Part shown: piece by piece, positions 1 through 64,000 of the stretch
How the letters are laid out: the number at the start of each line of letters is the position of its first letter
Numbering within the stretch: the stretch's first letter is position 1
Assembly: GCA_949710005.1 (NCBI GenBank)
Contig: OX453285.1
Span: forward strand, 6,157,132 to 6,221,131
DNA: 64,000 nt
Direction: 5' to 3'
Origin: Ricordea florida
Taxonomy: Eukaryota > Cnidaria > Anthozoa > Corallimorpharia > Ricordeidae
Notes under the pieces: generated by a model
What the model was told of the DNA's origin: nothing
The model's database searches: none
Seen by the model: the letters and a program-made list of their open reading frames with translations, nothing else
Made by a program: the position numbers and the translations under genes

Positions 1-42
1 CTTAATAGGAGACTTAAAGGTTAGAATATATTAACTCATAAC

Positions 43-429
43 ATGTCTGAAGAAAACACTGTTGAGCAAATTACTAAAGAGCCTGAAGTTAAAATAAAAG
101 TCAAAGACCCCAAAAGAGTAAAGGCTGGTAAGGCGATACAAGCCAAAAGAAATGAAGCTATGGCTTTTTATAAGCGGGCGCAGGAGAAAGAGGAGATGGC
201 CAACAAAAAAGATGAAAATAGTGTTCATGAATGGCTGCCAAGTCTATCATTCCAGAATGTGTTAACAATTGGATCCATTGGACTCGCTGCCTATGCCTTA
301 TTCACAAATTATAGGAATAGAATACCTGACATACATGTACCAGTTATGAATTTCAATCCCCCTCCAGTCAAAATCATGGATAATAGAGATCCACCCGAAG
401 AAAATAATTTAAAAGATGACTGGATGTAA
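43..429 (+). CDS. Small basic protein with one membrane segment
   Basis: 128 codons. The N-terminal half is highly charged, rich in K and E, with a DPKRVKAGKAIQAKR stretch near residues 22-36, and looks helical. A hydrophobic segment near residues 71-89 (NVLTIGSIGLAAYALF) could span a membrane. A Pro-rich acidic tail follows. It is the first complete gene of the plus-strand cluster and ends 7 bases before the next start. The DPKRVxAGKxIxxKR-type motif is one I have seen in small proteins of virus-like elements, but I cannot name a function. Confidence 0.6.
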   Translation: MSEENTVEQITKEPEVKIKVKDPKRVKAGKAIQAKRNEAMAFYKRAQEKEEMANKKDENSVHEWLPSLSFQNVLTIGSIGLAAYALFTNYRNRIPDIHVPVMNFNPPPVKIMDNRDPPEENNLKDDWM

Positions 430-436
430 TTCATAA

Positions 437-583
437 ATGTCTGACAACAAGCTCGTAAAAACAGTTACTGATTCTGCAGTGCTCATTGGGCTAGCTGCCG
501 CTGTTGGTTATGTTGGAAAGAAGGCTCTAAGAGAATCATTCATTGGAGATCCATCATCAAGTATAATGAATTATGGTAAATGA
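437..583 (+). CDS. 48-residue membrane miniprotein
   Basis: A short frame beginning MSDNKLVKTVTDSAVLIG with a Gly/Ala-rich hydrophobic helix at about residues 13-29, followed by a basic patch and GDPSSSIMNYGK. It sits 7 bases after the upstream gene, and its stop overlaps the next start as ATGA. That tight packing and the clear amphipathic/TM pattern are the reasons for calling it. The function is unknown; a small virion membrane protein is only a guess. The C-terminus may be shortened relative to relatives. Confidence 0.5.
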   Translation: MSDNKLVKTVTDSAVLIGLAAAVGYVGKKALRESFIGDPSSSIMNYGK

Positions 584-1011
584 GTGGCTGTATTGAGTGC
601 AAGTATGTACCTCAAAACTTATTTAGAGGATCAGAAGATATTACCACAAAGTTGATGAGAATGGAAGAATTTGATAAAGCTCATAATAAGTTTAGAATGG
701 CTTTACTAGACCATATAAGAGACTACTTTTTGTATCTTCGCTCAATTATACAAATTTACTCTTACAACGAGTCAACTGGTTCTTATGAAAAAGCTAAAAT
801 GCCTTCAATGGATAAAATGGTTGAAATTTATTATCAAATTTATCCAAATAGTTTCTCTGAACACGAGCCTAAATTTAATGATTTTATACATATTATACAT
901 AAAAAGGAACCACCAAATAGATCAATAATGGTACCCATAATCACCCTTGCCAGCTTTGCAAGTTTAGCATTTTACACAATATCAAAATTGTTTAAGAGAA
1001 AAGAGAACTAA
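580..1011 (+). CDS. Tail-anchored protein of unknown function
   Basis: 143 codons. The N-terminus carries a CIEC pair (residues 4-7), the middle is a charged, probably helical domain rich in aromatic residues, and the C-terminus is a hydrophobic anchor (about residues 115-135, IMVPIITLASFASLAFYTI) followed by a basic KLFKRKEN tail. The start overlaps the previous stop by four bases. The topology suggests a tail-anchored protein facing the cytoplasm. I recognise no family. Confidence 0.55.
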   Translation: MSGCIECKYVPQNLFRGSEDITTKLMRMEEFDKAHNKFRMALLDHIRDYFLYLRSIIQIYSYNESTGSYEKAKMPSMDKMVEIYYQIYPNSFSEHEPKFNDFIHIIHKKEPPNRSIMVPIITLASFASLAFYTISKLFKRKEN

Positions 1012-1018
1012 TGTGTAA

Positions 1019-1423
1019 ATGGCGAGTATAGCAATCATGCTTGGAGGAGCAGTCCTCAATGCAACAGCCTTCATTGGTGGAAATTATATAGCAAAGGCCC
1101 TTAGTGGTTCATCTTCAGCTGATCTACAACTCGAAAGGGAAAGGCATGACAAAGCAATGGAGAAGTACCAAAAAGATTACGCTGCGTACCAAGAAAAGCG
1201 CTTGGCTTATATTGACTTTATGAATAAGAGGAAGGGTGATGAAGACCAGGCCTCTGAAAATATATCAAAGACTGATGAAGCACTTAGATTGTACAATCAA
1301 ATGGGCAATCCACCAAAATTCTCTGACTACTATAGACCTAATTCAGATAAAAAAATTGGAGAAATGGCTTATGTTTCTGGTGGTATGTTAGCCTTGGGAT
1401 ACATTACGAGCAAGTGGCTATAA
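1019..1423 (+). CDS. Two-hydrophobic-segment protein with central coiled region
   Basis: 134 codons. It begins MASIAIMLGGAVLNATAFIGG, a Gly/Ala-rich hydrophobic segment. A charged helical middle (about 36-85, with ERERHDKAMEKYQKDYAAY) follows, then a second hydrophobic segment at the end (YVSGGMLALGYITSKWL). I recall similar uncharacterised predicted proteins from marine invertebrate genomes, which would fit a recurrent element-borne gene, but have not searched. The stop TAA overlaps the next ATG as TAATG. Probably a structural or membrane-remodelling component; function unproven. Confidence 0.55.
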   Translation: MASIAIMLGGAVLNATAFIGGNYIAKALSGSSSADLQLERERHDKAMEKYQKDYAAYQEKRLAYIDFMNKRKGDEDQASENISKTDEALRLYNQMGNPPKFSDYYRPNSDKKIGEMAYVSGGMLALGYITSKWL

Positions 1424-1662
1424 TGGCTGTAACAGATAATACAATGACTCCCAGTGAATATATTCGTATGGTAGGTTTAAGAGCCACACAACTCAAATTT
1501 GGTAAGAAACCTGTTATAGAACGGAAAGGGGTCTTTGATCCAATAGCCATTGCTAAGAGTGAAATCAAACAGCGTGTTTTGCCAATGGCTATAGTTAGAA
1601 AGATACCAGGTTCACGTGATGAGATATGGAACATAAAAGATATGAATATCCGAGACTTTTGA
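1423..1662 (+). CDS. RPB6/RpoK-like RNA polymerase subunit
   Basis: 79 codons from the ATG that overlaps the previous stop. Residues 10-75 follow the fold signature of archaeal RpoK, eukaryotic RPB6 and bacterial omega: an SEYIRMVGLRATQLKFG helix (11-27), a P-x-(V/I)-E turn (KKPVIE), the FDPIAIAKSEI helix (38-48), then LPMAIVRKIPG and an EIWNIKDM end that matches the YLPDGSYEDW-type tail. Known members bind the largest polymerase subunit and assist assembly. RPB6 genes occur in nucleocytoplasmic large DNA viruses. A free-standing copy in a small element would suggest recruitment of, or competition for, host polymerase. The fold call is by eye. Confidence 0.72.
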   Translation: MAVTDNTMTPSEYIRMVGLRATQLKFGKKPVIERKGVFDPIAIAKSEIKQRVLPMAIVRKIPGSRDEIWNIKDMNIRDF

Positions 1663-1697
1663 AATCAATTTAGAAGTTCCCATATTTAGCATCAAAT

Positions 1698-2630
1698 ATG
1701 GCAACTGCTGATTTAGACCCAACTACAATAAATGAACCTGGGACTGGTGATGATGGGGATGAAACATTTTATCTTAGCCCAATCACAAGGACATCAACCA
1801 CTTATGAAGATCCTAATGATGAAGAAGAAACATCATTTGGTGGTGAAACCCCCCGGCCCTTGATAGATAGTAAGATGAAAGATCAAGATGATGCGGAAAA
1901 ATAAATCAAAAGATTTTTCCCATATGCAAAGACTTCTGAGTTCATAAAAGGTGTTGGTAGGTCAATTACTGGTAATATAGAGAAAGTATTTTTGAAATTG
2001 AAGAGGGCAAATGCTCGTGAATACATTTTATTACCTAATGGTGAATTCACTGAAAATCTACCACAAGGATTGAAAGAAAGTCTAGGCCCAAGAGCACCAG
2101 AGGCTATTGAAGCTAATAATGATGAGATAACTAAGAAAAAGGGATTACTCACCAAAATGAAGGAGAATCTAAGATTCCACAGAGACAAGCCACTTAAAAC
2201 TCCAGAGGAAACTAGCCAAATAGAAACTCTCTCGAGAGAAATTGCTGAGCAAGAACAAGAGATAGCCAACTTGGAAGAGGAGAATGAGCAAATCCAGGAA
2301 CGAATGTCATTGCGAGACCGGGTGAAGGCTATATTCAAGAAATATGGATTTACAGTCTTTGCCGTTATGAGTGCAGTTGGAGTGGTAATTGGTGTTATAG
2401 TCAGCAACCTCTCCAAAGGTCTCTCGAAATTGGGTAAATGCGTTGGTGATGGACTAAAGACAATTGGTAAGAAACTAGGCGAATTATTACCTGGTATGTT
2501 GGGCGCTATTGTAAGCTTCCTATTCAAGACTGCAGGTGAAGTCATTTCATTCTTGGGTAAGAACGCTTGGCTGTTAATAGTGGCAATTGTACTTTATTTC
2601 ATAAAGGAATTAAAAAAAAAACATAAGTGA
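1698..2630 (+). pseudogene. Coiled-coil membrane protein gene split by an in-frame TAA
   Basis: The frame opens at ATG 1698 with an acidic leader rich in D, E and T, meets TAA at 1902-1904, then continues open in the same frame to 2630 without an ATG near the resume point. The second part holds a basic stretch, a long E/Q-rich coiled coil (about 2130-2310, ISREIAEQEQEIANLEEE-like) and two hydrophobic stretches near 2345-2400 and 2500-2600 ending in a KELKKKHK tail. The uninterrupted frame on both sides of one stop indicates a single gene with a nonsense change; readthrough cannot be excluded. Function unknown, probably membrane-associated. Confidence 0.6.
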
Positions 2631-2636
2631 ATTTAA

Positions 2637-2813
2637 ATGAAGAGCTATTGTGTCAAAGAGAAAAAACAAACTGAATGCGTGCTTGGAAGTGAAACCTTCA
2701 CCAAAACATCAAAGGGTATGCCCATGATGAAGTGCAAATGTGCCAGCTGTGGAATCACCAAAACCCAATTCCTCTCAGAGGATAAATATAGAAATTTAAA
2801 GGAGAACGAGTAA
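2637..2813 (+). CDS. 58-residue zinc-ribbon protein
   Basis: The frame starts MKSYCVKEKKQTEC and contains KCKCASCGITKTQF. Cys5, Cys14, Cys33, Cys35 and Cys38 are candidates for zinc binding; the knuckle CASC (35-38) is clear. Small viral zinc ribbons of the MKxYCVKC...CAxCGxxK type are known; here the second Cys of the first knuckle is Glu8. The decayed copy in element B (around 25340) has Asp at the same place, so the two elements share a derived feature. It lies 6 bases after the previous gene and 9 before the next. The role is unknown. Confidence 0.65.
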   Translation: MKSYCVKEKKQTECVLGSETFTKTSKGMPMMKCKCASCGITKTQFLSEDKYRNLKENE

Positions 2814-2822
2814 TAATCCAAA

Positions 2823-3455
2823 ATGTTGAGCGTTACCATGTACGAGTCTGAAACTAGAGTGTACTTGGATCCTCCTCTGGAAAAGGTTCGTGAAATACAA
2901 CTCCTGGACTGTAGAATACCCAAACGATTGGTTAATTTCAAAGACCGCCAAGTCTTGTTCAATGAGAAAAATCAACCCCTCATAATAATACAACCCGGTA
3001 CATACTCTCTACGTGGTATACACGCGATATTTCTCAACAATACGGATAGGGCTAAGCTCTCGATTATTGAGACTGATACTGTTGACTATATACATTCCAA
3101 TAAGATCTTCAACATTAAACTTACGAGAGGTCTACAAATTGGTTTAGGTGTACCTGAAATCATAAATCCTGGCAAGTTATACCCCCTAAGTCTACAAATC
3201 AAGGAGCCCCTTAGACTTACGTGCAGTCTAGTGGATAACTTGTCATCCTATACGAATAAAGTTCAATCAGTGAGCCCTGTGAATATTTCACCCTCATACC
3301 TCCTTGCTAACATACCCTCACAGGATTATCCAGTCATCCTTGCACAAAAATCGAATAGTCCCATAAATCACTTCGATTTAAGAATACTAGACAGTGAATG
3401 GAAAAAGTTGGATCTGAAGGGTTCTCCCATCACTGTCACCTTAAGTTTCAAATAA
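2823..3455 (+). CDS. Penton-like (single jelly-roll) minor capsid candidate
   Basis: 210 codons. It opens LSVTMYESETRVYLDPPLEKVREIQLLDCRIP, and the order is short beta-like segments separated by turns, including an IIIQPGTYSLRGI segment and a final LDLKGSPITVTLSFK strand. The scheme of an opening tension or binding motif, a central PGxY segment and a terminal x-G-x-P-(I/L)-x-(V/F)-x-L strand matches penton-type minor capsid proteins of Polinton/adintovirus-like elements, which form the icosahedral vertices. The match is pattern-level only. It is intact and lies in the middle of the putative virion-gene block. Confidence 0.5.
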   Translation: MLSVTMYESETRVYLDPPLEKVREIQLLDCRIPKRLVNFKDRQVLFNEKNQPLIIIQPGTYSLRGIHAIFLNNTDRAKLSIIETDTVDYIHSNKIFNIKLTRGLQIGLGVPEIINPGKLYPLSLQIKEPLRLTCSLVDNLSSYTNKVQSVSPVNISPSYLLANIPSQDYPVILAQKSNSPINHFDLRILDSEWKKLDLKGSPITVTLSFK

Positions 3456-3487
3456 CATTTTAAAAGAAAGTTATAATCCTAACAAAT

Positions 3488-4098
3488 ATGGATGAGTATA
3501 ACAGAATCTATCCTGAGTTGCCTCCAACGGCTCCACCTCCAACCCCCACTGATGGACCTTCAGTTAGGCTTCAGCAGTGTACTGACATTTTGAAAACACT
3601 TAAGTCTGAATTGATTTCCATTATGAAACTGTACTCAAAAAGTACAACCGGTCCAAAGGCGCACTAATAAATGCAAGCTCAACCTGTGGTATACTATCTT
3701 GTATCTTAGCGGCTGGTGGATTGGGCACCTCCTTGAGTGGAGTTGGAATTGTGGCAGCTATACCCTTAGGGGTGACTAGTGGAATACTCGTTTGTACTTC
3801 CATAGCGTGTGAACAAATATCAAAGAGTCTTGACAAGAAAGCGGTCAAGCACCAAAGTACCATTACACTGGCTAAATCAAAAATAAACACCATTGAAGAC
3901 TTGGTTTCTAAAGCGCTTAACGATAATAAAATCTCTGACGAAGAGTTCTCCTTGATAATTGAAGAACTCAAGAAGTTTGAAAAGCTTAAGGCTGAAATAC
4001 GACTCAAAGCTCAAAAAAATCTGACTGGAGAAGACCCTATGGTATTGAGACAGAGGGTACGAAAAGAGATACTCAAAGAACTCAAAGGAGGGCCATAA
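3488..4098 (+). pseudogene. Hydrophobic/coiled protein gene with a frameshift at an A5 run
   Basis: The first frame (ATG 3488 to stop 3667) begins with a Pro-rich leader and a short coiled region ending near an A5 run at 3637-3641. A second frame is already open before that point and continues to 4098. It encodes a Gly/Ala-rich hydrophobic domain with probable membrane segments (LSGVGIVAAIPLGVTSGILV) and a helical tail with LVSKALNDNKISDEEFSLII. Neither part is sensible alone, and the second has no ATG. A one-base slip at the A5 run explains both. The family seems common in uncharacterised cnidarian proteins in my memory; function unknown. Confidence 0.6.
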
Positions 4099-4107
4099 CC
4101 ATAACTT

Positions 4108-4185
4108 ATGAAAAGGTATCTTATTGAATTAAAAGCTATAACCCTTCTACCCAAACACTGGATAGAAGATGGGCTTACTCGATGA
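4108..4185 (+). CDS. Possible 25-residue leader peptide
   Basis: A short frame, MKRYLIELKAITLLPKHWIE..., starts in the 70-base gap after 4098 and overlaps the start of the next gene at 4169. It is the only frame filling this gap, and the overlap style matches other junctions in the cluster. It may equally be chance. No homology is claimed. Confidence 0.25.
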   Translation: MKRYLIELKAITLLPKHWIEDGLTR

Positions 4186-5708
4186 TTTCAAAAGAAAATA
4201 TCCAAAGACTGACTTGAGCCAGTTTAAATTTGTTTATGATAGCTATGGTGGGTATATGAGATGGGTACGTAATGGATTAACAGTCATGTCTTATGATGAC
4301 CCTACTGGCAAGACATGGACTAATAGCCTTCCACCTAATTTGAAGATATTACTTTGGATTGATTTGGGTTTGAATGATAAAATAGTGAGCTCATTCCCAG
4401 ATAGTCTAACCATAACAAATCATCACTACCCAATACCAGCCGTTGACTTTGATGACTTTACCAGTGATACAACATCCATGCTAACCTCATTGGACATTTA
4501 CGTTTCAAACACCAAGAAATTCACTGCTAAGATGCGTAATGTGTTTAAATCCCAAGTTGTGACTTTCAAGTTTGGAAAGCAAGGCCGAAAGTGGTTGAAC
4601 GCACCTGACATGAATTATTGGCCTCAACAGCTTAATTTTGCAGTGTGGTGTGCAACCTCTGGATGTGGTATAAGTCCCTTTGAAAGCTTGAACTACCCCA
4701 AAGTGGTGGCTGGATTCATAAAGTTTCACGTGTATTTCACCATAAGGCGAATACTATATGAATTAAGTGTACCATTACCTGATGAACAGCCATTTGTCAT
4801 AAACAACAACCCTTACAGTAAGGTTGCCTACCAAAGGTTGTGCGCTGAATTCGGAATAGCTAATAATTCTGACTTCAGATGGAAAGGAGGGCGAAATCAT
4901 GGTCTGGGTGACATCTGGGTGAGCCGGCTACCATGGAAGAGGTGGGGGATTTCAAAATGTTCATGTGATTAGAAACTATGATGAAGATGCAAACCAATGG
5001 CCTGGCGAGGGTGGTAAATTCTCCGATGATGGTGGTAAGAAGGAAAAAGGTAATCTAATCTCATTCATTCGTAATGATGACTTTTCTGATTATAAATATG
5101 CCTGGTTCATTCTAACTAGTGGTTATGGACTCACCAAAGCTGGATTGGGTAGATTGAATAGATCTGCTGAAGCTTTTGTTTACTGTGTGTTGGGTGCACA
5201 AGTTAACACCAGAAATTCGATTGTTGGTACTGGTGGTGGAGCAATTGAGACTCAACAAGAGTTCTTGGCTTTGTTTGAAAGTAGTGTGATAGAGAATGAC
5301 ATCTCAAGCTCGGTTCAAAGATACCAACTAGCCACTCAAGAAGCTAAATTAAGACTGGATTTGGCCATTGCACCTAGAATATGGTTAATGCCAAGTAACA
5401 TGATTATAAACACAGAGAGTGTGGTTGGATACAATAACAACCTTATGAAGGCCACTGATGATATGAAATTTGGAGTTAACTCAAACGTGAACCTGGAGAC
5501 TAAAACTGTGGGGATAAGCCATAACCTAGGTTCTTCAAAAGTTAAGTTACCACATGCAGCTGTTAGATCTAGGCCAACACGCACACCAAAGATTGCTTCT
5601 CAACCAGTCAAAGAATCCTCACCAGAAAAATCTACCACCAATCATGAGGATATTCTAATGGTATTAACCATTGCAGCTGCATCTATAGCTTGGATTATTT
5701 TCAGATGA
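4169..5708 (+). pseudogene. Major structural (capsid) candidate, split at a G5 run
   Basis: Two frames overlap at 4965-4972. The first, from ATG 4169, is 267 codons; the second runs to 5708. The coding character switches frame at the G5 run 4944-4948, so this was one gene of about 510 codons. It is the largest gene of element A, follows the penton-like gene, is rich in aromatic residues and turns, and ends with a Ser/Pro linker and a hydrophobic C-terminal anchor (ILMVLTIAAASIAWIIF). Segments such as DMNYWPQQLNFAVWCATSGC and GLTKAGLGRLNRSAEAFVYC are distinctive. Size and position suggest a major capsid protein, but I see no diagnostic double jelly-roll motif, so the role is inference. Confidence 0.5.
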
Positions 5709-5751
5709 AAATTGAAATAACCAATCCATTGATCATGCCCATTAGTAAATC

Positions 5752-6120
5752 ATGGCATCATTAGCAATTGTTGGTAGTAGAAATTTCTTTGACAGTGACT
5801 TCTTGAAAGATCAAATAAGTAAGGCTCTTAATAAATGGAAGCTGAATCTCTCAGACATTGAATGCATCGTATCTGGAGGTGCAAGAGGAGTTGACACCAT
5901 GGCTGAAGAATTTGCAATTGAAAATGAAATACCATTCAAGAAGTTTGAACCTCAGTGGGACTATTATGGCAAAGCAGCTGGACCAATTCGTAATAGGGCT
6001 ATTATGGAGTGTGTAACACATGTATTGGCCTTGCCTTCATGTGTTTGCTCAATAGGTACTAAGTCAGCTATCAAGATGGCTAGGAAATATAATAGGGAGG
6101 TTATAGTAGTGTATGTCTAA
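5752..6120 (+). CDS. SLOG-fold protein, YspA/DUF2493-like
   Basis: 122 codons. The Rossmann-like signature is complete: AIVGSRNF (5-12), the phosphate/nucleotide loop SGGARGVDTMAEEFA (41-55), QWDYYGKAAGPIRNRAIME (68-86), a GTK-containing helix (102-110) and a final VIVVYV strand. This is the YspA-type SLOG family, which in phages and conflict systems binds nucleotide-derived ligands. The lysine and GPIRNR elements thought to bind the ligand are present. It is the last plus-strand gene before the convergent minus-strand genes. In prokaryotes such proteins act as sensors beside effectors; here no effector is adjacent except possibly the nuclease at 6538-7080. Confidence 0.85.
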   Translation: MASLAIVGSRNFFDSDFLKDQISKALNKWKLNLSDIECIVSGGARGVDTMAEEFAIENEIPFKKFEPQWDYYGKAAGPIRNRAIMECVTHVLALPSCVCSIGTKSAIKMARKYNREVIVVYV

Positions 6121-6134
6121 TTATTAACTGAACT

Positions 6135-6159
6135 TTTGTAACGTGAATCGCGTTACAAA
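6135..6159. promoter_or_regulatory. 25-bp palindrome, copy 1
   Basis: TTTGTAACG and CGTTACAAA form 9-bp arms around a 7-base centre, TGAATCG. It lies 15 bases after the SLOG gene, in the gap between convergent genes. Copy 2 at 7150-7174 is identical except for one base in the centre. It could be a protein-binding operator, a terminator hairpin or a replication/recombination site. No T-run follows. Confidence 0.6.
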
Positions 6160-6174
6160 TGTCTTGGCATGAAT

Positions 6175-6504
6175 TTATACATCTTTGTGAAATTCAATCA
6201 CACATTGATTTTTGTAAAACATAATAAATATTATACACACTACACTAATACTCAAAAATAGTATTCCCAAATCTACTGTATATATAACAGATATTGGTGT
6301 TCCTACCACACCTTTATAAAATTTTTTATTATTATTAGGAAAAACAGTATCTTTACCATTATCATCAACACAAATCCTAGGACCATGACACTTCTCACAT
6401 AAATACTCATCTTCACCATGTTCACAAATTCCATACTGAATATCATTCAGAGCTTTTATTAATTCAACTCTTTTTAGTTTACTAGACCCACCTTTCCATA
6501 AAGC
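6175..6504 (-). pseudogene. Zinc-finger/TM gene without a start codon
   Basis: On the minus strand a frame is open from 6504 to the TAA at 6177-6175 (109 codons) but has no ATG except near the end. It reads ...KRVELIKALNDIQYGICEHG, then YLCEKCHGPRIC (a knuckle pattern like the CEHG/CxxC repeats common in giant-virus proteins), then a hydrophobic C-terminal segment (LGILFLSISVVCIIFIMF). An out-of-frame ATG lies just upstream at about 6497, so a small indel near the start is likely. It points the same way as the next two genes. Confidence 0.5.
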
Positions 6505-6537
6505 TCAGTAAAATAGCAACCACTAAATCAATAAAAA

Positions 6538-7080
6538 TCAAATTTCATTTTTAAAGCACCATTTCTCAAGTTCTGAATTAATATAAGAATTTAGTTCGTT
6601 AAATGGTACAAAGTGTGGCACTCTTATAAGTACAATACCTTTTGATTGACATACATTATTTTTTAGTGAATCTTTGAAAACCTGATAATGAAAATCACTC
6701 TTATTTCTGTGAAACATAGATGTGTATTCATAATGTTGAAGCCCATCATATTCAAATGCCAATCCAGTACCAATACATGTTTTTATGTCAGGATTGAATC
6801 CATCAAGTTCAAGATTCCTACCCGTTCCAGGATTTTTCAACCAGTTTGGGCGGATTGAAGGAAAGTCGGCTCTGAATATGTTTTGTAATATTCTTCTACA
6901 CTCCTCTTCATACTTGTTCTTTGAATTTGTAGCTTTTCTATTATTATAGAATCTTAATCTTGAGTATCTCATGTTATTAAATGTATAAACATTCCTTTTA
7001 TAAACAAATACAAAGTAAATAATTAATCCTATTACAAACATTAAAATTAAAATATCTATAATGATTAAATCCCAATCCAT
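6538..7080 (-). CDS. Membrane-anchored VSR/PD-(D/E)XK-like endonuclease
   Basis: 180 codons. Residues 6-27 are an N-terminal membrane anchor (IIIDILILMFVIGLIIYFVF). After a basic linker comes the nuclease core: a helix with EEECRRIL (58-65), RPNWL (77-81), LELDGFN (90-96), AFEYDGLQHYEY (108-119), a helix FKDSLKNNVC (135-144) and IVLIRVPHF (149-157). The order matches VSR-like very-short-patch-type nucleases seen in giant viruses, where Asp of LELDG and Glu of FEYDG coordinate metal. An N-terminal membrane anchor is unusual for a DNA nuclease. The gene is intact. It may act in replication, host DNA attack or packaging; this is not determined. Confidence 0.75.
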   Translation of the reverse strand: MDWDLIIIDILILMFVIGLIIYFVFVYKRNVYTFNNMRYSRLRFYNNRKATNSKNKYEEECRRILQNIFRADFPSIRPNWLKNPGTGRNLELDGFNPDIKTCIGTGLAFEYDGLQHYEYTSMFHRNKSDFHYQVFKDSLKNNVCQSKGIVLIRVPHFVPFNELNSYINSELEKWCFKNEI

Positions 7081-7116
7081 ATTATTTTTCTTATATTAAT
7101 GTTTTTAATACATCAT

Positions 7117-7152
7117 GCCCACACCCATAAACTAATTTACATAAAACCATTT
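7117..7152 (-). promoter_or_regulatory. Shared upstream block (copy 1) before the nuclease gene
   Basis: Read on the minus strand, this 36-base stretch upstream of the nuclease gene contains AATGGTTTTATGTAAATTAG, a short spacer and GGGTGTGG. Almost the same block lies at 10384-10412 upstream of the minus-strand frame 10023-10346. Conservation of 20 near-identical bases at the same relative place suggests a promoter element of element A. No experimental support. Confidence 0.4.
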
Positions 7153-7174
7153 GTAACGTGAGTCGCGTTACAAA
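7150..7174. promoter_or_regulatory. 25-bp palindrome, copy 2
   Basis: The same 9-bp arms as at 6135, with centre TGAGTCG. It lies between the divergent ends of the nuclease gene (upstream side) and the 3' end of the 7193-7492 gene. Two copies with identical arms and 1 kb apart within a cluster this compact are unlikely by chance. Confidence 0.6.
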
Positions 7175-7192
7175 AGGTATCGTCGTCTATGA

Positions 7193-7492
7193 CTAACAAT
7201 TAATCACATGTAACTCTTCCAAGAAACCATTCCAAAATTTCTCAGCATCTTCCTTGTGTTCATTATCAAAACACCAATCCCATGCTCTACTAGGATGCCA
7301 TGCTGTAATCATTAAATCCTCACATAAATCATTGTAGAAACACCGCTTATGTATTCGCTTACAAGCCTCGTGTAGTAACTCATCATGAATGTTTTTACAT
7401 ATAATAACTTCCAAGTAATCGATTCCTAAATCATTAGGAGAATAAAATTTCTCAACAGGACCATCATGGTCTAAATATAGATACAAATACAT
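7193..7492 (-). CDS. Small acidic protein with an AWHPSRxWDW motif
   Basis: 99 codons. It begins MYLYLYLDHDGPVEKFYSP, is rich in Asp, Glu, His, Cys and Trp, and contains LMITAWHPSRAWDWCFDNEH near residues 60-79. AWHPxRxxxW motifs occur in small proteins of giant viruses and related environmental sequences; the function is not known. Cys and His spacing may allow metal binding. The start ATG at 7492 is the first in the frame. It is the outermost visible gene of element A on this side. Confidence 0.5.
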   Translation of the reverse strand: MYLYLYLDHDGPVEKFYSPNDLGIDYLEVIICKNIHDELLHEACKRIHKRCFYNDLCEDLMITAWHPSRAWDWCFDNEHKEDAEKFWNGFLEELHVINC

Positions 7493-8218
7493 ATTATGCT
7501 CCTCATCAGCAAGCCTACATACCTTCTTAACTCATTTTTGTCAGGCACAAAAAGCACAAAATTGACCACAATGGACATTTTATTTAATATCTCAACAGGT
7601 ATTTACAGCAATGTGGACTACTATATCTCAATTGAAAGGGGATAAAATGGGCTTCTTATAAAAAAAAGAATCTCATCATGACATCCAATAATATTTCAGT
7701 AAAAAAATCCTAATTAGCATAAATTTGCATAATTATTCATGAGATTTGTGGAAAAAATGAAATTTTTCCAGAATGATAGGTTATTGTACAGAACTGTTAA
7801 AAAGAAAAATGTTCCTCATCATATCAGGAGAGTGTCCTGAAAATCTGGCTGAAAAAGATAAAATCTAGAATTAGATATGATTTTTTATATACAACCATGT
7901 TAGTACATGAAAATCGGCAAAAATTTTTTTTTTTTGGAAAATGTTGTTTGCAGGTGTATCTGTTTAGGGCTGGGTCTGAAAGCATTGAAAAAGGAAAAAG
8001 GGCCCCCCCTCCCCCCGAGGGACCCTCCTCCACCCCTGCCAATCATTGGCAGGCCCCACTGCTAATGCTGCACCTAACTCACAATAACGTTAATTTGGTA
8101 CTAACCTAAGTCATATAAACTACAGTATTTTTTTTGGTATTTCTTTATTTTATTATTTTTTTATTAATTATTTTTATATATCAAGAACAATGCATAATAG
8201 AGATAATAAACTATGAAT
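7493..8218. other. Noncoding gap with no recognisable feature
   Basis: AT-rich sequence with a T-run near 7925 and a C/G-rich patch near 8005-8035. Frames here are short and low-complexity. It separates element A from the piggyBac-derived gene, and I see no terminal repeat. Confidence 0.5.
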
Positions 8219-9837
8219 TTAAGTGTTGTGATACTCCCTGGTGTGAAACTCCGCAAAGCAGTTCTTATCCCCCGTCACATGCATGTAGCTCTTGTTGCAT
8301 TGTGGTGCTCTGCAAAAAGAATACACCCTATTGTCAGCCTTGGTTTTCTTGTAGCACACGACACAGCGTTTCTTCTCCTTGGAGAAAACTGGAATATGCA
8401 CAGTTTCGAACTCCCCCGGAGGAGGAGGAGCTGGTTTCGCTGTGCCATGTACAGGTGGTACATCATATTCAGGGAAATCACACAATTGTCTTACAAGCTC
8501 TTCCCTGAATTGAGCCAGTGAATAATCAGGTGACCTACGAAGGGCTTCATTGTCAGGAAACTTAGCCTGGTGCTCTTTGAAAAGAATAAAACTGTTAACT
8601 ACAGCTATATCAATGAGGTGGAAAAACAAAGTTTTCCACCACCTCATACACTTACGTAAGACATTATTGGTAGCTAAAATCTGATCAGATCTGTCGACTG
8701 CATTCATATATTTATTATAATTACTAATAGTTTTGGGCTGTGGTACCACTTTAGTGCTCCACACACCAGCAGTCTTAGATTTACGGGGACGGGGATCACC
8801 ATAAAACGAAGCAGGGGCGTGGGGTACTATACAAATATAAAATAATATTATAATTGGATGTGTGTATAATCCACAGATATGCTGATATGGGCCAAAAAAT
8901 AAACTTTCTCTTGCATAAATAGTACTTATACAGTTCAAATACTGACCTGGAGGAACAGCAGGGTTAGCAGGACCACGACCAGCAGGAGCAGGAGTAGCAA
9001 AGCCATGGGGGACTACATGGAAACATAAAAATAATTATTGAAATATTTTTATCACCATGTAAATAAATAAATATGCTGGAATCATGTGCAAATGTGCAAA
9101 TGAAAGTAAGAATTTTATATAATAATTTCAAATTTCTACTATTTAGGCTAAATTTATGCCAATTGAAAAATAGTTGACACACCAGGAACATCTGTATCAC
9201 GGGCATCCTCCTGCGTTCCTTCTTCATCTTCTTCAATTACTACACGCTCTCCTTCTTCATGTTCTTCTTCTTCTTCAGCACTAAGATGATTACAAACACA
9301 CTTTGTTTTTACTTAGCTTTATTTAAAATTTAATCACACAAAAAATAAGAAAACAAATGCCAATTCACAAACGCGTACACAACAAAATCAAGCAACACGA
9401 CCCGATCGCATCTCTCCATGGAAACACAACATCACTTTAGCGTCGGCTCGTATTTCGCGTCCCCTTTTGTTAGACCAAAATATCGCTCAAAAAGAAGCTT
9501 TCCTCCAAAATTATTGAGCTGTGTACTCCCGTATATGAATTCATAGATATCTTTTATGACATAGGCAAGAATTCAGACGCAAAAAAGGCATGCTAAAGAG
9601 CATATCCTCGCATTTCAAAAACCTCTGGGCAACTGCGTCACTTTGGGGAAGCCTCGTGTTCGAAAGTTTATTGATCGCTTACCTTGATTCTTCGCTCTGA
9701 TTTTCGAGCTGGCGATCTAAATCGCTTTCCTCGCCACTAGACATACCACCAGGATCTTCATCGCCATCCAAAATCATCTCTAGAACGTCATTTGGATCGA
9801 CATACTCGACTCGCGCTCTCTTCGACACGGACGCCAT
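8219..9837 (-). pseudogene. Spliced piggyBac-derived gene lacking the catalytic core
   Basis: Four exons with consensus junctions: 9837-9683, 9280-9183, 9012-8947 and 8826-8219. Phases agree at all three introns (2, 1, 1). Exon 1 encodes the typical piggyBac-derived acidic N-terminus with GGMSSGEESDLDRQL; exon 2 is Glu-rich; exon 3 is Pro/Ala-rich. Exon 4 holds NYNKYMNAVDRSDQ, RWWKTLFFHLIDIAVVNS and a C-terminal cysteine domain CVVCYKKTKADNRVYSFC...C. The DDD catalytic part that should precede the NKYM motif is absent. It could be a domesticated accessory protein or a deletion derivative with fortuitous splicing. No TTAA-flanked ends were identified. Protein of about 308 codons. Confidence 0.65.
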
Positions 9838-10022
9838 ACTCACGGTCGGAAAGTGAAAAATGAAAAATTCGTCGTGTATGGCACATTTAAGTGTTTTAGC
9901 CCAAAATCGCTCGGTGATTGGCTAAGTCTATAACCTCCCTGTTCTCCAAATATGGAGGGAATCGGATGTAACGCAATTTTTTGCGAATTTTTTTCTTCCT
10001 TGGGTATATATGTACCCAAATT
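9838..10022. other. Upstream region of the piggyBac-derived gene
   Basis: This short gap lies directly upstream of the piggyBac-derived exon 1. It has no clear TATA box at the expected spacing and no coding signal. Confidence 0.35.
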
Positions 10023-10346
10023 TTACTTGCGTGACAGAAATGAGTTAACAATCTCATCAGTAGACAAATTTCCATTATCAAAGTCCTTTACATATATAAA
10101 GTATAAAGTTCTTGACATACCATTAGTTTTAAACTCAAAACGAATATTCTCAATATACCCACGAAATCTTAAAATATTTTTTAGTAAATCTGACTTGATT
10201 TCCTCTATAAAATCATAAATGTGTAAACGATTGTTATTGTAATAAATAAACCCAGAAACATTAAATTTATTAATACCAGTCATTTCTTCCTCACTTTCCT
10301 TGCAAAATATATACCAACCCCTACCACGCCCAACCCAAAGTTTCAA
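10023..10346 (-). CDS. Orphan frame, possibly a displaced element-A gene
   Basis: 107 codons. The second half reads naturally (NKFNVSGFIYYNNNRLHIYD, then KSDLLKNILRFRGYIENIRF), with AT-rich codon use like element A. The start is uncertain: a Met near residue 22 may be better than the first. Its upstream sequence shares a block with the nuclease gene. I recognise no family. It may be a small gene of element A separated from it by the 7.5-9.9 kb segment. Confidence 0.35.
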   Translation of the reverse strand: MKLWVGRGRGWYIFCKESEEEMTGINKFNVSGFIYYNNNRLHIYDFIEEIKSDLLKNILRFRGYIENIRFEFKTNGMSRTLYFIYVKDFDNGNLSTDEIVNSFLSRK

Positions 10347-10383
10347 TTTTTATACAACGCTCCCACAAAAGATACAAATTTGG

Positions 10384-10412
10384 CCACACCCTAATTTGCA
10401 TAAAACCATTTT
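10384..10412 (-). promoter_or_regulatory. Shared upstream block (copy 2)
   Basis: The minus strand reads AAATGGTTTTATGCAAATTA and then GGGTGTGG, matching the block at 7117-7152 except for one substitution and a six-base gap. Directly to the right, 10413-10490 holds two copies of a 43-base unit (CATTTTGAGCCAWAAAATTA then ATGACCACRCCC). Confidence 0.4.
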
Positions 10413-10499
10413 GAGCCATAAAATTAATGACCACGCCCTAAAACCATTTTGAGCCAAAAAATTAATGACCACACCCATTGAGCCAGAATCGGCCTCCCC

Positions 10500-13400
10500 C
10501 CACTACTCCAGTTTAAAGTGTTAACAATGGAAGGATTTCTAGCCACTTAGAAGGCCCTAACTATTTCCATAACATAGGCCTCATATTTGGCAAATTTTTA
10601 GACCCTTAAATTTTTTGGTCCTTACAATCGGCCATCTTTAGCCCCTCAAAAAGCCCTTAGAAATCGACCCATTTTTAATCTAACCTTAAGTGGGCCTCAA
10701 AATAGGCCATTTTAACACCCTCAAAATGGGCCTTCAAAATGGGCGATCTTTTGCTCCTCAAAACAGGCCCTAAAGGTCGGCCCATTTTTAATCAATTTTA
10801 ATACAAGCCTATAAATTGGTCAATGTTTTGTCCTTTAAAGTGGGTCTTCAAAATTTGGCTTTTTTAGCAATTCAAAAATGAGTCCTAAAAATCGACATGT
10901 TGTTAGCCTTTTACTACAGGCCTTAAAATTGGCCCATTTTTAAACCTTCAAAATGGGCTCTTAAAATCACTGTATGTTAGCCCACCAAAGGCCTTAAAAA
11001 GCAGGCCTAAAAATCGGCTCATGTTTAGACCCTGAAATTGGGTCCGCAAAATCGGTTATTTTTAGCCCCTAAAAAGGCCCGAGATTGGCTGATACTTAAA
11101 TTAAATTACATTAAAATTGGACTAATTTTACCCCTTAAAAATTATTCTTACTTTAGCCCACTTAAATAAGGTTAAGAATTAGACCATCTTTAGACTTTAA
11201 ATTTGGGGCCTTTAAATCGACCATTTTATAATTAAACCACTCAAAACAGGCTGTAAATATCGACTTAATTTTAGCCCCAGACAATGGGCCTTACAATTAG
11301 CCCTAAAAATCGACCATGCTTAGTCCCTCGAATAAAGCCCCCCCAAAGTGGCCCAATTTTAGGCCCTCAACATAGGCCCTCAAACTGGTCCATTTTTAAC
11401 ACCTTAAAAAGAGCACTTAAAATCGGCGTACTTTTATCCCCTTAAAATGGGCCCTAAAATGAACAAATTTTTGACCTTCGAGTTTAAAATTGGACTATTT
11501 TTACACCTTTAAAAAGGGCCCTCAAAATAAGCCATTTTTATCCCTCAAAAAGGCCCTCAAATTGTCCTAATTTTAGCCTCCTAAAACAGGCCCACATAAT
11601 CGGCCATTTTTCAGCCCCTGAACATGCATGGGCCCTCAAAATAAGCCATTTTTAACACATTTAAAAGGATCTTGAGATCGGACTATTCTAAGCTCCTCAA
11701 AGAAGGCTCTTAAAATTGTACCACCTTAGCCCACTAAAATGGGATTTGGACCCTCAAAATGGGCATTCAAAATTGGTCGACTTTTAGCTTCTTAAAACAA
11801 GACCTAAAAATTGGTCCATCTTTAGCAACGAAATAGGCCTTAGGTTTTGTCCCATTTAAGTGGTCTTTTTATGCCCCCTTAAATAGGCCTCAAAGTTAGC
11901 CCATTTTAGATCCTCAAAATGGGCTCTTAAAATCGGCCATTGTTAGCCACTCAAAACAGCCGTAAAAACTGGCGTATTCGTTTACTAAAATGACCTTAGA
12001 AATTGGCCCATTTAAAGACCCTTAAGACCCAACTGTGGGGTCCATTTTCAGCCCCTTAAAATGGGCCTCACAATTAACCCTCGAAATCGATTATTTTTAG
12101 TTCCTCAAAAAATGCGTGTAGAATGTATGTATGTTCATTTGCCACAAGATTAAAAGTAATACAGACACAAGCAATAATAATAATAATAATAATAATGAAG
12201 TTGATAAAAAAGGATGGATGTTACAATAATTGTGAAGAGAAGACCCCGAGAAATCACCGGGCTTATAAGAGGGACCCCCTCACATGCTTCGTATGTAGTC
12301 CTCATTTACATTTTAAAGTGCGTTGTAGACTCTATACAAGCGGAAGGCAACTTCATAGTCACAGCGTGAAAAGACAAATATTTGAATCGGACCATTTTAA
12401 GCCCCATAAAAATCGTCTTAATTTTTGCCCCCTAAAACAGGCCCTCAATAGCTCCTTAAGAACGGCTAAAAAAATTGATCCATTTTTGAACTCTCAAAAT
12501 TGGCCTAAAAGTAAGTCCATTTTTATACCCTCAAAATGGGCTATTAAAATCGGCCATTTTTAGTCACTTAAAACAGGCGTAAAAATCGGCTTATTCTTAT
12601 TCTTAAATGAGCTTAAAAAATTGCCTATTTTAAGACCCTCGAGATTGGCCCATTTTCGAAAAGACTCTTTTTAGTCCCTCAAACAGGGCCCTTAAAGAAG
12701 GGCATTTTTAACCCCCTAGAAGAAGTCCTCAAATCGGATTATTTTTATTCCTCTTTAAGGTTACACAATACCTTCGCGGGTGTCCTTCGGAAAAAAATTC
12801 GTACGCGCGTTGTTTTAAAGTAAACTACCACAAACTATATATCAATAGAAAGGTAAAGAACTGTAGAATTCGAAAAAAAATATCCGTTGTTTGGCAGAGC
12901 CATTATTGAGAAGAAAAAAGCCAATAAACCGAAAACGACCGAGTGTCATTCCGCCGAATTAATCGGGTATGTAGAATGGACGGATAATTTTGAAATTTGG
13001 CCAGAACATTCATTAAGCATCGAGGAACAAAAACGTGTCGGGGATTAGCTTTAATTTAGATATTTCTCATTTTACGGCCGCGAACGCAACGGGGTCGGCA
13101 AATTATTCGCTACTACAACTTTACGGGTCTATAAAAAGATAACCAATAAGAATTACGAAAAAGCCTGACACCCTTTTAGAGATTGATGCTTGCTGATTTA
13201 CATTGTGCAGTTCTTTTGCAGTAGTGGCTGCGTTTGATACCCGATTAATTCGGCAGAATGACACTCGGTCGTTTTCGGTTTATCGGCTTCTTTCTTCTCA
13301 ATAATGGCTCTGCCAAACAACGGATATTTTTTTTCGAATTCTACAGTTCTTTACCTTTCTATTGATATATAGTTTGTGGTAGTTTACTTTAAAACAACGC

Positions 13401-13720
13401 GCGTACGAATTTTTTTCCGAAGGACACCCGCGAAGGTATTGTGTAACCTTAATGGGCCTTAAAATACGCCAATTTTTGTTCCCTCAGAATGGGTCCTTAA
13501 AATCGGCCCATATTAGCCCCCTGAAATAGGCTTCAAAATTGGGCTATATTTAGACCCTCAAAGTGGGTCCTCAAAATTGGGCTATTTTTAGTCCCCTAGA
13601 ATAGGCCTCCAAATTAGCATAAGCAGTCAAAATCGGCTATTTAAAACCTTCTTAAAAGGCCCCAAAAATCGGAACATTTTTTGTCCGTAAAATGGGCCTG
13701 CTGGCATAATATGGTATGAT
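10500..13720. repeat. 3.2-kb degenerate tandem-repeat field
   Basis: Dozens of diverged units of roughly 35-50 bases built on a theme of CCCTCAAAATGGGCC, TTAAAATCGGCC and CATTTTTAG. Unit length and sequence drift strongly, as in an old minisatellite with no recent homogenisation. A 690-bp MITE interrupts it (12759-13448) and a small unrelated segment with an (AAT)n run lies at about 12120-12390. There is no convincing coding potential. Confidence 0.8.
12759..13448. mobile_element. 690-bp MITE with ~212-bp inverted arms and TTAA duplication
   Basis: Arms 12759-12970 and 13237-13448 are near-perfect inverted copies beginning GGTTACACAATACCTTCG. TTAA flanks both ends (12755-12758 and 13449-13452). 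The flanking sequence is the tandem-repeat field, so insertion was into that field. TTAA target choice is the piggyBac rule, although the ends are GG rather than the usual CC. The loop has no frame. Long near-identical arms suggest a fairly recent insertion. Confidence 0.85.
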
Positions 13721-14497
13721 ATATGACAATTTATCTGTTGTGATGGTATATGATCTGACATAATTTCTACTTAGCATGAAAATTTAACAAATCGAATGGG
13801 GTTTAGCGTTGTCTGTACTCTTATCGACAACCAGTACGCCTCATCACAGTGGTCAAAAGGTTGTGGAGTCCACAACAAACTTTCCATTTGCTTTTACCAC
13901 AATAGCCACCTTAAAAAAAACGTGAAAGAAAATGTTTTTTTTTTTTCAGAGCGTGACCGAAGATCGTGACACAAAGAAAGAGCAAACGTTGTCTATAACT
14001 CTCTCGCAATATGATTGGTTTATTCTCCAAAATGAGCGTTTCTGATTGGCTATTGCGTGACACATTGACGCGAGCAGGGTTGTCTAGACTTATATCGGCA
14101 ACGGCAAATTAGCCAGTTAGATTGCGAGATTAGTAGCAATTGTGGTAAAAATCCACTTGGAAACGAAGCAGATAGCAATAAGATGCCAACGTAGAAAAAA
14201 CTCTAATTAAGATTATTAATGAGCATTTATGTTGAAATATGGTGTTGTAGAAAGATTGTAAGTTGTGCCTCGTGAGTTCCGTTTCCTCTTTTGTAATTTA
14301 ATTCTTTAACACATCCATTTGGAAATCATAGGTGATCCCTGCAATTTGATTGGCCCATAGCAGTGTCATTTATTCACGAATCGCACTATCTTAGGCTCTA
14401 AATCGCAAAGATAAGATATCAAATCAAATTTACAATAACATATTGGCACTTGACTATTTAATGTTATACAGTAGCATTTGCGCTTCGTTTCGTGCTA
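13721..14497. other. Intergenic sequence with nothing recognised
   Basis: No frame above background and no structured repeat was seen here. It is moderately AT-rich. Confidence 0.4.
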
Positions 14498-14555
14498 TTT
14501 TGGTCTGAAATCATACTTGTGATATTTGAAATGAAGAGTATGATTTCAGACCAAA
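14498..14555. repeat. Short perfect hairpin
   Basis: TTTGGTCTGAAATCATACT and its exact complement AGTATGATTTCAGACCAAA are separated by about 18 bases. It could be a minimal foldback element or a transcribed hairpin. Confidence 0.6.
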
Positions 14556-14999
14556 TTGCACTCAACTCAGTTCAATTGCCATTATTAATTCTTCAAATAT
14601 GATATATATGTCATAACTATTGAGTAGAAACTTAGAACAACTAACCTTTAACAGTGTGATAAAGTGTAAATAATAAAAAGGTGAGTACTTAATGACTTCG
14701 AAGAACCTCAATAAAAGAGAATCTTGGCATAAACACCCAAGGCAAACTTTGCGTTTTTTTGCAAAGCTAGTCCTATGACGTCATCGCATGCCGACCTATC
14801 TCACTAACAGCAGAACGTAAAACGTTTCTCCGGAAATTCTGTCAGCTTTTTTCTACTTTATCATTTCTCATATGGTAACATAGCAGATAGCAAAAGGAGA
14901 GGTTTCATTCCAGGTCCGACTGCATAGTGGAACAACTTTCTTTCCATAAATAGAAAAATTCCACTATATCGTATAAGGTCACAGGCTCTAACTGGTGCA

Positions 15000-15770
15000 A
15001 TTAAAAAATACAGTCACAATAACTATAGCCAATACTTTATTTGGATCAATTATCTCCTGGACTGGGAAGAGGAGGTGGGAAATTGGCCGGACACTCTGCG
15101 CCAATTATCTGTTGTTCTCCCACATTTCATTTTGTCGTCTGGAGCCCAAGTCGAAGCTGTCTTGGGATGTGGTTTGCGTCCATTCTATTAAGATGTGTCC
15201 GATGTCACCGGATAATTTGTTCACTAATAAGGCTGATGTTAGCTCCGTTGAACATCTGTTTGTTGGATACTTTTATAGACAAAAAAAATATTAATATGCC
15301 TTTCTTAAAAAATTTCAATTCTTGCGCAGAAAAAAAAATCAAGCTTGGTCTCATCGCTCTTGGTCATACGCCATCTTTCGCATCCGTATAACAAAACAGA
15401 TACAATGATTGATTTGATGACCTTCCGCATGGTACTAAGTTAACTTTCAGATAGCCTTATTTCAAGATGTTTCTGGGCTTGTTTAAAAACTACTCTGGCT
15501 CCTCTTTGGACCAGTATTCTCCCATGATAAGCAAACTGGAACATCTCTTCTACGTCTTTTCCATCAACTCGAATCCTTACAGTCGCGAAGCTGTTCCACC
15601 TCATCGTTGTGTTCCCATATGGGCCCACATTGTTGACTTTAGATTCAATAGGTTCCTTCTTTTTGTAAGCTTCATTACATCTTCTCTAAAGCTGCTGAGT
15701 TTCCACTACATGCCTGTGTTTCCATCTATGGAGGTCTTTCTCAACCCAATCCATCACAAGCAAGAATAAA
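15000..15770 (-). mobile_element. Non-LTR retrotransposon, 3' reverse-transcriptase remnant
   Basis: On the minus strand, fragments in changing frames read like the C-terminal part of a LINE polymerase: VDGKDVEEMFQFAYHGRIL, then a stop, then RKVIKSIIVSVLLYGCERW, a shift in a T-run, and RMDANHIPRQLRL. The LLYGCExW segment and the RMxxxxxPRQ segment follow the usual order after the palm domain. Several stops and shifts show that it is dead. Clade (RTE- or CR1-like) is uncertain. Confidence 0.6.
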
Positions 15771-16158
15771 GTGCCACAAATGCAACATGCTTGTTTCACA
15801 CTGGCCTTGACTTTAAACACATACATACATAGCAATCATATATAACTTTCACCAACAATAGCATTCACTTTATTTACTAAAAGACGTAACATGCTATTTT
15901 AATAGTAAAACTATTATATAACGTGACTTGACGGGATGCCTGAAGGGCGGTTTCAGGTCCCGTATTCCGTTCTTTTTTAAGCAGCTCCCATTTTATTTCT
16001 GGTCCCACTCTTTTTTTCTTAACGCAGACCTGCTAATCTTCCCAGTTAGTGTTCGTGGTAAATTCTTCACAATTTCCACCTAGAAATAAATGCGTACTAA
16101 GGTTATTTCATTTCAATTCTAGTAGCTACACATTATACTTATGTTCTATAGAAATATA

Positions 16159-16334
16159 GGGTGCGTTCCTTTGGCATGATCCGGATTGTGATTTGCGATC
16201 GGAGATAACGAAGCAAGAAAGGAACCGATTAATGCACTTTTGACAAGGATTGGCATCGGTTCCTTTGATGCGCCGTGATCTGAGTGATGGCGGACCATAA
16301 ATCCAAATCCTGATCGTATCAAAGGAACGCACCC
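16159..16334. mobile_element. 176-bp MITE
   Basis: Terminal inverted repeats GGGTGCGTTCCTTTG and CAAAGGAACGCACCC bound the element. Inner sequence is also partly self-complementary around ATCCGGAT-like and GATCTGAG-like segments. The flanks do not give a clear target duplication. The GGG ends recall Harbinger- or hAT-derived MITEs. Confidence 0.75.
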
Positions 16335-16597
16335 TTACTTATATGAAAATAAGCATTTTCACAAGATTTACACCTTGAAGCAGTCTTTTATACCTGGCTA
16401 ACAACCACACTGCCATCATGGATCCATCCATCAAATATTTGCTCCTTTATTCCTTACTCCCATAGTTTATTAATTCGTTTATCTATTCACTTCGCTATAT
16501 CAGATGCTTCCCTTTTATGCCGCCTTTACTTTGGTGATTGACTGATGTATGGATAACTCATTGCGTATTCATATCTAATCATTAATTTAAGGAGAAG

Positions 16598-16599
<2 letters not shown>

Positions 16600-16636
<37 letters not shown>
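16600..16636. repeat. (AT)n microsatellite
   Basis: An uninterrupted run of AT dinucleotides. The 16335-17316 interval around it shows no gene. Confidence 0.9.
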
Positions 16637-16637
<1 letters not shown>

Positions 16638-17316
16638 GCTTATGATGCACAGGGTTAAATAATAAAGTTTGAGGCTCCACCGGCTCAAACGTAATAGATT
16701 GTGACAGTCACTAATTTAGTACATATGCGTCATTGACCAAATGTGAAATCAAAATGGCTGCCTTTTTGTCGAATTCATCATTTGAAGCGTAGTCGAGGTC
16801 AATAAAAACGCAAAAAAGACCGAGGTCAATATCAATGCAGTCATCGTGACCGAACAAGATTGGTCAATAAAGGAGTTATAACACCTCTTGCTTTTCATTT
16901 ACGTAAAATATACATTCATTTCCTTCAACAGTTGAAACTCTGCTGCAAATCTACGTTCATTAGCACTTCCATGAACTTTATTAATGCGAACGAACTTTCA
17001 ATAACTCTATTTGCATATGTATTAACATTCAATAGCAACAACGGATGAACAATTGCAGCTTCGGACAATCAAAGATAACAAATCTACTCTCAATCTTTCG
17101 CAATGGTTAATCATTAACACCAATAGAAAATCAATTGCATAGTATGGCAATCAATGGTGTATAAGGGACATACAAAAATACGATTTGCATAGACACGCAC
17201 AATCAATTGCACCTTCATACAATCGTTTATTCGAAATGGTCAATCGTTAACAAGCAAAGGAAATGACCTTTTCTAAGCTCTGGACATAAAATACTGATAT
17301 AAGTATACAAACTTAC

Positions 17317-17416
17317 CGTCCCCTGGGTGGGGTGGGGCGTGCTAACAACGGCGCTTTCTGATACTGCAGGGTGCTTGTTTAGGCACGCTTCCACCAAGTG
17401 CGGGTGAATATTATCC
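17317..17416 (-). CDS. ACSM-like exon 13 (last traced)
   Basis: Encodes DNIHPHLVEACLNKHPAVSE then SAVVSTPHPTQGT. Acceptor TTACAG, donor GTAAGT, phase 0 out. Matches the family PFEVExALxEHPAVxESAVVxxPxP segment with a divergent start. No later exon was found to the left in the 3.6 kb down to the tandem repeat field. Confidence 0.8.
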
Positions 17417-18277
17417 CTGTAACAAATAAGTAACTTAATGTTAAATCAGTTCTGAACGATGTGTACCAAATTTGCAATTATTACCATCTATTACATTGGT
17501 ATCGCATTTCTAATGCTTTGATTGGCTCATTCAATCCCGTTTACTAGTTTATTAATCGCACTTTGAAAACTGATTGCGTCACGTTGCACTAGATATTCTT
17601 AGACCTGCGAGGAGACAAAATGGCGGCAAGATTTCCAAATATAAACAACTCGGAAGGAAACGAAAATATATCACGCTTCGGTTTACAGTCAAGATATTTT
17701 GAATGAATGGCCTTTCTGCTGTTTACATTGCCAGTGAAAATCGGAAAATTACAGTTTACATTCGAAGGTATTTTCAGCAGGTTCAGCGACAAAGAAACGG
17801 TTTGTTTTATCACTGCATTTTCAGTACTACGAATTACTATAACTTTGAACTGTGACACGTGGTTTTGTAAGCAACCGTTTTATTTTTGTTTTTCTTCTCT
17901 TTCTTTCTTTTCTTTTTTTTTTTTTGATGACGAGCTTTGCCATCGCTCTCTGTTTCATTCACACCGCAACAAAGCTGTCGCTTTCATTCATGCGTTGCCG
18001 CGAAATAAATGTAACAAACGTATTTTTCTTTAGGAAAAATTAACAAAAAACTGCGTTAATTTAGCTTTAGAACTTTGCTTTTTTGTTGAATGATGAAAGC
18101 ATAATCTGGCTCAATTTTGCGGAATATCCCCTAGTTTTAGTTAACTCGTCCTATGGCCTCGTCCAATAAGAATCAGGCGATTTGAGAATAATTTTTAAAT
18201 ACAGAACCAATTAGATAGCTCAAAATTCCAGGGTTGCTGAGTTGGTATATACTAGTTGCTAAATAGTCTCTGCCTAC

Positions 18278-18353
18278 CCTGCACTGAAAATGGAGTCATC
18301 ACAGCGTTCAGGGAACCAAAGGTACCCATCATTGTCCTTCTTACCACGATCAC
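18278..18353 (-). CDS. ACSM-like exon 12
   Basis: Encodes DRGKKDNDGYLWFPERCDD then SIFSAG. Acceptor ATTTCAG, donor GTAGGC. Phase 1 in, 0+2 out. The usual FxGRxDDVI reads FPERCDDSI, so a conserved Arg is shifted by one position. Confidence 0.8.
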
Positions 18354-18978
18354 CTGAAATCCGACAGTATTATTGATGAGTACTTCTCAGGCCATGCATC
18401 CTACAGTGAGCACAAATAAAGCCATTAGCATTATTGACCTTTAAACTATCTCATCCATGATCAAAATCTTCATGGAGGCTATTGTACCGCTATAAGCGGG
18501 CCGTTTTGACTACAGTGAATATCACCATGTCCACGGTTTATTATATATTGTATTATTATATCTACAGCCCCTGTATTTGAGCAAACGTGCGCTCTGATTG
18601 GTTCCCTATTCATAGTATATCAGCTCACATAACATTAGTACGGAAAACGGCCATCATGGAGGAATGATTTCTTGAATTAGACGGAGAGAAATTACAGTCT
18701 TGCTTAAAAAAAAATACTATCTAAGCAAATAAATATGGCATTGACTGATTCAACGGTAAGTGAGCAAATTATATGGTGAAATTGTTTATTACAAACGATA
18801 GTGAAACTCTATTAGCTCATATACGACTCGATTTCGTGGAATAATTGTTAGATATAGATAGCACCCTGCACGTGCTATGATTGGTCAAAAACCCATGTTT
18901 TTTCAGAGTATAAAACACAGAAACAGCGTGTTATATCGTTTTTCGCCACATTACCTCTAATCGACATTTTTGTTAGAG

Positions 18979-19155
18979 ATGGCAAAAAGAAACATTTTCT
19001 TAGAGGAACTTCATGTTGGTGCTCTCTGTGAAGCAGCAGAAAGTTTTGAAGCTGAGATTAATATAACAAATAAAGAAGAAGAGGCAAAAACAGTCGAGAA
19101 GTTGGTATTAAATGGCGTCAGCTTGTCGATCTGTGTGCCTTGTTGTTTCTACTGA
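18979..19155 (+). other. Possible short element-derived frame
   Basis: A frame MAKRNIFLEELHVGALCEAA... of about 58 codons lies immediately before the foldback element at 19155. It has believable codon use at its start but no recognisable domain. It may be the N-terminal scrap of a transposon gene. Confidence 0.2.
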
Positions 19156-19321
19156 AAAAGCCTAAGCCGTGTATTACACTGTGATAAAACATTCCAGACA
19201 TTTGAGAACACTCGAGAAATGCAGAAACCTTTCCCCTATGGCTCGTGTTTTCTACATATCACTGCTGTTCTGAAATGCCCGTCGCGTTTTATCACAGTGT
19301 AATGTACGGCATAGGCTTCTT
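19155..19321. mobile_element. ~167-bp foldback element
   Basis: Arms AAGCCTAAGCCGTGTATTAC (continuing ACTGTGATAAAAC) and its near complement at 19285-19320 enclose about 95 bases. Three mismatches in 36. A MITE-like hairpin in the intron between ACSM exons 11 and 12. Confidence 0.7.
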
Positions 19322-20792
19322 TATATGTTAAGCATTTAGTGGTATATCTACTGGTAGCAATTTGCTGAAAATAAGCAGTCTATGATTGCCCGTGGCTATT
19401 GCTTACATTGAGTGGAACTAAAACACAACCCCTTCCTCTTCCCGCCTAACTTAAACAATGCAAGGTTATAATGAAATCTTTGTAACTTCACCATAAAACC
19501 ATATCTCATATAATTATAAGGGGAACAAATAAATCTCGAAGTAGAAATTGTAGAGAACTGCCTGTACCAAAAGGTACAACTCTTGAAAAAATAACTTTTG
19601 TTAGATAATAGAGTCATGCTGTATCTGTTAAATTCTCTTTCACCTTGTTTGAATGCATCAAGTGTGAATTATTGAAGCGCGCGCGCCATTGATCAGCCGA
19701 AAAGCAGGAAGCATGGATCAACTTCCAGAAAGCCGTGCTCTATGATTGTTTGTAACTGTTTTGTGAACTTGGAAATTTTTAGACTGGATTTTCATTGAAA
19801 CACTAAAGGCGGATGCTAATTACTGTAATAACAACAACATCATTAGGTGACTGTTAGTTTCTCATAATCAAAGGCTCCTTCGAGCTACCTCATTGTATGT
19901 GGTAATTATTCTATGAAGTGCTGTCCTTTGTCTCTTTTCAAGCTAAGGAGTGTTCCATTTGTAAGGTGTTTTAGTTGAAAAGTGCATCACGTTAATAAGC
20001 CATTAGTTGAGCATGTTTATAGAAAAAAGGTCTTCATCTGATATTTATAACGTTTTGTTTTGACAGGAAACATAAATTTTAAGTGAGCAAGGAGTCTAGA
20101 TTTAAACGTTTATGTATGTATCGTTTATGTTCAACTGTTTTACAGTATATACACTTGGAAGCATATTGACAGATATGTTGGTCGCCTAACCTAGCAAGCG
20201 GCACTTTTCTTAGGTGTTAATCCAATTTGGTATTAATGAAAGATTACCTGGGAATGTGACGGCCGTAAAAATGCAGTATTTTTCCTCAAGTTAAAGGAAC
20301 CACGTTATGATATTTTGAGTAATTTCTTCGACGGCCTAAATTATGGTTAAAGTGTTGGGATTCTTCCAAGTAACCTTGACAAGAATGCTCAGTGGGACTC
20401 TCCATGAAATTTTCAGGGTGATTCACTAAATGCTGCATGCCAACACTGCGCACATAGAAATTACTATTTCCATAAAGTTGCCCCACATCTTATACTATTA
20501 AACAAAAGTATTTCTTTAATGTCGTTATCAAATAGGCACAAAAAGAATACTACACACATTACGATTACGCGATGTCGCGATACATTACAGTACAGCACAG
20601 AATACATTGTAAATAACGTATCGTTATTAAAAACTCATACAAAATGTAATTCCTAGTGGCAAATATAAAGAAAAAAATTCCATTTGTTGAGAAAATCTTC
20701 TTTTATATTCGACGCACGTTATGCGATATACCATTCTAAATTGATCTTGTACACAGTAATAACGGTTATTTATCGATCTTTTCTATAATTAC

Positions 20793-20844
20793 CTGTGAAA
20801 TAAAAATCCCCGCGAAACGCAGCTTGAGTTTTCTCTGGGTTATC
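20793..20844 (-). CDS. ACSM-like exon 11
   Basis: Encodes DNPEKTQAAFRGDFYFTG. Acceptor TTTTCAG, donor GTAATT. Phase 0 in, 1 out. Matches DNPExTxxxxRGDFYxTGDRG. Confidence 0.85.
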
Positions 20845-21015
20845 CTGAAAAAAGGTGCGAAAGAAAGTGTCATTTGATGAAAAAAAACAACATCTTTTAA
20901 GAAATTGAGAAGTAAAAACAGAAAAAAAGAAAAACAAAAAACAAACCAAAAAAATACCAAACCTACAAAGGAAGAAAACAAGAAATAAAATTCAATTAAA
21001 TGGAAATTATCCTAC

Positions 21016-21117
21016 CTTATAACGTGAAAATAGCCCCAATGGTCTTGTAGGTGCAGCACGAATAGCGATGTTGCCAATAACCCCAGGCGCAACTTCCTTC
21101 CCACTGTCATCGAGTAT
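21016..21117 (-). CDS. ACSM-like exon 10
   Basis: Encodes ILDDSGKEVAPGVIGNIAIR and RPLGLFSRYK. 34 codons, phase 0 both ends, donor GTAGGA. Matches the family DDxGxxxPPGxxGxIxIR segment. Confidence 0.85.
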
Positions 21118-21233
21118 CTTTAATTTCCAAAAACAGTAGAAAAACAAAAAGCAAAAATGAGTCAACAAAAATGGAGGAGATATAATGTCGTTCCCATCAT
21201 TTCCCTTACTTCTAACGGAGGGACGCTTTATGG

Positions 21234-21442
21234 TGGGATACGATACGACATGGTACGGTAAGATACGGTAAGGTTAGGTGCGATACGATACGATAATGTA
21301 GAGTAAGATATGATGCGATACGGCAAGATAGGGTACAGTAAGGTACAATACGATATGGTTCGTTCAACAGGTTACATATGAAACGGTACGATACGATACG
21401 CTATGGCACGGTAAGGTAGGGCACGATACGACACGATACGTG
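21234..21442. repeat. GATACGATACG/GGTACGGTAA minisatellite
   Basis: About 200 bases of short, imperfect 5- and 10-base units such as GATACGATACG and GGTAAGATACGG, lying against the donor of ACSM exon 9. Confidence 0.8.
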
Positions 21443-21444
21443 AC

Positions 21445-21525
21445 CTTCACGTCCAAACAGGATACAGGTCTACCCACAGAACCAGGCCTGGTTTCATCTC
21501 CTCGTGGTGTAATGGAAATGATTCC
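21445..21525 (-). CDS. ACSM-like exon 9
   Basis: Encodes GIISITPRGDETRPGSVGRP then VSCLDVK. Acceptor TTTGTAG, donor GTCACG (weak). 27 codons, phase 0 both ends. The xxPGSVGxP motif is typical. Confidence 0.75.
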
Positions 21526-22616
21526 CTACAAAGAGACGATAATATGTTAACTCCTTTGATGCTCAGGCTGCGCGGCAGTCACATTGCTATGAAGACCATG
21601 GACAACACTTTCGACCCTTTGCCATTCTAACAAAATCGACAACAGCTGCTTTGTTTTCACCTTAAAACTACATTGATTTATTGGCAGGCACTCATAAACT
21701 ATCCATCGAAAAACTGACTAATTATATAGACTGATTATAATAGTGGTGGTAGATGTTATCAAACGCAGCTCCAAGATGATAAAAATTGCTCATGATCATA
21801 TTGTTCTAAATTTGGTCAAAGGCCAAAGTCAGCGTTTATTTAACTTTCATTTTTTGAATAGTTTAAGAATTGATTTCTTAACAGTCTGGAGGTTTTTATT
21901 AAACATAGGGCTTTTCCAGCTAACGTTTTGTTAAGTATTTTTACCGTCTTTAGTGCCATTGTGATTTATGTGTTTCTTTTTTTTTTGCGCAGATAAAAAA
22001 AATGTAATTTGTTTCTGCACAGTATAAATTATATTAAATTATCTTATCATTTTTTTTAAATCAAATAGCCCATTACGTTGGTCTTAACTATACGGTTGGC
22101 ACACTTCTTCCATGCAATTATCTACCGCCCCAATCACTATTATTATTGGCTACTGCAGAATTGAAGCCACGCTATAAAGAAAACGCGCTTTAAGTAGGTT
22201 TATTCCATGTGCTACATCTGCACATGATTATTTGTAAAATATTGAAAGAATCTTGCATAATTTGTGAGAAGCAGAAAGAGTTAAAAAGACTGTTATTCCT
22301 TAATATACAAACTTTTTTTTTAATAATAACCCAGCATAAGATCATACATATAGTAGAGTTAGATACAGAAAGGAAAAGGAAAATAGAAGTGCTTTGTGTG
22401 ATGCAAACAAAGGGCACGGAAATAAAAGTTACAGCGAGTCAATTTTTAAAGTGGGCGGAAAGTTGCAGGAACTCTCGGGTCTGCGAGGCAAGTAAAGGAT
22501 GCTACATGAAACATAGTTGCCAGGGGTTTACGTGTTCATTAATCACCGCTCTTCGTTTTGAGTTGTCCTGTAATCTCATGACATTTAATGAAGCTATTGT
22601 TAACGCCATGGGCTAT

Positions 22617-23510
22617 CTATAAAGAGATTTTGTGCAAAAAAGTGTACCGGGAAGGAAGCGAACAGCTTGTTAAACCGAGAGTCATTGAGATAGTCGAAAC
22701 TCGCTTAATTCTTCCCGACCCACTTATATATAGCGTACATACAGAAAGTTGTCGAAAGAGCTTATATATTTCTACTTTATCGTTATTACTCATCTGGAAA
22801 TTCCAGTGTTTACCCTGCTGGCCAGAACTTCCCTCTGATATACAGCTTGTCGGGCTCAGCTCTGCTGAAAGAGGCCGGAATTCCGCGTTTTTAGCCCTTT
22901 TCAGGGTAGGCATTTGTTCCTTTCTGCGCTTGACGATCTCTGATGGTAAATCGGTAAACATCTGGCAGTTGGTTCCTCGAATGCCGTTTCCTAGAGCCAG
23001 GGTATTTTCACAGTCTTTATACCTAAGGAAACGTACAAGTATACGTCGTGGCCTCGAATTTTCTTTCTTTTTCCCCAACCGATGCCCGCGCTGGATTTCC
23101 ACTGATCGAGCATCCCTCAGGCCGATTTCGTTCTCAAGAAAATTCGTAGGACTTCCTCGGTATCTTTGCGTTCTACTTCTTCTCTGATGTTGTTGAACTT
23201 TATGTTTTCTCGCCTGGAGTAGGCCTCCAGGTACAGATCTTTAGTATGCAGCACCTGTGTTAGTGCTTGACTCTCCATATCTTTTCTTTGTAGTTCAGCC
23301 AACAGAGCACCGTGCTGGTCAATAGCCTTTCTGGGCCGTTAAACATTTTCCTTCCAGGGAGCTGCATCGCTGTTTTAACACCTCCAAGTCTTGCGAGGCA
23401 GTGGCTTTGAAGTCTTCGAGATTCTTTGTTCTTTCTTCCAGTGCAGTTAGCGTTGGTTCGATATTCTTTACTGAGATTTCGATATCGTAAAGCTTCTTCA
23501 GTTTATTCAT
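22617..23510 (-). mobile_element. LINE ORF1 remnant (L1-like RNA-binding protein)
   Basis: Three consecutive minus-strand frames form one decayed ORF1: a coiled coil (KNIEPTLTALEERTKNLED), then LYLEAYSRRENIKFNNIREE, then EIQRGHRLGKKK and RILVRFLRYKDCENTLAL. The YSRRENI-x-F-N-I-REE and R-HRLGK-x(n)-RPI-x-x-(R/K)F signatures are those of L1-type ORF1 proteins. Two frame breaks (around 23310 and 23110) and a missing ORF2 show it is dead. It lies in ACSM intron 8. Confidence 0.75.
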
Positions 23511-23519
23511 TATCCACGC

Positions 23520-23705
23520 CAGCTATTATCTTATTATTAGCGTTGTTATTGTTTATATCACTATCATTACTATTATAACTAATATTATAAGTATTTTATA
23601 TGTTAGTTTTATTATTTTTAGTATTAGTAGTAGTAGTAGTATTGGTAGTAGCAGTAATATTATTATTACTATTATCAGAATTTTATTATTATTATCATTG
23701 TTATT
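23520..23705. repeat. Trinucleotide-rich (ATT/AGT)n tract
   Basis: Imperfect ATT, TAG and AGT units over about 180 bases just beyond ACSM exon 8. Confidence 0.8.
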
Positions 23706-23736
23706 ATTCAATGGTGGCAGCGAATGACTCATTTAC

Positions 23737-24094
23737 CGTCTCTGTTTGGCCATAAAGCACCCTGATGTCCAATCCAGTTTTGTGTTTCCAGTCGATCAAA
23801 GTTTCGGGTGCCACAGGCTCCCCAGTAGTGGTACAGTGACGCAGCTTAGGACAGTGGAAGCTCTTTAGATTTAGCTTCAAAGTGTCAAAAATTGTGGATG
23901 GAGGCAACAAGACGCTTGAGACTGGATACTTCTGAAGCATGAGTAAAGTTGCCTCAGTGGATAATGGTTCGCAGTGTATAAAGATTCCCGCTCCAACAGA
24001 CCAAGGAAGAGTTAGACCATGCACAATCATCGGCCTCCAGCCCGTGCTGGTAAGACACCAAAACAGGTCCTCTGAAGTGAATCCAAACTCTTTA
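23737..24094 (-). CDS. ACSM-like exon 8, large catalytic exon
   Basis: 358 bases encoding KEFGFTSEDLFWCLTSTGW, TTTGEPVAPETLIDWKHKTG and ending LYGQTET, the adenylate-binding motif. Acceptor ACTTTTAG lies beside the microsatellite; donor GTAAAT. Phase 2 in, 0 out. The long LV-repeat frame that precedes it in the same reading frame is microsatellite, not protein. Confidence 0.9.
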
Positions 24095-24107
24095 CTAAAA
24101 GTAAGCA

Positions 24108-24475
24108 AATATGTAAATAAGTAAATAAGTAATAATAATACCAATACTAATACTAATACTAATACCAATACCAATACCAATACCAATACCAATACCAATA
24201 CCAATACACATACCAATACCGATACCGATACTTGTACCAATACCAATACCAATACCAATGCTAATACTAGTACTAATAGTAATATTAATAGTAATAGTAA
24301 TAGTAATAGTAATAGTAAGAGTAAGAGTAAGACTAAGACTAAGACTAAGACTAAGACTAATAATAAGACTAATATTTATACTAATACTAGTACTAAAATT
24401 TATACTAATACTAATACTAATATTTATACTAATACTAATACTAATATTTATACTACTAATAATAATAATGTAGTA
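24108..24475. repeat. (ACCAAT/ACTAAT)n microsatellite
   Basis: Six-base units ACCAAT, ACTAAT, AGTAAT and ACTAAG in blocks over about 365 bases, directly beside the ACSM exon 8 acceptor. Frames across it (poly-LV) are artefacts. Confidence 0.9.
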
Positions 24476-24615
24476 GGGGGCTAGGATGGGGCTATACTCG
24501 AAGGCCCAGACCGATTTTCTGATTTGAGTTTATTGCATTACGCGCTAGTACGTGGCCCCACTCTCTTTTCTTCCATGGAATCGAGTCAAGCGACCTTACC
24601 ATCTTGAGGTCTGCC

Positions 24616-24960
24616 TTATGTTTGCATGCCTTCACGTTCAAGCCGTACTTCTCTTTGTGATAGGCAGAAATAGTTGACATCATGCTGCATAGTTACTGCG
24701 TCAGTATGGTCAGTCGGTTGGTGGTATACCTCGGTAATCACCCCAGTGTCGGGTGGTATTTCAATTGCTAGTCGAGGGGGGTTGTGTGGGCCAGTATAGT
24801 TGTATCCAGGTAGGGTCCAACCCTTCTTAGGCGCGGGAAGCTTCCCAATAGTCAAATGGATGCCGAGCCCTGCGCCATTGAGGTCAGCTCTATTGGTTCT
24901 ATACGGTTTGTGTGGCCTGACCTTTGTGGGCATTTGGTCGAGCAACTCACGCTCCATTTT
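24616..24960 (-). pseudogene. PLA2-like capsid-associated domain (element B)
   Basis: The 3' part of a larger minus-strand frame (24616-25506) encodes LPGYNYTGPHNPP (calcium-loop-like) and, further on, QHDVNYFC (His-Asp active-site dyad). This is the layout of parvovirus VP1-type phospholipase A2 domains that breach endosomal membranes. The loop reads GPHNP rather than GPG(N), so activity is doubtful. Upstream residues of this frame are probably out-of-frame relics of the zinc-ribbon gene. Confidence 0.6.
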
Positions 24961-25166
24961 CTCGACTAAAGGACTGGCTTTTTCCTTACCATAGTCTAGT
25001 GCTTTCGTCTGTAACGCGAGGTTTCTCATAGCCTCGGAAGGGTAGTACCTACCCGATTCAATGATTTTCTTGGCGAGGAAATGGACACTCTTGCTTAGGA
25101 AAGACTCGGTAGCTGTGTCAGCAGCATCGCTGAGAAACCCTCTGCTCTCTGCGCAAGAGGGCAAAG

Positions 25167-25343
25167 TTACTCTCTCGGCAGAGACTGAATCTTTCTGATA
25201 CCACATACCGCACATTTGACCTTGAGCATGTTGCGACCATTCTTCGTGGTCACAGTCCTCGCGGTGCCTTCCACGTTGCGGGTCACTGGTTTGTCTCTCA
25301 CGCAGTACACTTTCATCGCTGTATATTTCACTGAGGACCTCAT
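25167..25343 (-). pseudogene. Zinc-ribbon gene copy (element B)
   Basis: Within a minus-strand frame, MKVYCVRDKPVTRN and KNGRNMLKVKCAVCGIRK match the element-A protein at 2637-2813, including an acidic residue (D here, E there) where the first knuckle should have its second Cys. About 50 codons to the stop at 25167. Confidence 0.65.
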
Positions 25344-25499
25344 TCTTACGTACATCTGTAGAGAATATAGCGAGGATGTCATGGAAGCTCGTGTCTATAT
25401 TCCTCTCGTTCAGGAGAAGCAGGCAATAGTGCCCGCACCTCACACACTTGAGAGACTGTAGCTGGTTGTCGTTGTGGAGGAAGCGTGCCTTTCCTACGC

Positions 25500-25740
25500 T
25501 CTTCAACTACAGTTCCTACTTCATCATGGGTGGCATGCCGAAGGAAACGAAGTAATCATAGAAGCCACTACATGTGCGCCGTCAGCAAACCCAGTAGGTC
25601 CCTATACTTCCAAAATCACTCATGTTAATGATGCAGGGAGAGTGGTGTAGGGGTTTTCGCGGCGGAAGAATATCCCTTTGATATCGATGTTGAGGTAGTC
25701 GAACCAACGTCGCAAGTCAACGTTCTAAAGCAGGATGTCT
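25500..25740 (-). pseudogene. Adenain-like protease remnant (element B)
   Basis: Minus-strand scraps in changing frames include RRWFDYLNIDIKGIFFRREN, GTYWVC and FVSFGMPP. They follow the order seen in Polinton proteases around the catalytic His (normally GTHWV, here Tyr) and the (Y)FDSFGxPP segment. Stops and a lost His show it is inactive. Confidence 0.55.
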
Positions 25741-26101
25741 CGTAACCGGGGCTTCATTCCATAGTCACGCAAGTTCCGATGAAGGGCGGTGGGTTGATCT
25801 GCATACCCTTTCCTTCTGGGAGAGGGTGTGCGAAGTGCAGCCCCTTGCCAAACACGTTTTTGATGAGGTCAAGATCAATAGCGATGGCCACTCCTAAAGA
25901 CGCAGGCATCTCGAGAAACCCTCCTTCCGATCTTCTCCGGTTTAGCGTGCAGCGTCACGGCAGATCTTGTACTGGAAGCCTTTCTGTAACTACCCTTTTG
26001 CCCGGCTGTTAACACATTCTTCAACGGGTGGTAAGCTGTCCTCATACTGCATATGTATAAGGGGTAACTTCTTCTTGCTCAGACGAGAACCAATGCGTTG
26101 C

Positions 26102-27313
26102 CTAACTTAGCACAAACTCTTTCTCGTTTAGGATCGCAGCGTAGATAATGTAGTCGGTGGCGGCCGCTTGTGTTAGCCTATAATGCAAGGTCAGACTTCT
26201 TGGGTCGCCAGTGACATTCACCTTGGAACCACTGAGATCGACGTTTATGATTGAGTAGAGTGTGGCGATGTTGGCGATTTGCAACTGAGCGCTTGAGTTT
26301 TTCCGGTATTGGAAATCCATCGAGTCGTTGAGGATCCGCAATTTGCAGTCACCCGCATACTCTATGTCGGTAAAGAAGTCGATTCCATCCTGTAGACGGC
26401 ATGTGGACAGCATCGAGTGGCCGTTGGCAGCACTGAGTTTGAACGTATGGCAGCAATAAGGGTTCCTCGTGAGCGTATTCAATTTCGGGGTTCGCTGAAA
26501 GAAGATGAAGACATGCTTGAGGTCCTTGATGTCCGCCGTGATCAGCCAGGTGCTGCTTGCATCCCTTCGGTTTGGACTGGGGTATAGCCTTTCTTTCCAC
26601 TGAGTAGGTTTCAGGAAGGCCTCATTGACTAGTTTTTGTCCTTTGAATGTCAGCTTCGGTCGTGGGGACCAACAATTCCAGCCTTCGGACAACGATACTA
26701 CGCCCGGTACCAGCACCATCGTTTTGGAAAATCATCTCATCCTCTTTCTGCAGCACGTTCTCGAATTCAATATACACGCGGGTCAATAGTTTGTCTTGAA
26801 ATTTCTCGAAGAAAGTGGTGGTTGAAGGGGATGACGGTTTCAACCCTGCTCCCCCCCCCCTCCTGCTGCCCCCCATGTGAAACTGCCGGCGGCGACTGTT
26901 ACAGTTGTGTTATCGGTGTGAGGGTGCCAAAACTGGCTCTCCGCCGCGCTTCTTGCATAATCATCCGAATAGTCTAACAAGTCCTTGATGAAGATGATTT
27001 TGTGGATGTCGTCGGCTTTGTAAAAGGTCCTCCCATAGGAATTAACGGTTAGGTTTTTTATCAGTAAGAACGAGCGTTTGATTGGCGCGGACTGCGTGCA
27101 GGCATCGATCGCCGCCCCATCCTCGAAAGCCTCGAATATGTAATCAGCTTAGAGATAGGAGATGTAGTATTCATAGATATTGCCCCTGTCCTTCTTAGCA
27201 AACTTTCTCCCGGTCTACTGTTGGCGTTCGCCGTCAATCGGGGACGCCAGCGTGCTGCACAGGTTAAACTGGATGTCGTCTACCTTCTCGATATGCTTTG
27301 GTGTTGTGAACAT
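26102..27313 (-). pseudogene. Major capsid protein remnant (element B)
   Basis: Frames 27313-26880, 26876-26622 and 26719-26102 overlap in series. The first starts MFTTPKHIEKVDDIQFNLC and includes KIIFIKDLLDYSDDYARSA. The second has KFQDKLLTRVYIEFENVLQK. The third has KLTFKGQKLVNEAFLKPTQW and a C-terminal strand-rich part with NIATLYSIINVDLS. This reads as a double-jelly-roll capsid protein of adintovirus-like type, with at least two frame breaks and one stop. Confidence 0.6.
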
Positions 27314-27399
27314 AGTATATAGCTATAGGATGTTTTTCTTGAGAGCTCATTTGCAAGGATTCGTAAGCGTCTTGGTCGGTACCAGGTACTTGTACGCCT

Positions 27400-27620
27400 T
27401 ATTACTTGTTGGAACTTATCGCCTTGCTACTACACCACAACCTTCCCAAGCGTATGACCCACTTTCTTGGCCGTCGCGTTCGCAGCATTCTTAGCGGCCC
27501 GTGTCGCCGCTGTCTTGAATACCCTTCCAGTGGTCCTAGTACTGTCTCGGACCACACCTGAACCTTAGTGCTTGTAACGGTACCAACCAAAATGTTCAAT
27601 ATAGAGCTTTGCCCACGCAC
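27400..27620 (-). pseudogene. Small basic core-like protein remnant (element B)
   Basis: A minus-strand frame near 27550-27430 reads TGRVFKTAATRAAKNAANATAKKVG, rich in Lys, Arg and Ala, as in the DNA-binding core or pX-like proteins that follow the penton in these elements. It is interrupted by stops. Confidence 0.4.
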
Positions 27621-27659
27621 TCGGACGGCTCATCGTATATGACATCGCTACAAACACTT

Positions 27660-28225
27660 AGAGAACATTTACTCCTCCTCCTCCTCGATCATCAGGCTCA
27701 ACGCCATGGGGATCCCGTTGAGGCCCGAGGTTTTGCTATGCCCATCCGAGACCAGAATCCTTATAGAGTTGCTCAGTTTATACCTTACAGGGTGCCACTC
27801 GAAGCAAAAGGGTTCTTTTTAGAAGGGGTAACTGAAGATGAGGTCTGACGTGGAGAAGGTAAACAGTATTTTGCTGTCTATATCGTTCGCCCGACACGAG
27901 ATTAAGTCGGAGTGAATGAGGATCCATTCAAACCCACTTCTCATGTTAGGAATCTTGTTTCCAGTGAAAGTCGTCGCTTCTATCAACACCTTCTTCTCGT
28001 TACCTCGGTGAATTCCCCTTGGGTGAGGTTAGGCTCGAAGTCCTTGTGCACTGCGTTTACATATCGTAAAAGGGTGGAATCAAAATACAGATCATAAAGT
28101 GTCCCTTGCTCTCGTCATTCGGGTCGACGAGCCCAGTCTGAGACTGGAGGAAGCATTTGATATCTGTCTCGTCGTACATGCCATTGGGGAACGTCACTGT
28201 CTGCCACTCTTCTCCTGTATCCATC
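27660..28225 (-). pseudogene. Penton-like protein remnant (element B)
   Basis: ATG at 28225 begins a frame with WQTVTFPNGMYDETDIKCFL, the usual F-P-(D/N)-G-x-Y opening. After several shifts it continues with LFTFSTSDLIFSYPF and SKTSGLNGIPMALSLM, matching the DxLFxFSTSDLxxSYPF and LNGI-x-(W/P) segments of penton-type proteins. Frame changes and stops throughout. Confidence 0.55.
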
Positions 28226-28481
28226 CTCCCTCTTAGTTAGTTATTCTCATAGCTTTCCGCTATGTTGTACTAAGACTAACCCTTGGTGGTAAGTCTCTTT
28301 AAAGGCGCTTTGTAGTTCTTCCTTATGTCTAGTGCAATCGGTGGTTTGAAGTAGATAGTCAAATCGTGAGTCGTCTGATTGGCATGGATCGGTTGTCACT
28401 CTGCATTATCCCAGTCTGATACTAGGTTGAATATCATCGTGCTATAAAATAAATGCCAATTTTTTTGGGCTTGATATTTGG

Positions 28482-30450
28482 TTATGATGCGCCCGAAGCA
28501 AGGACACCACTTGGCAACGGAGTTCGGTTGACGTGTTGATGGATGTTCAAATCAATGGCGGACAACGTCACCTTTTCGACGTGCATGCCATAAATGATAT
28601 GCCCCTTGCTTTTAATGGTGTCCATCCCATGCGATAGCTGCTTCCTCCCAAAAAGCGTCTCCTTGTACTGCTCAAACGTTATCTTCTTCTTGACGGCACA
28701 CTTTGCACACCTTCGCTTTTCGGGAATGCCGTATTGCTCCTTCGACACGTTATACAAAAAGTTGTCCATGAGGATCTTGCTGTTCTCGATGATCGTTATC
28801 CCAGTATACACGGGCTTGTTGAGGGGTAGTCTACTCTTGTGCATATGGATGCCCGCCAAGTTGTTGGAGAACACCACGTGCCTTTAATGCAAGGGACTGG
28901 CAACCAATTTCCTGATTTTTTCCGTCTCCTGGCTGCTCACAGTCCTTATGTCAACGCGCTTCCGCAAACGCTCCTTGGTCTTACCGAACATCGAGTTGTT
29001 CATGAGCTTGCAGAGGTTCTTCTCAAACTCGCTCTTTGCACCCTTCCTAAACTCTGTGTTCATTCGGATGTGTAGCTCCATTCATTATACTTGTTCGAAC
29101 TCTAACATCTATATGCAACCGTGTCAGTCGCATGCCTCGTAGGTTCCTGTAATGCACGACAAAGTTGACCTTATCATGAAGCGTTAGCAGCAGCTTCTTC
29201 CTGACCGGCGTTTTCAGGCCCAAGTCGCCCATCAGACTCCTCTAATAGTCCGACATCAACTCGTCATCTACCACCTTCTTCTTCGGCGCTAGAGGGTAGC
29301 TGTTGTGTTTCCTGTGCAACCCCACCGGGTACTCGAAATCAATCTCAAGGATTTGACCGTGCTTCGCACCCTTGTTTTGTAAGGATCTCTTCCTTTGTGG
29401 ACTTAACACGCTTCCATTTGAAATCCATTTTTGCTCTTGGCCCACCCGTAGAAGTTGTTCGAGTCAAGGTACTTGATGTGCTTCTTCGGGTTGCTAATGT
29501 CGAAGTCCGATAGCCCTGGGTGGTTCGCCTTAGCATACCTCTTGCTCACCATCGAGAAACCCCCACGCATTCATCTTTTGATAAAGAGATGCACCTCGAG
29601 ATCGGTAAAAAGATCCAGGTAGAACCCAGTATTCTTCAGGAGCGCATCCCAACTCAAACACTGCGGTTTCTAATAATGTGCAGGATCCAATCAATACCGC
29701 TCTTGACGTAGGTCACGGAAATTCTCGAACATGCACGTCCGCGAGCACCATCACATCAGTCTTCATGTAAAGATTGTGATAATCGCCTAGAGTGTTGCAC
29801 CCAAATTTCTCTCAGACCTTCCACGCATGTAACTACTCCTTGTCCTTGAAGTGCTCGTCATTAAGCTTACAGTAGAACCTCTCCTTGCTCGGCAGGTTTG
29901 TCTTGTTGAATCACTCCAACGCGAGCTTGTACTCGAAGGAGTAGATAACCTTTTCGTAAAGCAGCTTTCTCCCCCTTGACATGCCGACGTGACCCTTAAC
30001 GCCTTCCTCGGTAACGCGCTTATATATAATTACTAGCTAGTGAGTCGAGACTGGCTTGCATAAAGTTCAGGCTGTCGATTAAAGGCAGACCCCAACAGAG
30101 AACGTGATGTACTTATCCTTGTTGTTCGCAATACATTTCACTTCTCTACGCAACTGCGACACCGCTTACATCAAATGGTGAGCGTCGTGGTACCTGTCTG
30201 CTATGTGGCAATGCTCCTTGACAGACTCCTTGTGGTTCCGGCTCAGCAAAGGTTCCGTGCAGAACATGCACGTCTCCGGATTCTCTCAGACCAGAGCTCT
30301 ATCTGCTCCTTTAATCTTTCAACCGACTCATTGAGCTCCATCCCCACAAAATCCCCATCGAGCGTATTAAAAACGTGTCTTGATCTCACTTTCAGCTAGG
30401 CTGACGAACCTTGCCTTCGTCTCCCTCACAAACACCAGAAGATCCCCACT
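28482..30450 (-). pseudogene. Family-B DNA polymerase remnant (element B)
   Basis: In order on the minus strand: CMFCTEPLLSRNHKESVKEH (zinc/HNH-like), an FGCNTLGDYHNLYMKTDV segment, KHIKYLDSNNFYGWAKSK (palm motif A region), HGQILEIDFEYPVGLHRKHN, FEKNLCKLMNNSMFGKTKE (motif B) and FSNNLAGIHMHKSRLPLNKP. These are signatures of protein-primed-type viral/mitochondrial polymerases (DNA_pol_B_2 family). The Asp of YLDSNNFYG is present, but motif C was not found and frames change many times. Dead copy. Confidence 0.75.
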
Positions 30451-30492
30451 AATCTCGTGATCCTCTGCCACCACCATCACACACGAAGCCAA

Positions 30493-31160
30493 TCACGAAA
30501 ATTGTTCTAATAAAAACCCCTCGTATTCCGCAACCACGTCCAGTTCCAATATTGGAGCAAGCCCCTGACCTCCTCCTCCGATTTTGGTCCAAATAACATT
30601 CGCAAAACATCTGACGAATATCTCGTAGCCGCCATCACAACATGTACTAGGGTGCATATTTTTTCTAAATAGAAAATATTTCTGGATCAGTTCATCCGGA
30701 ATACTTAGCGGGCTACTCCCTATTGAACAAACGTGGTAGACAAATGCACCCCAAACAACCATAATATAGGATGCCTGTCCCCTTCGTGGTTATCAGCTAT
30801 ATTCTCCACACCCGCTTGGCAGAGAGATGCCAGAGAAACCAGTCGTGAGGTTTTCGAAGCGATGCCTAAAGCAGGAGAATAACCCCTTCCCCAAAAAATC
30901 CTTTCCCCTTTTTTCGTCTTCTTTCTCGTCGCCAACTCACATTGTTCTAAAAAAGCATCAATTTCTTCAAAATCCTCGAGGAATATGCCGGGGTCAGGGA
31001 TATAGTGCCAGAACCTATCCCTAATACATCCCGAACAGTGGCTATGCAGCCCACATCTCCCACATTTAGGACAGGCGAGGACACTCACAATCAGGAATTG
31101 TTTGTCACAGTACTGCGCGTTTTTAAGCTGCCACTGGACCTCGTCCAAACCCAGCGCCAA
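30493..31160 (-). pseudogene. Cys-rich and adjacent frames at the 5' end of element B
   Basis: Frame 31160-30720 has CPKCGRCGLHSHCSGCIRDR, a possible zinc site, and then an acidic stretch. Frame 30762-30493 follows with CCDGGYEIFVRCFANVIW. Both lie upstream of the polymerase remnant in the same direction and share its GC-rich composition. I do not recognise the family; it may be the N-terminal extension of the polymerase or a separate gene. Confidence 0.35.
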
Positions 31161-31514
31161 ACGCTCCTTAACCCCTCATTGTTGAGATAAATTGGGGACA
31201 CATTTGTTTAATTGGAAGTATTTCGCAGATTTCTACTTAAAGAAATGTGGCTAATTTACTATATGAGCATATCGCAGGTAGCATCAGTCAACAGGGTGAT
31301 CGAGTTCGTCCACTTGAGGGGATGGCAGTCGCAAGATACATGTCTGCTTGGTAGGTAGACTAGCAGTCTTTCTTTTCGCTACCTGTATAATAATTAATTT
31401 TTACGTAACTTTTGTAAGTAGTTTTAGAAAATTGTAATATGTATATAAAGTTGCCTTTAGGAGGGCCAAAAGTTTATTAGTGTTTTGCACTATTTAGTGA
31501 TACCCTCATTACAT

Positions 31515-31517
31515 AAA

Positions 31518-31554
<37 letters not shown>
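31515..31554. repeat. (ATT)n microsatellite
   Basis: Thirteen or so uninterrupted ATT units. Confidence 0.9.
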
Positions 31555-31555
<1 letters not shown>

Positions 31556-32032
31556 GAAGCCATCCAGAGCACTTCTCCAGGGTTTCGGTAGGACTATACG
31601 AAATGAGTACAGCATCATTAACGCGTGACACATATATGGGACGAGCGCGTATTGCGGGCTATTTCCTATTGAACAAGTGGGTTCCCAAGGTATCTCGACA
31701 ATGAGCCACCCTTCGAAAAAACACCATGACGCCACACAAGGGTATTGGCCATCGGCAGAAAGCTTCCCTGAACAGCAGGTAATCAAAAGGTTGCGCGATA
31801 TCCCGCTTGACGTCTACACAGTCCACAACGCGGATGTGGTAGTTAGAAATCAGTATGGCCCTCACTCATACTAACCCTGCAGACAAAAGATGGTAGTTCC
31901 TATCGTGTTTGGACACCGAAAAGAATGGTAAAACAGATACGCGGGAGTGGTCCTTTCGATTCTGCTGCCAAAAATGGTCTCAAATACTTACCTGACGGTA
32001 GGCAGTGTTTTGATTTCAAGACAAAACGACCA

Positions 32033-32263
32033 AGCCCTAGGCATCATCCCAAGTCCTTCGCTCAGTGCACATACAGGTGGGGGCGTCCTGTCACACCTGA
32101 TAGGGTCCTACTGCTAAGGTGAGTGTTCTTACATAATGCGGCATGCAACTAAAAAGCCTTGATCATCATCCCAAGTCCTTCAGCCAGCACACATGGAGGT
32201 GGGGGCGTTTAGTCACACCTGATTGGTTGTCCCTGTTCTGGTGAGTATTCTAGCATAATAAGG
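32033..32263. repeat. ~120-bp tandem duplication
   Basis: Two copies share CATCATCCCAAGTCCTTC, GGTGGGGGCG, GTCACACCTGAT and GGTGAGT at matching distances (32041-32147 and 32162-32263). The purpose is unknown; it lies in ACSM intron 7. Confidence 0.65.
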
Positions 32264-32763
32264 CGATCGGTGGGAGCCAGGATATGCTAGAATACCCTCC
32301 CCCAAGCAGTGGGAACCCAGAAGAAGTACCAAAACCCTCTTCCTCTATGTGTGTTACAACCTGAAAATTCTCTTACCGCCTGCTTCTCCCCTTGTGGAAT
32401 GTTGTTTGATACACCGAGAATATTGCCACAAGGTTTTGAACTTGATCTTGACACAGGGAAGATTGGAGGGGTGCAGCTTTATTAATCAAAGTTCAAAAAC
32501 ATGTCCACAGTCCCAACGATTTTCGCCATGATTGTAAAAAGGTTAGTTTGTCATTTCCATATACAAAACAATCCTAACTTGAAGCTGGTAAGCCCTCAGC
32601 ACTATGATTAAAAGTTTTACGACTTAACTAAACATGATGGGATTAAGTTTTTGGGTAATGTGGTGGGAAGGAAAAATTAGTGGTCATCCATTTATTCAAA
32701 CAGTCCATGATTTCCTTTAGGAAATTAGGCGAAACAGCTCACTACTATTATTGTTCTCAATAC

Positions 32764-32882
32764 CTGCGAATGAGATTAAACAAGCACAAACTGGCCTGAG
32801 TATGTTCCACCATCTTTGAATGTCCAGTGGTTCCGCTTGTGAAAAATACAGCAATCGGTTCAGCAGCGAGTGATTTGATCGA
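32764..32882 (-). CDS. ACSM-like exon 7, AMP-binding P-loop
   Basis: Encodes AEPIAVFFTSGTTGHSKMVE, the ATP/AMP-binding signature of the adenylating superfamily. Acceptor TCACAG, donor GTATTG. Phase 0 in, 2 out. The following intron (32763-24095) contains element B. Confidence 0.9.
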
Positions 32883-33054
32883 CTGTGACATAAGAGTTAA
32901 GAGAAAAATGCCGCATTATTGAGACGTTAAAAGTGGGTAAGACAAATTAGAATGTAACTAAAGTCACCACAGATCTTTACTCTAGCACAGTAGCAAATAG
33001 CACCATACTAGTGATTGTGGTGGTGGCATTGATACTGGCATCGATAGTGGCAGG

Positions 33055-33225
33055 TGGTAATGGCAGCAGTAGTAGTAGTGGCAGTGGCAGTAGTGGTGGT
33101 AGTGGCAGTGATAGTGGCAAAGGCAGTTGCAGTAGAAGTGGCAGTAGTAATGGTAGTTTAAGTGGTGGCAGTAGTGGCAGCGACAATCATAACAGCAGTG
33201 GTAGTGGGAGAAGTAGTGGTAACAA
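33055..33225. repeat. GGCAGT/AGT minisatellite
   Basis: Imperfect GGC, AGT and GGT triplets. The Gly/Ser-rich frame across it is an artefact of the repeat. Confidence 0.85.
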
Positions 33226-33282
33226 TTCACTACTAGCAGTAACCAACACAACCTTGCTTACGAAAACTAAATTAATGCTCAC

Positions 33283-33337
33283 TTTATGACTACTGCTCTG
33301 TTTATCAAACAGTTCTTCAAACTGTAGCCACCCATTC
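33283..33337 (-). CDS. ACSM-like exon 6
   Basis: Encodes NGWLQFEELFDKQSSSHK, matching the family GWLNFxEL segment. Acceptor TTGCAG, donor GTGAGC. Phase 2 in, 0 out. Confidence 0.75.
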
Positions 33338-33691
33338 CTGCAAAAAAGAATTAAGGAATAAACAATTCTCTTAAGGTGTTATCGAAGTGACATAAGCAGA
33401 GCTAAGCACACTCTGTAGTCAAGAAGCAAATAACCTCATTTTGTGTAAAGGCCACAATCGTGTGATAAGTGCTTTCGAAGGGATTTAACACTCCGTGCCC
33501 CTATGTCCCTGTCTCCAGCCCAAAAAAGATTAAGCACTTAAACAGCAGGTTCGGGTGATCGCTATTTTGCCAAAGGCTTTTTAAATGTGTCTGGACCAAT
33601 CAATAACCAATAACACATTTTAACATTGAGGAAAGCATAGCATTTAGAGGGGAACAATTGATATCAGTGGCTCTGGGCTTCGCTTTTATAC

Positions 33692-33768
33692 CTAGAGCTC
33701 ATGTCTGCTGCAGTTCTGTGTATTAGCAATCTGCTTTGGACTCTACACTCTGGTTCCATGACAACAAC
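33692..33768 (-). CDS. ACSM-like exon 5 (divergent)
   Basis: Encodes VVVMEPECRVQSRLLIHRT. Acceptor TCTTTAG, donor GTATAA. Sequence similarity is weak, but position, phase (0 in, 2 out) and length fit the segment preceding the GWLxFxEL motif. Confidence 0.55.
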
Positions 33769-34539
33769 CTAAAGAGAACAAAAAAAACAGAAAAATAGTT
33801 TAATAGATAAATAAGTAAATAATAGATAAATGAATCAATGATAGATTTTGTAATGCAGCTTCCACCAAGTGATTATTTTTACACTGTTTACTAATGGAGT
33901 CGTCATCAGTACAATCCGTGGGAAATGACGTGTGAGCTCGTTAAAGGTCTTTTCAATTCCGACTAATTGAGGACGTGGCGCCAAATACGACAGTCAATGT
34001 AAAATCACTCCAACCTCAGCAAACTTTATTTTCTTTGTGTTGCTAAGAAAGTTGAAACTCTCTCGACAGGCAAGTCCGAGACTTTATTTCAAAGACATCA
34101 GTGTTCTACTGGAAATAAACTATTTACGATATAATGATACGAAAGTACATCTGGGACCTGAAAAATGTCTTTTTTAAACCCTTACTCGTTAAAACAACCA
34201 TGTAGTTATGGCTTAGGGTTTAGCCCTCAATTCTAGTAATCACGTGGTTTTCGTCTTTGTCTGTTCTATTGTCTTTATTACAAAAAGAAAATGAATCGTC
34301 AGCTTGAAAATGTGGATATTATTTTCTTGCAGTGTAAATACACTGAGCTTTATTGATCGTAAAGTGGTGTTCTTCACACCACTCAAAAGTAATATCCATA
34401 TCTTTGCGCCGCCGTGTAATATTATTGATGAATTATAAGGCTGGTTCCACTAGTGGGCAAGATGAATCGAGTCCCGAGTCCTGATTGGACTCCCGAGTGG
34501 GCACGATGGGTCTATCTTGCCCGCTCGGGATTTTCGGGT

Positions 34540-34674
34540 CATCCTCGGTGTAAAAACCTGTGAAGTTTTTCTTTGTTATTTCTCTATTATTTTCCTAGTC
34601 TCTATTGTTTTCTCTCCTTTGTTTCCATTGTTCTACGTCACTCATGAGCGTAACAGGTTTTTACACCGAGGATG
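34540..34674. mobile_element. 135-bp foldback element
   Basis: Perfect inverted termini CATCCTCGGTGTAAAAACCT and its complement. A diverged relative lies at 61362-61476. MITE-like; located in ACSM intron 4. Confidence 0.8.
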
Positions 34675-35457
34675 AGCCGGATTTTCCGGATGGTCCTGCG
34701 GAACAAAGCAAATGAAAATGAACCTATGATATAAAATTTATTGATGAAGCCCGTTGTTTTCTGCGCTTTTATTGACTTTCACTACGTCCAGGTAAACAAA
34801 TCAAAGGCTCCTTAGAGCTACCTCATGGTAATTATCCCATAAAGTGCTGTCCTTTCCCCAGACCATGCAGCGTTCATTCCGAGTACTTCGTTTTGTGCAC
34901 TCTTGCTACGACTGATCGACTACTCGTCGTCCAAATTGGAGACATCGTCGCATTTAAGACTCAAAAACCCATTTCATTCCCCTCAAGCGTTCTTGAACAC
35001 ATTTCCTGTTCGTTCGCGAGATATTCAAAAGTGTATTTTGATCAAAGATGGAGCGAAAGGAACGAAAACCCGCCTTGACAATCTTTGCGTCGCTCTCGAC
35101 ACAACAGACGCCATTTTGTAAACATGTGCTGCCGCTTTGTCTCACCCTCTCCCCCCACATATGTGAACATAAAACAATTGCACGACTTTGTGGACAAAAC
35201 CAAACCTTGTATAGGAGACAGGGGTAAACCTGTTTAATTCACATTTAATGTAGATTTAATGTATAAATTAATTGTCTTACGGGATATGGATCTAATCCAA
35301 CCATCACTATACCTTAAGGTATGACATACATACCATGAGGCAAAAGTCAAAAAAGAACTTGGCCAATAATATGAAGCCATCTTGACCGAACAATAGTTGT
35401 CAATATCGCATATCCATATAGCCATTTTAGGTGATTGCCCACAGGTCTCGTGCCTAC

Positions 35458-35588
35458 CTCATCAATAGCGCACAGAATTACGCTGTTAACACCAATATCG
35501 CATGTGATACATTTGGGTTTTGAGGCCATGATCCTCAACTTAAGTTCCACGGGTCCAATGTTGATTGGTATGGGGACCATCACACTTC
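35458..35588 (-). CDS. ACSM-like exon 4
   Basis: Encodes GSVMVPIPINIGPVELKLRI and ITCDIGVNSVILCAIDE. Acceptor GTGACAG, donor GTAGGC. Phase 1 in, 0 out. Confidence 0.85.
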
Positions 35589-36307
35589 CTGTCACGATAA
35601 GATACAAAAAGAAAGAAAAGCAAGATCATAATATGTTTGATTACCCATTTTAACATGCTATATGCTAAGAAACGACTAAATCATGCTATACATAAATAAA
35701 TCAATCTGTAGATTGATATACTTTGCTATGGTGATTATGGGGAATTACCGCTTACACTGTGATTTTGAGGGGGCAGTTTTTTGTTGTCGAAGTTTTGCTT
35801 TTTTCGTTTTTTCTGGTGAGACGGGCGGTTTTGTTTATCAAAGCGCTGAACGCACAAATTCAGTGTGGACGTCTCTGAAATTGGACTTTTCTGACAGCTG
35901 GTAAACCCTGTATAATGAAGAATTACTTACAAAAGAACCCCTATTACAGAAGGAAGAGTTTAGCCCCACAGAACACCCGAGTTCTATTTTTAAGGAGACT
36001 TCTGTTATCAAAGCGTTTGATAAGGTCACCACCAAACCAGTAGTGTATTGAAATATCACAAACAATTTTAGTTGCCACTTTTTCTTCATTTCTGTTAGGA
36101 ATATTCTTACTGAAGTATATCCATTTTGAGTACACGAGGTTGCTTACCATTTCAAACTAAACTTACTGTAATTACTGTATTTTTAACCTAAAGTTTCAGT
36201 GTGAAAGCATTTGAAAGAATATCAGGTAGGTTAACAAGATCCTATCCCTCATAATTCTTTTGGTACCTCGAAGCATCTTTATAAAACAGAGTGTAAATAA
36301 AACAAAC

Positions 36308-36420
36308 CTGTCCTCGCGCAGGCCAGAAATAGAAGCCAGTACTCTGGGATCCTTGGCACTATAACCATGACATTGTCACCACGACTCACACTACACACTT
36401 CAGACAAAAGGTTTGCAACC
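36308..36420 (-). CDS. ACSM-like exon 3
   Basis: Encodes RVANLLSEVCSVSRGDNVMV and IVPRIPEYWLLFLACART. Acceptor CCTTAG, donor GTTTGT. The RGDxVMVIxPRxPEYW signature is characteristic. Phase 2 in, 1 out. Confidence 0.85.
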
Positions 36421-36719
36421 CTAAGGAACAAAACATAGACTAATAAAGTATTTGAGATCCCCCCTGTTATAAAGTGTCAACATATTACGTGTTAAGCCTG
36501 TTTGAACATGAAATTTTCGGTCACGTCCCAGTTTTTTACAACTGTCGTCAAGACAGAACAAACAAAAAATACATGTAATTCCATTGCAATATGACACCTT
36601 CTAAGTTTGCGTAAACTACGCAGTTTCTTGTGCGCGCCATTTTTTTAAGCGTCCCCAAGGCAAAACAAGCTAGAGAAAACACGTAATTCAATCACCCGTT
36701 AACTTTATTTATCAAGAGG

Positions 36720-37010
36720 ATAAATAGCATTTAAACGGAAGCGCGCTTTAAAATACAACTTGCTTTCAGGAGGCGTCCTTAAACATGGAACTTTTGTTCG
36801 GGATCGCAAGCTGAAACATGGAGTTTGCGTTCGGAACGTGCTAAAACATGAGGTTTGCGTTCAGGACGCGCGCTTAAACAAAACGTTTGAGATCAGAACG
36901 AGAACTTAAACCTAAAGCCTGCTATGAGGATGCACTCCTAGACATAGAGTTTGGGTTAAAGAGGACGCCCGCTTAAAAACAAGAAGCTTGCATTCAGGGC
37001 AAGCGAAAAA
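36720..37010. repeat. Degenerate tandem repeat with AAACATGGAGTTTGCGTTC theme
   Basis: Roughly seven imperfect units of 35-45 bases, each with an (A)AACATG/(A)AACATA start and a TTTGxGTTC core, in ACSM intron 2. Confidence 0.6.
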
Positions 37011-37068
37011 AAAATATAGAGCTAACATCATTGAACTTACTGGCGTTCAAATGTAAATGTTTCCTCAC

Positions 37069-37169
37069 CTTTTAGATCTCAAGGAAATATCTTGAAAGGT
37101 CCATTTTAACTCGCTGCCACTGTTGTCAATCATCCACAGAGCAGGCGGCTCACTTTGTCTTCCGCCGTT
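37069..37169 (-). CDS. ACSM-like exon 2
   Basis: Encodes NGGRQSEPPALWMIDNSG and KWTFQDISLRSK. Acceptor ATATAAG is weak but the phase (0 in, 2 out) fits both neighbours. Matches the family PALWWV segment. Confidence 0.75.
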
Positions 37170-37392
37170 CTTATATAAATTAAATAGTAGGCAACAAGGA
37201 AAACCGTTTATCATTTATTTTATGCTTCTCGCTGCAACATCAATAAACATTAATATCAATTATAATATTATTATTTATTTGGTTTTGTAATTACAATTGT
37301 TTTCATAGTCAATACAAGCAAAAACAAAGGCAAACATTTTATTACAGATAGTGACTTGAAAATTCCTTCAAATTACGTCTTACATTTCCTAC

Positions 37393-37507
37393 CTTCTCTT
37401 CATCCGCCCAGCTATCAGTTATGTCAGCGAAGTTGAAATACTTTGGAGTTTTGGAATAGCAGTCTTTAAGTGCCTGGAGTTCAGGAAATTTTGATTGAAC
37501 AGACATC
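37393..37507 (-). CDS. ACSM-like exon 1 (first traced)
   Basis: Acceptor TTTTTAG at the right and donor GTAGG at the left; the exon ends in phase 0. It contains ATG TCT as second codon after a single leading base, then YFNFADITDSWADEEK, the usual N-terminal segment of the family. Because an acceptor precedes it, an upstream exon with a targeting peptide may exist. Confidence 0.75.
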
Positions 37508-38036
37508 CTAAAAATGATGATATCAACACAACAGTCAAACCATGCCAGCCACAGAATGCCTAACGTCTTTTCGGGTAGAGACTTGGTGCGACATGTGCGG
37601 CCGATTGCAGGATCTAGATAACTTTCCTAACCCAACTCTCTCTTTTGTAGTGTTGTGGGAGTAGTTTCTAAACAAACTGGTGTTGCGTCAGTGGTAAATT
37701 GAAACACAAAAAATGGCATCATCAAACAAGTTGATAAAGTAAGTTATACGAAGGTAAAAAGAGGGTGCTGACCTTTCGAGCTCTATCCCTTCGCTTAGTT
37801 ATTCGCTTAGTGCAAACAAAGGCAGCCCGAGCCAAATTGAGGTGACGCTATTGCCATTACACCCAATTGTCCGGAACGATGCGGTCAAAGTAGAAACTGT
37901 TGCGCTGGAGGTTGTTGCCTTTGAGAAGTATGTCCCCCCAGTCCAAATTTGCTGTTCCATTTAAAAATAAATTAATTCTCCAGTACCAATTTCTTAGCTG
38001 TAAAAGAAATTTGAATGATTTCAAACAAAAATGAAA
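37508..38036. other. 5' flank of the ACSM-like gene
   Basis: No coding signal above background and no clear promoter motif. Any targeting-peptide exon of the ACSM-like gene would have to lie here or further right. Confidence 0.3.
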
Positions 38037-38470
38037 CGTAATGACGTTAATTGATCATCGCAGTTATGTACACAACTTAACCAGCTGTGAAATTTAAGCC
38101 TAAAAAAAACTCAGGCCTGAACGGGATTCGAACCCATGACCTCTGCGGTACCGGAGCAATGCTCTACCAACTGAGCTATCAAGCCAACTGGGACCTGGTT
38201 ATATTGTCAGTTCTTAACATACCCGTAGATGGAGAAGAATGATGCAAGTGAATATATGAAAGACCATATATTTGAACTGCAGAGTAATATGTAATGACGT
38301 TAATTGATCATCGCAGTTATGTACACAACTTAAGCAGCTGTGAAATTTAAGCGTGAAAAAAAAAAAAAACTCAGGCCTGAACGGGATTTGAACCCATGAC
38401 CTCTGCGATACCGGAGAAGTGCTCTACCAACTGAGCTATCAAGCCAACTGGGAGCTGGTCATATTGTCAT
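38037..38470 (-). repeat. Two tandem copies of a tRNA-derived SINE
   Basis: Copies at 38113-38185 and 38373-38445 read, on the minus strand, as tRNA-like heads: A box TAGCTCAGTTGG and B box GGTTCGAATCC (GGTTCAAATCC in the second). The anticodon arm is poorly paired, and the residue before the presumed anticodon is C, so these are not working tRNA genes. Both are followed by the same tail (AACTTAAxCAGCTGTGAAAT and TTGATCATCGCAGTTATG), so a 250-bp unit is duplicated. Confidence 0.75.
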
Positions 38471-39212
38471 CTCGTAACATTTCCGTTTGTGCATATATGT
38501 TGGGTTTAAAGTTACTTTTCTCACATACCTGATATGTTATTACATATTACTCCGCAGTTCAAATATATGGTCATTCATATATTCATTTGCATCAAAAATG
38601 AAACGCTTCGGTCTGAATGGAAATTTTATTCCAACCCGGAACGATACTCTTTCATTTTTCTTATGATAACTTCCTTCCATTGCAAAATCTCTGAGCTAAT
38701 GAAATTTCCCTCATTCATAGGTTAGACCGTTGTTTTTACGGAATGCATGATACTGACAAACATTCAAGAATTTAAGTGAAAACACTCCCAAATATAGGTC
38801 ACGAGAGCCAAGCGGGGCGAACTGGGCTACCAGTATGGAGGCCAGTCACAGGCTAATCGTTCTGTGATTCACTATTTATGACAATTATTATACAGCCGGC
38901 CCTGCAATTCAAGTCGTTTTTATTGTCGCAAATCGCCATAATTACGCCATAATTTCCGTTAGACTAGCTTGCTGTGTAAATTATTAGTCAAGTCGCTCAT
39001 CCCTTTGTTAATTCCAGAAGACTCTTGACTATAGTTACTACAGCACACGCTATTTTACGAGATACTCTCTAAACACATATTCTGCATAAGCTTTACTCGC
39101 AGCACCTCACTTTCCAATGGAAACTTCTAGTTCTTAGGTTAGACTTAGTGTTGTTTCAGTCGATATCTAGATCATCACACTGACGAAAACGAATTGAAAA
39201 CGAGAACAAAAG

Positions 39213-39520
39213 CCTTATAAATGGCAACGTACAGCCAAATCGGCGAATATAAGGAGACCGAATAGTGGACACAGTACGTGAAACGGCCTGAGTAGTACAT
39301 TTTGGCAAACAGGATAAAGGAAAAAGAGAAGAAGAAACCAACATTCCCCAGCGTATGTGGTGGGTGAACATATGCACTTATGAGAGATCAGTGCTGCAAC
39401 CGAGGGAGGCAGCAGAAACGAAGTTAGGGGAGATCTTAGAAGAGGTCGAAGAGAATTGCTCACCAAAGCCAAGCGAGTCGTGGAGCGGTTTAAGTTGCAC
39501 AGTCGCAGGCGCACCATGAT
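39213..39520 (+). mobile_element. Ty3/Gypsy-like gag remnant
   Basis: Plus-strand pieces read IKEKEKKKPTFPSVCGG, a stop, TYALMRD and, in another frame, EILEEVEENCSPKPSESW. The order K-R-x-x-x-L-S-x-x-G-x-x-(T)Y-x-x-(L/M)R and P-x-P-S-E matches the gag region of Gypsy elements. Stops and shifts show decay. No LTRs were assigned. Confidence 0.45.
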
Positions 39521-39577
39521 AAAGCGTGGCAGAGATTATTGCGGGCTTGCGTAAACTATCTGAGCATTAAAACTTTT

Positions 39578-40103
39578 TTTAACCTTAAAATACATTATGA
39601 TTGAAAGGCTCGCTTGCGAGATTAACGCTAAAAAAATCCATTAATTTTAATTAGCTTTAACACTGGAATCAGGGTCACAGAATTTGATGGATTGCGCAGG
39701 AAAACCGAAGGACCTATTCCGGTCAATCAGGTACTTGTGCAGAAGAAAGGCACGCAGAAAAGAGAAGCTCTGGACGGAATGGTCACAATGGGATTTTATC
39801 CCTTCCACCACTGTCGCGTCAGTGCGCATATGTGTGGTTTTAACATGCCCTTACTACATTTTTACGTTGTCATTTCAAGCCACGTCCCACAGCCCTACCA
39901 TTTTTCATCACCTTGACATTCATCATGTGGGAACCCAGAGCTGTTTTATGCTAATGAGACCTAAAAAGGCCGAGACAGCAGTCCATGGCTGCTAACGTTT
40001 GAGCTGCATTTTCCATCTTCTTTTTTTTTGGTAGCAGTAGGGGTCTATCCCTAATAACTCCACTCAGTCCTATTACCATTACTAATTCATTTAATCAGGA
40101 TCC
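39578..40103. repeat. ~525-bp direct repeat, copy 1
   Basis: Matches 40915-41442 over almost its full length, with about 10 percent differences (for example GACCTATTCCGG, AAAGGCACGCAGAAAAG, AACATGCCCTTACTACATTT). Confidence 0.85.
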
Positions 40104-40914
40104 ATAGAGCATGCGGTGAGAACTAAAAGTAGCAGTTATTGTTTGGAAGTGCAGAAATACTTAGGATTCATTAATCAAAAGGCAAAGCTAAGAAGCTTAA
40201 AAAATGATTTAAACTTATTGTATTAAAATGAAGTGCAGATGAATGCGGCTTAACAGCAGAATACAATTCTTTCATCTCCTCTATTGTAAAAATCCCGTGG
40301 TCATTAAAGCATTGTAAATTCAAGTCACGGTCACTTTCATTTGGAGCCATTTTCATAAAAAAAACAATGGTCACTGAAACTGACGAAATCCAAGCTAAAA
40401 ACATCAAACAGTCAGTCATATAAGTGTCCGTTATAGCCTTTTTGCACACGATAAGGTGCCTTCAATTAGGATTTTAAAGGTAAAATGATTCACCGAAGCC
40501 TATTTTAACTGATAGACTACAATGCGGCATTGTTCCCAAGAGCTAACCAGTAGATCAGACTAAACAATGTTTAATGGTAAACTTTGTCATACGTTGCTAA
40601 AATAAAATTAATACTAAAATTGACCGTTACTAATAAAACCGTCGGTACGAATTCCGGTAACATTTCCTCACAGGTCCTTACTTCATTAAGCATGCTGTAG
40701 TTCAATTGTCTTGAGAAGTGCGCGTGCAAACATTTCTGAGAACGAAACGGTTCGGCTACAGCATGCACAATGAAGTAGTGACCTGTGTGGAAATCATTCC
40801 AAACCGACAACTAAACCTTTAACTTCCTCACCGTGTACGCTGCATAATAGTCGGAGCAACTACAGAATACAGGGTCACCTTGGTCCACCTCGTCTAAAGG
40901 TGTCGGAGGCTTTT

Positions 40915-41442
40915 GTTTAACCTTAGAAGACATGCTGATTGAAAGGGTCGTTTGCGTGATTAATGCTAAAGAAAGCCATTGATTTTAATTACTATTAACA
41001 CTGAAATCAGGGTAAAAGAATTTGACGGATTTGAATAGGAAAAGCGAAGGACCTATTCCGGCCAATCAAGTGCTTGTGCAGACGAAAGGCACGCAGAAAA
41101 GCGGAGCAGTGGACGGAATGGTCGCAATAGGGTTTTATCCCTTCTACCACTGTCGCGTCAGTGCACATATGTGTGGCTTTAACATGCCCTTACTACATTT
41201 TGACGTTGTCATTTCAAGCCACGTCCCACAACCCTACCGTTTTTCATCACCTTGACATTCATAATGTGGGAACCCAGAGCTTTTCCATGCTAATGAGACC
41301 TAAAAAGGCTGAAACAGCGGTCCATGGCTCCTAGCGTTTGTGCTGCATTTTCCATCTTTTTTTTTTTGGTAGCAGTAGGGGTCTATCCCTAATGACTCCA
41401 CTCAGTCCTATTTCCATTACTAATTCATTTATTATCATTTAT
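40915..41442. repeat. ~525-bp direct repeat, copy 2
   Basis: Second copy of the repeat at 39578, about 1.34 kb to the right. The intervening 811 bases hold no recognised gene. It ends just before element C begins. Confidence 0.85.
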
Positions 41443-41606
41443 AGTAAGGGATCATGGTAAAGACTGAGAGACTTGGGTCCAAGCCTAGGCTATGTAGGGT
41501 GTGTCAAAGCATCATGGGACGATGACATCATCGGGAACCAATCAGGAGCGATGATGTCAGCCTACATAAGTATTGACCCTCGCTTTCATGCTTTGATTTT
41601 AATGAG

Positions 41607-41792
41607 ATGCAGCCAACTGTAAGCAATTCGTCTTCATCTGTCACGCGTTACGCAAAAATTCATTTGAAAAACAAAGATTATATTCTCCAAAAATTCTGGT
41701 GTTACAAAGAGGGTCGTGTTCGGAGTGATCAACGCTCATACAAACAAGGTGTGTGCATGTTGACGAAGGGAAGAGTGAGTGTGTCTTGTTAG
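41607..41792 (+). CDS. Possible 61-residue protein at the left end of element C
   Basis: MQPTVSNSSSSVTRYAKIHL then KNKDYILQKFWCYKEGRVRS. An ATG follows a CRE-like TGACATCA and a TATA-like ACATAAGTATT at about 41566. The chance of a random frame this short is high; included because of promoter-like context. Confidence 0.3.
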   Translation: MQPTVSNSSSSVTRYAKIHLKNKDYILQKFWCYKEGRVRSDQRSYKQGVCMLTKGRVSVSC

Positions 41793-41856
41793 ATGAATGT
41801 TATTTTCTCAGTATAAAATTATGTTACCATTGATCATTGCTTTTACAACAGCTGGT

Positions 41857-41872
41857 GGCTCCTAAAGGAGCC
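41857..41872 (-). promoter_or_regulatory. Histone-type 3' stem-loop
   Basis: On the minus strand GGCTCC-TTTA-GGAGCC (6-bp stem, 4-base loop) is preceded by AAAAAAC and followed by ACCAGC. This closely fits the metazoan replication-dependent histone mRNA stem-loop (5' A-rich flank, loop TTTN, 3' ACCA). It lies 61 bases beyond the stop of the minus-strand gene 41933-42466. On the plus strand it could also be a hairpin plus T-run. Confidence 0.6.
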
Positions 41873-41932
41873 GTTTTTTATTGTCATTACTGCACTTCAC
41901 TCGGTTTTCAAGCTAAATTCAAGTTAGAATTT

Positions 41933-42466
41933 TCAAATAAAAGAAGAAAGAAAATTGTCAAACTCCATCATCATATGTTCAGTTTGTTTGATAGTACATC
42001 GATACTCCCCATACATCTCAATCACAGTGTCTTCCCGTCTGAACTGCTCGTGCGTGCGAGCTAAATCGTACCATTGTCTCTTCCTCGTGTCCATTTCCTT
42101 GCGATGCGTTGCAATTATCTTATCTACTCTCTCTGCTTTCATCCTGTCTTCTCGTTTGAACTGTTCGTACGTTTAAGCTAAATCGTACCATTGTCTCTTC
42201 CACGTGTCCATTTCCTTGCGATGTTTTGCAATTATCTTATCTACTCTCTCTGCTTTCATGTCTTTTCCTCTGAATTGCCCGTTCGTGCGAGTTGAATCGT
42301 ACCACTGTCTCTTCCTCCTATCCATTTCTTCGCTACGTTCTGCATTTATTTTGACCTCTTCCATCATTCTATCAACCTTCCGTTTGATTCCATTCTCCCT
42401 ATTTTTTCTTCTTCTCTCAAAAAACGCCTGATAATTGAAAGTCTCGAGCTGTTTGTTGTACTTCAT
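41933..42466 (-). pseudogene. Repeat-built coiled-coil gene with one in-frame stop
   Basis: From ATG 42466 the frame encodes a charged N-terminus, then three tandem 36-38-residue units on the theme MDxxKRQWYDxxRTxxQFRxxD followed by MKAERVDKIIAKHRKE. A TAA at about 42170 interrupts unit 2 (Arg in the other units); the same frame continues to the stop at 41933. TATAAATA lies 45 bases upstream of the ATG on this strand. Basic and helical; function unknown. A histone-type stem-loop follows. Confidence 0.55.
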
Positions 42467-42529
42467 CGTTAACTTGAGTTGTCATACTTGGAAACAAAAT
42501 GATAAAGTATTTATACCCTTCCGTCTGCT

Positions 42530-43400
42530 TTGATGTCCCCATGGCTATCCAGAATACTATGCGCTTTGAATGCGGTTAATGAATAGGTGTACCTACCATC
42601 CCTCGGTCGCTGTTGTTCTTGCTTTGATTAAAATTTCTTTCATTGAAGTAAGACGTTTTTCTCAAGAGAACGAGCCAGTGAATAAGTGGATAACTTAAAA
42701 GTTGTTGAACAGGCAATGTTGAAAAAAAAAAAAAAAACGTTTAGACAAACGGCATGCAGAAGGTTTTGACATAAAGTATGTGAAAGGAACAGCATAAAAG
42801 TCTTTGAACAGGAGAACATAAATATATTTATTTGAATAAAATGCCTGAATGATGAATAATAACCATCCCATGTCGGTAGCTTGTTTCCTTGAACATATCA
42901 AAAGACTTGCTTTAGTATTCTTTTGAACTATATTGTAATCAAATTAAACTTCTCTACCGACAAGGTTAGTCACGCCTACCAGTGCTTGGCGTCGTTGTCA
43001 ATCTTGCATAAACTCCCTATTGAATAGCTGTACCCTCCTTTCCTCTATATGTTTCGGGAGACTGGAAAGATGCGTATATGATTTATTCTTGTCAGTTTAG
43101 TTGATTCCCAGAACTTTAAAAGACAAGGAATTGAGTTTTTACTTATCGATTTCAGCCCGTCAATGTGATCGGAACATTTTTACACAATGCATAATCAAAA
43201 TGTTGTGTGCTTTGATGTCCCTTTGCTTATTCAGAATGCTGAGCGCTTTGTTACATTAAAGAATAGGTGTACCTACCATCCCATGTCGGTAGTTTGTTTA
43301 CATGAACATTTTAAAAGACTTGTTTAGTATTCTTTTGAACTATATTGTAATCGAAATGATATAAAAATCGTTGTCGAACGAAAGACATTCAACTTTTCTA
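42530..43400. repeat. Duplicated upstream segment
   Basis: CTTTGATGTCCC, GAATAGGTGTACCTACCATC, CATCCCATGTCGGTAG and TAGTATTCTTTTGAACTATA occur at 42530-42600/42867-42945 and again, joined, at 43210-43365. So the promoter region of the gene at 43415 is duplicated, the left copy being split by about 270 unrelated bases. Confidence 0.7.
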
Positions 43401-43414
43401 CCAAAATTAAAGTC

Positions 43415-43840
43415 ATGCCTTCCATCGCCAAGAAATCGAGGGAGAGAGTTAAAAAATGGAAGAAAGAAAATCCTGAAAAACTTAAAGCACAACAAAGACG
43501 GCACAGAGCAAAAAATGCGACGAACAGATATCAAAAACTAAAAAAATGGAGAGAAAACAACATAGAGCTGTACAAGGCTCAGAAGCGAAGAGCAAAACAA
43601 AAGAAAAAAGGAATACATCAGCATGCTTCACCTTTGGAGGGGGTTTCTGTAACGGACGAAACAGCGGAAATTGTTGAAAGATTTGTTTTAAATATAGATC
43701 AGGAAAAACCGCTAGAGATCATAAATTTTGAATGTGAAGAGGTATTTGGTAGAACTCCAGCAAACGAAATTCTCGAAGAATTTTTTTTTCAAGAAACAAC
43801 ATGTGTCCATTTCGAATTTGATATGTCCTTACTTGATTAG
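43415..43840 (+). CDS. Basic N-terminus/acidic C-terminus protein
   Basis: 141 codons. Residues 1-67 are extremely Lys/Arg-rich (KKSRERVKKWKKENPEK and further WRENNIELYKAQKRRAKQKK); residues 75-141 are acidic and end FEFDMSLLD, like a transcriptional activation region. It has its own upstream region (duplicated, see 42530) and is separate from the virion-gene block. It may be an early DNA-binding regulator; I know no family. Confidence 0.55.
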   Translation: MPSIAKKSRERVKKWKKENPEKLKAQQRRHRAKNATNRYQKLKKWRENNIELYKAQKRRAKQKKKGIHQHASPLEGVSVTDETAEIVERFVLNIDQEKPLEIINFECEEVFGRTPANEILEEFFFQETTCVHFEFDMSLLD

Positions 43841-44526
43841 TAGATTATTTTAAATACGAGGGTTTTGTAAATTATTGTAAATACGAGGGTTTTGTAAATA
43901 ATTAAATTGTAAGCCGGACGCTTATAGCATACGTTCCGCAATGTAAATAGGTTTCAATAACAAGTTATAAGAAGTGACGGATAAGATTAAGGGTACTCTT
44001 ACATGATATATGTGAATAAAATGCCTGAATGTTGAATATTGAGGATCTTAACACTTCTCCCGAACTATAAACTTTTTACTTCATTACATCAAAGCAATTT
44101 CCAACACACGTTTCGCTTAAGTAAAGCAGACTCTTGGTCCCAGCCCCCTCTCTTAAGGAGAGCATTAAACCCTGGAATCTTACCATCTGTTTTACATGAC
44201 GACCCAATCAATAAAAAACAGAACTCATGTTTATTCAAAATTTCAAACAATCTTAGTATGATGTAATACCACCGGCTCTTGAACATTGATCCTAAGCGTG
44301 CTATGACATCATTGAGAACCAATCCATTAAAGTGAGTTGATCAATCAAAACACAGGATTTAATGTAAAGTCTAAAAAGCTAGCATTATAGACTTTTAAAC
44401 GTTTCCGAGGCTAACGTCCTCAGCTTTTCAATGGTTGCAAGGTTAACTCTAAAGAATTTCTTGCCTCTTCGAAAAATAGATCACGCTTGAAGAAAATTAT
44501 TTTTGTACACTAAAAGAAGTGAATAA
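43841..44526. other. Intergenic region
   Basis: Starts with two copies of AAATACGAGGGTTTTGTAAA (43852 and 43878). AATAAA occurs near 44012. Frames across it are weak. Confidence 0.4.
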
Positions 44527-45639
44527 CTATTCGACTGAGCCATCAGACTGTCCGCTTTGATGTTTTTCACGTAAGTGTTGATGGTAAATTTTACGTTCGA
44601 GAACATCTCTGTTTCGCTTGGATAATGGAAGATCAGCCCACTGGAAGAAATCACACTTCCTCCTGTTGTTGCAAGTCAAGAACAGGCGTCCAGGATTCTT
44701 GGTTGACTTACTGACTTTCAGCACTGGTTTAGAGGGATTATTGCAGTCACAAGTCAGAACGGGAAACTGTTGTTTTAGTTCAGGATTAAGTTGTTGTCGA
44801 ACAATTTCCATATAAAGTGATGTTTCTGGTTGACTAGTAAACAGCCAACAATCTTGTACTTCACATTTCATATAGTGCCAACCGTTCTTAGAGGTATGAA
44901 ACTGCATCACCGTACTGTGAATCGGACACCACATCACTGCTGCTGTATTAGTTGGCAGAGGTGGTTGAGCCGTTTCTAACTCTTCTAGGAGGTTTGTGAC
45001 AACGATCTTGTCATCTTCTGATAGACTGAGTTGCGGTTGTTCAGGTAATAGTGTCATGCATTGGATAGCAGGAAGAAATGTCTCCTCCTTCTTGATTGTG
45101 CTGTTATCCTTCTTTTCAGCTTTGCCTTTACGTTTCCTTCCTTTCATGCTTGGATACAGAACAGACGAGAGATTACCGTCATAAGAACAGTCAATACTCA
45201 TCTTGCTTCCTTTATTACATGAATGTTCACCAGCAAATGGGCAAGAGTGCAGGATCTCTCTGCTTTCTACGATTGGTGGTGACGGATTCCTGAAGGGTTC
45301 GTTAGAGGTTTGAGGAGTACTAGTTGGTAGGGATGACCATTGCTGCGTAAGCCCGTCCAAAAATACGTTTGGGTAAAAGATTTGTCCTTCCTCTAGGACT
45401 TGAACGTCCACTATTTCCTCATTCTCTACAACGGGTGGGACTTCGTGAAATGTCTTTCCTTCGGGTTCCTGCTTGATCTTTTTGGTCTTTGGTTTCTTGT
45501 CTGTTTTCTCTTTCTTGGGTGCTTTCTTTCTTTTCCCTCCTGGAAAGAGGGAGTTGGTTCTCGAGGGTGGTGCACCCTTGTCTTCAGCCAACATGTATCT
45601 GGAGGGTGATTCTTCGGGACTTGGCTGTACTTGCTCCAT
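44527..45639 (-). CDS. GRF zinc-finger nuclear protein
   Basis: 370 codons. The first 60 residues are basic and Pro-rich with KRKKAPKKEKTDKKPKTKKI, a probable nuclear signal; the middle is Pro/Ser-rich. A zinc module starts CPIHSTVMQFHTSKNGWHYM and is completed by KCEVQDC (about 239-275). A GRF finger, CDC...KNPGRLFLTC then KCDFFQWAD (about 299-340), follows. GRF domains bind single-stranded nucleic acid in topoisomerase III, NEIL3 and APE2. Position opposite to the virion block and a shared promoter suggest an early replication or transcription factor. The start ATG is the first in frame, 72 bases after a TATATAAG. Confidence 0.8.
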   Translation of the reverse strand: MEQVQPSPEESPSRYMLAEDKGAPPSRTNSLFPGGKRKKAPKKEKTDKKPKTKKIKQEPEGKTFHEVPPVVENEEIVDVQVLEEGQIFYPNVFLDGLTQQWSSLPTSTPQTSNEPFRNPSPPIVESREILHSCPFAGEHSCNKGSKMSIDCSYDGNLSSVLYPSMKGRKRKGKAEKKDNSTIKKEETFLPAIQCMTLLPEQPQLSLSEDDKIVVTNLLEELETAQPPLPTNTAAVMWCPIHSTVMQFHTSKNGWHYMKCEVQDCWLFTSQPETSLYMEIVRQQLNPELKQQFPVLTCDCNNPSKPVLKVSKSTKNPGRLFLTCNNRRKCDFFQWADLPLSKRNRDVLERKIYHQHLREKHQSGQSDGSVE

Positions 45640-46124
45640 TCTTCTTCTTCTTCAAACGCGCAGACCAAACACTTGTTTACGAGTGGCGAGAATGAACAGA
45701 TGGTGCACTTATATACAGTGAACGAACCAATCAGCAGTTGCCACGTATTGTGGTGTGATCTCGAACCTGACCAATCATGGTACATCATGACCGTGTAAGG
45801 AAAAATTGACGTGATTCGACCTTTGACTTTCACGTGACACCGCCGCTTGCTCTGGTCATAAAAGGAAAAATGACGCAATTCGTACTTTGATTTTCACGTG
45901 ATTCAGTACTTTTGTGAGGCGTGATCTCGAATCTGACCAATGGCAGCATTTTGTAACCATACTAGGTCAAAAGGGGTACACCAATTAGCGTTGTTTGCAT
46001 GTCAATGTAAGTATAAGAAAGCCGTATGTTTTAACCAAACAATACTGTTCTTTGTTGATCATGTGATTTGACTTGTAATCATAAATGCAAGTGTTGTTCA
46101 ATAGAATCTTTCATTTCATTCATT
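45640..46124. promoter_or_regulatory. Bidirectional promoter with internal repeats
   Basis: Between divergent genes. On the minus side TATATAAG lies at about 45709-45716. Two pairs of direct repeats occur: GTGATCTCGAAxCTGACCAAT (45755 and 45921) and TTTGAxTTTCACGTGA (45823 and 45883). CCAAT and CACGTG-like motifs repeat. On the plus side AAGTATAAGAAAG lies at about 46010, 115 bases before ATG 46125. Confidence 0.6.
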
Positions 46125-46448
46125 ATGTCTAGTCGCGAGTATTGGTCTAGGTTATGCGAAAGATGCGAGCTTATCTTTAACAAATACGGCAACGGTATAG
46201 CCATACCTTTGGATCCCAGTGACGATCCCCTAAGAGTATTCGAAGTCACTGATGTGGGTAAAAACGTGTTTCGTTTCGTGGTCTTTATCTTGTGGTTGAA
46301 ATATCAATCTCAGTCATTCGAGTGGTTTCTGACCATTCGTGAACGTCATCCGTACCTCTGGCATCAATGTCTCTACAGACTGGCGGTAAAAGAAGAATCC
46401 CTATGCGACTCTGTTGACAGCCTATCGAGATCCGGCCGCACCTGGTAG
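46125..46448 (+). CDS. Short frame overlapping the integrase start
   Basis: 107 codons from the first ATG of the block. It reads MSSREYWSRLCERCELIFNK, then FRFVVFILWLKYQSQSFEWF and RHPYLWHQCLYRLAVK, after which its tail (from about 46390) is the integrase coding sequence read in the wrong frame. So it is probably the true N-terminal part of the integrase protein separated by a small shift, or a small gene of its own that overlaps it. No domain recognised. Confidence 0.45.
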   Translation: MSSREYWSRLCERCELIFNKYGNGIAIPLDPSDDPLRVFEVTDVGKNVFRFVVFILWLKYQSQSFEWFLTIRERHPYLWHQCLYRLAVKEESLCDSVDSLSRSGRTW

Positions 46449-47451
46449 TTTGGGAGGTGTGTCTCGTTTCGCTCGAGCTCAAAAGTTACCCGTCGGAAAA
46501 GTACGAGAGACATTGGAGCGTGATTTGGGCTACACCTTGCACAAACCTCGAAGACGACGTTTTCCTACTCTTCCCGTGGTGGTGTTCGGTATCGACGAAC
46601 AATGGGTGGCGGATCTGATCGAAGTGATCAACATAGCCAAATATAATCGCGGTTACCGGTATCTGTTGACAGTGGTCGACGTGTTTTCCAAGTACGCCTG
46701 GGTGGAACCTGTCAAGACCAAGAGTGGTCAAGACGTGATGATTGCCTTTGAGAATTTTTTGAAACGAAGCCAAGCTCGACAACCTCAGAATCTACAAACC
46801 GATGACGGCAAAGAATTTTACAACAAAAACTTCCAAGCTTTGATGAAACGAAAAAACATTCATCATTTCTCCACCAGTGGAGACACCAAAGCCAGCGTCG
46901 TGGAACGATTCAATCGCACCTTGAAAGAAAGACTCTATCGATATTTTACCATCAACAACACGTTGACTTTCTTACCCGTGTTGCAAGATTTGGTCTTGGG
47001 CTATAACCGTTCGTATCATCGCAGTATCAAGATGCCCCCCAACAAAGTGACTGCAAGTAATCAAGAAGAAGTGTGGAACAACTTGTACGCCAAACGTTTG
47101 AACGTTAAGCGTCTCAAACCAAAATTTAAAGTAAATGATCGTGTGAGACTCAATAAGAAGTTAAGAACCTTTAAGAAAGGTTACCTACCGGGTTGGACGG
47201 AAGAAGTGTTTATAGTATCCAGGGTCGTTCCCGGAAGTGTAATCACCTACAAAATCACAGAGATGGATGGCACACCTCTGGAAGGTACTTTTTATTCTCA
47301 AGACTTACAGAAGGTCACCATATCGGACGACGATTTGTATAGAGTAGAAAAAGTGCTGAAACGCAAAGGGAATAAATTGCTTGTACGCTGGAAAGGTTGG
47401 TCAGATAAATACGACAGCTGGATCGACAAGAAGGACGTGAAAAAGCCTTGA
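46390..47451 (+). CDS. Polinton integrase, DDE type with chromodomain
   Basis: The frame is open from 46390 (after TAA 46387) to 47451 but has no ATG upstream of the catalytic domain; counting from the TTG at 46414, order is: TAYRDPAAPGSLGGV N-terminal segment, GYTLHKPRRRRFP linker, catalytic D67 (QWVADLIEV), D130 (LQTDDGKEF), E164 (VVERFNRTL), a basic SH3-like stretch, and a C-terminal chromodomain near 300-345 (YRVEKVLKRKGNKLLVRWKG). This integrase inserts the linear element DNA into host chromosomes. The missing start may reflect a one-base slip near the A4 at 46388-46391, or use of a non-ATG start. Confidence 0.85.
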   Translation, partial: KKNPYATLLTAYRDPAAPGSLGGVSRFARAQKLPVGKVRETLERDLGYTLHKPRRRRFPTLPVVVFGIDEQWVADLIEVINIAKYNRGYRYLLTVVDVFSKYAWVEPVKTKSGQDVMIAFENFLKRSQARQPQNLQTDDGKEFYNKNFQALMKRKNIHHFSTSGDTKASVVERFNRTLKERLYRYFTINNTLTFLPVLQDLVLGYNRSYHRSIKMPPNKVTASNQEEVWNNLYAKRLNVKRLKPKFKVNDRVRLNKKLRTFKKGYLPGWTEEVFIVSRVVPGSVITYKITEMDGTPLEGTFYSQDLQKVTISDDDLYRVEKVLKRKGNKLLVRWKGWSDKYDSWIDKKDVKKP

Positions 47452-47453
47452 GG

Positions 47454-48470
47454 ATGAATGAGGAGTTTTACATCACCTTGCCTAGTCACAGTAACGGCAC
47501 AGAGTTTCCGCAGAATCAAAGCAATCATTTCAAGATACGATTACCCCACCCCATCAGGTTGCAAGGATCGAGTTGGAAAGTGGGATTAATCAGCATTTCG
47601 CTACCAGATGTGAAAGTTCATCTTCCCAAGTTGGTCAATGGTAACGAAATCCTCTTTACTGCGGATTGGATCATGAAATACCCTTCTGGTGTGTTACAAT
47701 TTGGTAGGGCACACTACGATCCCAACGATCTCGGAGCCGTTGTAGAGTACATTGATGGTGTCGGTTTCATGAAAAGTATGGTGACATTTTTCGAACAGCG
47801 GCGCATCTTGAATTACCAAGGACCCCATCTCGGTAGCAGCTATACAGCATCCGATGGAAAGAGAATGTACGTGAAATTTCGTTGGGAACGAGACGATCTG
47901 CTGACGGATAACAAAGTGACACACGTACGTTCCATTTACTCCCCAGCATTGAAGATCAACAAAATGTTGGCCTTAAAGATGGGATGGTTGAAAGAGAGAA
48001 GCCCTCAAAAATACGACTTGGGACCCAATTTACGTCAAGAGTTTTTTACCGACACGGTTCCCAATTTAGAAACGATGACACACGATCTGAAAAACGACAC
48101 GGCTGAACCTGTGTTTTGGATGATAGGAGAAGACCTTTTACATCTGAGCGTTACTTGTGATTGGCGCTTCACGAATCTCAACAAAGCCTTCCAAAACGTG
48201 GTGGGTTCGACATCACGTTCCTTGTTCATCTATTCTGATGTGGGAGGAAGTTCAGTGGTTGGAAATCAAGTCACGGATTTTTTGCGTGAGGTCAATTATC
48301 GACGCACGGGGGATGGAAGTCATTATTTTGAACCGCTCCACATTCAATATATTCCGTTACGCAAGGACCTGCTGGACATTATTAAGACGCAAGTGTCGGA
48401 GACAACAGGTGAACTAACTGAATTTGGTGAAGGAAACACGATTCTCACCCTTCACTTCAAACGAACATGA
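47454..48470 (+). CDS. Penton (minor capsid) protein
   Basis: 339 codons from ATG 47454, two bases after the integrase stop. It starts MNEEFYITLPSHSNGTEFPQ and NQSNHFKIRLPHPIRL, the opening seen in Polinton minor capsid proteins, and ends with LHIQYIPLRKDLLDIIKTQV, then FGEGNTILTLHFKRT, the closing strand pair of the vertex jelly-roll. Position before the small core genes and the hexon-like gene is standard. It should form the pentameric vertices of the virion. Intact. Confidence 0.8.
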   Translation: MNEEFYITLPSHSNGTEFPQNQSNHFKIRLPHPIRLQGSSWKVGLISISLPDVKVHLPKLVNGNEILFTADWIMKYPSGVLQFGRAHYDPNDLGAVVEYIDGVGFMKSMVTFFEQRRILNYQGPHLGSSYTASDGKRMYVKFRWERDDLLTDNKVTHVRSIYSPALKINKMLALKMGWLKERSPQKYDLGPNLRQEFFTDTVPNLETMTHDLKNDTAEPVFWMIGEDLLHLSVTCDWRFTNLNKAFQNVVGSTSRSLFIYSDVGGSSVVGNQVTDFLREVNYRRTGDGSHYFEPLHIQYIPLRKDLLDIIKTQVSETTGELTEFGEGNTILTLHFKRT

Positions 48471-48715
48471 AAGGTGGAAGTTTAACACGATTCAAACCAG
48501 ACCCACAAGACGGAGGTGGCTTTGTCCAAGAACTGCTGAAAGCGAGTGTTATGGGGGGTCTGAGAGGGTTAAAAAGCGGTCACGGCGTTCGAGATCGCAT
48601 TCGAAAGGCCAAAGAGGGTGCAAAACGGAGCGCTAAACAAGCAGTGAAACGAAAAGCTTACCAAGTCCTAGATAGAAACATCAAACGAAAATTCAACGAC
48701 ATATTTGGTAACTAA
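48467..48715 (+). CDS. Small basic core-like protein 1
   Basis: 82 codons starting in the ATGA overlap with the penton stop. MKGGSLTRFKPDPQDGGGFV then LLKASVMGGLRG, followed by an Arg/Lys/Ala-rich helix. GG motifs near the N-terminus may be adenain-type cleavage sites, as in adenovirus core and pVI/pX precursors. Probably DNA condensation or capsid cement; inferred from composition and context. Confidence 0.55.
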   Translation: MKGGSLTRFKPDPQDGGGFVQELLKASVMGGLRGLKSGHGVRDRIRKAKEGAKRSAKQAVKRKAYQVLDRNIKRKFNDIFGN

Positions 48716-48930
48716 TGAACCCCATCTACTCCAGAAGCTCGAGACTTGTCAAATCTAGGAAAGGGCTGTCAACGTCCGGTTGTGAAGGGCTCCCAAAATC
48801 CTCGAAACGTCAACGAAGGGTACAAAAAGGTGGATGGATTGCTCCTGAGGTCAGTAAACCGTTTGGTTACGATTGGGATCACATCTTAGCGAGAAGCTAC
48901 AGGAGAAGCAGAAGAAGAAGAAGAAAATGA
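48715..48930 (+). CDS. Small basic core-like protein 2
   Basis: 71 codons; start overlaps previous stop (TAATG). The N-terminus is Ser/Arg/Lys-rich, the centre has KGGWIAPEVSKPFGYDWDH, and the end is SYRRSRRRRRK. Arg-rich tail suits DNA binding. The VQKGG sequence resembles a cleavage site for the element protease. Stop overlaps the start of the capsid gene as ATGA. Confidence 0.5.
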   Translation: MNPIYSRSSRLVKSRKGLSTSGCEGLPKSSKRQRRVQKGGWIAPEVSKPFGYDWDHILARSYRRSRRRRRK

Positions 48931-50330
48931 CGAATACCTTGATGGACGGTGGATTGTTACATCCAGGTTCCAAATCAGTCCTTAATCCTCATCTGAACCT
49001 GTTCACCGTTCCACCCACTGATCTCAGCATGTCCAGTTATCGCATCGTACCCATTCAGACCTACACGACAGGCATCAACCCCGTGGAATTCCAAGTAGAT
49101 CCTCAAGAAGATTACGTGGATCTCAGTCGAAGTTTCTTTGAGGTTGAGTTGGCGCTCAAACTGGCGAATGGTGATAACGTGGTCGAAGCCACGAGACTCT
49201 GGCCCACAAACAATTTGGCCCACACTTTGTTCAAGCAGATCAGTGTGAGACTCAATGGTACCCTGATTAGTCCTCAAACCGACACATATCACTACAAAGC
49301 ATACCTGGAAACATTGCTCAACTACAACAGAGATGATGGAGAAACCGTGCTAAAACCTCAAGGTTGGTACAATGCCGTGGACTTTCCAACGCCATTGACT
49401 GCGAACAACACAAACACAGGAGGAGATAGACATGAGGCTTTCCAAACATTGCCCTCCAACCAACAAGCTTCAGTGAAACTCATGAAAGCAGAACAAGGCA
49501 ATTACACGGATGGGAAACGACACGTGCTAAGGTTCACACCCCACAGCGAGGTGTTCCACCTGAACAAATTGTTGGTGCCTGGTGTGCAGATTGGAATCCA
49601 GATGTACTTCAATTCTCCCAATTTTTTCTTGAATGGTGTGAGTGTAACTGGAAGATTGACCCAGGAAGAGGTCAAAGTAAGAATGTACCTGTGTCAAGTA
49701 AGGCTCAACCCCAGCGTCTACCGAGAGTTGATGACGAAAATGAACGTCCACAGAACCATAGTGGCCTACCCGACCGTGAGAAGTGAAATAAGGACCTTCA
49801 ATATGCAAGGGAACCAGCAAAGATATGAGTGCAACAATTTATTTCAAGGTCGAATCCCCAACAGAGCCATCGTTGGGCTCGTGCTTTCAGAAGCCTTTAA
49901 TGGTAATGTGACACGTGATCCATTCTGTTTTCAAAAGTTTGGTGTGAGTAACATCAGGCAACTGGTGAGAGCAGAAGAGTACCCTTACGAGACCTTGGAA
50001 CTAGTGCACAACGATGGTACCCAAGATCTGAGAGGTTACTATCGGTTCTTACAAGCCACAGGATGTTTGTGCAAGCATCAAGGAAACATGGTCAGAAGAG
50101 AAGACTGGGGTCAGGGCAAGAATTGCACACTGTTTGTATTTGACAATGCAGCCAATGGATGTTTGGACAGTCCGGTGTTGAACCCCAAGCAGTCAGGAGA
50201 GTTACAGATCGTGCTGAACTTCGGTGCACCACCAGGTAACAACATCACAGTCATCTTGTACGGAGAGTTTGAGAACCTCTTGGAAATAGACAAGAACAAA
50301 GCCGTGTTGTATGACATTTACCAACGCTAA
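48927..50330 (+). CDS. Hexon-like major capsid protein
   Basis: 467 codons from ATG 48927, chosen because it makes the usual ATGA overlap; the frame is open further upstream but that part is the other gene. Order: MDGGLLHPGSKSVLNPHLNL, YVDLSRSFFEVELALKLANG, a W-P-T-N-N segment with LAHTLFKQISVRLNGTLISP, ETLLNYNRDDGETVLKPQGW, and a second half with LNKLLVPGVQIGIQMYFNSP and NPSVYRELMTKMN. Family knowledge: Polinton major capsid proteins have a double jelly-roll fold and form pseudohexameric capsomers. LFxxIxVxLNGxLISP with YxAYLETLLxY is characteristic. Intact. Confidence 0.88.
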   Translation: MTNTLMDGGLLHPGSKSVLNPHLNLFTVPPTDLSMSSYRIVPIQTYTTGINPVEFQVDPQEDYVDLSRSFFEVELALKLANGDNVVEATRLWPTNNLAHTLFKQISVRLNGTLISPQTDTYHYKAYLETLLNYNRDDGETVLKPQGWYNAVDFPTPLTANNTNTGGDRHEAFQTLPSNQQASVKLMKAEQGNYTDGKRHVLRFTPHSEVFHLNKLLVPGVQIGIQMYFNSPNFFLNGVSVTGRLTQEEVKVRMYLCQVRLNPSVYRELMTKMNVHRTIVAYPTVRSEIRTFNMQGNQQRYECNNLFQGRIPNRAIVGLVLSEAFNGNVTRDPFCFQKFGVSNIRQLVRAEEYPYETLELVHNDGTQDLRGYYRFLQATGCLCKHQGNMVRREDWGQGKNCTLFVFDNAANGCLDSPVLNPKQSGELQIVLNFGAPPGNNITVILYGEFENLLEIDKNKAVLYDIYQR

Positions 50331-50893
50331 TGGAGAAAGTACCTCTGAATAACGTGCAACTGGATCATTTGGCGACAACGGATGCCATCTTGAAACCCTA
50401 CTTTTACGGGACGGTGGCTTGCGATCGATTACCACGTCGACCGATCAAGAAAGAACCTCGTGGGTACATGGTGAACACAGATCCACACAATAAACCAGGC
50501 CGACACTGGCTGGCGCTTTGGACCTATGGTGGGAATGTGTGCGAGGTGATGGACAACTACGCCCTACCTTTAGAGGCTTACGAGACTACAGAACCCCTGC
50601 GAGACTGGTTAAAAAGTCAATGGAAACATGTGATTTACAATGGAAAGTCTCTGCAATCGATTTACAGTAAAAGTTGTGGTGATTACGCCTTGTTCTATTT
50701 AAAAGACAGAGCGAGAGGTCAAAGCATGAACGAGTTCTTGAGACGTTTCTCAAAACATGATTATGTAGACAACGATCACAAAGTAGGGCAGATGTTAAAG
50801 AAATTGATCGAGAAAGAGTTAGACTGGGATAAAGTGTGTACAGTGAAACACCACCAAGACACTTCTCGTTGCGGTGTGAGACACTTAGTGTAA
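50330..50893 (+). CDS. Adenain-like cysteine protease
   Basis: 187 codons; start overlaps the capsid stop (TAATGG). Catalytic residues are in the family order: His59 in GRHWLALW, Asp75 in CEVMDNYAL, Gln109 in SLQSIY, Cys116 in SKSCGDYALFYL. This is the maturation protease of Polintons and adenoviruses (C5/Ulp1 fold), cutting capsid precursors at Gly-Gly-type sites. All four key residues are present, so it should be active. A 63-base gap follows. Confidence 0.9.
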   Translation: MEKVPLNNVQLDHLATTDAILKPYFYGTVACDRLPRRPIKKEPRGYMVNTDPHNKPGRHWLALWTYGGNVCEVMDNYALPLEAYETTEPLRDWLKSQWKHVIYNGKSLQSIYSKSCGDYALFYLKDRARGQSMNEFLRRFSKHDYVDNDHKVGQMLKKLIEKELDWDKVCTVKHHQDTSRCGVRHLV

Positions 50894-50956
50894 TGATTGT
50901 TAGTTTAACATTAAAATACGATGGAAACCATTTGTGTGTGATGATCCTGAAGTACA

Positions 50957-51733
50957 ATGGTTAGTATCCTCGACTATTACTCGAGAGATTGGAGTTTGAA
51001 TCCCTGCAGGGTCGAATTTTCCTTTCCATGTGATATCAAAAACGCCATGCCCACGAACCTTTGGTTATTTGCACTCATGGAACGACGCGAGGCTTTTCGA
51101 TTTCACACCCCTTCCAGTCTGTTGGTGGTGGGTCCATCGGGGTGTGGCAAGACGGTGTTTACCACCAAACTTTTACTGAACAATCTCGAATTGTTTCGCA
51201 CCCCGCCTTCCCAAATACATTATTGTTATGGAGCTTGGCAAGAAGGGTTTCAACCCATGAAAGAACAGGGGATCAAGTTCCACGAAGGCGTTCCCGACAC
51301 AGATCAATTGAAAACGTGGTTTCCAAAAGGCGGATTACTTGTGTTGGACGATCTAATGGCTGAAGGAGGAAACGATAAACGGGTGTTGGATCTATTCACC
51401 AAACCTTCTCACCATCAGAACGTCACAGTCCTCTACTTGTGCCAAGACATGTTCCCACCAGGGAAATATGCCAAGAGTATTTCCAGAAACGCCCACTACA
51501 TCATAGCCTTCAAGAATCCACGAGATCAATTAGGTATGAGAAATTTACTGTTACAGGCGTTTCCTACCCAATGGCAAGTTCTACAAGACACCTTTCAACG
51601 TTTGACAGAACGTCCTTTCGGATACATGGTCTTGGATTTGCATCCTGGCAGTTCGGACGATCATCGGATTCTCAGCCACCTATTAAAGGACGAAGGATGT
51701 GTGCGCTGTCACAAATTCGTCGAGATAGCGTGA
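50957..51733 (+). CDS. FtsK/HerA-type genome-packaging ATPase
   Basis: 258 codons. Walker A GPSGCGKT at residues 59-66, Walker B LLVLDDL at 127-133, a sensor-like NVTVLYLCQDMFPPGKYAKS segment (about 151-170) and ISRNAHYIIAFKNPRD. This is the A32-like packaging ATPase that pumps DNA into the procapsid. The first 30-50 residues are less typical, and a later ATG (51049 or 51079) could be the start. Stop overlaps the next start (TGATG). Confidence 0.88.
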   Translation: MVSILDYYSRDWSLNPCRVEFSFPCDIKNAMPTNLWLFALMERREAFRFHTPSSLLVVGPSGCGKTVFTTKLLLNNLELFRTPPSQIHYCYGAWQEGFQPMKEQGIKFHEGVPDTDQLKTWFPKGGLLVLDDLMAEGGNDKRVLDLFTKPSHHQNVTVLYLCQDMFPPGKYAKSISRNAHYIIAFKNPRDQLGMRNLLLQAFPTQWQVLQDTFQRLTERPFGYMVLDLHPGSSDDHRILSHLLKDEGCVRCHKFVEIA

Positions 51734-52275
51734 TGAGTTCTTCTCAAGATTCATTCACAATCGTATCTCTAATGAACGGATCAAAGAAAAGCGCCCAACT
51801 GGTAAACCTAGATTTGCTTTACCGGTTGGATGGGTTGTTTGCCTTTTACCACCGTCAGTGGTGGTGTCATCGCCAGATGTTTTATCACTTTAAGTGGTGC
51901 CACGGTTGTTTGAATGTTTTGGCATTGATCATCGTAGCAGTAGGCATCGTTGTAGGATCCGTCTTGGAAAACAGTATCCTGATTGCCTGTTTAACGTCCG
52001 CTGGAACTGTGATTAAGGGATGGAATGATTTCAAAAAGTTTGCGTTCAAAATCGACATGTGTCGCTTTGCCTATACCACTTACGACAAATCATTGATCGA
52101 ATTGAGAACATACGTGCGAGGACTTCCGATGGAGGAGTTTGAGGGATTTTTGATCAAGCTGCAAACCCTGGATGACACAATCACTGACTTCACACCCCCT
52201 GTATCTGACAAGTGCGTGCAAGAATACGAACAACGATTTCGCTACGACCACGTCGATAAAAGCAGGAGCACCTGA
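51733..52275 (+). CDS. Two-TM protein with SLATT-like layout
   Basis: 180 codons from the ATG overlapping the ATPase stop. An aromatic, His/Cys-rich helix (LFAFYHRQWWCHRQMFYHFK) leads to TM1 (CLNVLALIIVAVGIVVGSVL, 59-78), a very short loop and TM2 (ILIACLTSAGTVIKG, 82-96), then an amphipathic helical domain. This is the arrangement of SLATT-domain effectors (2TM followed by a helical region) that occur next to SLOG and SMODS genes in bacteria. The fold call is by pattern only. It may act in membrane remodelling or egress. Confidence 0.55.
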   Translation: MSSSQDSFTIVSLMNGSKKSAQLVNLDLLYRLDGLFAFYHRQWWCHRQMFYHFKWCHGCLNVLALIIVAVGIVVGSVLENSILIACLTSAGTVIKGWNDFKKFAFKIDMCRFAYTTYDKSLIELRTYVRGLPMEEFEGFLIKLQTLDDTITDFTPPVSDKCVQEYEQRFRYDHVDKSRST

Positions 52276-52296
52276 GTGTGAGTGGTAGTATGTATC

Positions 52297-52494
52297 ATGA
52301 AGAGCAAACGAACACTTCGTAGAAAACCAAGGAGACGCAGGAAGACACATAAAGGAGGATTGTTTCCTTTGGCAGCTCTCATTCCAGCTTTAGTAGCAGC
52401 AGGGAAGGCAGCAGCTCTAGGAGGAATCTCTGGTGCAGCTGGTTACGGTGTGAAAAAGGGTTTGGAAGCTGCTTCGCGTAAACGTCGAAGATGA
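52297..52494 (+). CDS. pX-like amphipathic core protein
   Basis: 65 codons from ATG 52297. A very basic N-terminus (KRTLRRKPRRRRKTHKGG) and a hydrophobic Ala/Gly-rich helix (LFPLAALIPALVAAGKAAAL) with KKGLEAASRKRRR at the end. The KGG-L-F-P boundary looks like a protease site releasing a membrane-active peptide, as for adenovirus precursor core and pVI proteins. Stop overlaps next start (ATGA). Confidence 0.65.
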   Translation: MKSKRTLRRKPRRRRKTHKGGLFPLAALIPALVAAGKAAALGGISGAAGYGVKKGLEAASRKRRR

Positions 52495-52841
52495 AAAATA
52501 AAACAAAGACCAAGAAAGGAGGTAAACAGCGTGGTGGAGCACTGGCTCGACGTAAACATCGCTTGGTAGACAAGATCGCTGAAGGAGCCAGTATGTTCTT
52601 ATCAGGACCCTCACCTACCTTTGCTACGCTGGCTTTAAAATTAGCGGGTCAGGCAGTAAAAGGTATCAGAGACAATGTGAATCACTATAACAAGAGACAA
52701 CGCGGAGGTGCAGTGTTTCCTGTTCTCAAGAATGCGGCCAAGATCGGGTACAAGCTCAGAAAGGACAAGAGGTATAAGAGAAGGGGTGCAAAGGGTATCA
52801 CAGGCAGTTACAACAAACGTCTTGCACCGTGGGTAGTATGA
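52491..52841 (+). CDS. Basic core protein with Gly-Gly sites
   Basis: 116 codons. Lys-rich start TKTKKGGKQRGGALARRKHR, a helical middle, a second basic stretch NKRQRGGAVFPVLKNAAKIG and a Lys/Arg end. RGGA occurs twice and could be cut by the element protease. Likely a DNA-bound core protein. The stop overlaps the next start. Confidence 0.6.
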   Translation: MKNKTKTKKGGKQRGGALARRKHRLVDKIAEGASMFLSGPSPTFATLALKLAGQAVKGIRDNVNHYNKRQRGGAVFPVLKNAAKIGYKLRKDKRYKRRGAKGITGSYNKRLAPWVV

Positions 52842-53191
52842 TTCGATTACGCAGACAACGCCCTTTCTTGGCGGCTATTCTCAAAGAGGCCAATCGGAAC
52901 AGGCGACAGGAGATGTTAGAACATGCTAATGCGGATCAAATCAACGCCGTGAGCGAAATGGTTCTCAACCTATTGCGAAACAGAATTCCCGTTCACCCGA
53001 TCACCATGGCTAAACTGCATCGCCATAAGACAACGCTACGCGAGGTGGGAAAACGCAGAAACTCAGTCAAGAGACGACGAGAACATCTCCAACAACAAAA
53101 GGGTAGTGGATTCTGGCAAGGTTTAAACGACGTGTTCCAGGCATGTCACTGCAAGGTTACGGCTTCGTCCCCAAATCCAAAGACACCTTGA
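52838..53191 (+). CDS. Conserved helical virion-block protein
   Basis: 117 codons from ATG 52838 in the ATGA overlap. Begins MIRLRRQRPFLAAILKEANR; helical region NAVSEMVLNLLRNRIPVHP; then KRRREHLQQQKGSGFWQGLN, a basic-plus-aromatic end reminiscent of small Polinton proteins ending in GGF-type motifs. Function unknown. The last 49 bases overlap the next gene. Confidence 0.55.
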   Translation: MIRLRRQRPFLAAILKEANRNRRQEMLEHANADQINAVSEMVLNLLRNRIPVHPITMAKLHRHKTTLREVGKRRNSVKRRREHLQQQKGSGFWQGLNDVFQACHCKVTASSPNPKTP

Positions 53192-53541
53192 GCGAATTGG
53201 TCAAATTATTACATCAAGCCAACGAAAGAGTGGAACAATTGAAAGACAATGTGCAGTACTGGAAGAGGAATTACGAGAACCTCAATCAAGAGTATTTAGC
53301 TTTTAAGTTCGATAACCTGTGCGAAAGGTGTCATACTATCAAAGACACCACACCATCCGGAGATACTATTACTCTGTGTACGAATTGCAGTCAAGATAAA
53401 GACACAACAGCTAGTTTGACGCTCAAACTCAAAACGAAAGAGACTGAACTCCGTTACTGGCAAGACTGTTACGAAACGTTACTCCAACAACATTTCGAGA
53501 ATGACAGAAGAAGTAATGATGGTGCCCGGGAAAAAGTTTGA
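53143..53541 (+). CDS. Coiled-coil/zinc-ribbon protein
   Basis: 132 codons. A coiled coil (20-57), then a four-Cys ribbon: C60-x2-C63 (LCERC) and C79-x2-C82 (LCTNC), then a second coiled coil (90-125, KETELRYWQDCYETLLQQHF). The coil-ribbon-coil layout suggests a scaffold or a dimeric DNA-binding protein. It overlaps both neighbours. I recognise no named family. Confidence 0.55.
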   Translation: MSLQGYGFVPKSKDTLSELVKLLHQANERVEQLKDNVQYWKRNYENLNQEYLAFKFDNLCERCHTIKDTTPSGDTITLCTNCSQDKDTTASLTLKLKTKETELRYWQDCYETLLQQHFENDRRSNDGAREKV

Positions 53542-54062
53542 CCAATTGGTTCAATATTACAAAGGCGAAATCACGGACAATGCGTTGTTAAACAAAGCGG
53601 GTCGTTTGGCAGATTCCAGATTCAATTGCCATCAAGAAAATTAAACCTTTAGCTCGAGAGAGAGGTCGCTTAACCAAACGTATAAGACAAATTGGTCCTT
53701 TGACAAGCAATAGTGCCAGTGTTGGTGAAGATGAGTTGGAGGAAGAAGGAGACTTGGTGAGCGATCCGTTGAAAACAATGTTCAAACAATTGATCAAGAG
53801 CGCTTCTCAAGGCAAGAAAATAAAGATAAAAAAAGAAGAGACACCCGTCAGACCTTCCACCTCAGGTGTTAAAAAGAAGCCACCCCCTTCTAGAATACCC
53901 ATTGCAGTTTCACAACTGTCCGAAGAAACAGGTGGCAAACGAAAACGGAAGGGGAAACGTCAAAACGAAGCCGAACGCTTGAAACCTACGAGTGGTTGGG
54001 AAGACTGGGCCGAGGGCAAGAAACTGAGACGGAATCTACAATACGATTATGACGAGGACTAG
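53501..54062 (+). pseudogene. Conserved Polinton virion-block gene with a frameshift
   Basis: ATG 53501 opens a frame with MTEEVMMVPGKKFDQLVQYY and ALLNKAGRLAD, which then runs into a TAA at 53644. From about 53613 the other frame reads SIAIKKIKPLARERGRLTKR and continues, with an acidic stretch and a Ser/Pro/Lys-rich tail, to 54062. Polinton proteins with this order (MVPxxKY...LLxxAxRLAxE...KxKPLARELxRLTKR) are familiar, so the two parts belong together and a small indel lies at about 53600-53613. There is no homopolymer at this spot. Confidence 0.65.
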
Positions 54063-54399
54063 GACCCGTACGCGCAAGTACCGTCAACATGGACGTGGTT
54101 TCGATATTCAAAAGTGGTTGACCAAGACGGGAATGGAATTTCACTGGCCTGGGTACCAGTACATGGGGCCTGGGACCAAGTTGGCAATGAGACTGAAACG
54201 AGGCGATCCGGGTATCAATCGACTGGACAAGATTGCCAAACAACACGATATCGATTATTCTTTGGCTAAGAATTTGAGAGACAAGTGGAAAGCAGATACA
54301 AAGATGATCAAGGCCATCGACAAGTTACCCGGCAATAAAACCATGACTGAAAAGATTGTGAAGAGAATCATGCAAGCCAAGAAAAAGTTAAAGTTGTAA
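54049..54399 (+). CDS. Phospholipase A2-like protein
   Basis: 116 codons. A basic N-terminus, then PGYQYMGPGTKL (calcium-binding loop, residues 34-45) and KIAKQHDIDYSLA (His66-Asp67 dyad, 61-73), then a Lys-rich helical tail. Loop and dyad match the parvovirus VP1u/PLA2 fold, which hydrolyses phospholipids to let virions leave endosomes. All key residues are present. It is the last gene of the virion block and overlaps its neighbour by 14 bases. Confidence 0.75.
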   Translation: MTRTRTRTRKYRQHGRGFDIQKWLTKTGMEFHWPGYQYMGPGTKLAMRLKRGDPGINRLDKIAKQHDIDYSLAKNLRDKWKADTKMIKAIDKLPGNKTMTEKIVKRIMQAKKKLKL

Positions 54400-55841
54400 T
54401 CAATTTCTCCCTTTGAATTTCATGTTATTCAATAAGCGGTGTAAATTAAAATTCAGACTCTTTGATTTGTTAAAGGACAAATGGTACCGCAGGGATTATC
54501 GAGTACCCCCACGTCATCTCATTGGTTCTTAACCAAACCTTTTGTGACGTTAATGAATTGGTGTACCCTCCATCCCCCATCTTCTCATTGGTTGTTAACC
54601 GACCATTGTTTATTCTTTTGTGAATAAACTTTTATTAATCAAGCGTTGTAAGCAAAATCATTTTACTTGTGTGAGTTCGTTCAGCGTGCGTCTGTCTTGG
54701 AACATATATTTTTCTCTCCTGTCTTGGTAAAATGGCATTAAGTAAACAAGAGATGTGTGACGCATTGGAGAAAAGGACGATACTTGATGTAAGTGTTTTA
54801 CTCTTGTAGAAAACTGCTTCAGTTATTTGAGCGGCTGTTTTATTTGAAGCGAACAGTTTGCAGTGTTTGTTAGATCTTCACTTTGAAGGCGAAAAGTTTG
54901 TTTAAAATGCCTTTGATGTTTTTCCTAAAGGATACAGTCTAACATGATTTTAGCTTCTAAACATGTGTTTTTCGGTCTCAATTCATTTCACGGTTCATGT
55001 CTGACCAATTATGTTAATTCTTGAACCGTGGCTCAAAATGTACTTTATTTGTTTAAGATTCCTTTGAATGCTGCTTTTCGCAAGGGAACAGTCGATATCA
55101 AGGATCTTAGATCCTATGACAAACTCTCATTAGCAATTCAATTCCACTTGAAGTATTTCAATTGCATTTTTTCTCTTTTAACTCTTTCTTCTCATGTCGT
55201 ATGAAGAAATAAGAAAGGAACACGTAACTCTCTTTTCACCAAGAACTAAGGGTTATGATTAATGTAATTGATTTTATTCCTGTCGAAAACGGCTTATAAT
55301 TCGCGCTGTTGTTTTAATTGAAGCGATTAGTTATAAGTTAGCTTAAGCACGAAAATATTGTTGGATGTTATGTTTAACTTCTAAGCCAGTGTTCGGTCTT
55401 AATTCATTTCACGGTTCATATCTGACTAACTTAATTCTTGAACGGTGGCTCAAATGTACTTTGTTTAAGAGTTTGTTGAATGAATTTCTCAAGAGAACAA
55501 TTGTGATGAAGGACTTTAGATTTTATTGCAAACTGCCCTTAGCAATTTACTTTCACTTGAAGTATTTGAAATTTTTTTTTCTTGTCATGTCGCATGAAAA
55601 ATAAAAAGAAATACATAAATTATTGTTTTCACTGAGACTAATTTAATGATGAAATTGTCACGGAATATCAAATTCACCTTGTTGCTATTGGTAAACCGCT
55701 TACATTGCACACTGATTGGTGTATACTCATTTCCTTTTTTGGTTATCTTTTATTATGATTGGTCAGATATGACATCATCTTAAATAGATAAACAGTGCAT
55801 GTGTTCTATTGAGTCATTCCTCTGCTAGTCGTGAGACAGTC
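54400..55841. repeat. Intergenic region with a duplicated ~400-bp segment
   Basis: 54787-55195 and 55263-55605 match in segments: GAAAAC-GCTT-TTTG... blocks, AATTCATTTCACGGTTCAT (54980 and 55401), AATTCTTGAACxGTGGCTCA and GGA-TTTAGATxxTATxxCAA. No frame. The GTGTACCCTCCATC-like motif before 54600 recurs upstream of the gene at 43415. A TATA-like TTAAATAGATAAA lies at 55781, about 60 bases before the PolB ATG. Confidence 0.65.
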
Positions 55842-58800
55842 ATGTTCACTCCACAGCCATCTCAGCGTGTTTCTCGCCGAAGTCGATCTCTATCCCCTCG
55901 GCGATCGTCTCCCCTGGTCCTCGCACCCCTTCGAAGCCGTTCTCTGGGCCGTAAGCCAGTTCCCGTAGGAACTAAACGGACCTTCGACGAGGCATTCTTG
56001 GTAGATGACGATGACTCCTGGATCTTCGATCCTGCCATCGACGCCATCTTGGATAATTATCGGGCATCAACCCCATCAACTGGCGCGTCATCGGTAATGA
56101 TCGGTGGGGCACTACCAACGCCACCAGAGCCACTACTGGATTTTGAGATGCGCCCCGTGGGACCACGAAGAAAATGGCGCGATGTCCTGCATAAACAGAG
56201 ATACCAGGCTCGCATACAGCAACACCGCGAGGCCAATCCCACTGACGACCTTGGACGAGAGGTCACAGAGGCTTTACGACGGACCATCCGCCGTCAGATC
56301 GAAGGCGAGAACAACCTCACTCCTCATTCGACCGTGCATTTTACGATGCAATCAGACGCCTTCACCCATGCCTTTCAATCGTCGACGTTTTCCGTGAATG
56401 AATTTGAAGAGGGGTCAGAACGCTTAGACACGTATCTGCAAACCCTAACGCAGAAGTTAAACTCAAACCAGGAATTCACCCCTGACGACTCATTCACAGT
56501 GGAGACAACATTCATACGCACCCCTGGTCCTGGAAGTGGTAACGGTAAACGGTACAAACCCAGCAGCGCAGCCGTTCGTGGGATTGTCAAACGGTCTCGC
56601 GTCACCATCAAAAACAGAGATGAATTGTGTTGTGCTCGGGCCATCGTCACCATGAAGGCTTTGGTCGATGCTAATGGGAATACCAGAGATCCTCATTACC
56701 ATAATCTGAAACAGGGTCTCCCCATCCAAGGGCGAATAGCCAAGGAACTCCATCGTCTAGCGGGGGTACCCGTAGGTCCGTGTGGCATCTCCGAACTTCA
56801 AAAGTTCCAGGAGGCACTCCCGGGATACCAGATAAAGGTCATATCTATTGACCCGCCGCACATGTTGATCTTTGTGGGACCCACACCATCGGACAAGATC
56901 ATCCGCCTCATCAAAGAAGATCATCATTACGATGGGTGCAACTCGTTCAAGGGATTCCTCAACAAATCATACTTCTGTGACGAATGCAATAGGGGGTACG
57001 ACCACGACGATCACGAAAATCATCCTTGTGATGGTAAATGGTGTGCTTCCTGTCATCGCAAGGGCTGCCCGGGTTTCACAGAGGCTAAACGATCGTTAGG
57101 TCCGGGCAAATTCCCTTCACCCTCTTCTCCTTGCCAACAATGTCACCGCACGTTCTTTGGTGAAGACTGTTACTCTTACCATCTTCATCGTCGCAGCAAA
57201 ACCATATCATCCATCTGTCTCACCTACAACAAGTGCCCTGACTGCTGCCAAACGTACGAAGTGAAGAATGCTGGAAAAGGAGGTCGACCTAAACAACACA
57301 AGTGCGGATGGGGCGAATGCCCCATTTGTGAACAACAAGTGCACATTGCTTCTCACCAATGTTACATCCAGACCATTCCGGAAGAGGAGGACGAGCCCAA
57401 AATGAAAAGGATGTCACGCGACCAAGAGGGGATGCGTTCGTTCACAGAACCTGATCCAGGCGATGCAGATGCCAGAGTGTGGGTAGCGAGAGATCCTCCC
57501 CTCCAAGTCTATTGTGACTACGAGAAAGTAACGGATGACCAGGGTGTTCAAACTCCCATCTTGCTCTGTGCCGAGAGCGATGAGGAAGACCACACGGAAT
57601 CCTTCTATGGGCGTGACTGTACGGCCCAATTTTTTGAATGGTTGGAATCGTTAGCTGTTGATCCAGATGGGGACGATCGGAGTGTCATTGCTGTCTTCCA
57701 TAACCTCAAAGGATACGATGGTATGTTTCTTCTCCAACATTGTTACAGTCACCACAGAGAAGTAACAGACCAGATCACCATTGGGACCAAAATACTCTCC
57801 TTCAAATCTGATCGTCTCACTTTCAAAGACTCTCTCTGCTTTCTTCCCTTTCCTCTCTCTTCTTTTCCTGCAACGTTCGGACTCACAGAACTGTGTAAGG
57901 GTTTTTCCCTCATTTATTCAAAACCATGGAACATCAAGATTACGAGGGTCCTATGCCATTAGCCTCCATGTACGATCCTGATGGTATGTCCACCAAGAAG
58001 AAAGCAGAATTTATGAGGTGGTACCAAGAAAAAGTTGATGCTAATTATCAATTCAATCTTCGTCACGAAATGGAAAAGTATTGTGAATCTGATGTAAAAC
58101 TTCTCAAAGCAGGTTGTAAAAAGTTCCGAGAAGAGTTCAAGCAAAAAGCAGAGTTCGACCCCCTGGAAAAATGTGTGACGGTCGCATCATCATGTAATCG
58201 CTTCTGGAGAAAGAAATTATTGTCCCCAAACACCATTGCCTCAGAACCGCCTCGGGGATGGCATGGCGCCCGATCCAACCAATCGGTGAAAGCTTTCAAA
58301 TGGCTAGCCTGGCAGGAACATCAGTTGAGGCTTGACAATCCATCTTCGCCTGCTTCCCCTGACTGGATTCTTCATGCTGGTAATGGTGGAGAGCAACGGA
58401 TAGAAAACTTCTTGGTCGATGGATACGACCCCACTACAAAAACCGTGTACGAGTTCCACGGGTGTCTGTGGCACGGATGTCCGCGCTGTCATCCTCATCC
58501 TCATCGTGATAAGTACTCCAAACTCCATCCTGATCGTACCTTGCAAGAAATGTACGAAACCACAGAACTCAAAAGAAAAAATCTAGAGTTCAGAGGGTAC
58601 ACTGTGGTGACGAAGTGGGAATGTGACTGGGACCGTGAAGTAAAATCCAATGAAGATCTTAAGGAGTTCCTGGCATCCTACGAGTTGGTGGACCCACTCA
58701 ATCCCCGGGATGCTTTCTTTGGTGGACGAACGAACGCTGTACGCCTCCATCATGAAGCAGATGCAACTCAGGGAGAAAAAATCAAATATGTCGATGTCAC

Positions 58801-60157
58801 ATCTCTCTACCCATGGGTGAACAAGACTCAAATGTATCCACTGGGTCATCCTACTATCATTACCACCCCTGAGAACCAGGACATCAATGTGTACTTTGGT
58901 ATCGCCAAAGTAGATATTCTTCCACCACCTCTTCTCTACCATCCAGTGCTTCCATACCGTCATCGCGGCAAATTAACCTTTCCTCTCTGTCGCTCTTGCA
59001 TGGAGGAAGAAATGCCAAAAGAACTGTTAGACAGATCCTGTCACTGCAGCCACACTCTGGAACAGCGTGTACTTAGAGGGACCTGGTGTACTCCAGAAAT
59101 CATCAAAGCAGTGGAGCAGGGATACGAATTGATTCGCATCCACGAGGTGTGGCATTTCCCAGAGGAGAAGAGAAAAGAGGGTCTCTTTGCCGAGTATGTC
59201 AACATCTGGCTAAAGATCAAACAGGAATCTGCTGGATACCCGAGTTGGGCCACCACACCAGAACAAAAACAACAGTACGTGCAAGACTACTACGCAAAAG
59301 AAGGCATCCAGCTGGACCCCACACTCATCGTTACAAATCCTGGCAGAAAGGCTACTGCCAAGTTAATGCTAAATTCTTTTTGGGGTAAGTTCGGCGAAAA
59401 CCTCCAGAAGAAAACGACCGAAGCCGTCACCACCCCAGCTCATCTCTTCCGTCTCGTGTCCGACACCCTCTTCGACATTCACGCTGTGCGCATCTGCAGC
59501 GATGAAATCTTAGAAGTGGACTACTCCGATCTCAAGGAACATCAACCCGACAATGGGCGTGTTAACATCTTCGTGGCTGCCTTTACAACTTGTTGGGCAC
59601 GATTGAAGCTGTACTCATATCTTCAAACACTTCAAAAGCAGGTACTCTACTTCGACACGGACGCAGTCATATATTCATGTAAACCGGGTGAACCTGACAT
59701 TCCATTAGGTGATTACTTGGGGGACATGACAAATGAGTTAGAGGAAGATGACTACATCGTGGACTTCACGTCAGCGGGGCCAAAGAACTACGGCTACAGA
59801 ACAAAGAATGGCAAAGTGTGCTGTAAAGTAAGAGGGTTCACGCTGAATGTAAGAGGTCAAGAACAGTTGAACTATCAAATCATGAGACAAAATCTCTTGG
59901 AGGAGTTGACAAATCCACTCAACGAAAGGCGAAACATCGAGGTCGTTAACCCGTTCTTCTTTACACGTGATCCAGCCACAAAACGTCTACGCGTGGGTCC
60001 CCGTACAAAACGTTACGGATTAGTCTTTGACAAACGCGTCGTGGACCCTGACACATTCCAGTCATTTCCTTACGGGTATCACCTTCGACCATCCGGGTTT
60101 GATCAGGGTCTGAATGATCAGGACATGGCTAACGTTGAAGCCCTGTTAGAATTGTAA
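55842..60157 (+). pseudogene. Protein-primed family-B DNA polymerase, split by a one-base deficit
   Basis: The first frame, from ATG 55842 to 57962, has an Arg/Ser-rich start, a conserved N-terminal domain (LCCARAIVTMKALVDANGN), zinc knuckles (CDECNRGY to CHRKGC), exonuclease motif I region VYCDYEK and motif II FHNLKGYDG. The coding frame changes at the T5 run 57902-57906. The second frame runs to 60157 with exo III YCESDV, palm motif A DVTSLYP, motif B MLNSFWGKFG and motif C YFDTDAVIY. All catalytic Asp residues are present on either side of the break. The polymerase replicates the linear element from a terminal protein. The deficit is either a real mutation or a homopolymer sequencing error. 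Confidence 0.88.
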
Positions 60158-60546
60158 ACAGTTTTATAACGTAGTTTTATAACGTCTTAATTTACTCGAA
60201 GTTCAGCAACGCACCTGGCAACTTGTAAATAGTGTACATGGTTTTTTTAATTTTTCAGCTACGCTCTTGGCACTGGAAATCCAAGAAAAAGTAAGGTAAG
60301 TATTTAAGTAAAAATACTGTATTTTACCGCCTTTTATTGATTGGGTTGCCATGGAAATCGGTGAGACCGATCCCAGGTCCTCTGTCGAGGCTGGTGGGCT
60401 GTTTTCCAACATGGCTGGCTTTTATTTGCATAAGCCATTTTGAATCCTTAATTCGACTCCTGATTGGTTGACATTTGTGGTAGCCATTCTCGATTGAATA
60501 ACAATAGAACCCCAATTGTTCTTGTTGGTCACGTGGTACAAATCCT
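60158..60546. other. 3' flank of PolB
   Basis: No gene and no terminal repeat identified. A GTAAGGTAAG pair (60293) resembles splice donors. Confidence 0.35.
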
Positions 60547-60875
60547 GGCTCCTGATTGGTTACCAGCCCTATAAGCGCCGCCATCTTGAATCCTTAATTC
60601 AACTCCTGATTGGCTGAAAAATACCTCCGCCATCTTGGATTTTGAAAAAAATAGCATCCATTGTTCTCCAAACAATAGCCTATTGTCTTTCTCGGCTCCT
60701 GATTGGTTACTGCCCCTATAAGCGCCGCCATCTTGAATCCTTAATTCGGCTCTTGATTGGCTGAAAAATACCTCCGCCATCTTGGATTTGGAAAACAATA
60801 GCGTCCATTGTTCTCCAAACAATAGCCTATTGTCTTTCTAGGCTCCTGATTGGTTACTGCCCCTATAAGCGTGCT
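60547..60875. repeat. 147-bp tandem repeat with YY1-like and CCAAT motifs
   Basis: Two full units and a partial third, each opening GGCTCCTGATTGGTTAC. Each full unit has CGCCGCCATCTTGAATCC and CTCCGCCATCTTGGAT (both fit the YY1 core CCGCCATNTT), ATTGG boxes (inverted CCAAT, NF-Y) and a paired CCATTGTTCTCCAAACAATAG hairpin-like core. This looks like a promoter or insulator array, host or element derived. Confidence 0.7.
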
Positions 60876-61361
60876 ATACTACTCACCTCCAGCCTCGCTT
60901 CTATTCAAAGGCCAGGGTACTAAGCACACAACTGTAAAATGGTCTATTGTAACTAGAAATACGACTCCCGCAAAAACCTCGCAAAGCTAGTTTTTGAAGA
61001 AGTCACAATGCTTTCGTATTTTATTCTTTATTTTTTTTATATTTTATATGTTATTTTTTATATCAGCGTAATCCCCATTATTTTATTTCTTATGCTGTGT
61101 TTGGTACACAATTAGTGACACCTGGTGCAAATTACATGATCAGTATACCGCTCAACACAGTGCTTAAAAATTGACCTTTAATTAGCTCTTTCACTGCCAC
61201 TGAGATTGCACCAGAGGGAATAGAAGTGAAATTATTTATCTTGACAGGGAATACAGAGTCGATGAAGTATCACAATAATATTCACTTAACACAAATTGAA
61301 AATGATTGTAAATCTTTTGCAGGTGAAATCTTGAAGAGTTGATATGAATGCTTGTGTTTAC

Positions 61362-61476
61362 CACGGTGTAAAAACCTGTTTTTTTTTCTTTAGTTTTATT
61401 TTCTTAGTCTCTACTGCTTTGTCTTCTTTGTTGTACATCACTTTTGAACACAATATGTTCTTACACAGAGGATGAG
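61362..61476. mobile_element. Diverged relative of the 34540 foldback element
   Basis: Starts CACGGTGTAAAAACCTGTT, has the same inner text (TTTATTTTCTTAGTCTCTA) and ends TTACACAGAGGATGAG. The right arm is decayed. Confidence 0.65.
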
Positions 61477-61654
61477 TTGAATGCTCCAATTATTTTTGTC
61501 TATGTTTTATGGTTATAATTGCATGAGATTCATTGTAAGAAGAATCTTCTGATTAGATATGTTATTGTCTACTGCAGTCATTATTTCATTCCCGGGTAAC
61601 CACAATTGAGAGCATTATGAATAGTGCATGTTTTAATTTGTGTACTCTTTTCAG

Positions 61655-61809
61655 TTGCAATGGTCCCCCCAGTGGTAGATAGAAAAATTCCTCTTCCCTC
61701 AAAAGAGATGCCATATCAACAGAAGTGTGAGATACAACGTCATTACATAAAAAAAATTGGGGGTAAAACAATTGGATTCTACAAAAGTCATATCATAAAA
61801 ACAATACAT
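61655..61809 (+). CDS. Possible isolated host exon
   Basis: Flanked by TTTTCAG and GTAAGA. Two bases then open codons: AMVPPVVDRKIPLPSKEMPY, KCEIQRHYIKKIGGKTIGF, HIIKTIH. No stop and believable codon use, but no known domain and no partner exon found. Confidence 0.3.
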
Positions 61810-62391
61810 GTAAGAAAGAGTTATTGAAATCTTAATATGTTCAAAAAGATTGCTGCACTACATACTGCTGTAAAAAAATTATGTGAAATCAACATCAATC
61901 AGTCAAAAGTATATACCACATGAAAGTTTAATTGTGCTGTTACAGAAACAGGAAAAATATCCATACCCAACCTTTATTGAAAGCATAGGGCATTTAGGAA
62001 ACTTGAAACACTTGTTACTACATACAGCACACTTGCAATGAATGTATGAGAAAGATCATAAACATTTTGGCATTAAAAAATTTATTTTCTTCTTTATAAA
62101 GGTTTTCCAATGTAAAAGGTTAATTGCATGTCGTGTTTGTTATGAAATATTGATATTTGACATCATAAAAATAAAGTAAACAGCAGAAAGTAACAAAGTT
62201 AAAACGTTATGTCTAACTTTGCAAATTAAGGCTTGAATTAACATTTCATTTGTGAAAAAAGGACAGGGGTTCTAGATAGCAATATTATCAGGGGAGGGGG
62301 GGTCATTGCACTCTAAGGTAAAACTGACCCATTGTGAAAAGGCTATGAAACTTGTCTCTACGCAATATTATTGAAATCTTTCAATCAGAGA

Positions 62392-62395
<4 letters not shown>

Positions 62396-62422
<27 letters not shown>

Positions 62423-62423
62423 G
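62396..62423. repeat. (TA)n microsatellite
   Basis: About 12 TA units within otherwise AT-rich noncoding sequence (61810-62690 holds no recognised gene). Confidence 0.9.
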
Positions 62424-62694
62424 CAAAGAGAAATACTACTCAGAATACAGTAATAAGATTTGCTTTATTTTGAAATGATCGCATTGATCACTGATAATAT
62501 TGCAGAACCAGTACTTTATAGTGACACAGGGTATATATTCTGTTGAAAATGTTTAACATAACTGCCAGATCAAGAAAATTTACAATATTTTCACTGTTGC
62601 AATGATATCAGATCACATCGTTCTAAATGATTGCTATAACAACTGCAACTCTCTGTGTTGGTAATTACTTCAAAATGGAAACGCTATCGTTTTA

Positions 62695-63190
62695 TTATGA
62701 AAAATACCAACTTACATTCTCTTGTCAGTTGTCTTGTAATCTGTTGGTCGTCTTCCGATTCCGTTTTTAGACTAATAGAATTATTTTCCAGAGACATCTC
62801 CAATCGTTGAAGTCGTTCTTACTCGTTGTCCCTTCTAAGTCGTTTTGCTTAATGTAGTACGCCAATAGATTTCGTTATGTAATCGTTCACTCATGTCCTG
62901 TATTTCTATCAATAACACATTCAAATTCAAAACTAACTTGATTGAATTCCTGGTCCTTTTCCCTGCTGTTTCGTTTGCCTTTTTCTGGAGCGAGCAGTTG
63001 TTGTCTTGGCTGCGATGTCTGTTGTTATTCTCCCTGCTGTCGTTTCTCTATCCCTGCTTTGAGTAGTGCTTTCCTCGTGTTGATTTTCACGGTATTCGAA
63101 CTTACTCGGCGACGATCTCGTGCTAATATTTCTTGAATATCTCGGAGATCACCTTGCTGGGATGTACTTCCAGGACGAGTGAAATCGGTT
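62695..63190 (-). other. Weak minus-strand coding signal
   Basis: Minus-strand pieces QQGDLRDIQEILARDRRRV then NTVKINTRKALLKAGIEKRQ, and RLQRLEMSLENNSISLKTE followed by a donor-like GTAAGT, read like fragments of a charged nuclear or transposon protein. Stops intervene. Unassigned. Confidence 0.25.
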
Positions 63191-63305
63191 TCCACAAAAT
63201 TTACATTACTTTCAAAAAGGCATCACCGAATAATGGCGGAAATTCAGCTGTTCTCAAGTGTGTTACTATTGCCAGGTAACCTGGCCTGCGAACGGACACC
63301 TTTAA

Positions 63306-63314
63306 AATATAGAT

Positions 63315-63345
<31 letters not shown>

Positions 63346-63355
63346 CATATATATG
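63306..63355. repeat. (AT)n-rich tract
   Basis: Broken AT dinucleotide run next to a GC-rich inverted segment (63421-63460, CTCGCTACGCTCGGCC and GGCCTCGCTACGCGAG). The remainder to 64000 shows nothing else. Confidence 0.8.
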
Positions 63356-64000
63356 AAACTCTCGGCTCGATTTACTCGGGCTTGTGAGCCACGTGGTCTG
63401 ACCGGAACCGACACGATTAGTAACCTCGCTACGCTCGGCCTTCGGCCTCGCTACGCGAGGAAAAACGAACCCGCCTTACTGTGACTACGAGCAGCGGAAT
63501 CTTTGAAATATTCTGCCACCCAGGTTGCTTTGCGATCGCCTGTTTACTTCAGTTGCCTTTTAAATTTACATCTTTTTGTTAATAATTATCTAGTGGTCTA
63601 AAGAAATACATGTTCAATAAATACTATTCCTCTTCGCATTTGTATTTCGCAGTAGTAAGCAGGTTTTGCAATCGTCCGTGGAATATTGAACAATTATTCC
63701 ACGAAATTGAGTCGTACATGAGCTAAGGAACTGTGCAATAATGATCAGGAGGGGAGGCGGGAAGGTGTGAAAAGTGAGCTTCAAAGAGGAAATTACTATG
63801 TAGTGTCCCCCGTTCGCAAAAGCATAATTATTTAACGGCACCCCCTCTGATCTCTTGCTAATTTTTAATACCCCTTACACACCACCACAACCATTGCCGA
63901 CGCCTCTCCCCCCCCCGTCCCCTATACAATTGTTCTGTTTGGCGTGTCTACCGTATATATGGCAAGGAATATATTGTAATTCTTAAATAATAATATACAT

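Follow-up and report, generated by a model that had tools for sequence, protein, structure and literature searches.

The first 10,507 nucleotides of the window (the whole 64,000-nt stretch of Ricordea florida DNA that was analysed) are, with high probability, the right half of one damaged copy of an integrated, virus-like element of the Maverick/Polinton class, belonging to a divergent lineage. The class was assigned because of the ends and the gene set, and a preliminary description of positions 1..7492, which had left the element unassigned, was thus only half right. Its proposal of an integrated virus was supported by inverted ends, target duplications, an integrase, a packaging ATPase, a capsid candidate, and many dispersed copies. 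The region described is part of the element, which passes both of its ends, reaching window position 10507 on one side and extending 9.3 kb leftward on the other. In an element of this kind, the integrase would insert the linear element DNA, the polymerase would copy it, and the ATPase and capsid protein would form particles. The element also carries a gene for RPB6, best read as a captured gene within the divergent Maverick lineage.

Extent, core genes and class of the element

The window edge cuts through the element, which has a total length of 19,784 bp (~19.8 kb). Its parts, and the insertion nested in it, are as follows.

1..10507, unstranded: right half of the integrated element (inverted ends, 5-bp target duplication, gene continuity)
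L009 (G000:C14:6147855-6157131), directly left of the window: remaining left part of the element
7531..10044, unstranded: nested piggyBac-type insertion with 24-nt inverted arms
8219-9034, minus strand: piggyBac transposase remnant (PF13843, 6e-12)
10303..10507, minus strand: right inverted terminal repeat with 38-bp tandem units, ending in ACTACT

The termini are inverted (AGTAGT...ACTACT), the pieces of the terminal repeat are 96-99% identical, and a 5-bp target duplication was found in all three copies in which both ends were read. The TTAA on either side of the piggyBac-type insertion was read directly (7527-7530 and 10045-10048). At least 100 dispersed relatives are present in the same assembly. 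The protein encoded at 2823-3455 gave at least 150 assembly matches, and 137 of the 150 listed were stop-free, indicating that the element genes are not chance reading frames. The dispersed copies keep the same gene order: among the 101 capsid-candidate matches listed, 39 are followed 4-14 kb downstream by a 2823-type match of the same strand, compared with 0 in both controls. Scans of viral contigs and genome contigs for relatives yielded nothing usable; one viral match (L052), a 28% match to a short ORF on a contig that looked tailed-phage-like by eye, was dropped.

The left part encodes a dUTPase, a Rho_N/SAP protein, a PolB-like ORF, an rve integrase, an NCLDV-type capsid candidate, and an A32-type ATPase. 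Pfam matches over the cut-off were obtained among the left ORFs for the dUTPase (1.6e-10), Rho_N (4.8e-15), the FtsK/A32-type packaging ATPase (Pox_A32, PF04665, 4.4e-11), and Endonuclease_7 (1.5e-5). The integrase match (PF00665, 9.6e-7, 29.4 bits) lies under its cut-off of 32.6. The capsid candidate matched Capsid_N (5.6e-4, 20 bits) below the cut-off of 24, and had no match in the PDB. The PolB-like ORF, which we take to be a polymerase from PolB motifs recognised by eye, had no polymerase match in Pfam or the PDB, and matched the PolB of an adintovirus-like element in the window weakly (E 0.055). The mention of giant-virus-style accessory genes in the preliminary description was fair for the RPB6, the dUTPase, and the A32-like ATPase.

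The element resembles the Mavericks and Polintons described in excerpts of two accounts (PMC8097293, PMC4028283) in its 15-20 kb size class, in having (AGT)2//(ACT)2 ends, an integrase, a packaging ATPase, and a capsid candidate, and in carrying accessory regions next to the core. It differs in its 5-bp duplication, in a polymerase missed by Pfam, and in the protease, since a Pfam scan of 27 ORFs or pieces found no adenain-type (adenovirus-like) protease. These differences stand against the class. However, the 6-bp duplication, reported with (AGT)2//(ACT)2 inverted ends in an excerpt of PMC8097293, is stated for vertebrate Mavericks, and the mismatch therefore bears on the vertebrate subgroup. 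According to an excerpt of Krupovic et al. (PMC4028283), an adenovirus-like protease is present in only 74% of Polintons. The same excerpt gives NCLDV VP54 as the sole HHpred match of a Hydra Polinton capsid protein, a likeness to the Capsid_N match found here. Cnidarian Maverick-Polintons are described in part of PMC10120064 as having capsid proteins that fall outside the main cluster of Mavericks; the likeness to the present element is one of description, and points to a possible kinship. An adintovirus-style polymerase and integrase are combined with large-virus-like virion genes in meldviruses such as Meld23486 as well; as a difference, the capsid of Meld23486 is likened to poxvirus D13 (PMC11071296, as excerpted).

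A second virus-like element, adintovirus-like, lies in the same window at 46390-60157. Its integrase can be aligned with that of the RPB6 element (1.3e-14), whereas its capsid, penton-position, and late genes cannot. It has a chromodomain integrase and a Pfam-recognised PolB, unlike the RPB6 element, for which no chromodomain match was found in the pieces of L009:5477-6458. Two unlike virus-like elements are thus present within 64 kb.

The conserved block of small genes

On the right side of the element, small late-type genes form a conserved block, which is followed by a variable cargo zone at the right end. The dense packing noted in the preliminary description was borne out, with about 14 genes in 1-7531, some in two pieces, compared with the roughly 16 it had counted.

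43..429, plus strand: g1, small protein containing a hydrophobic segment (ORF; 19 of 20 copies mapped)
437..583, plus strand: g2, 48-aa protein (19 of 20 copies; 93-100% among the matches listed)
580..1011, plus strand: g3, variable gene (ORF; strongly divergent between copies)
1019..1423, plus strand: g4, conserved 134-aa protein (19 of 20 copies; median dN/dS 0.10)
1423..1662, plus strand: RPB6-like protein of 79 aa, core domain of RPABC2 (PDB phmmer, profile)
1698..2630, plus strand: g6+g7, protein with an acidic part and a coiled-coil/membrane part (one uninterrupted ORF in other copies)
2637..2813, plus strand: 58-aa cysteine-rich DUF5679-like protein (PF18930, 6.6e-6, 26.6 bits against a cut-off of 27)
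2823..3455, plus strand: conserved 210-aa protein
3488..4098, plus strand: ~200-aa protein with a hydrophobic middle (unbroken in other copies)
4169..5708, plus strand: P, with a C-terminal hydrophobic helix (~513-518 aa in unbroken copies)
5752..6120, plus strand: SLOG-family protein, YAcAr/DprA-like (PF10686, 1.6e-11; phrog_289, 2.6e-23)

The SLOG assignment made earlier was upheld by these matches, and the gene is whole or partial in 12 of the 20 copies. The lesions were likewise real: a stop at 1902-1904 splits g6+g7, frame breaks occur near 3610-3664 and, in P, near 4920-4970, and some other copies carry these genes intact. The two structural assignments of the preliminary description were not supported. 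The supposed penton at 2823-3455 had no convincing match in Pfam, PHROG, NCBIfam, or the PDB, and was modelled by AlphaFold with a pLDDT of 37.5; profile comparison found no link with the penton of the adintovirus-like element, in alignments whose shallowness (Neff 1.2-1.5) makes the result weak either way. For P, proposed as a capsid protein, neither the pieces nor an unbroken relative (AlphaFold pLDDT 32.7) gave a convincing family or PDB match, and no profile link was found to the element's own capsid candidate or the adintovirus hexon (Neff 1.2-1.5, again weak either way). Hexon likeness of P and of the capsid candidate was assessed against the one in-window adintovirus-like element, with no match. 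The better candidate for a capsid protein is the one left of the window.

The RPB6-like gene

The RPB6-like assignment of 1423-1662 was confirmed by a phmmer search of PDB chains (best E 5.9e-9, residues 4-78 of 79) and by a profile of 20 relatives, which matched RPB6 with 9e-13. The likeness to cellular RPB6/RPABC2 and to the ASFV subunit C147L covers the core domain over 75 of the 79 residues, with the core signature residues kept and unaltered. In contrast, the element RPB6 lacks the long N-terminal tail that cellular RPB6 has, and the lone gene would most likely yield a core RPB6 of this form. The Pfam RPB6 model scored below its cut-off of 26 on the window copy (E 0.0042) and in five of seven relatives scanned, and above it in L033 (40.1 bits) and L040 (26.9). 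A Pfam search for RPB6 in the assembly gave 13 matches, each with element genes adjoining. RPB6, SLOG, and the hairpin palindrome discussed below are not named in the excerpted Maverick/Polinton accounts (PMC8097293, PMC4028283), and neither "rpb" nor "slog" occurs in the main text of the meldvirus paper (PMC11071296). In a search of the open-access literature by title and text, RPB6 was not named in any paper on Polintons or virophages.

Viruses known to carry RPB6, such as ASFV, have a whole polymerase. It is very improbable that the element is an integrated giant virus (NCLDV) fragment, or an NCLDV-dependent satellite, with RPB6 as the remnant of a full viral RNA polymerase. Such an origin would accommodate the NCLDV-type capsid and A32-type ATPase matches as well as the match to C147L, and NCLDV genes have been reported in Hydra and Exaiptasia (PMC5294986, in part). 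However, the element is a complete 19.8-kb bounded unit that has inverted ends, a target duplication, and an integrase of its own and is found at many sites; a Pfam scan of 27 ORFs or pieces showed no RNA-polymerase subunit other than RPB6, and the latter scores plant and human RPB6 higher than ASFV.

Within the divergent Maverick lineage, RPB6 is dispensable, because it was found in 12 of the 20 copies mapped and is absent from eight. Carriage of a recently captured host gene as a neutral passenger would fit these absences, and other cargo genes likewise come and go, but this explanation is distinctly unlikely. The median dN/dS of 0.26 (153 pairs from 18 full-length ORFs, a choice that biases the value downward) places RPB6 under purifying selection, and a second RPB6 type, found in a sister subfamily at a different gene position, is only ~30% identical to the first and stop-free in 147 of 150 matches listed.

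The element may use RPB6 to influence host transcription. RPB6 is common to RNA polymerases I, II, and III, as given by the PDB molecule names, and the element protein could possibly enter the host RNA polymerase, or compete with host RPB6 during assembly, in a manner favouring viral transcription. That RPB6 acts on host polymerase assembly as an inhibitor or decoy, and is not itself a functional subunit, is proposed with less conviction: both RPB6 types are short after the core and the core domain alone is kept, whereas the retention of unaltered signature residues speaks against a decoy. A wider scheme, which we regard as somewhat doubtful, is that a lineage of small (~17 kb) integrating eukaryotic DNA viruses has long kept one shared-core subunit of the host RNA polymerase in several gene positions, and builds with it an altered host polymerase that reads the late genes, with hairpin-marked transcript ends; this would amount to a single-subunit takeover without a viral polymerase. 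With a lone, selected RPB6 carried by a Maverick, the viral swap of one host polymerase subunit would become directly testable.

Cargo genes and the hairpin palindrome

The cargo zone adjoining the right end varies from copy to copy, and in the window contains the following.

6135..6159, unstranded: hairpin palindrome, ~15 nt past the SLOG stop (RNA fold z -3.97)
6175..6504, minus strand: cargo gene with a Rho_N/SAP start and a CxHG motif (start lost in the window copy)
6538..7080, minus strand: cargo gene for a membrane-anchored endonuclease-like protein (phrog_559, 7.5e-10; 5 of 20 copies)
7150..7174, unstranded: second hairpin palindrome, between two cargo genes
7193..7531, minus strand: C-terminal portion of a cargo gene interrupted by the nested piggyBac-type insertion (family members of 158-204 aa)

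The Rho_N/SAP-CxHG product is 122-123 aa long in L012, L017, and L019, and in L019 the Rho_N match (5.1e-5) falls just under the cut-off. The gene at 6538-7080, called a VSR-like nuclease in the preliminary description, is supported in part, as endonuclease-like, with further matches to the endonuclease families phrog_9084 (3.4e-7) and phrog_7140 (4.5e-5). The 7193-7531 product is 60% identical to the L022 member over 62 aa (E 1e-22); the segment 10023-10283 was considered as its N-terminal piece and rejected, with a BLASTP E of 2.4 to the full-length L022 member.

The palindrome is conserved: of 21 right halves, 14 have it 15-18 nt from the stop of the last gene, be this SLOG or P. It also flanks cargo genes in the window, L012, L022, and L023, with a single occurrence in the accessory zone on the left. 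The position of the dUTPase changes as well, from the left in the window copy to the right in L011 and L021. The flanking positions and the moved dUTPase would be in keeping with a recombination point for the exchange of cargo cassettes, which is conceivable; the stop spacing and a hairpin z of about -4 fit a transcript end at least equally. Placed directly past the final late gene and also between cargo genes, the palindrome is tentatively taken as a transcript-end hairpin, its most likely role. The many natural copies of the family allow the gain, loss, and movement of cargo genes around the palindrome to be read.

Extent, ends and class of the element

The element whose right half occupies window 1-10507 was found, by gene continuity, to extend into the 10 kb immediately left of the window (L009) in the 538-Mb, 48-contig assembly, where the window spans C14:6157132-6221131. 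It measures 19,784 bp, including a nested piggyBac-type insertion (window 7531-10044) bounded by two TTAA. The preliminary description took the stretch for an unassigned integrated virus, with genes for a VSR-like nuclease, SLOG, RPB6-like and penton-like proteins and a capsid candidate, and suggested a leftward search for polymerase, integrase, ATPase and repeats; that search recovered integrase, ATPase and inverted ends, together with a PolB-like ORF recognised by motifs.

Genes of the left half
L009:949-1452, dUTPase (PF00692, 1.6e-10)
L009:1606-2814, Rho_N/SAP-type protein (4.8e-15)
L009:2796-5513, PolB-like ORF (Endonuclease_7 match, 1.5e-5)
L009, minus strand, rve integrase (9.6e-7, below its cut-off)
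L009:6480-7718, capsid candidate (Capsid_N, 5.6e-4, below its cut-off)
L009:7787-8422, Pox_A32-type ATPase (4.4e-11)
L009, two further ORFs without a match

The ORF at L009:2796-5513, which had no polymerase match in Pfam or PDB, is called PolB-like from its motifs. The terminal inverted repeat pairs L009:724-964 with window 10507-10303 (main pieces 96% over 174 bases and 99% over 107 bases), and contains 38-bp tandem units. The element's extreme ends read AGTAGT and ACTACT, and 5-bp flank duplications were present in all three copies with both ends read: CCAGT in the window copy, GATAC in a C6 copy (L031/L011), and ACTTG in a C1 copy (L032/L014). Vertebrate Mavericks share the end motif, (AGT)2//(ACT)2, but their duplications are 6 bp rather than 5 bp (PMC8097293). 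The element is a partly decayed, integrated member of the Maverick/Polinton class, of a divergent lineage; the earlier observation was largely right, its "unassigned" label and capsid calls excepted. In the analysis of Bellas et al. 2023 (PMC10120064), cnidarian capsid proteins fall apart from the principal Maverick cluster, and meldviruses combine integrase and PolB with large-virus-like capsid genes (Buck et al. 2024, PMC11071296).

Degenerate ~37-nt repeats lie just beyond the right end (window 10573-11944), with similar, inverted matches in L009:30-450; they may be host satellite or an old extension of the element ends.

Conserved genes of the right half

The assembly contains at least 150 scored matches to the 2823-type protein (window 2823-3455), out of 4672 first-look candidates; identities are 77-100%, and 137 of the 150 listed are stop-free. 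The capsid candidate has at least 101 such matches, with 88 of the 101 listed lacking a stop. For at least 39 of these 101, a same-strand 2823-type match follows 4-14 kb downstream (median 6.3 kb); among the matches listed, neither the opposite-strand nor the upstream control yielded any. Twenty right halves were mapped, a non-random sample picked from sites with both matches.

Occurrence among the 20 right halves and median dN/dS (pairwise Nei-Gojobori, non-independent pairs; full-length ORFs only, a choice that pulls values downward)
43-429, 437-583 and 1019-1423, small genes g1, g2 and g4: 19/20 each; g4 0.10
1423-1662, RPB6-like gene: 12/20 (1 with a stop); 0.26 (18 copies)
1698-2630, coiled-coil gene: 20/20; 0.24
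2823-3455, 2823-type gene: 0.19
3488-4098, 3488-type gene: 20/20; 0.13
4169-5708, gene P: start 20/20 (2 as short pieces only), end 17/20; 0.12
5752-6120, SLOG gene: 12/20, entire or partial; 0.19
6538-7080(-), nuclease: 5/20; 0.43 (5 copies)
DUF5679-type gene: 17/20; 0.17

The packing of genes at 1-7492 was confirmed, but ORF lists put their number nearer 14, some in two pieces, than the ~16 first counted. In the window copy the coiled-coil gene is interrupted by a stop, and the reading frames of P and the 3488-type gene are broken; all three are intact in other copies.

The 2823-type protein and P had been read as penton and capsid candidate, respectively. Neither gave a convincing match in any library searched, and profile comparison with the penton and hexon of the adintovirus-type element in the window revealed no link for either. 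AlphaFold models from shallow alignments had pLDDT of 37.5 for 2823-3455 (17 rows) and 32.7 for P (9 rows), values too low for a fold search. The capsid reading of P is unsupported; the 2823-type protein may be a penton. A Polinton penton gene usually adjoins the capsid gene or sits one gene away (PMC4028283); in this element 6.3 kb separate the 2823-type gene and the capsid candidate.

The adintovirus-type element, a second virus-like element, occupies window 46390-60157 (+); after its integrase, ORFs follow in the order penton, hexon, protease, ATPase (labelled by eye).

46390-47451 (+), integrase (rve 1e-13, weak chromodomain)
55788-60157 (+), PolB in two overlapping frames (DNA_pol_B_2 1.9e-28)

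A lone RPB6

The RPB6-like assignment held. A phmmer search against all PDB chains matched plant (5.9e-9), human (5.2e-8) and yeast RPB6 (5.2e-7), ASFV C147L (1.3e-6) and archaeal subunit K (1.5e-6). A profile from 20 element sequences reached 9e-13, but chains from ASFV and archaea scored nearly as well, and the scores do not tell one origin of the gene from another. Residues invariant among the element sequences, including R-A-x-Q, P-I-x-I-A and E, coincide in alignments with positions where cellular RPB6 is similar. The Pfam RPB6 model scored below cut-off for the window copy and above it in 11 of 13 own-genome matches; element genes adjoin RPB6 at all 13 loci.

In the copies lacking RPB6, the g4 stop leads directly into the next gene in six of eight; in L018 a deletion also removes the g4 end, and in L029 the area is missing. 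A second RPB6 type shares 30% identity with the window copy. At three loci (L033, L034, L038) it is flanked by the 2823-type and 3488-type genes, and a broken one follows P in L036. A search with this type returned at least 150 matches (359 candidates), 147 of the 150 listed without a stop, neighbouring genes being read for a minority of them; at least 13 of the 150 have a 2823-type match 0.5-4 kb downstream. The lone RPB6 is conserved yet dispensable, and is the part of the element likely to surprise a specialist. Among the papers listed by open-access full-text searches, and judged from those listings, none was on a Polinton- or virophage-type element with RPB6; such an element may have been described in other wording. 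"rpb" is absent from the main text of Buck et al. 2024 (PMC11071296).

Cargo zone and palindrome

The region from the last late gene to the right end differs between copies: some carry a nuclease with a Rho_N protein, others dUTPase or proteins built of (GICEHGKxKYxCKxC)n repeats, and others members of a 158-204-aa family. The window copy has its dUTPase gene beside the left end; in L011:7015-7596(-) and L021:6924-7400(-) the gene is beside the right end. The repeat proteins, cysteine-rich and variable in length, occur in L011:6475-6969(-), where no convincing Pfam match was obtained, and at several other right ends.

A 25-nt palindrome lies ~15 nt past the SLOG stop in nine right halves and, in five SLOG-less ones, 17-18 nt past the P stop; it thus follows the last late gene in 14 of 21, at a spacing of 15-18 nt. 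Among the seven without it there, L018, L020, L024 and L027 are true exceptions, and the stretches analysed for L013, L015 and L016 contain no whole SLOG or P end. It turns up again between cargo genes, and a single time in the left accessory zone.

Near-identical hairpin palindromes
window 6135-6159
window 7150-7174
L009:1520-1542

By chance, 0.01 occurrences would be expected in the window, and the palindrome as RNA has a fold z of -3.7 to -4.0. Hairpin palindromes mark transcript ends in Mimiviridae (PMC4402537), which the palindrome here resembles.

Elsewhere in the window, two tRNA-Thr genes lie near each other on the minus strand (38113-38185 and 38373-38445), and a TAATAC array spans 340 bp (24130-24469).
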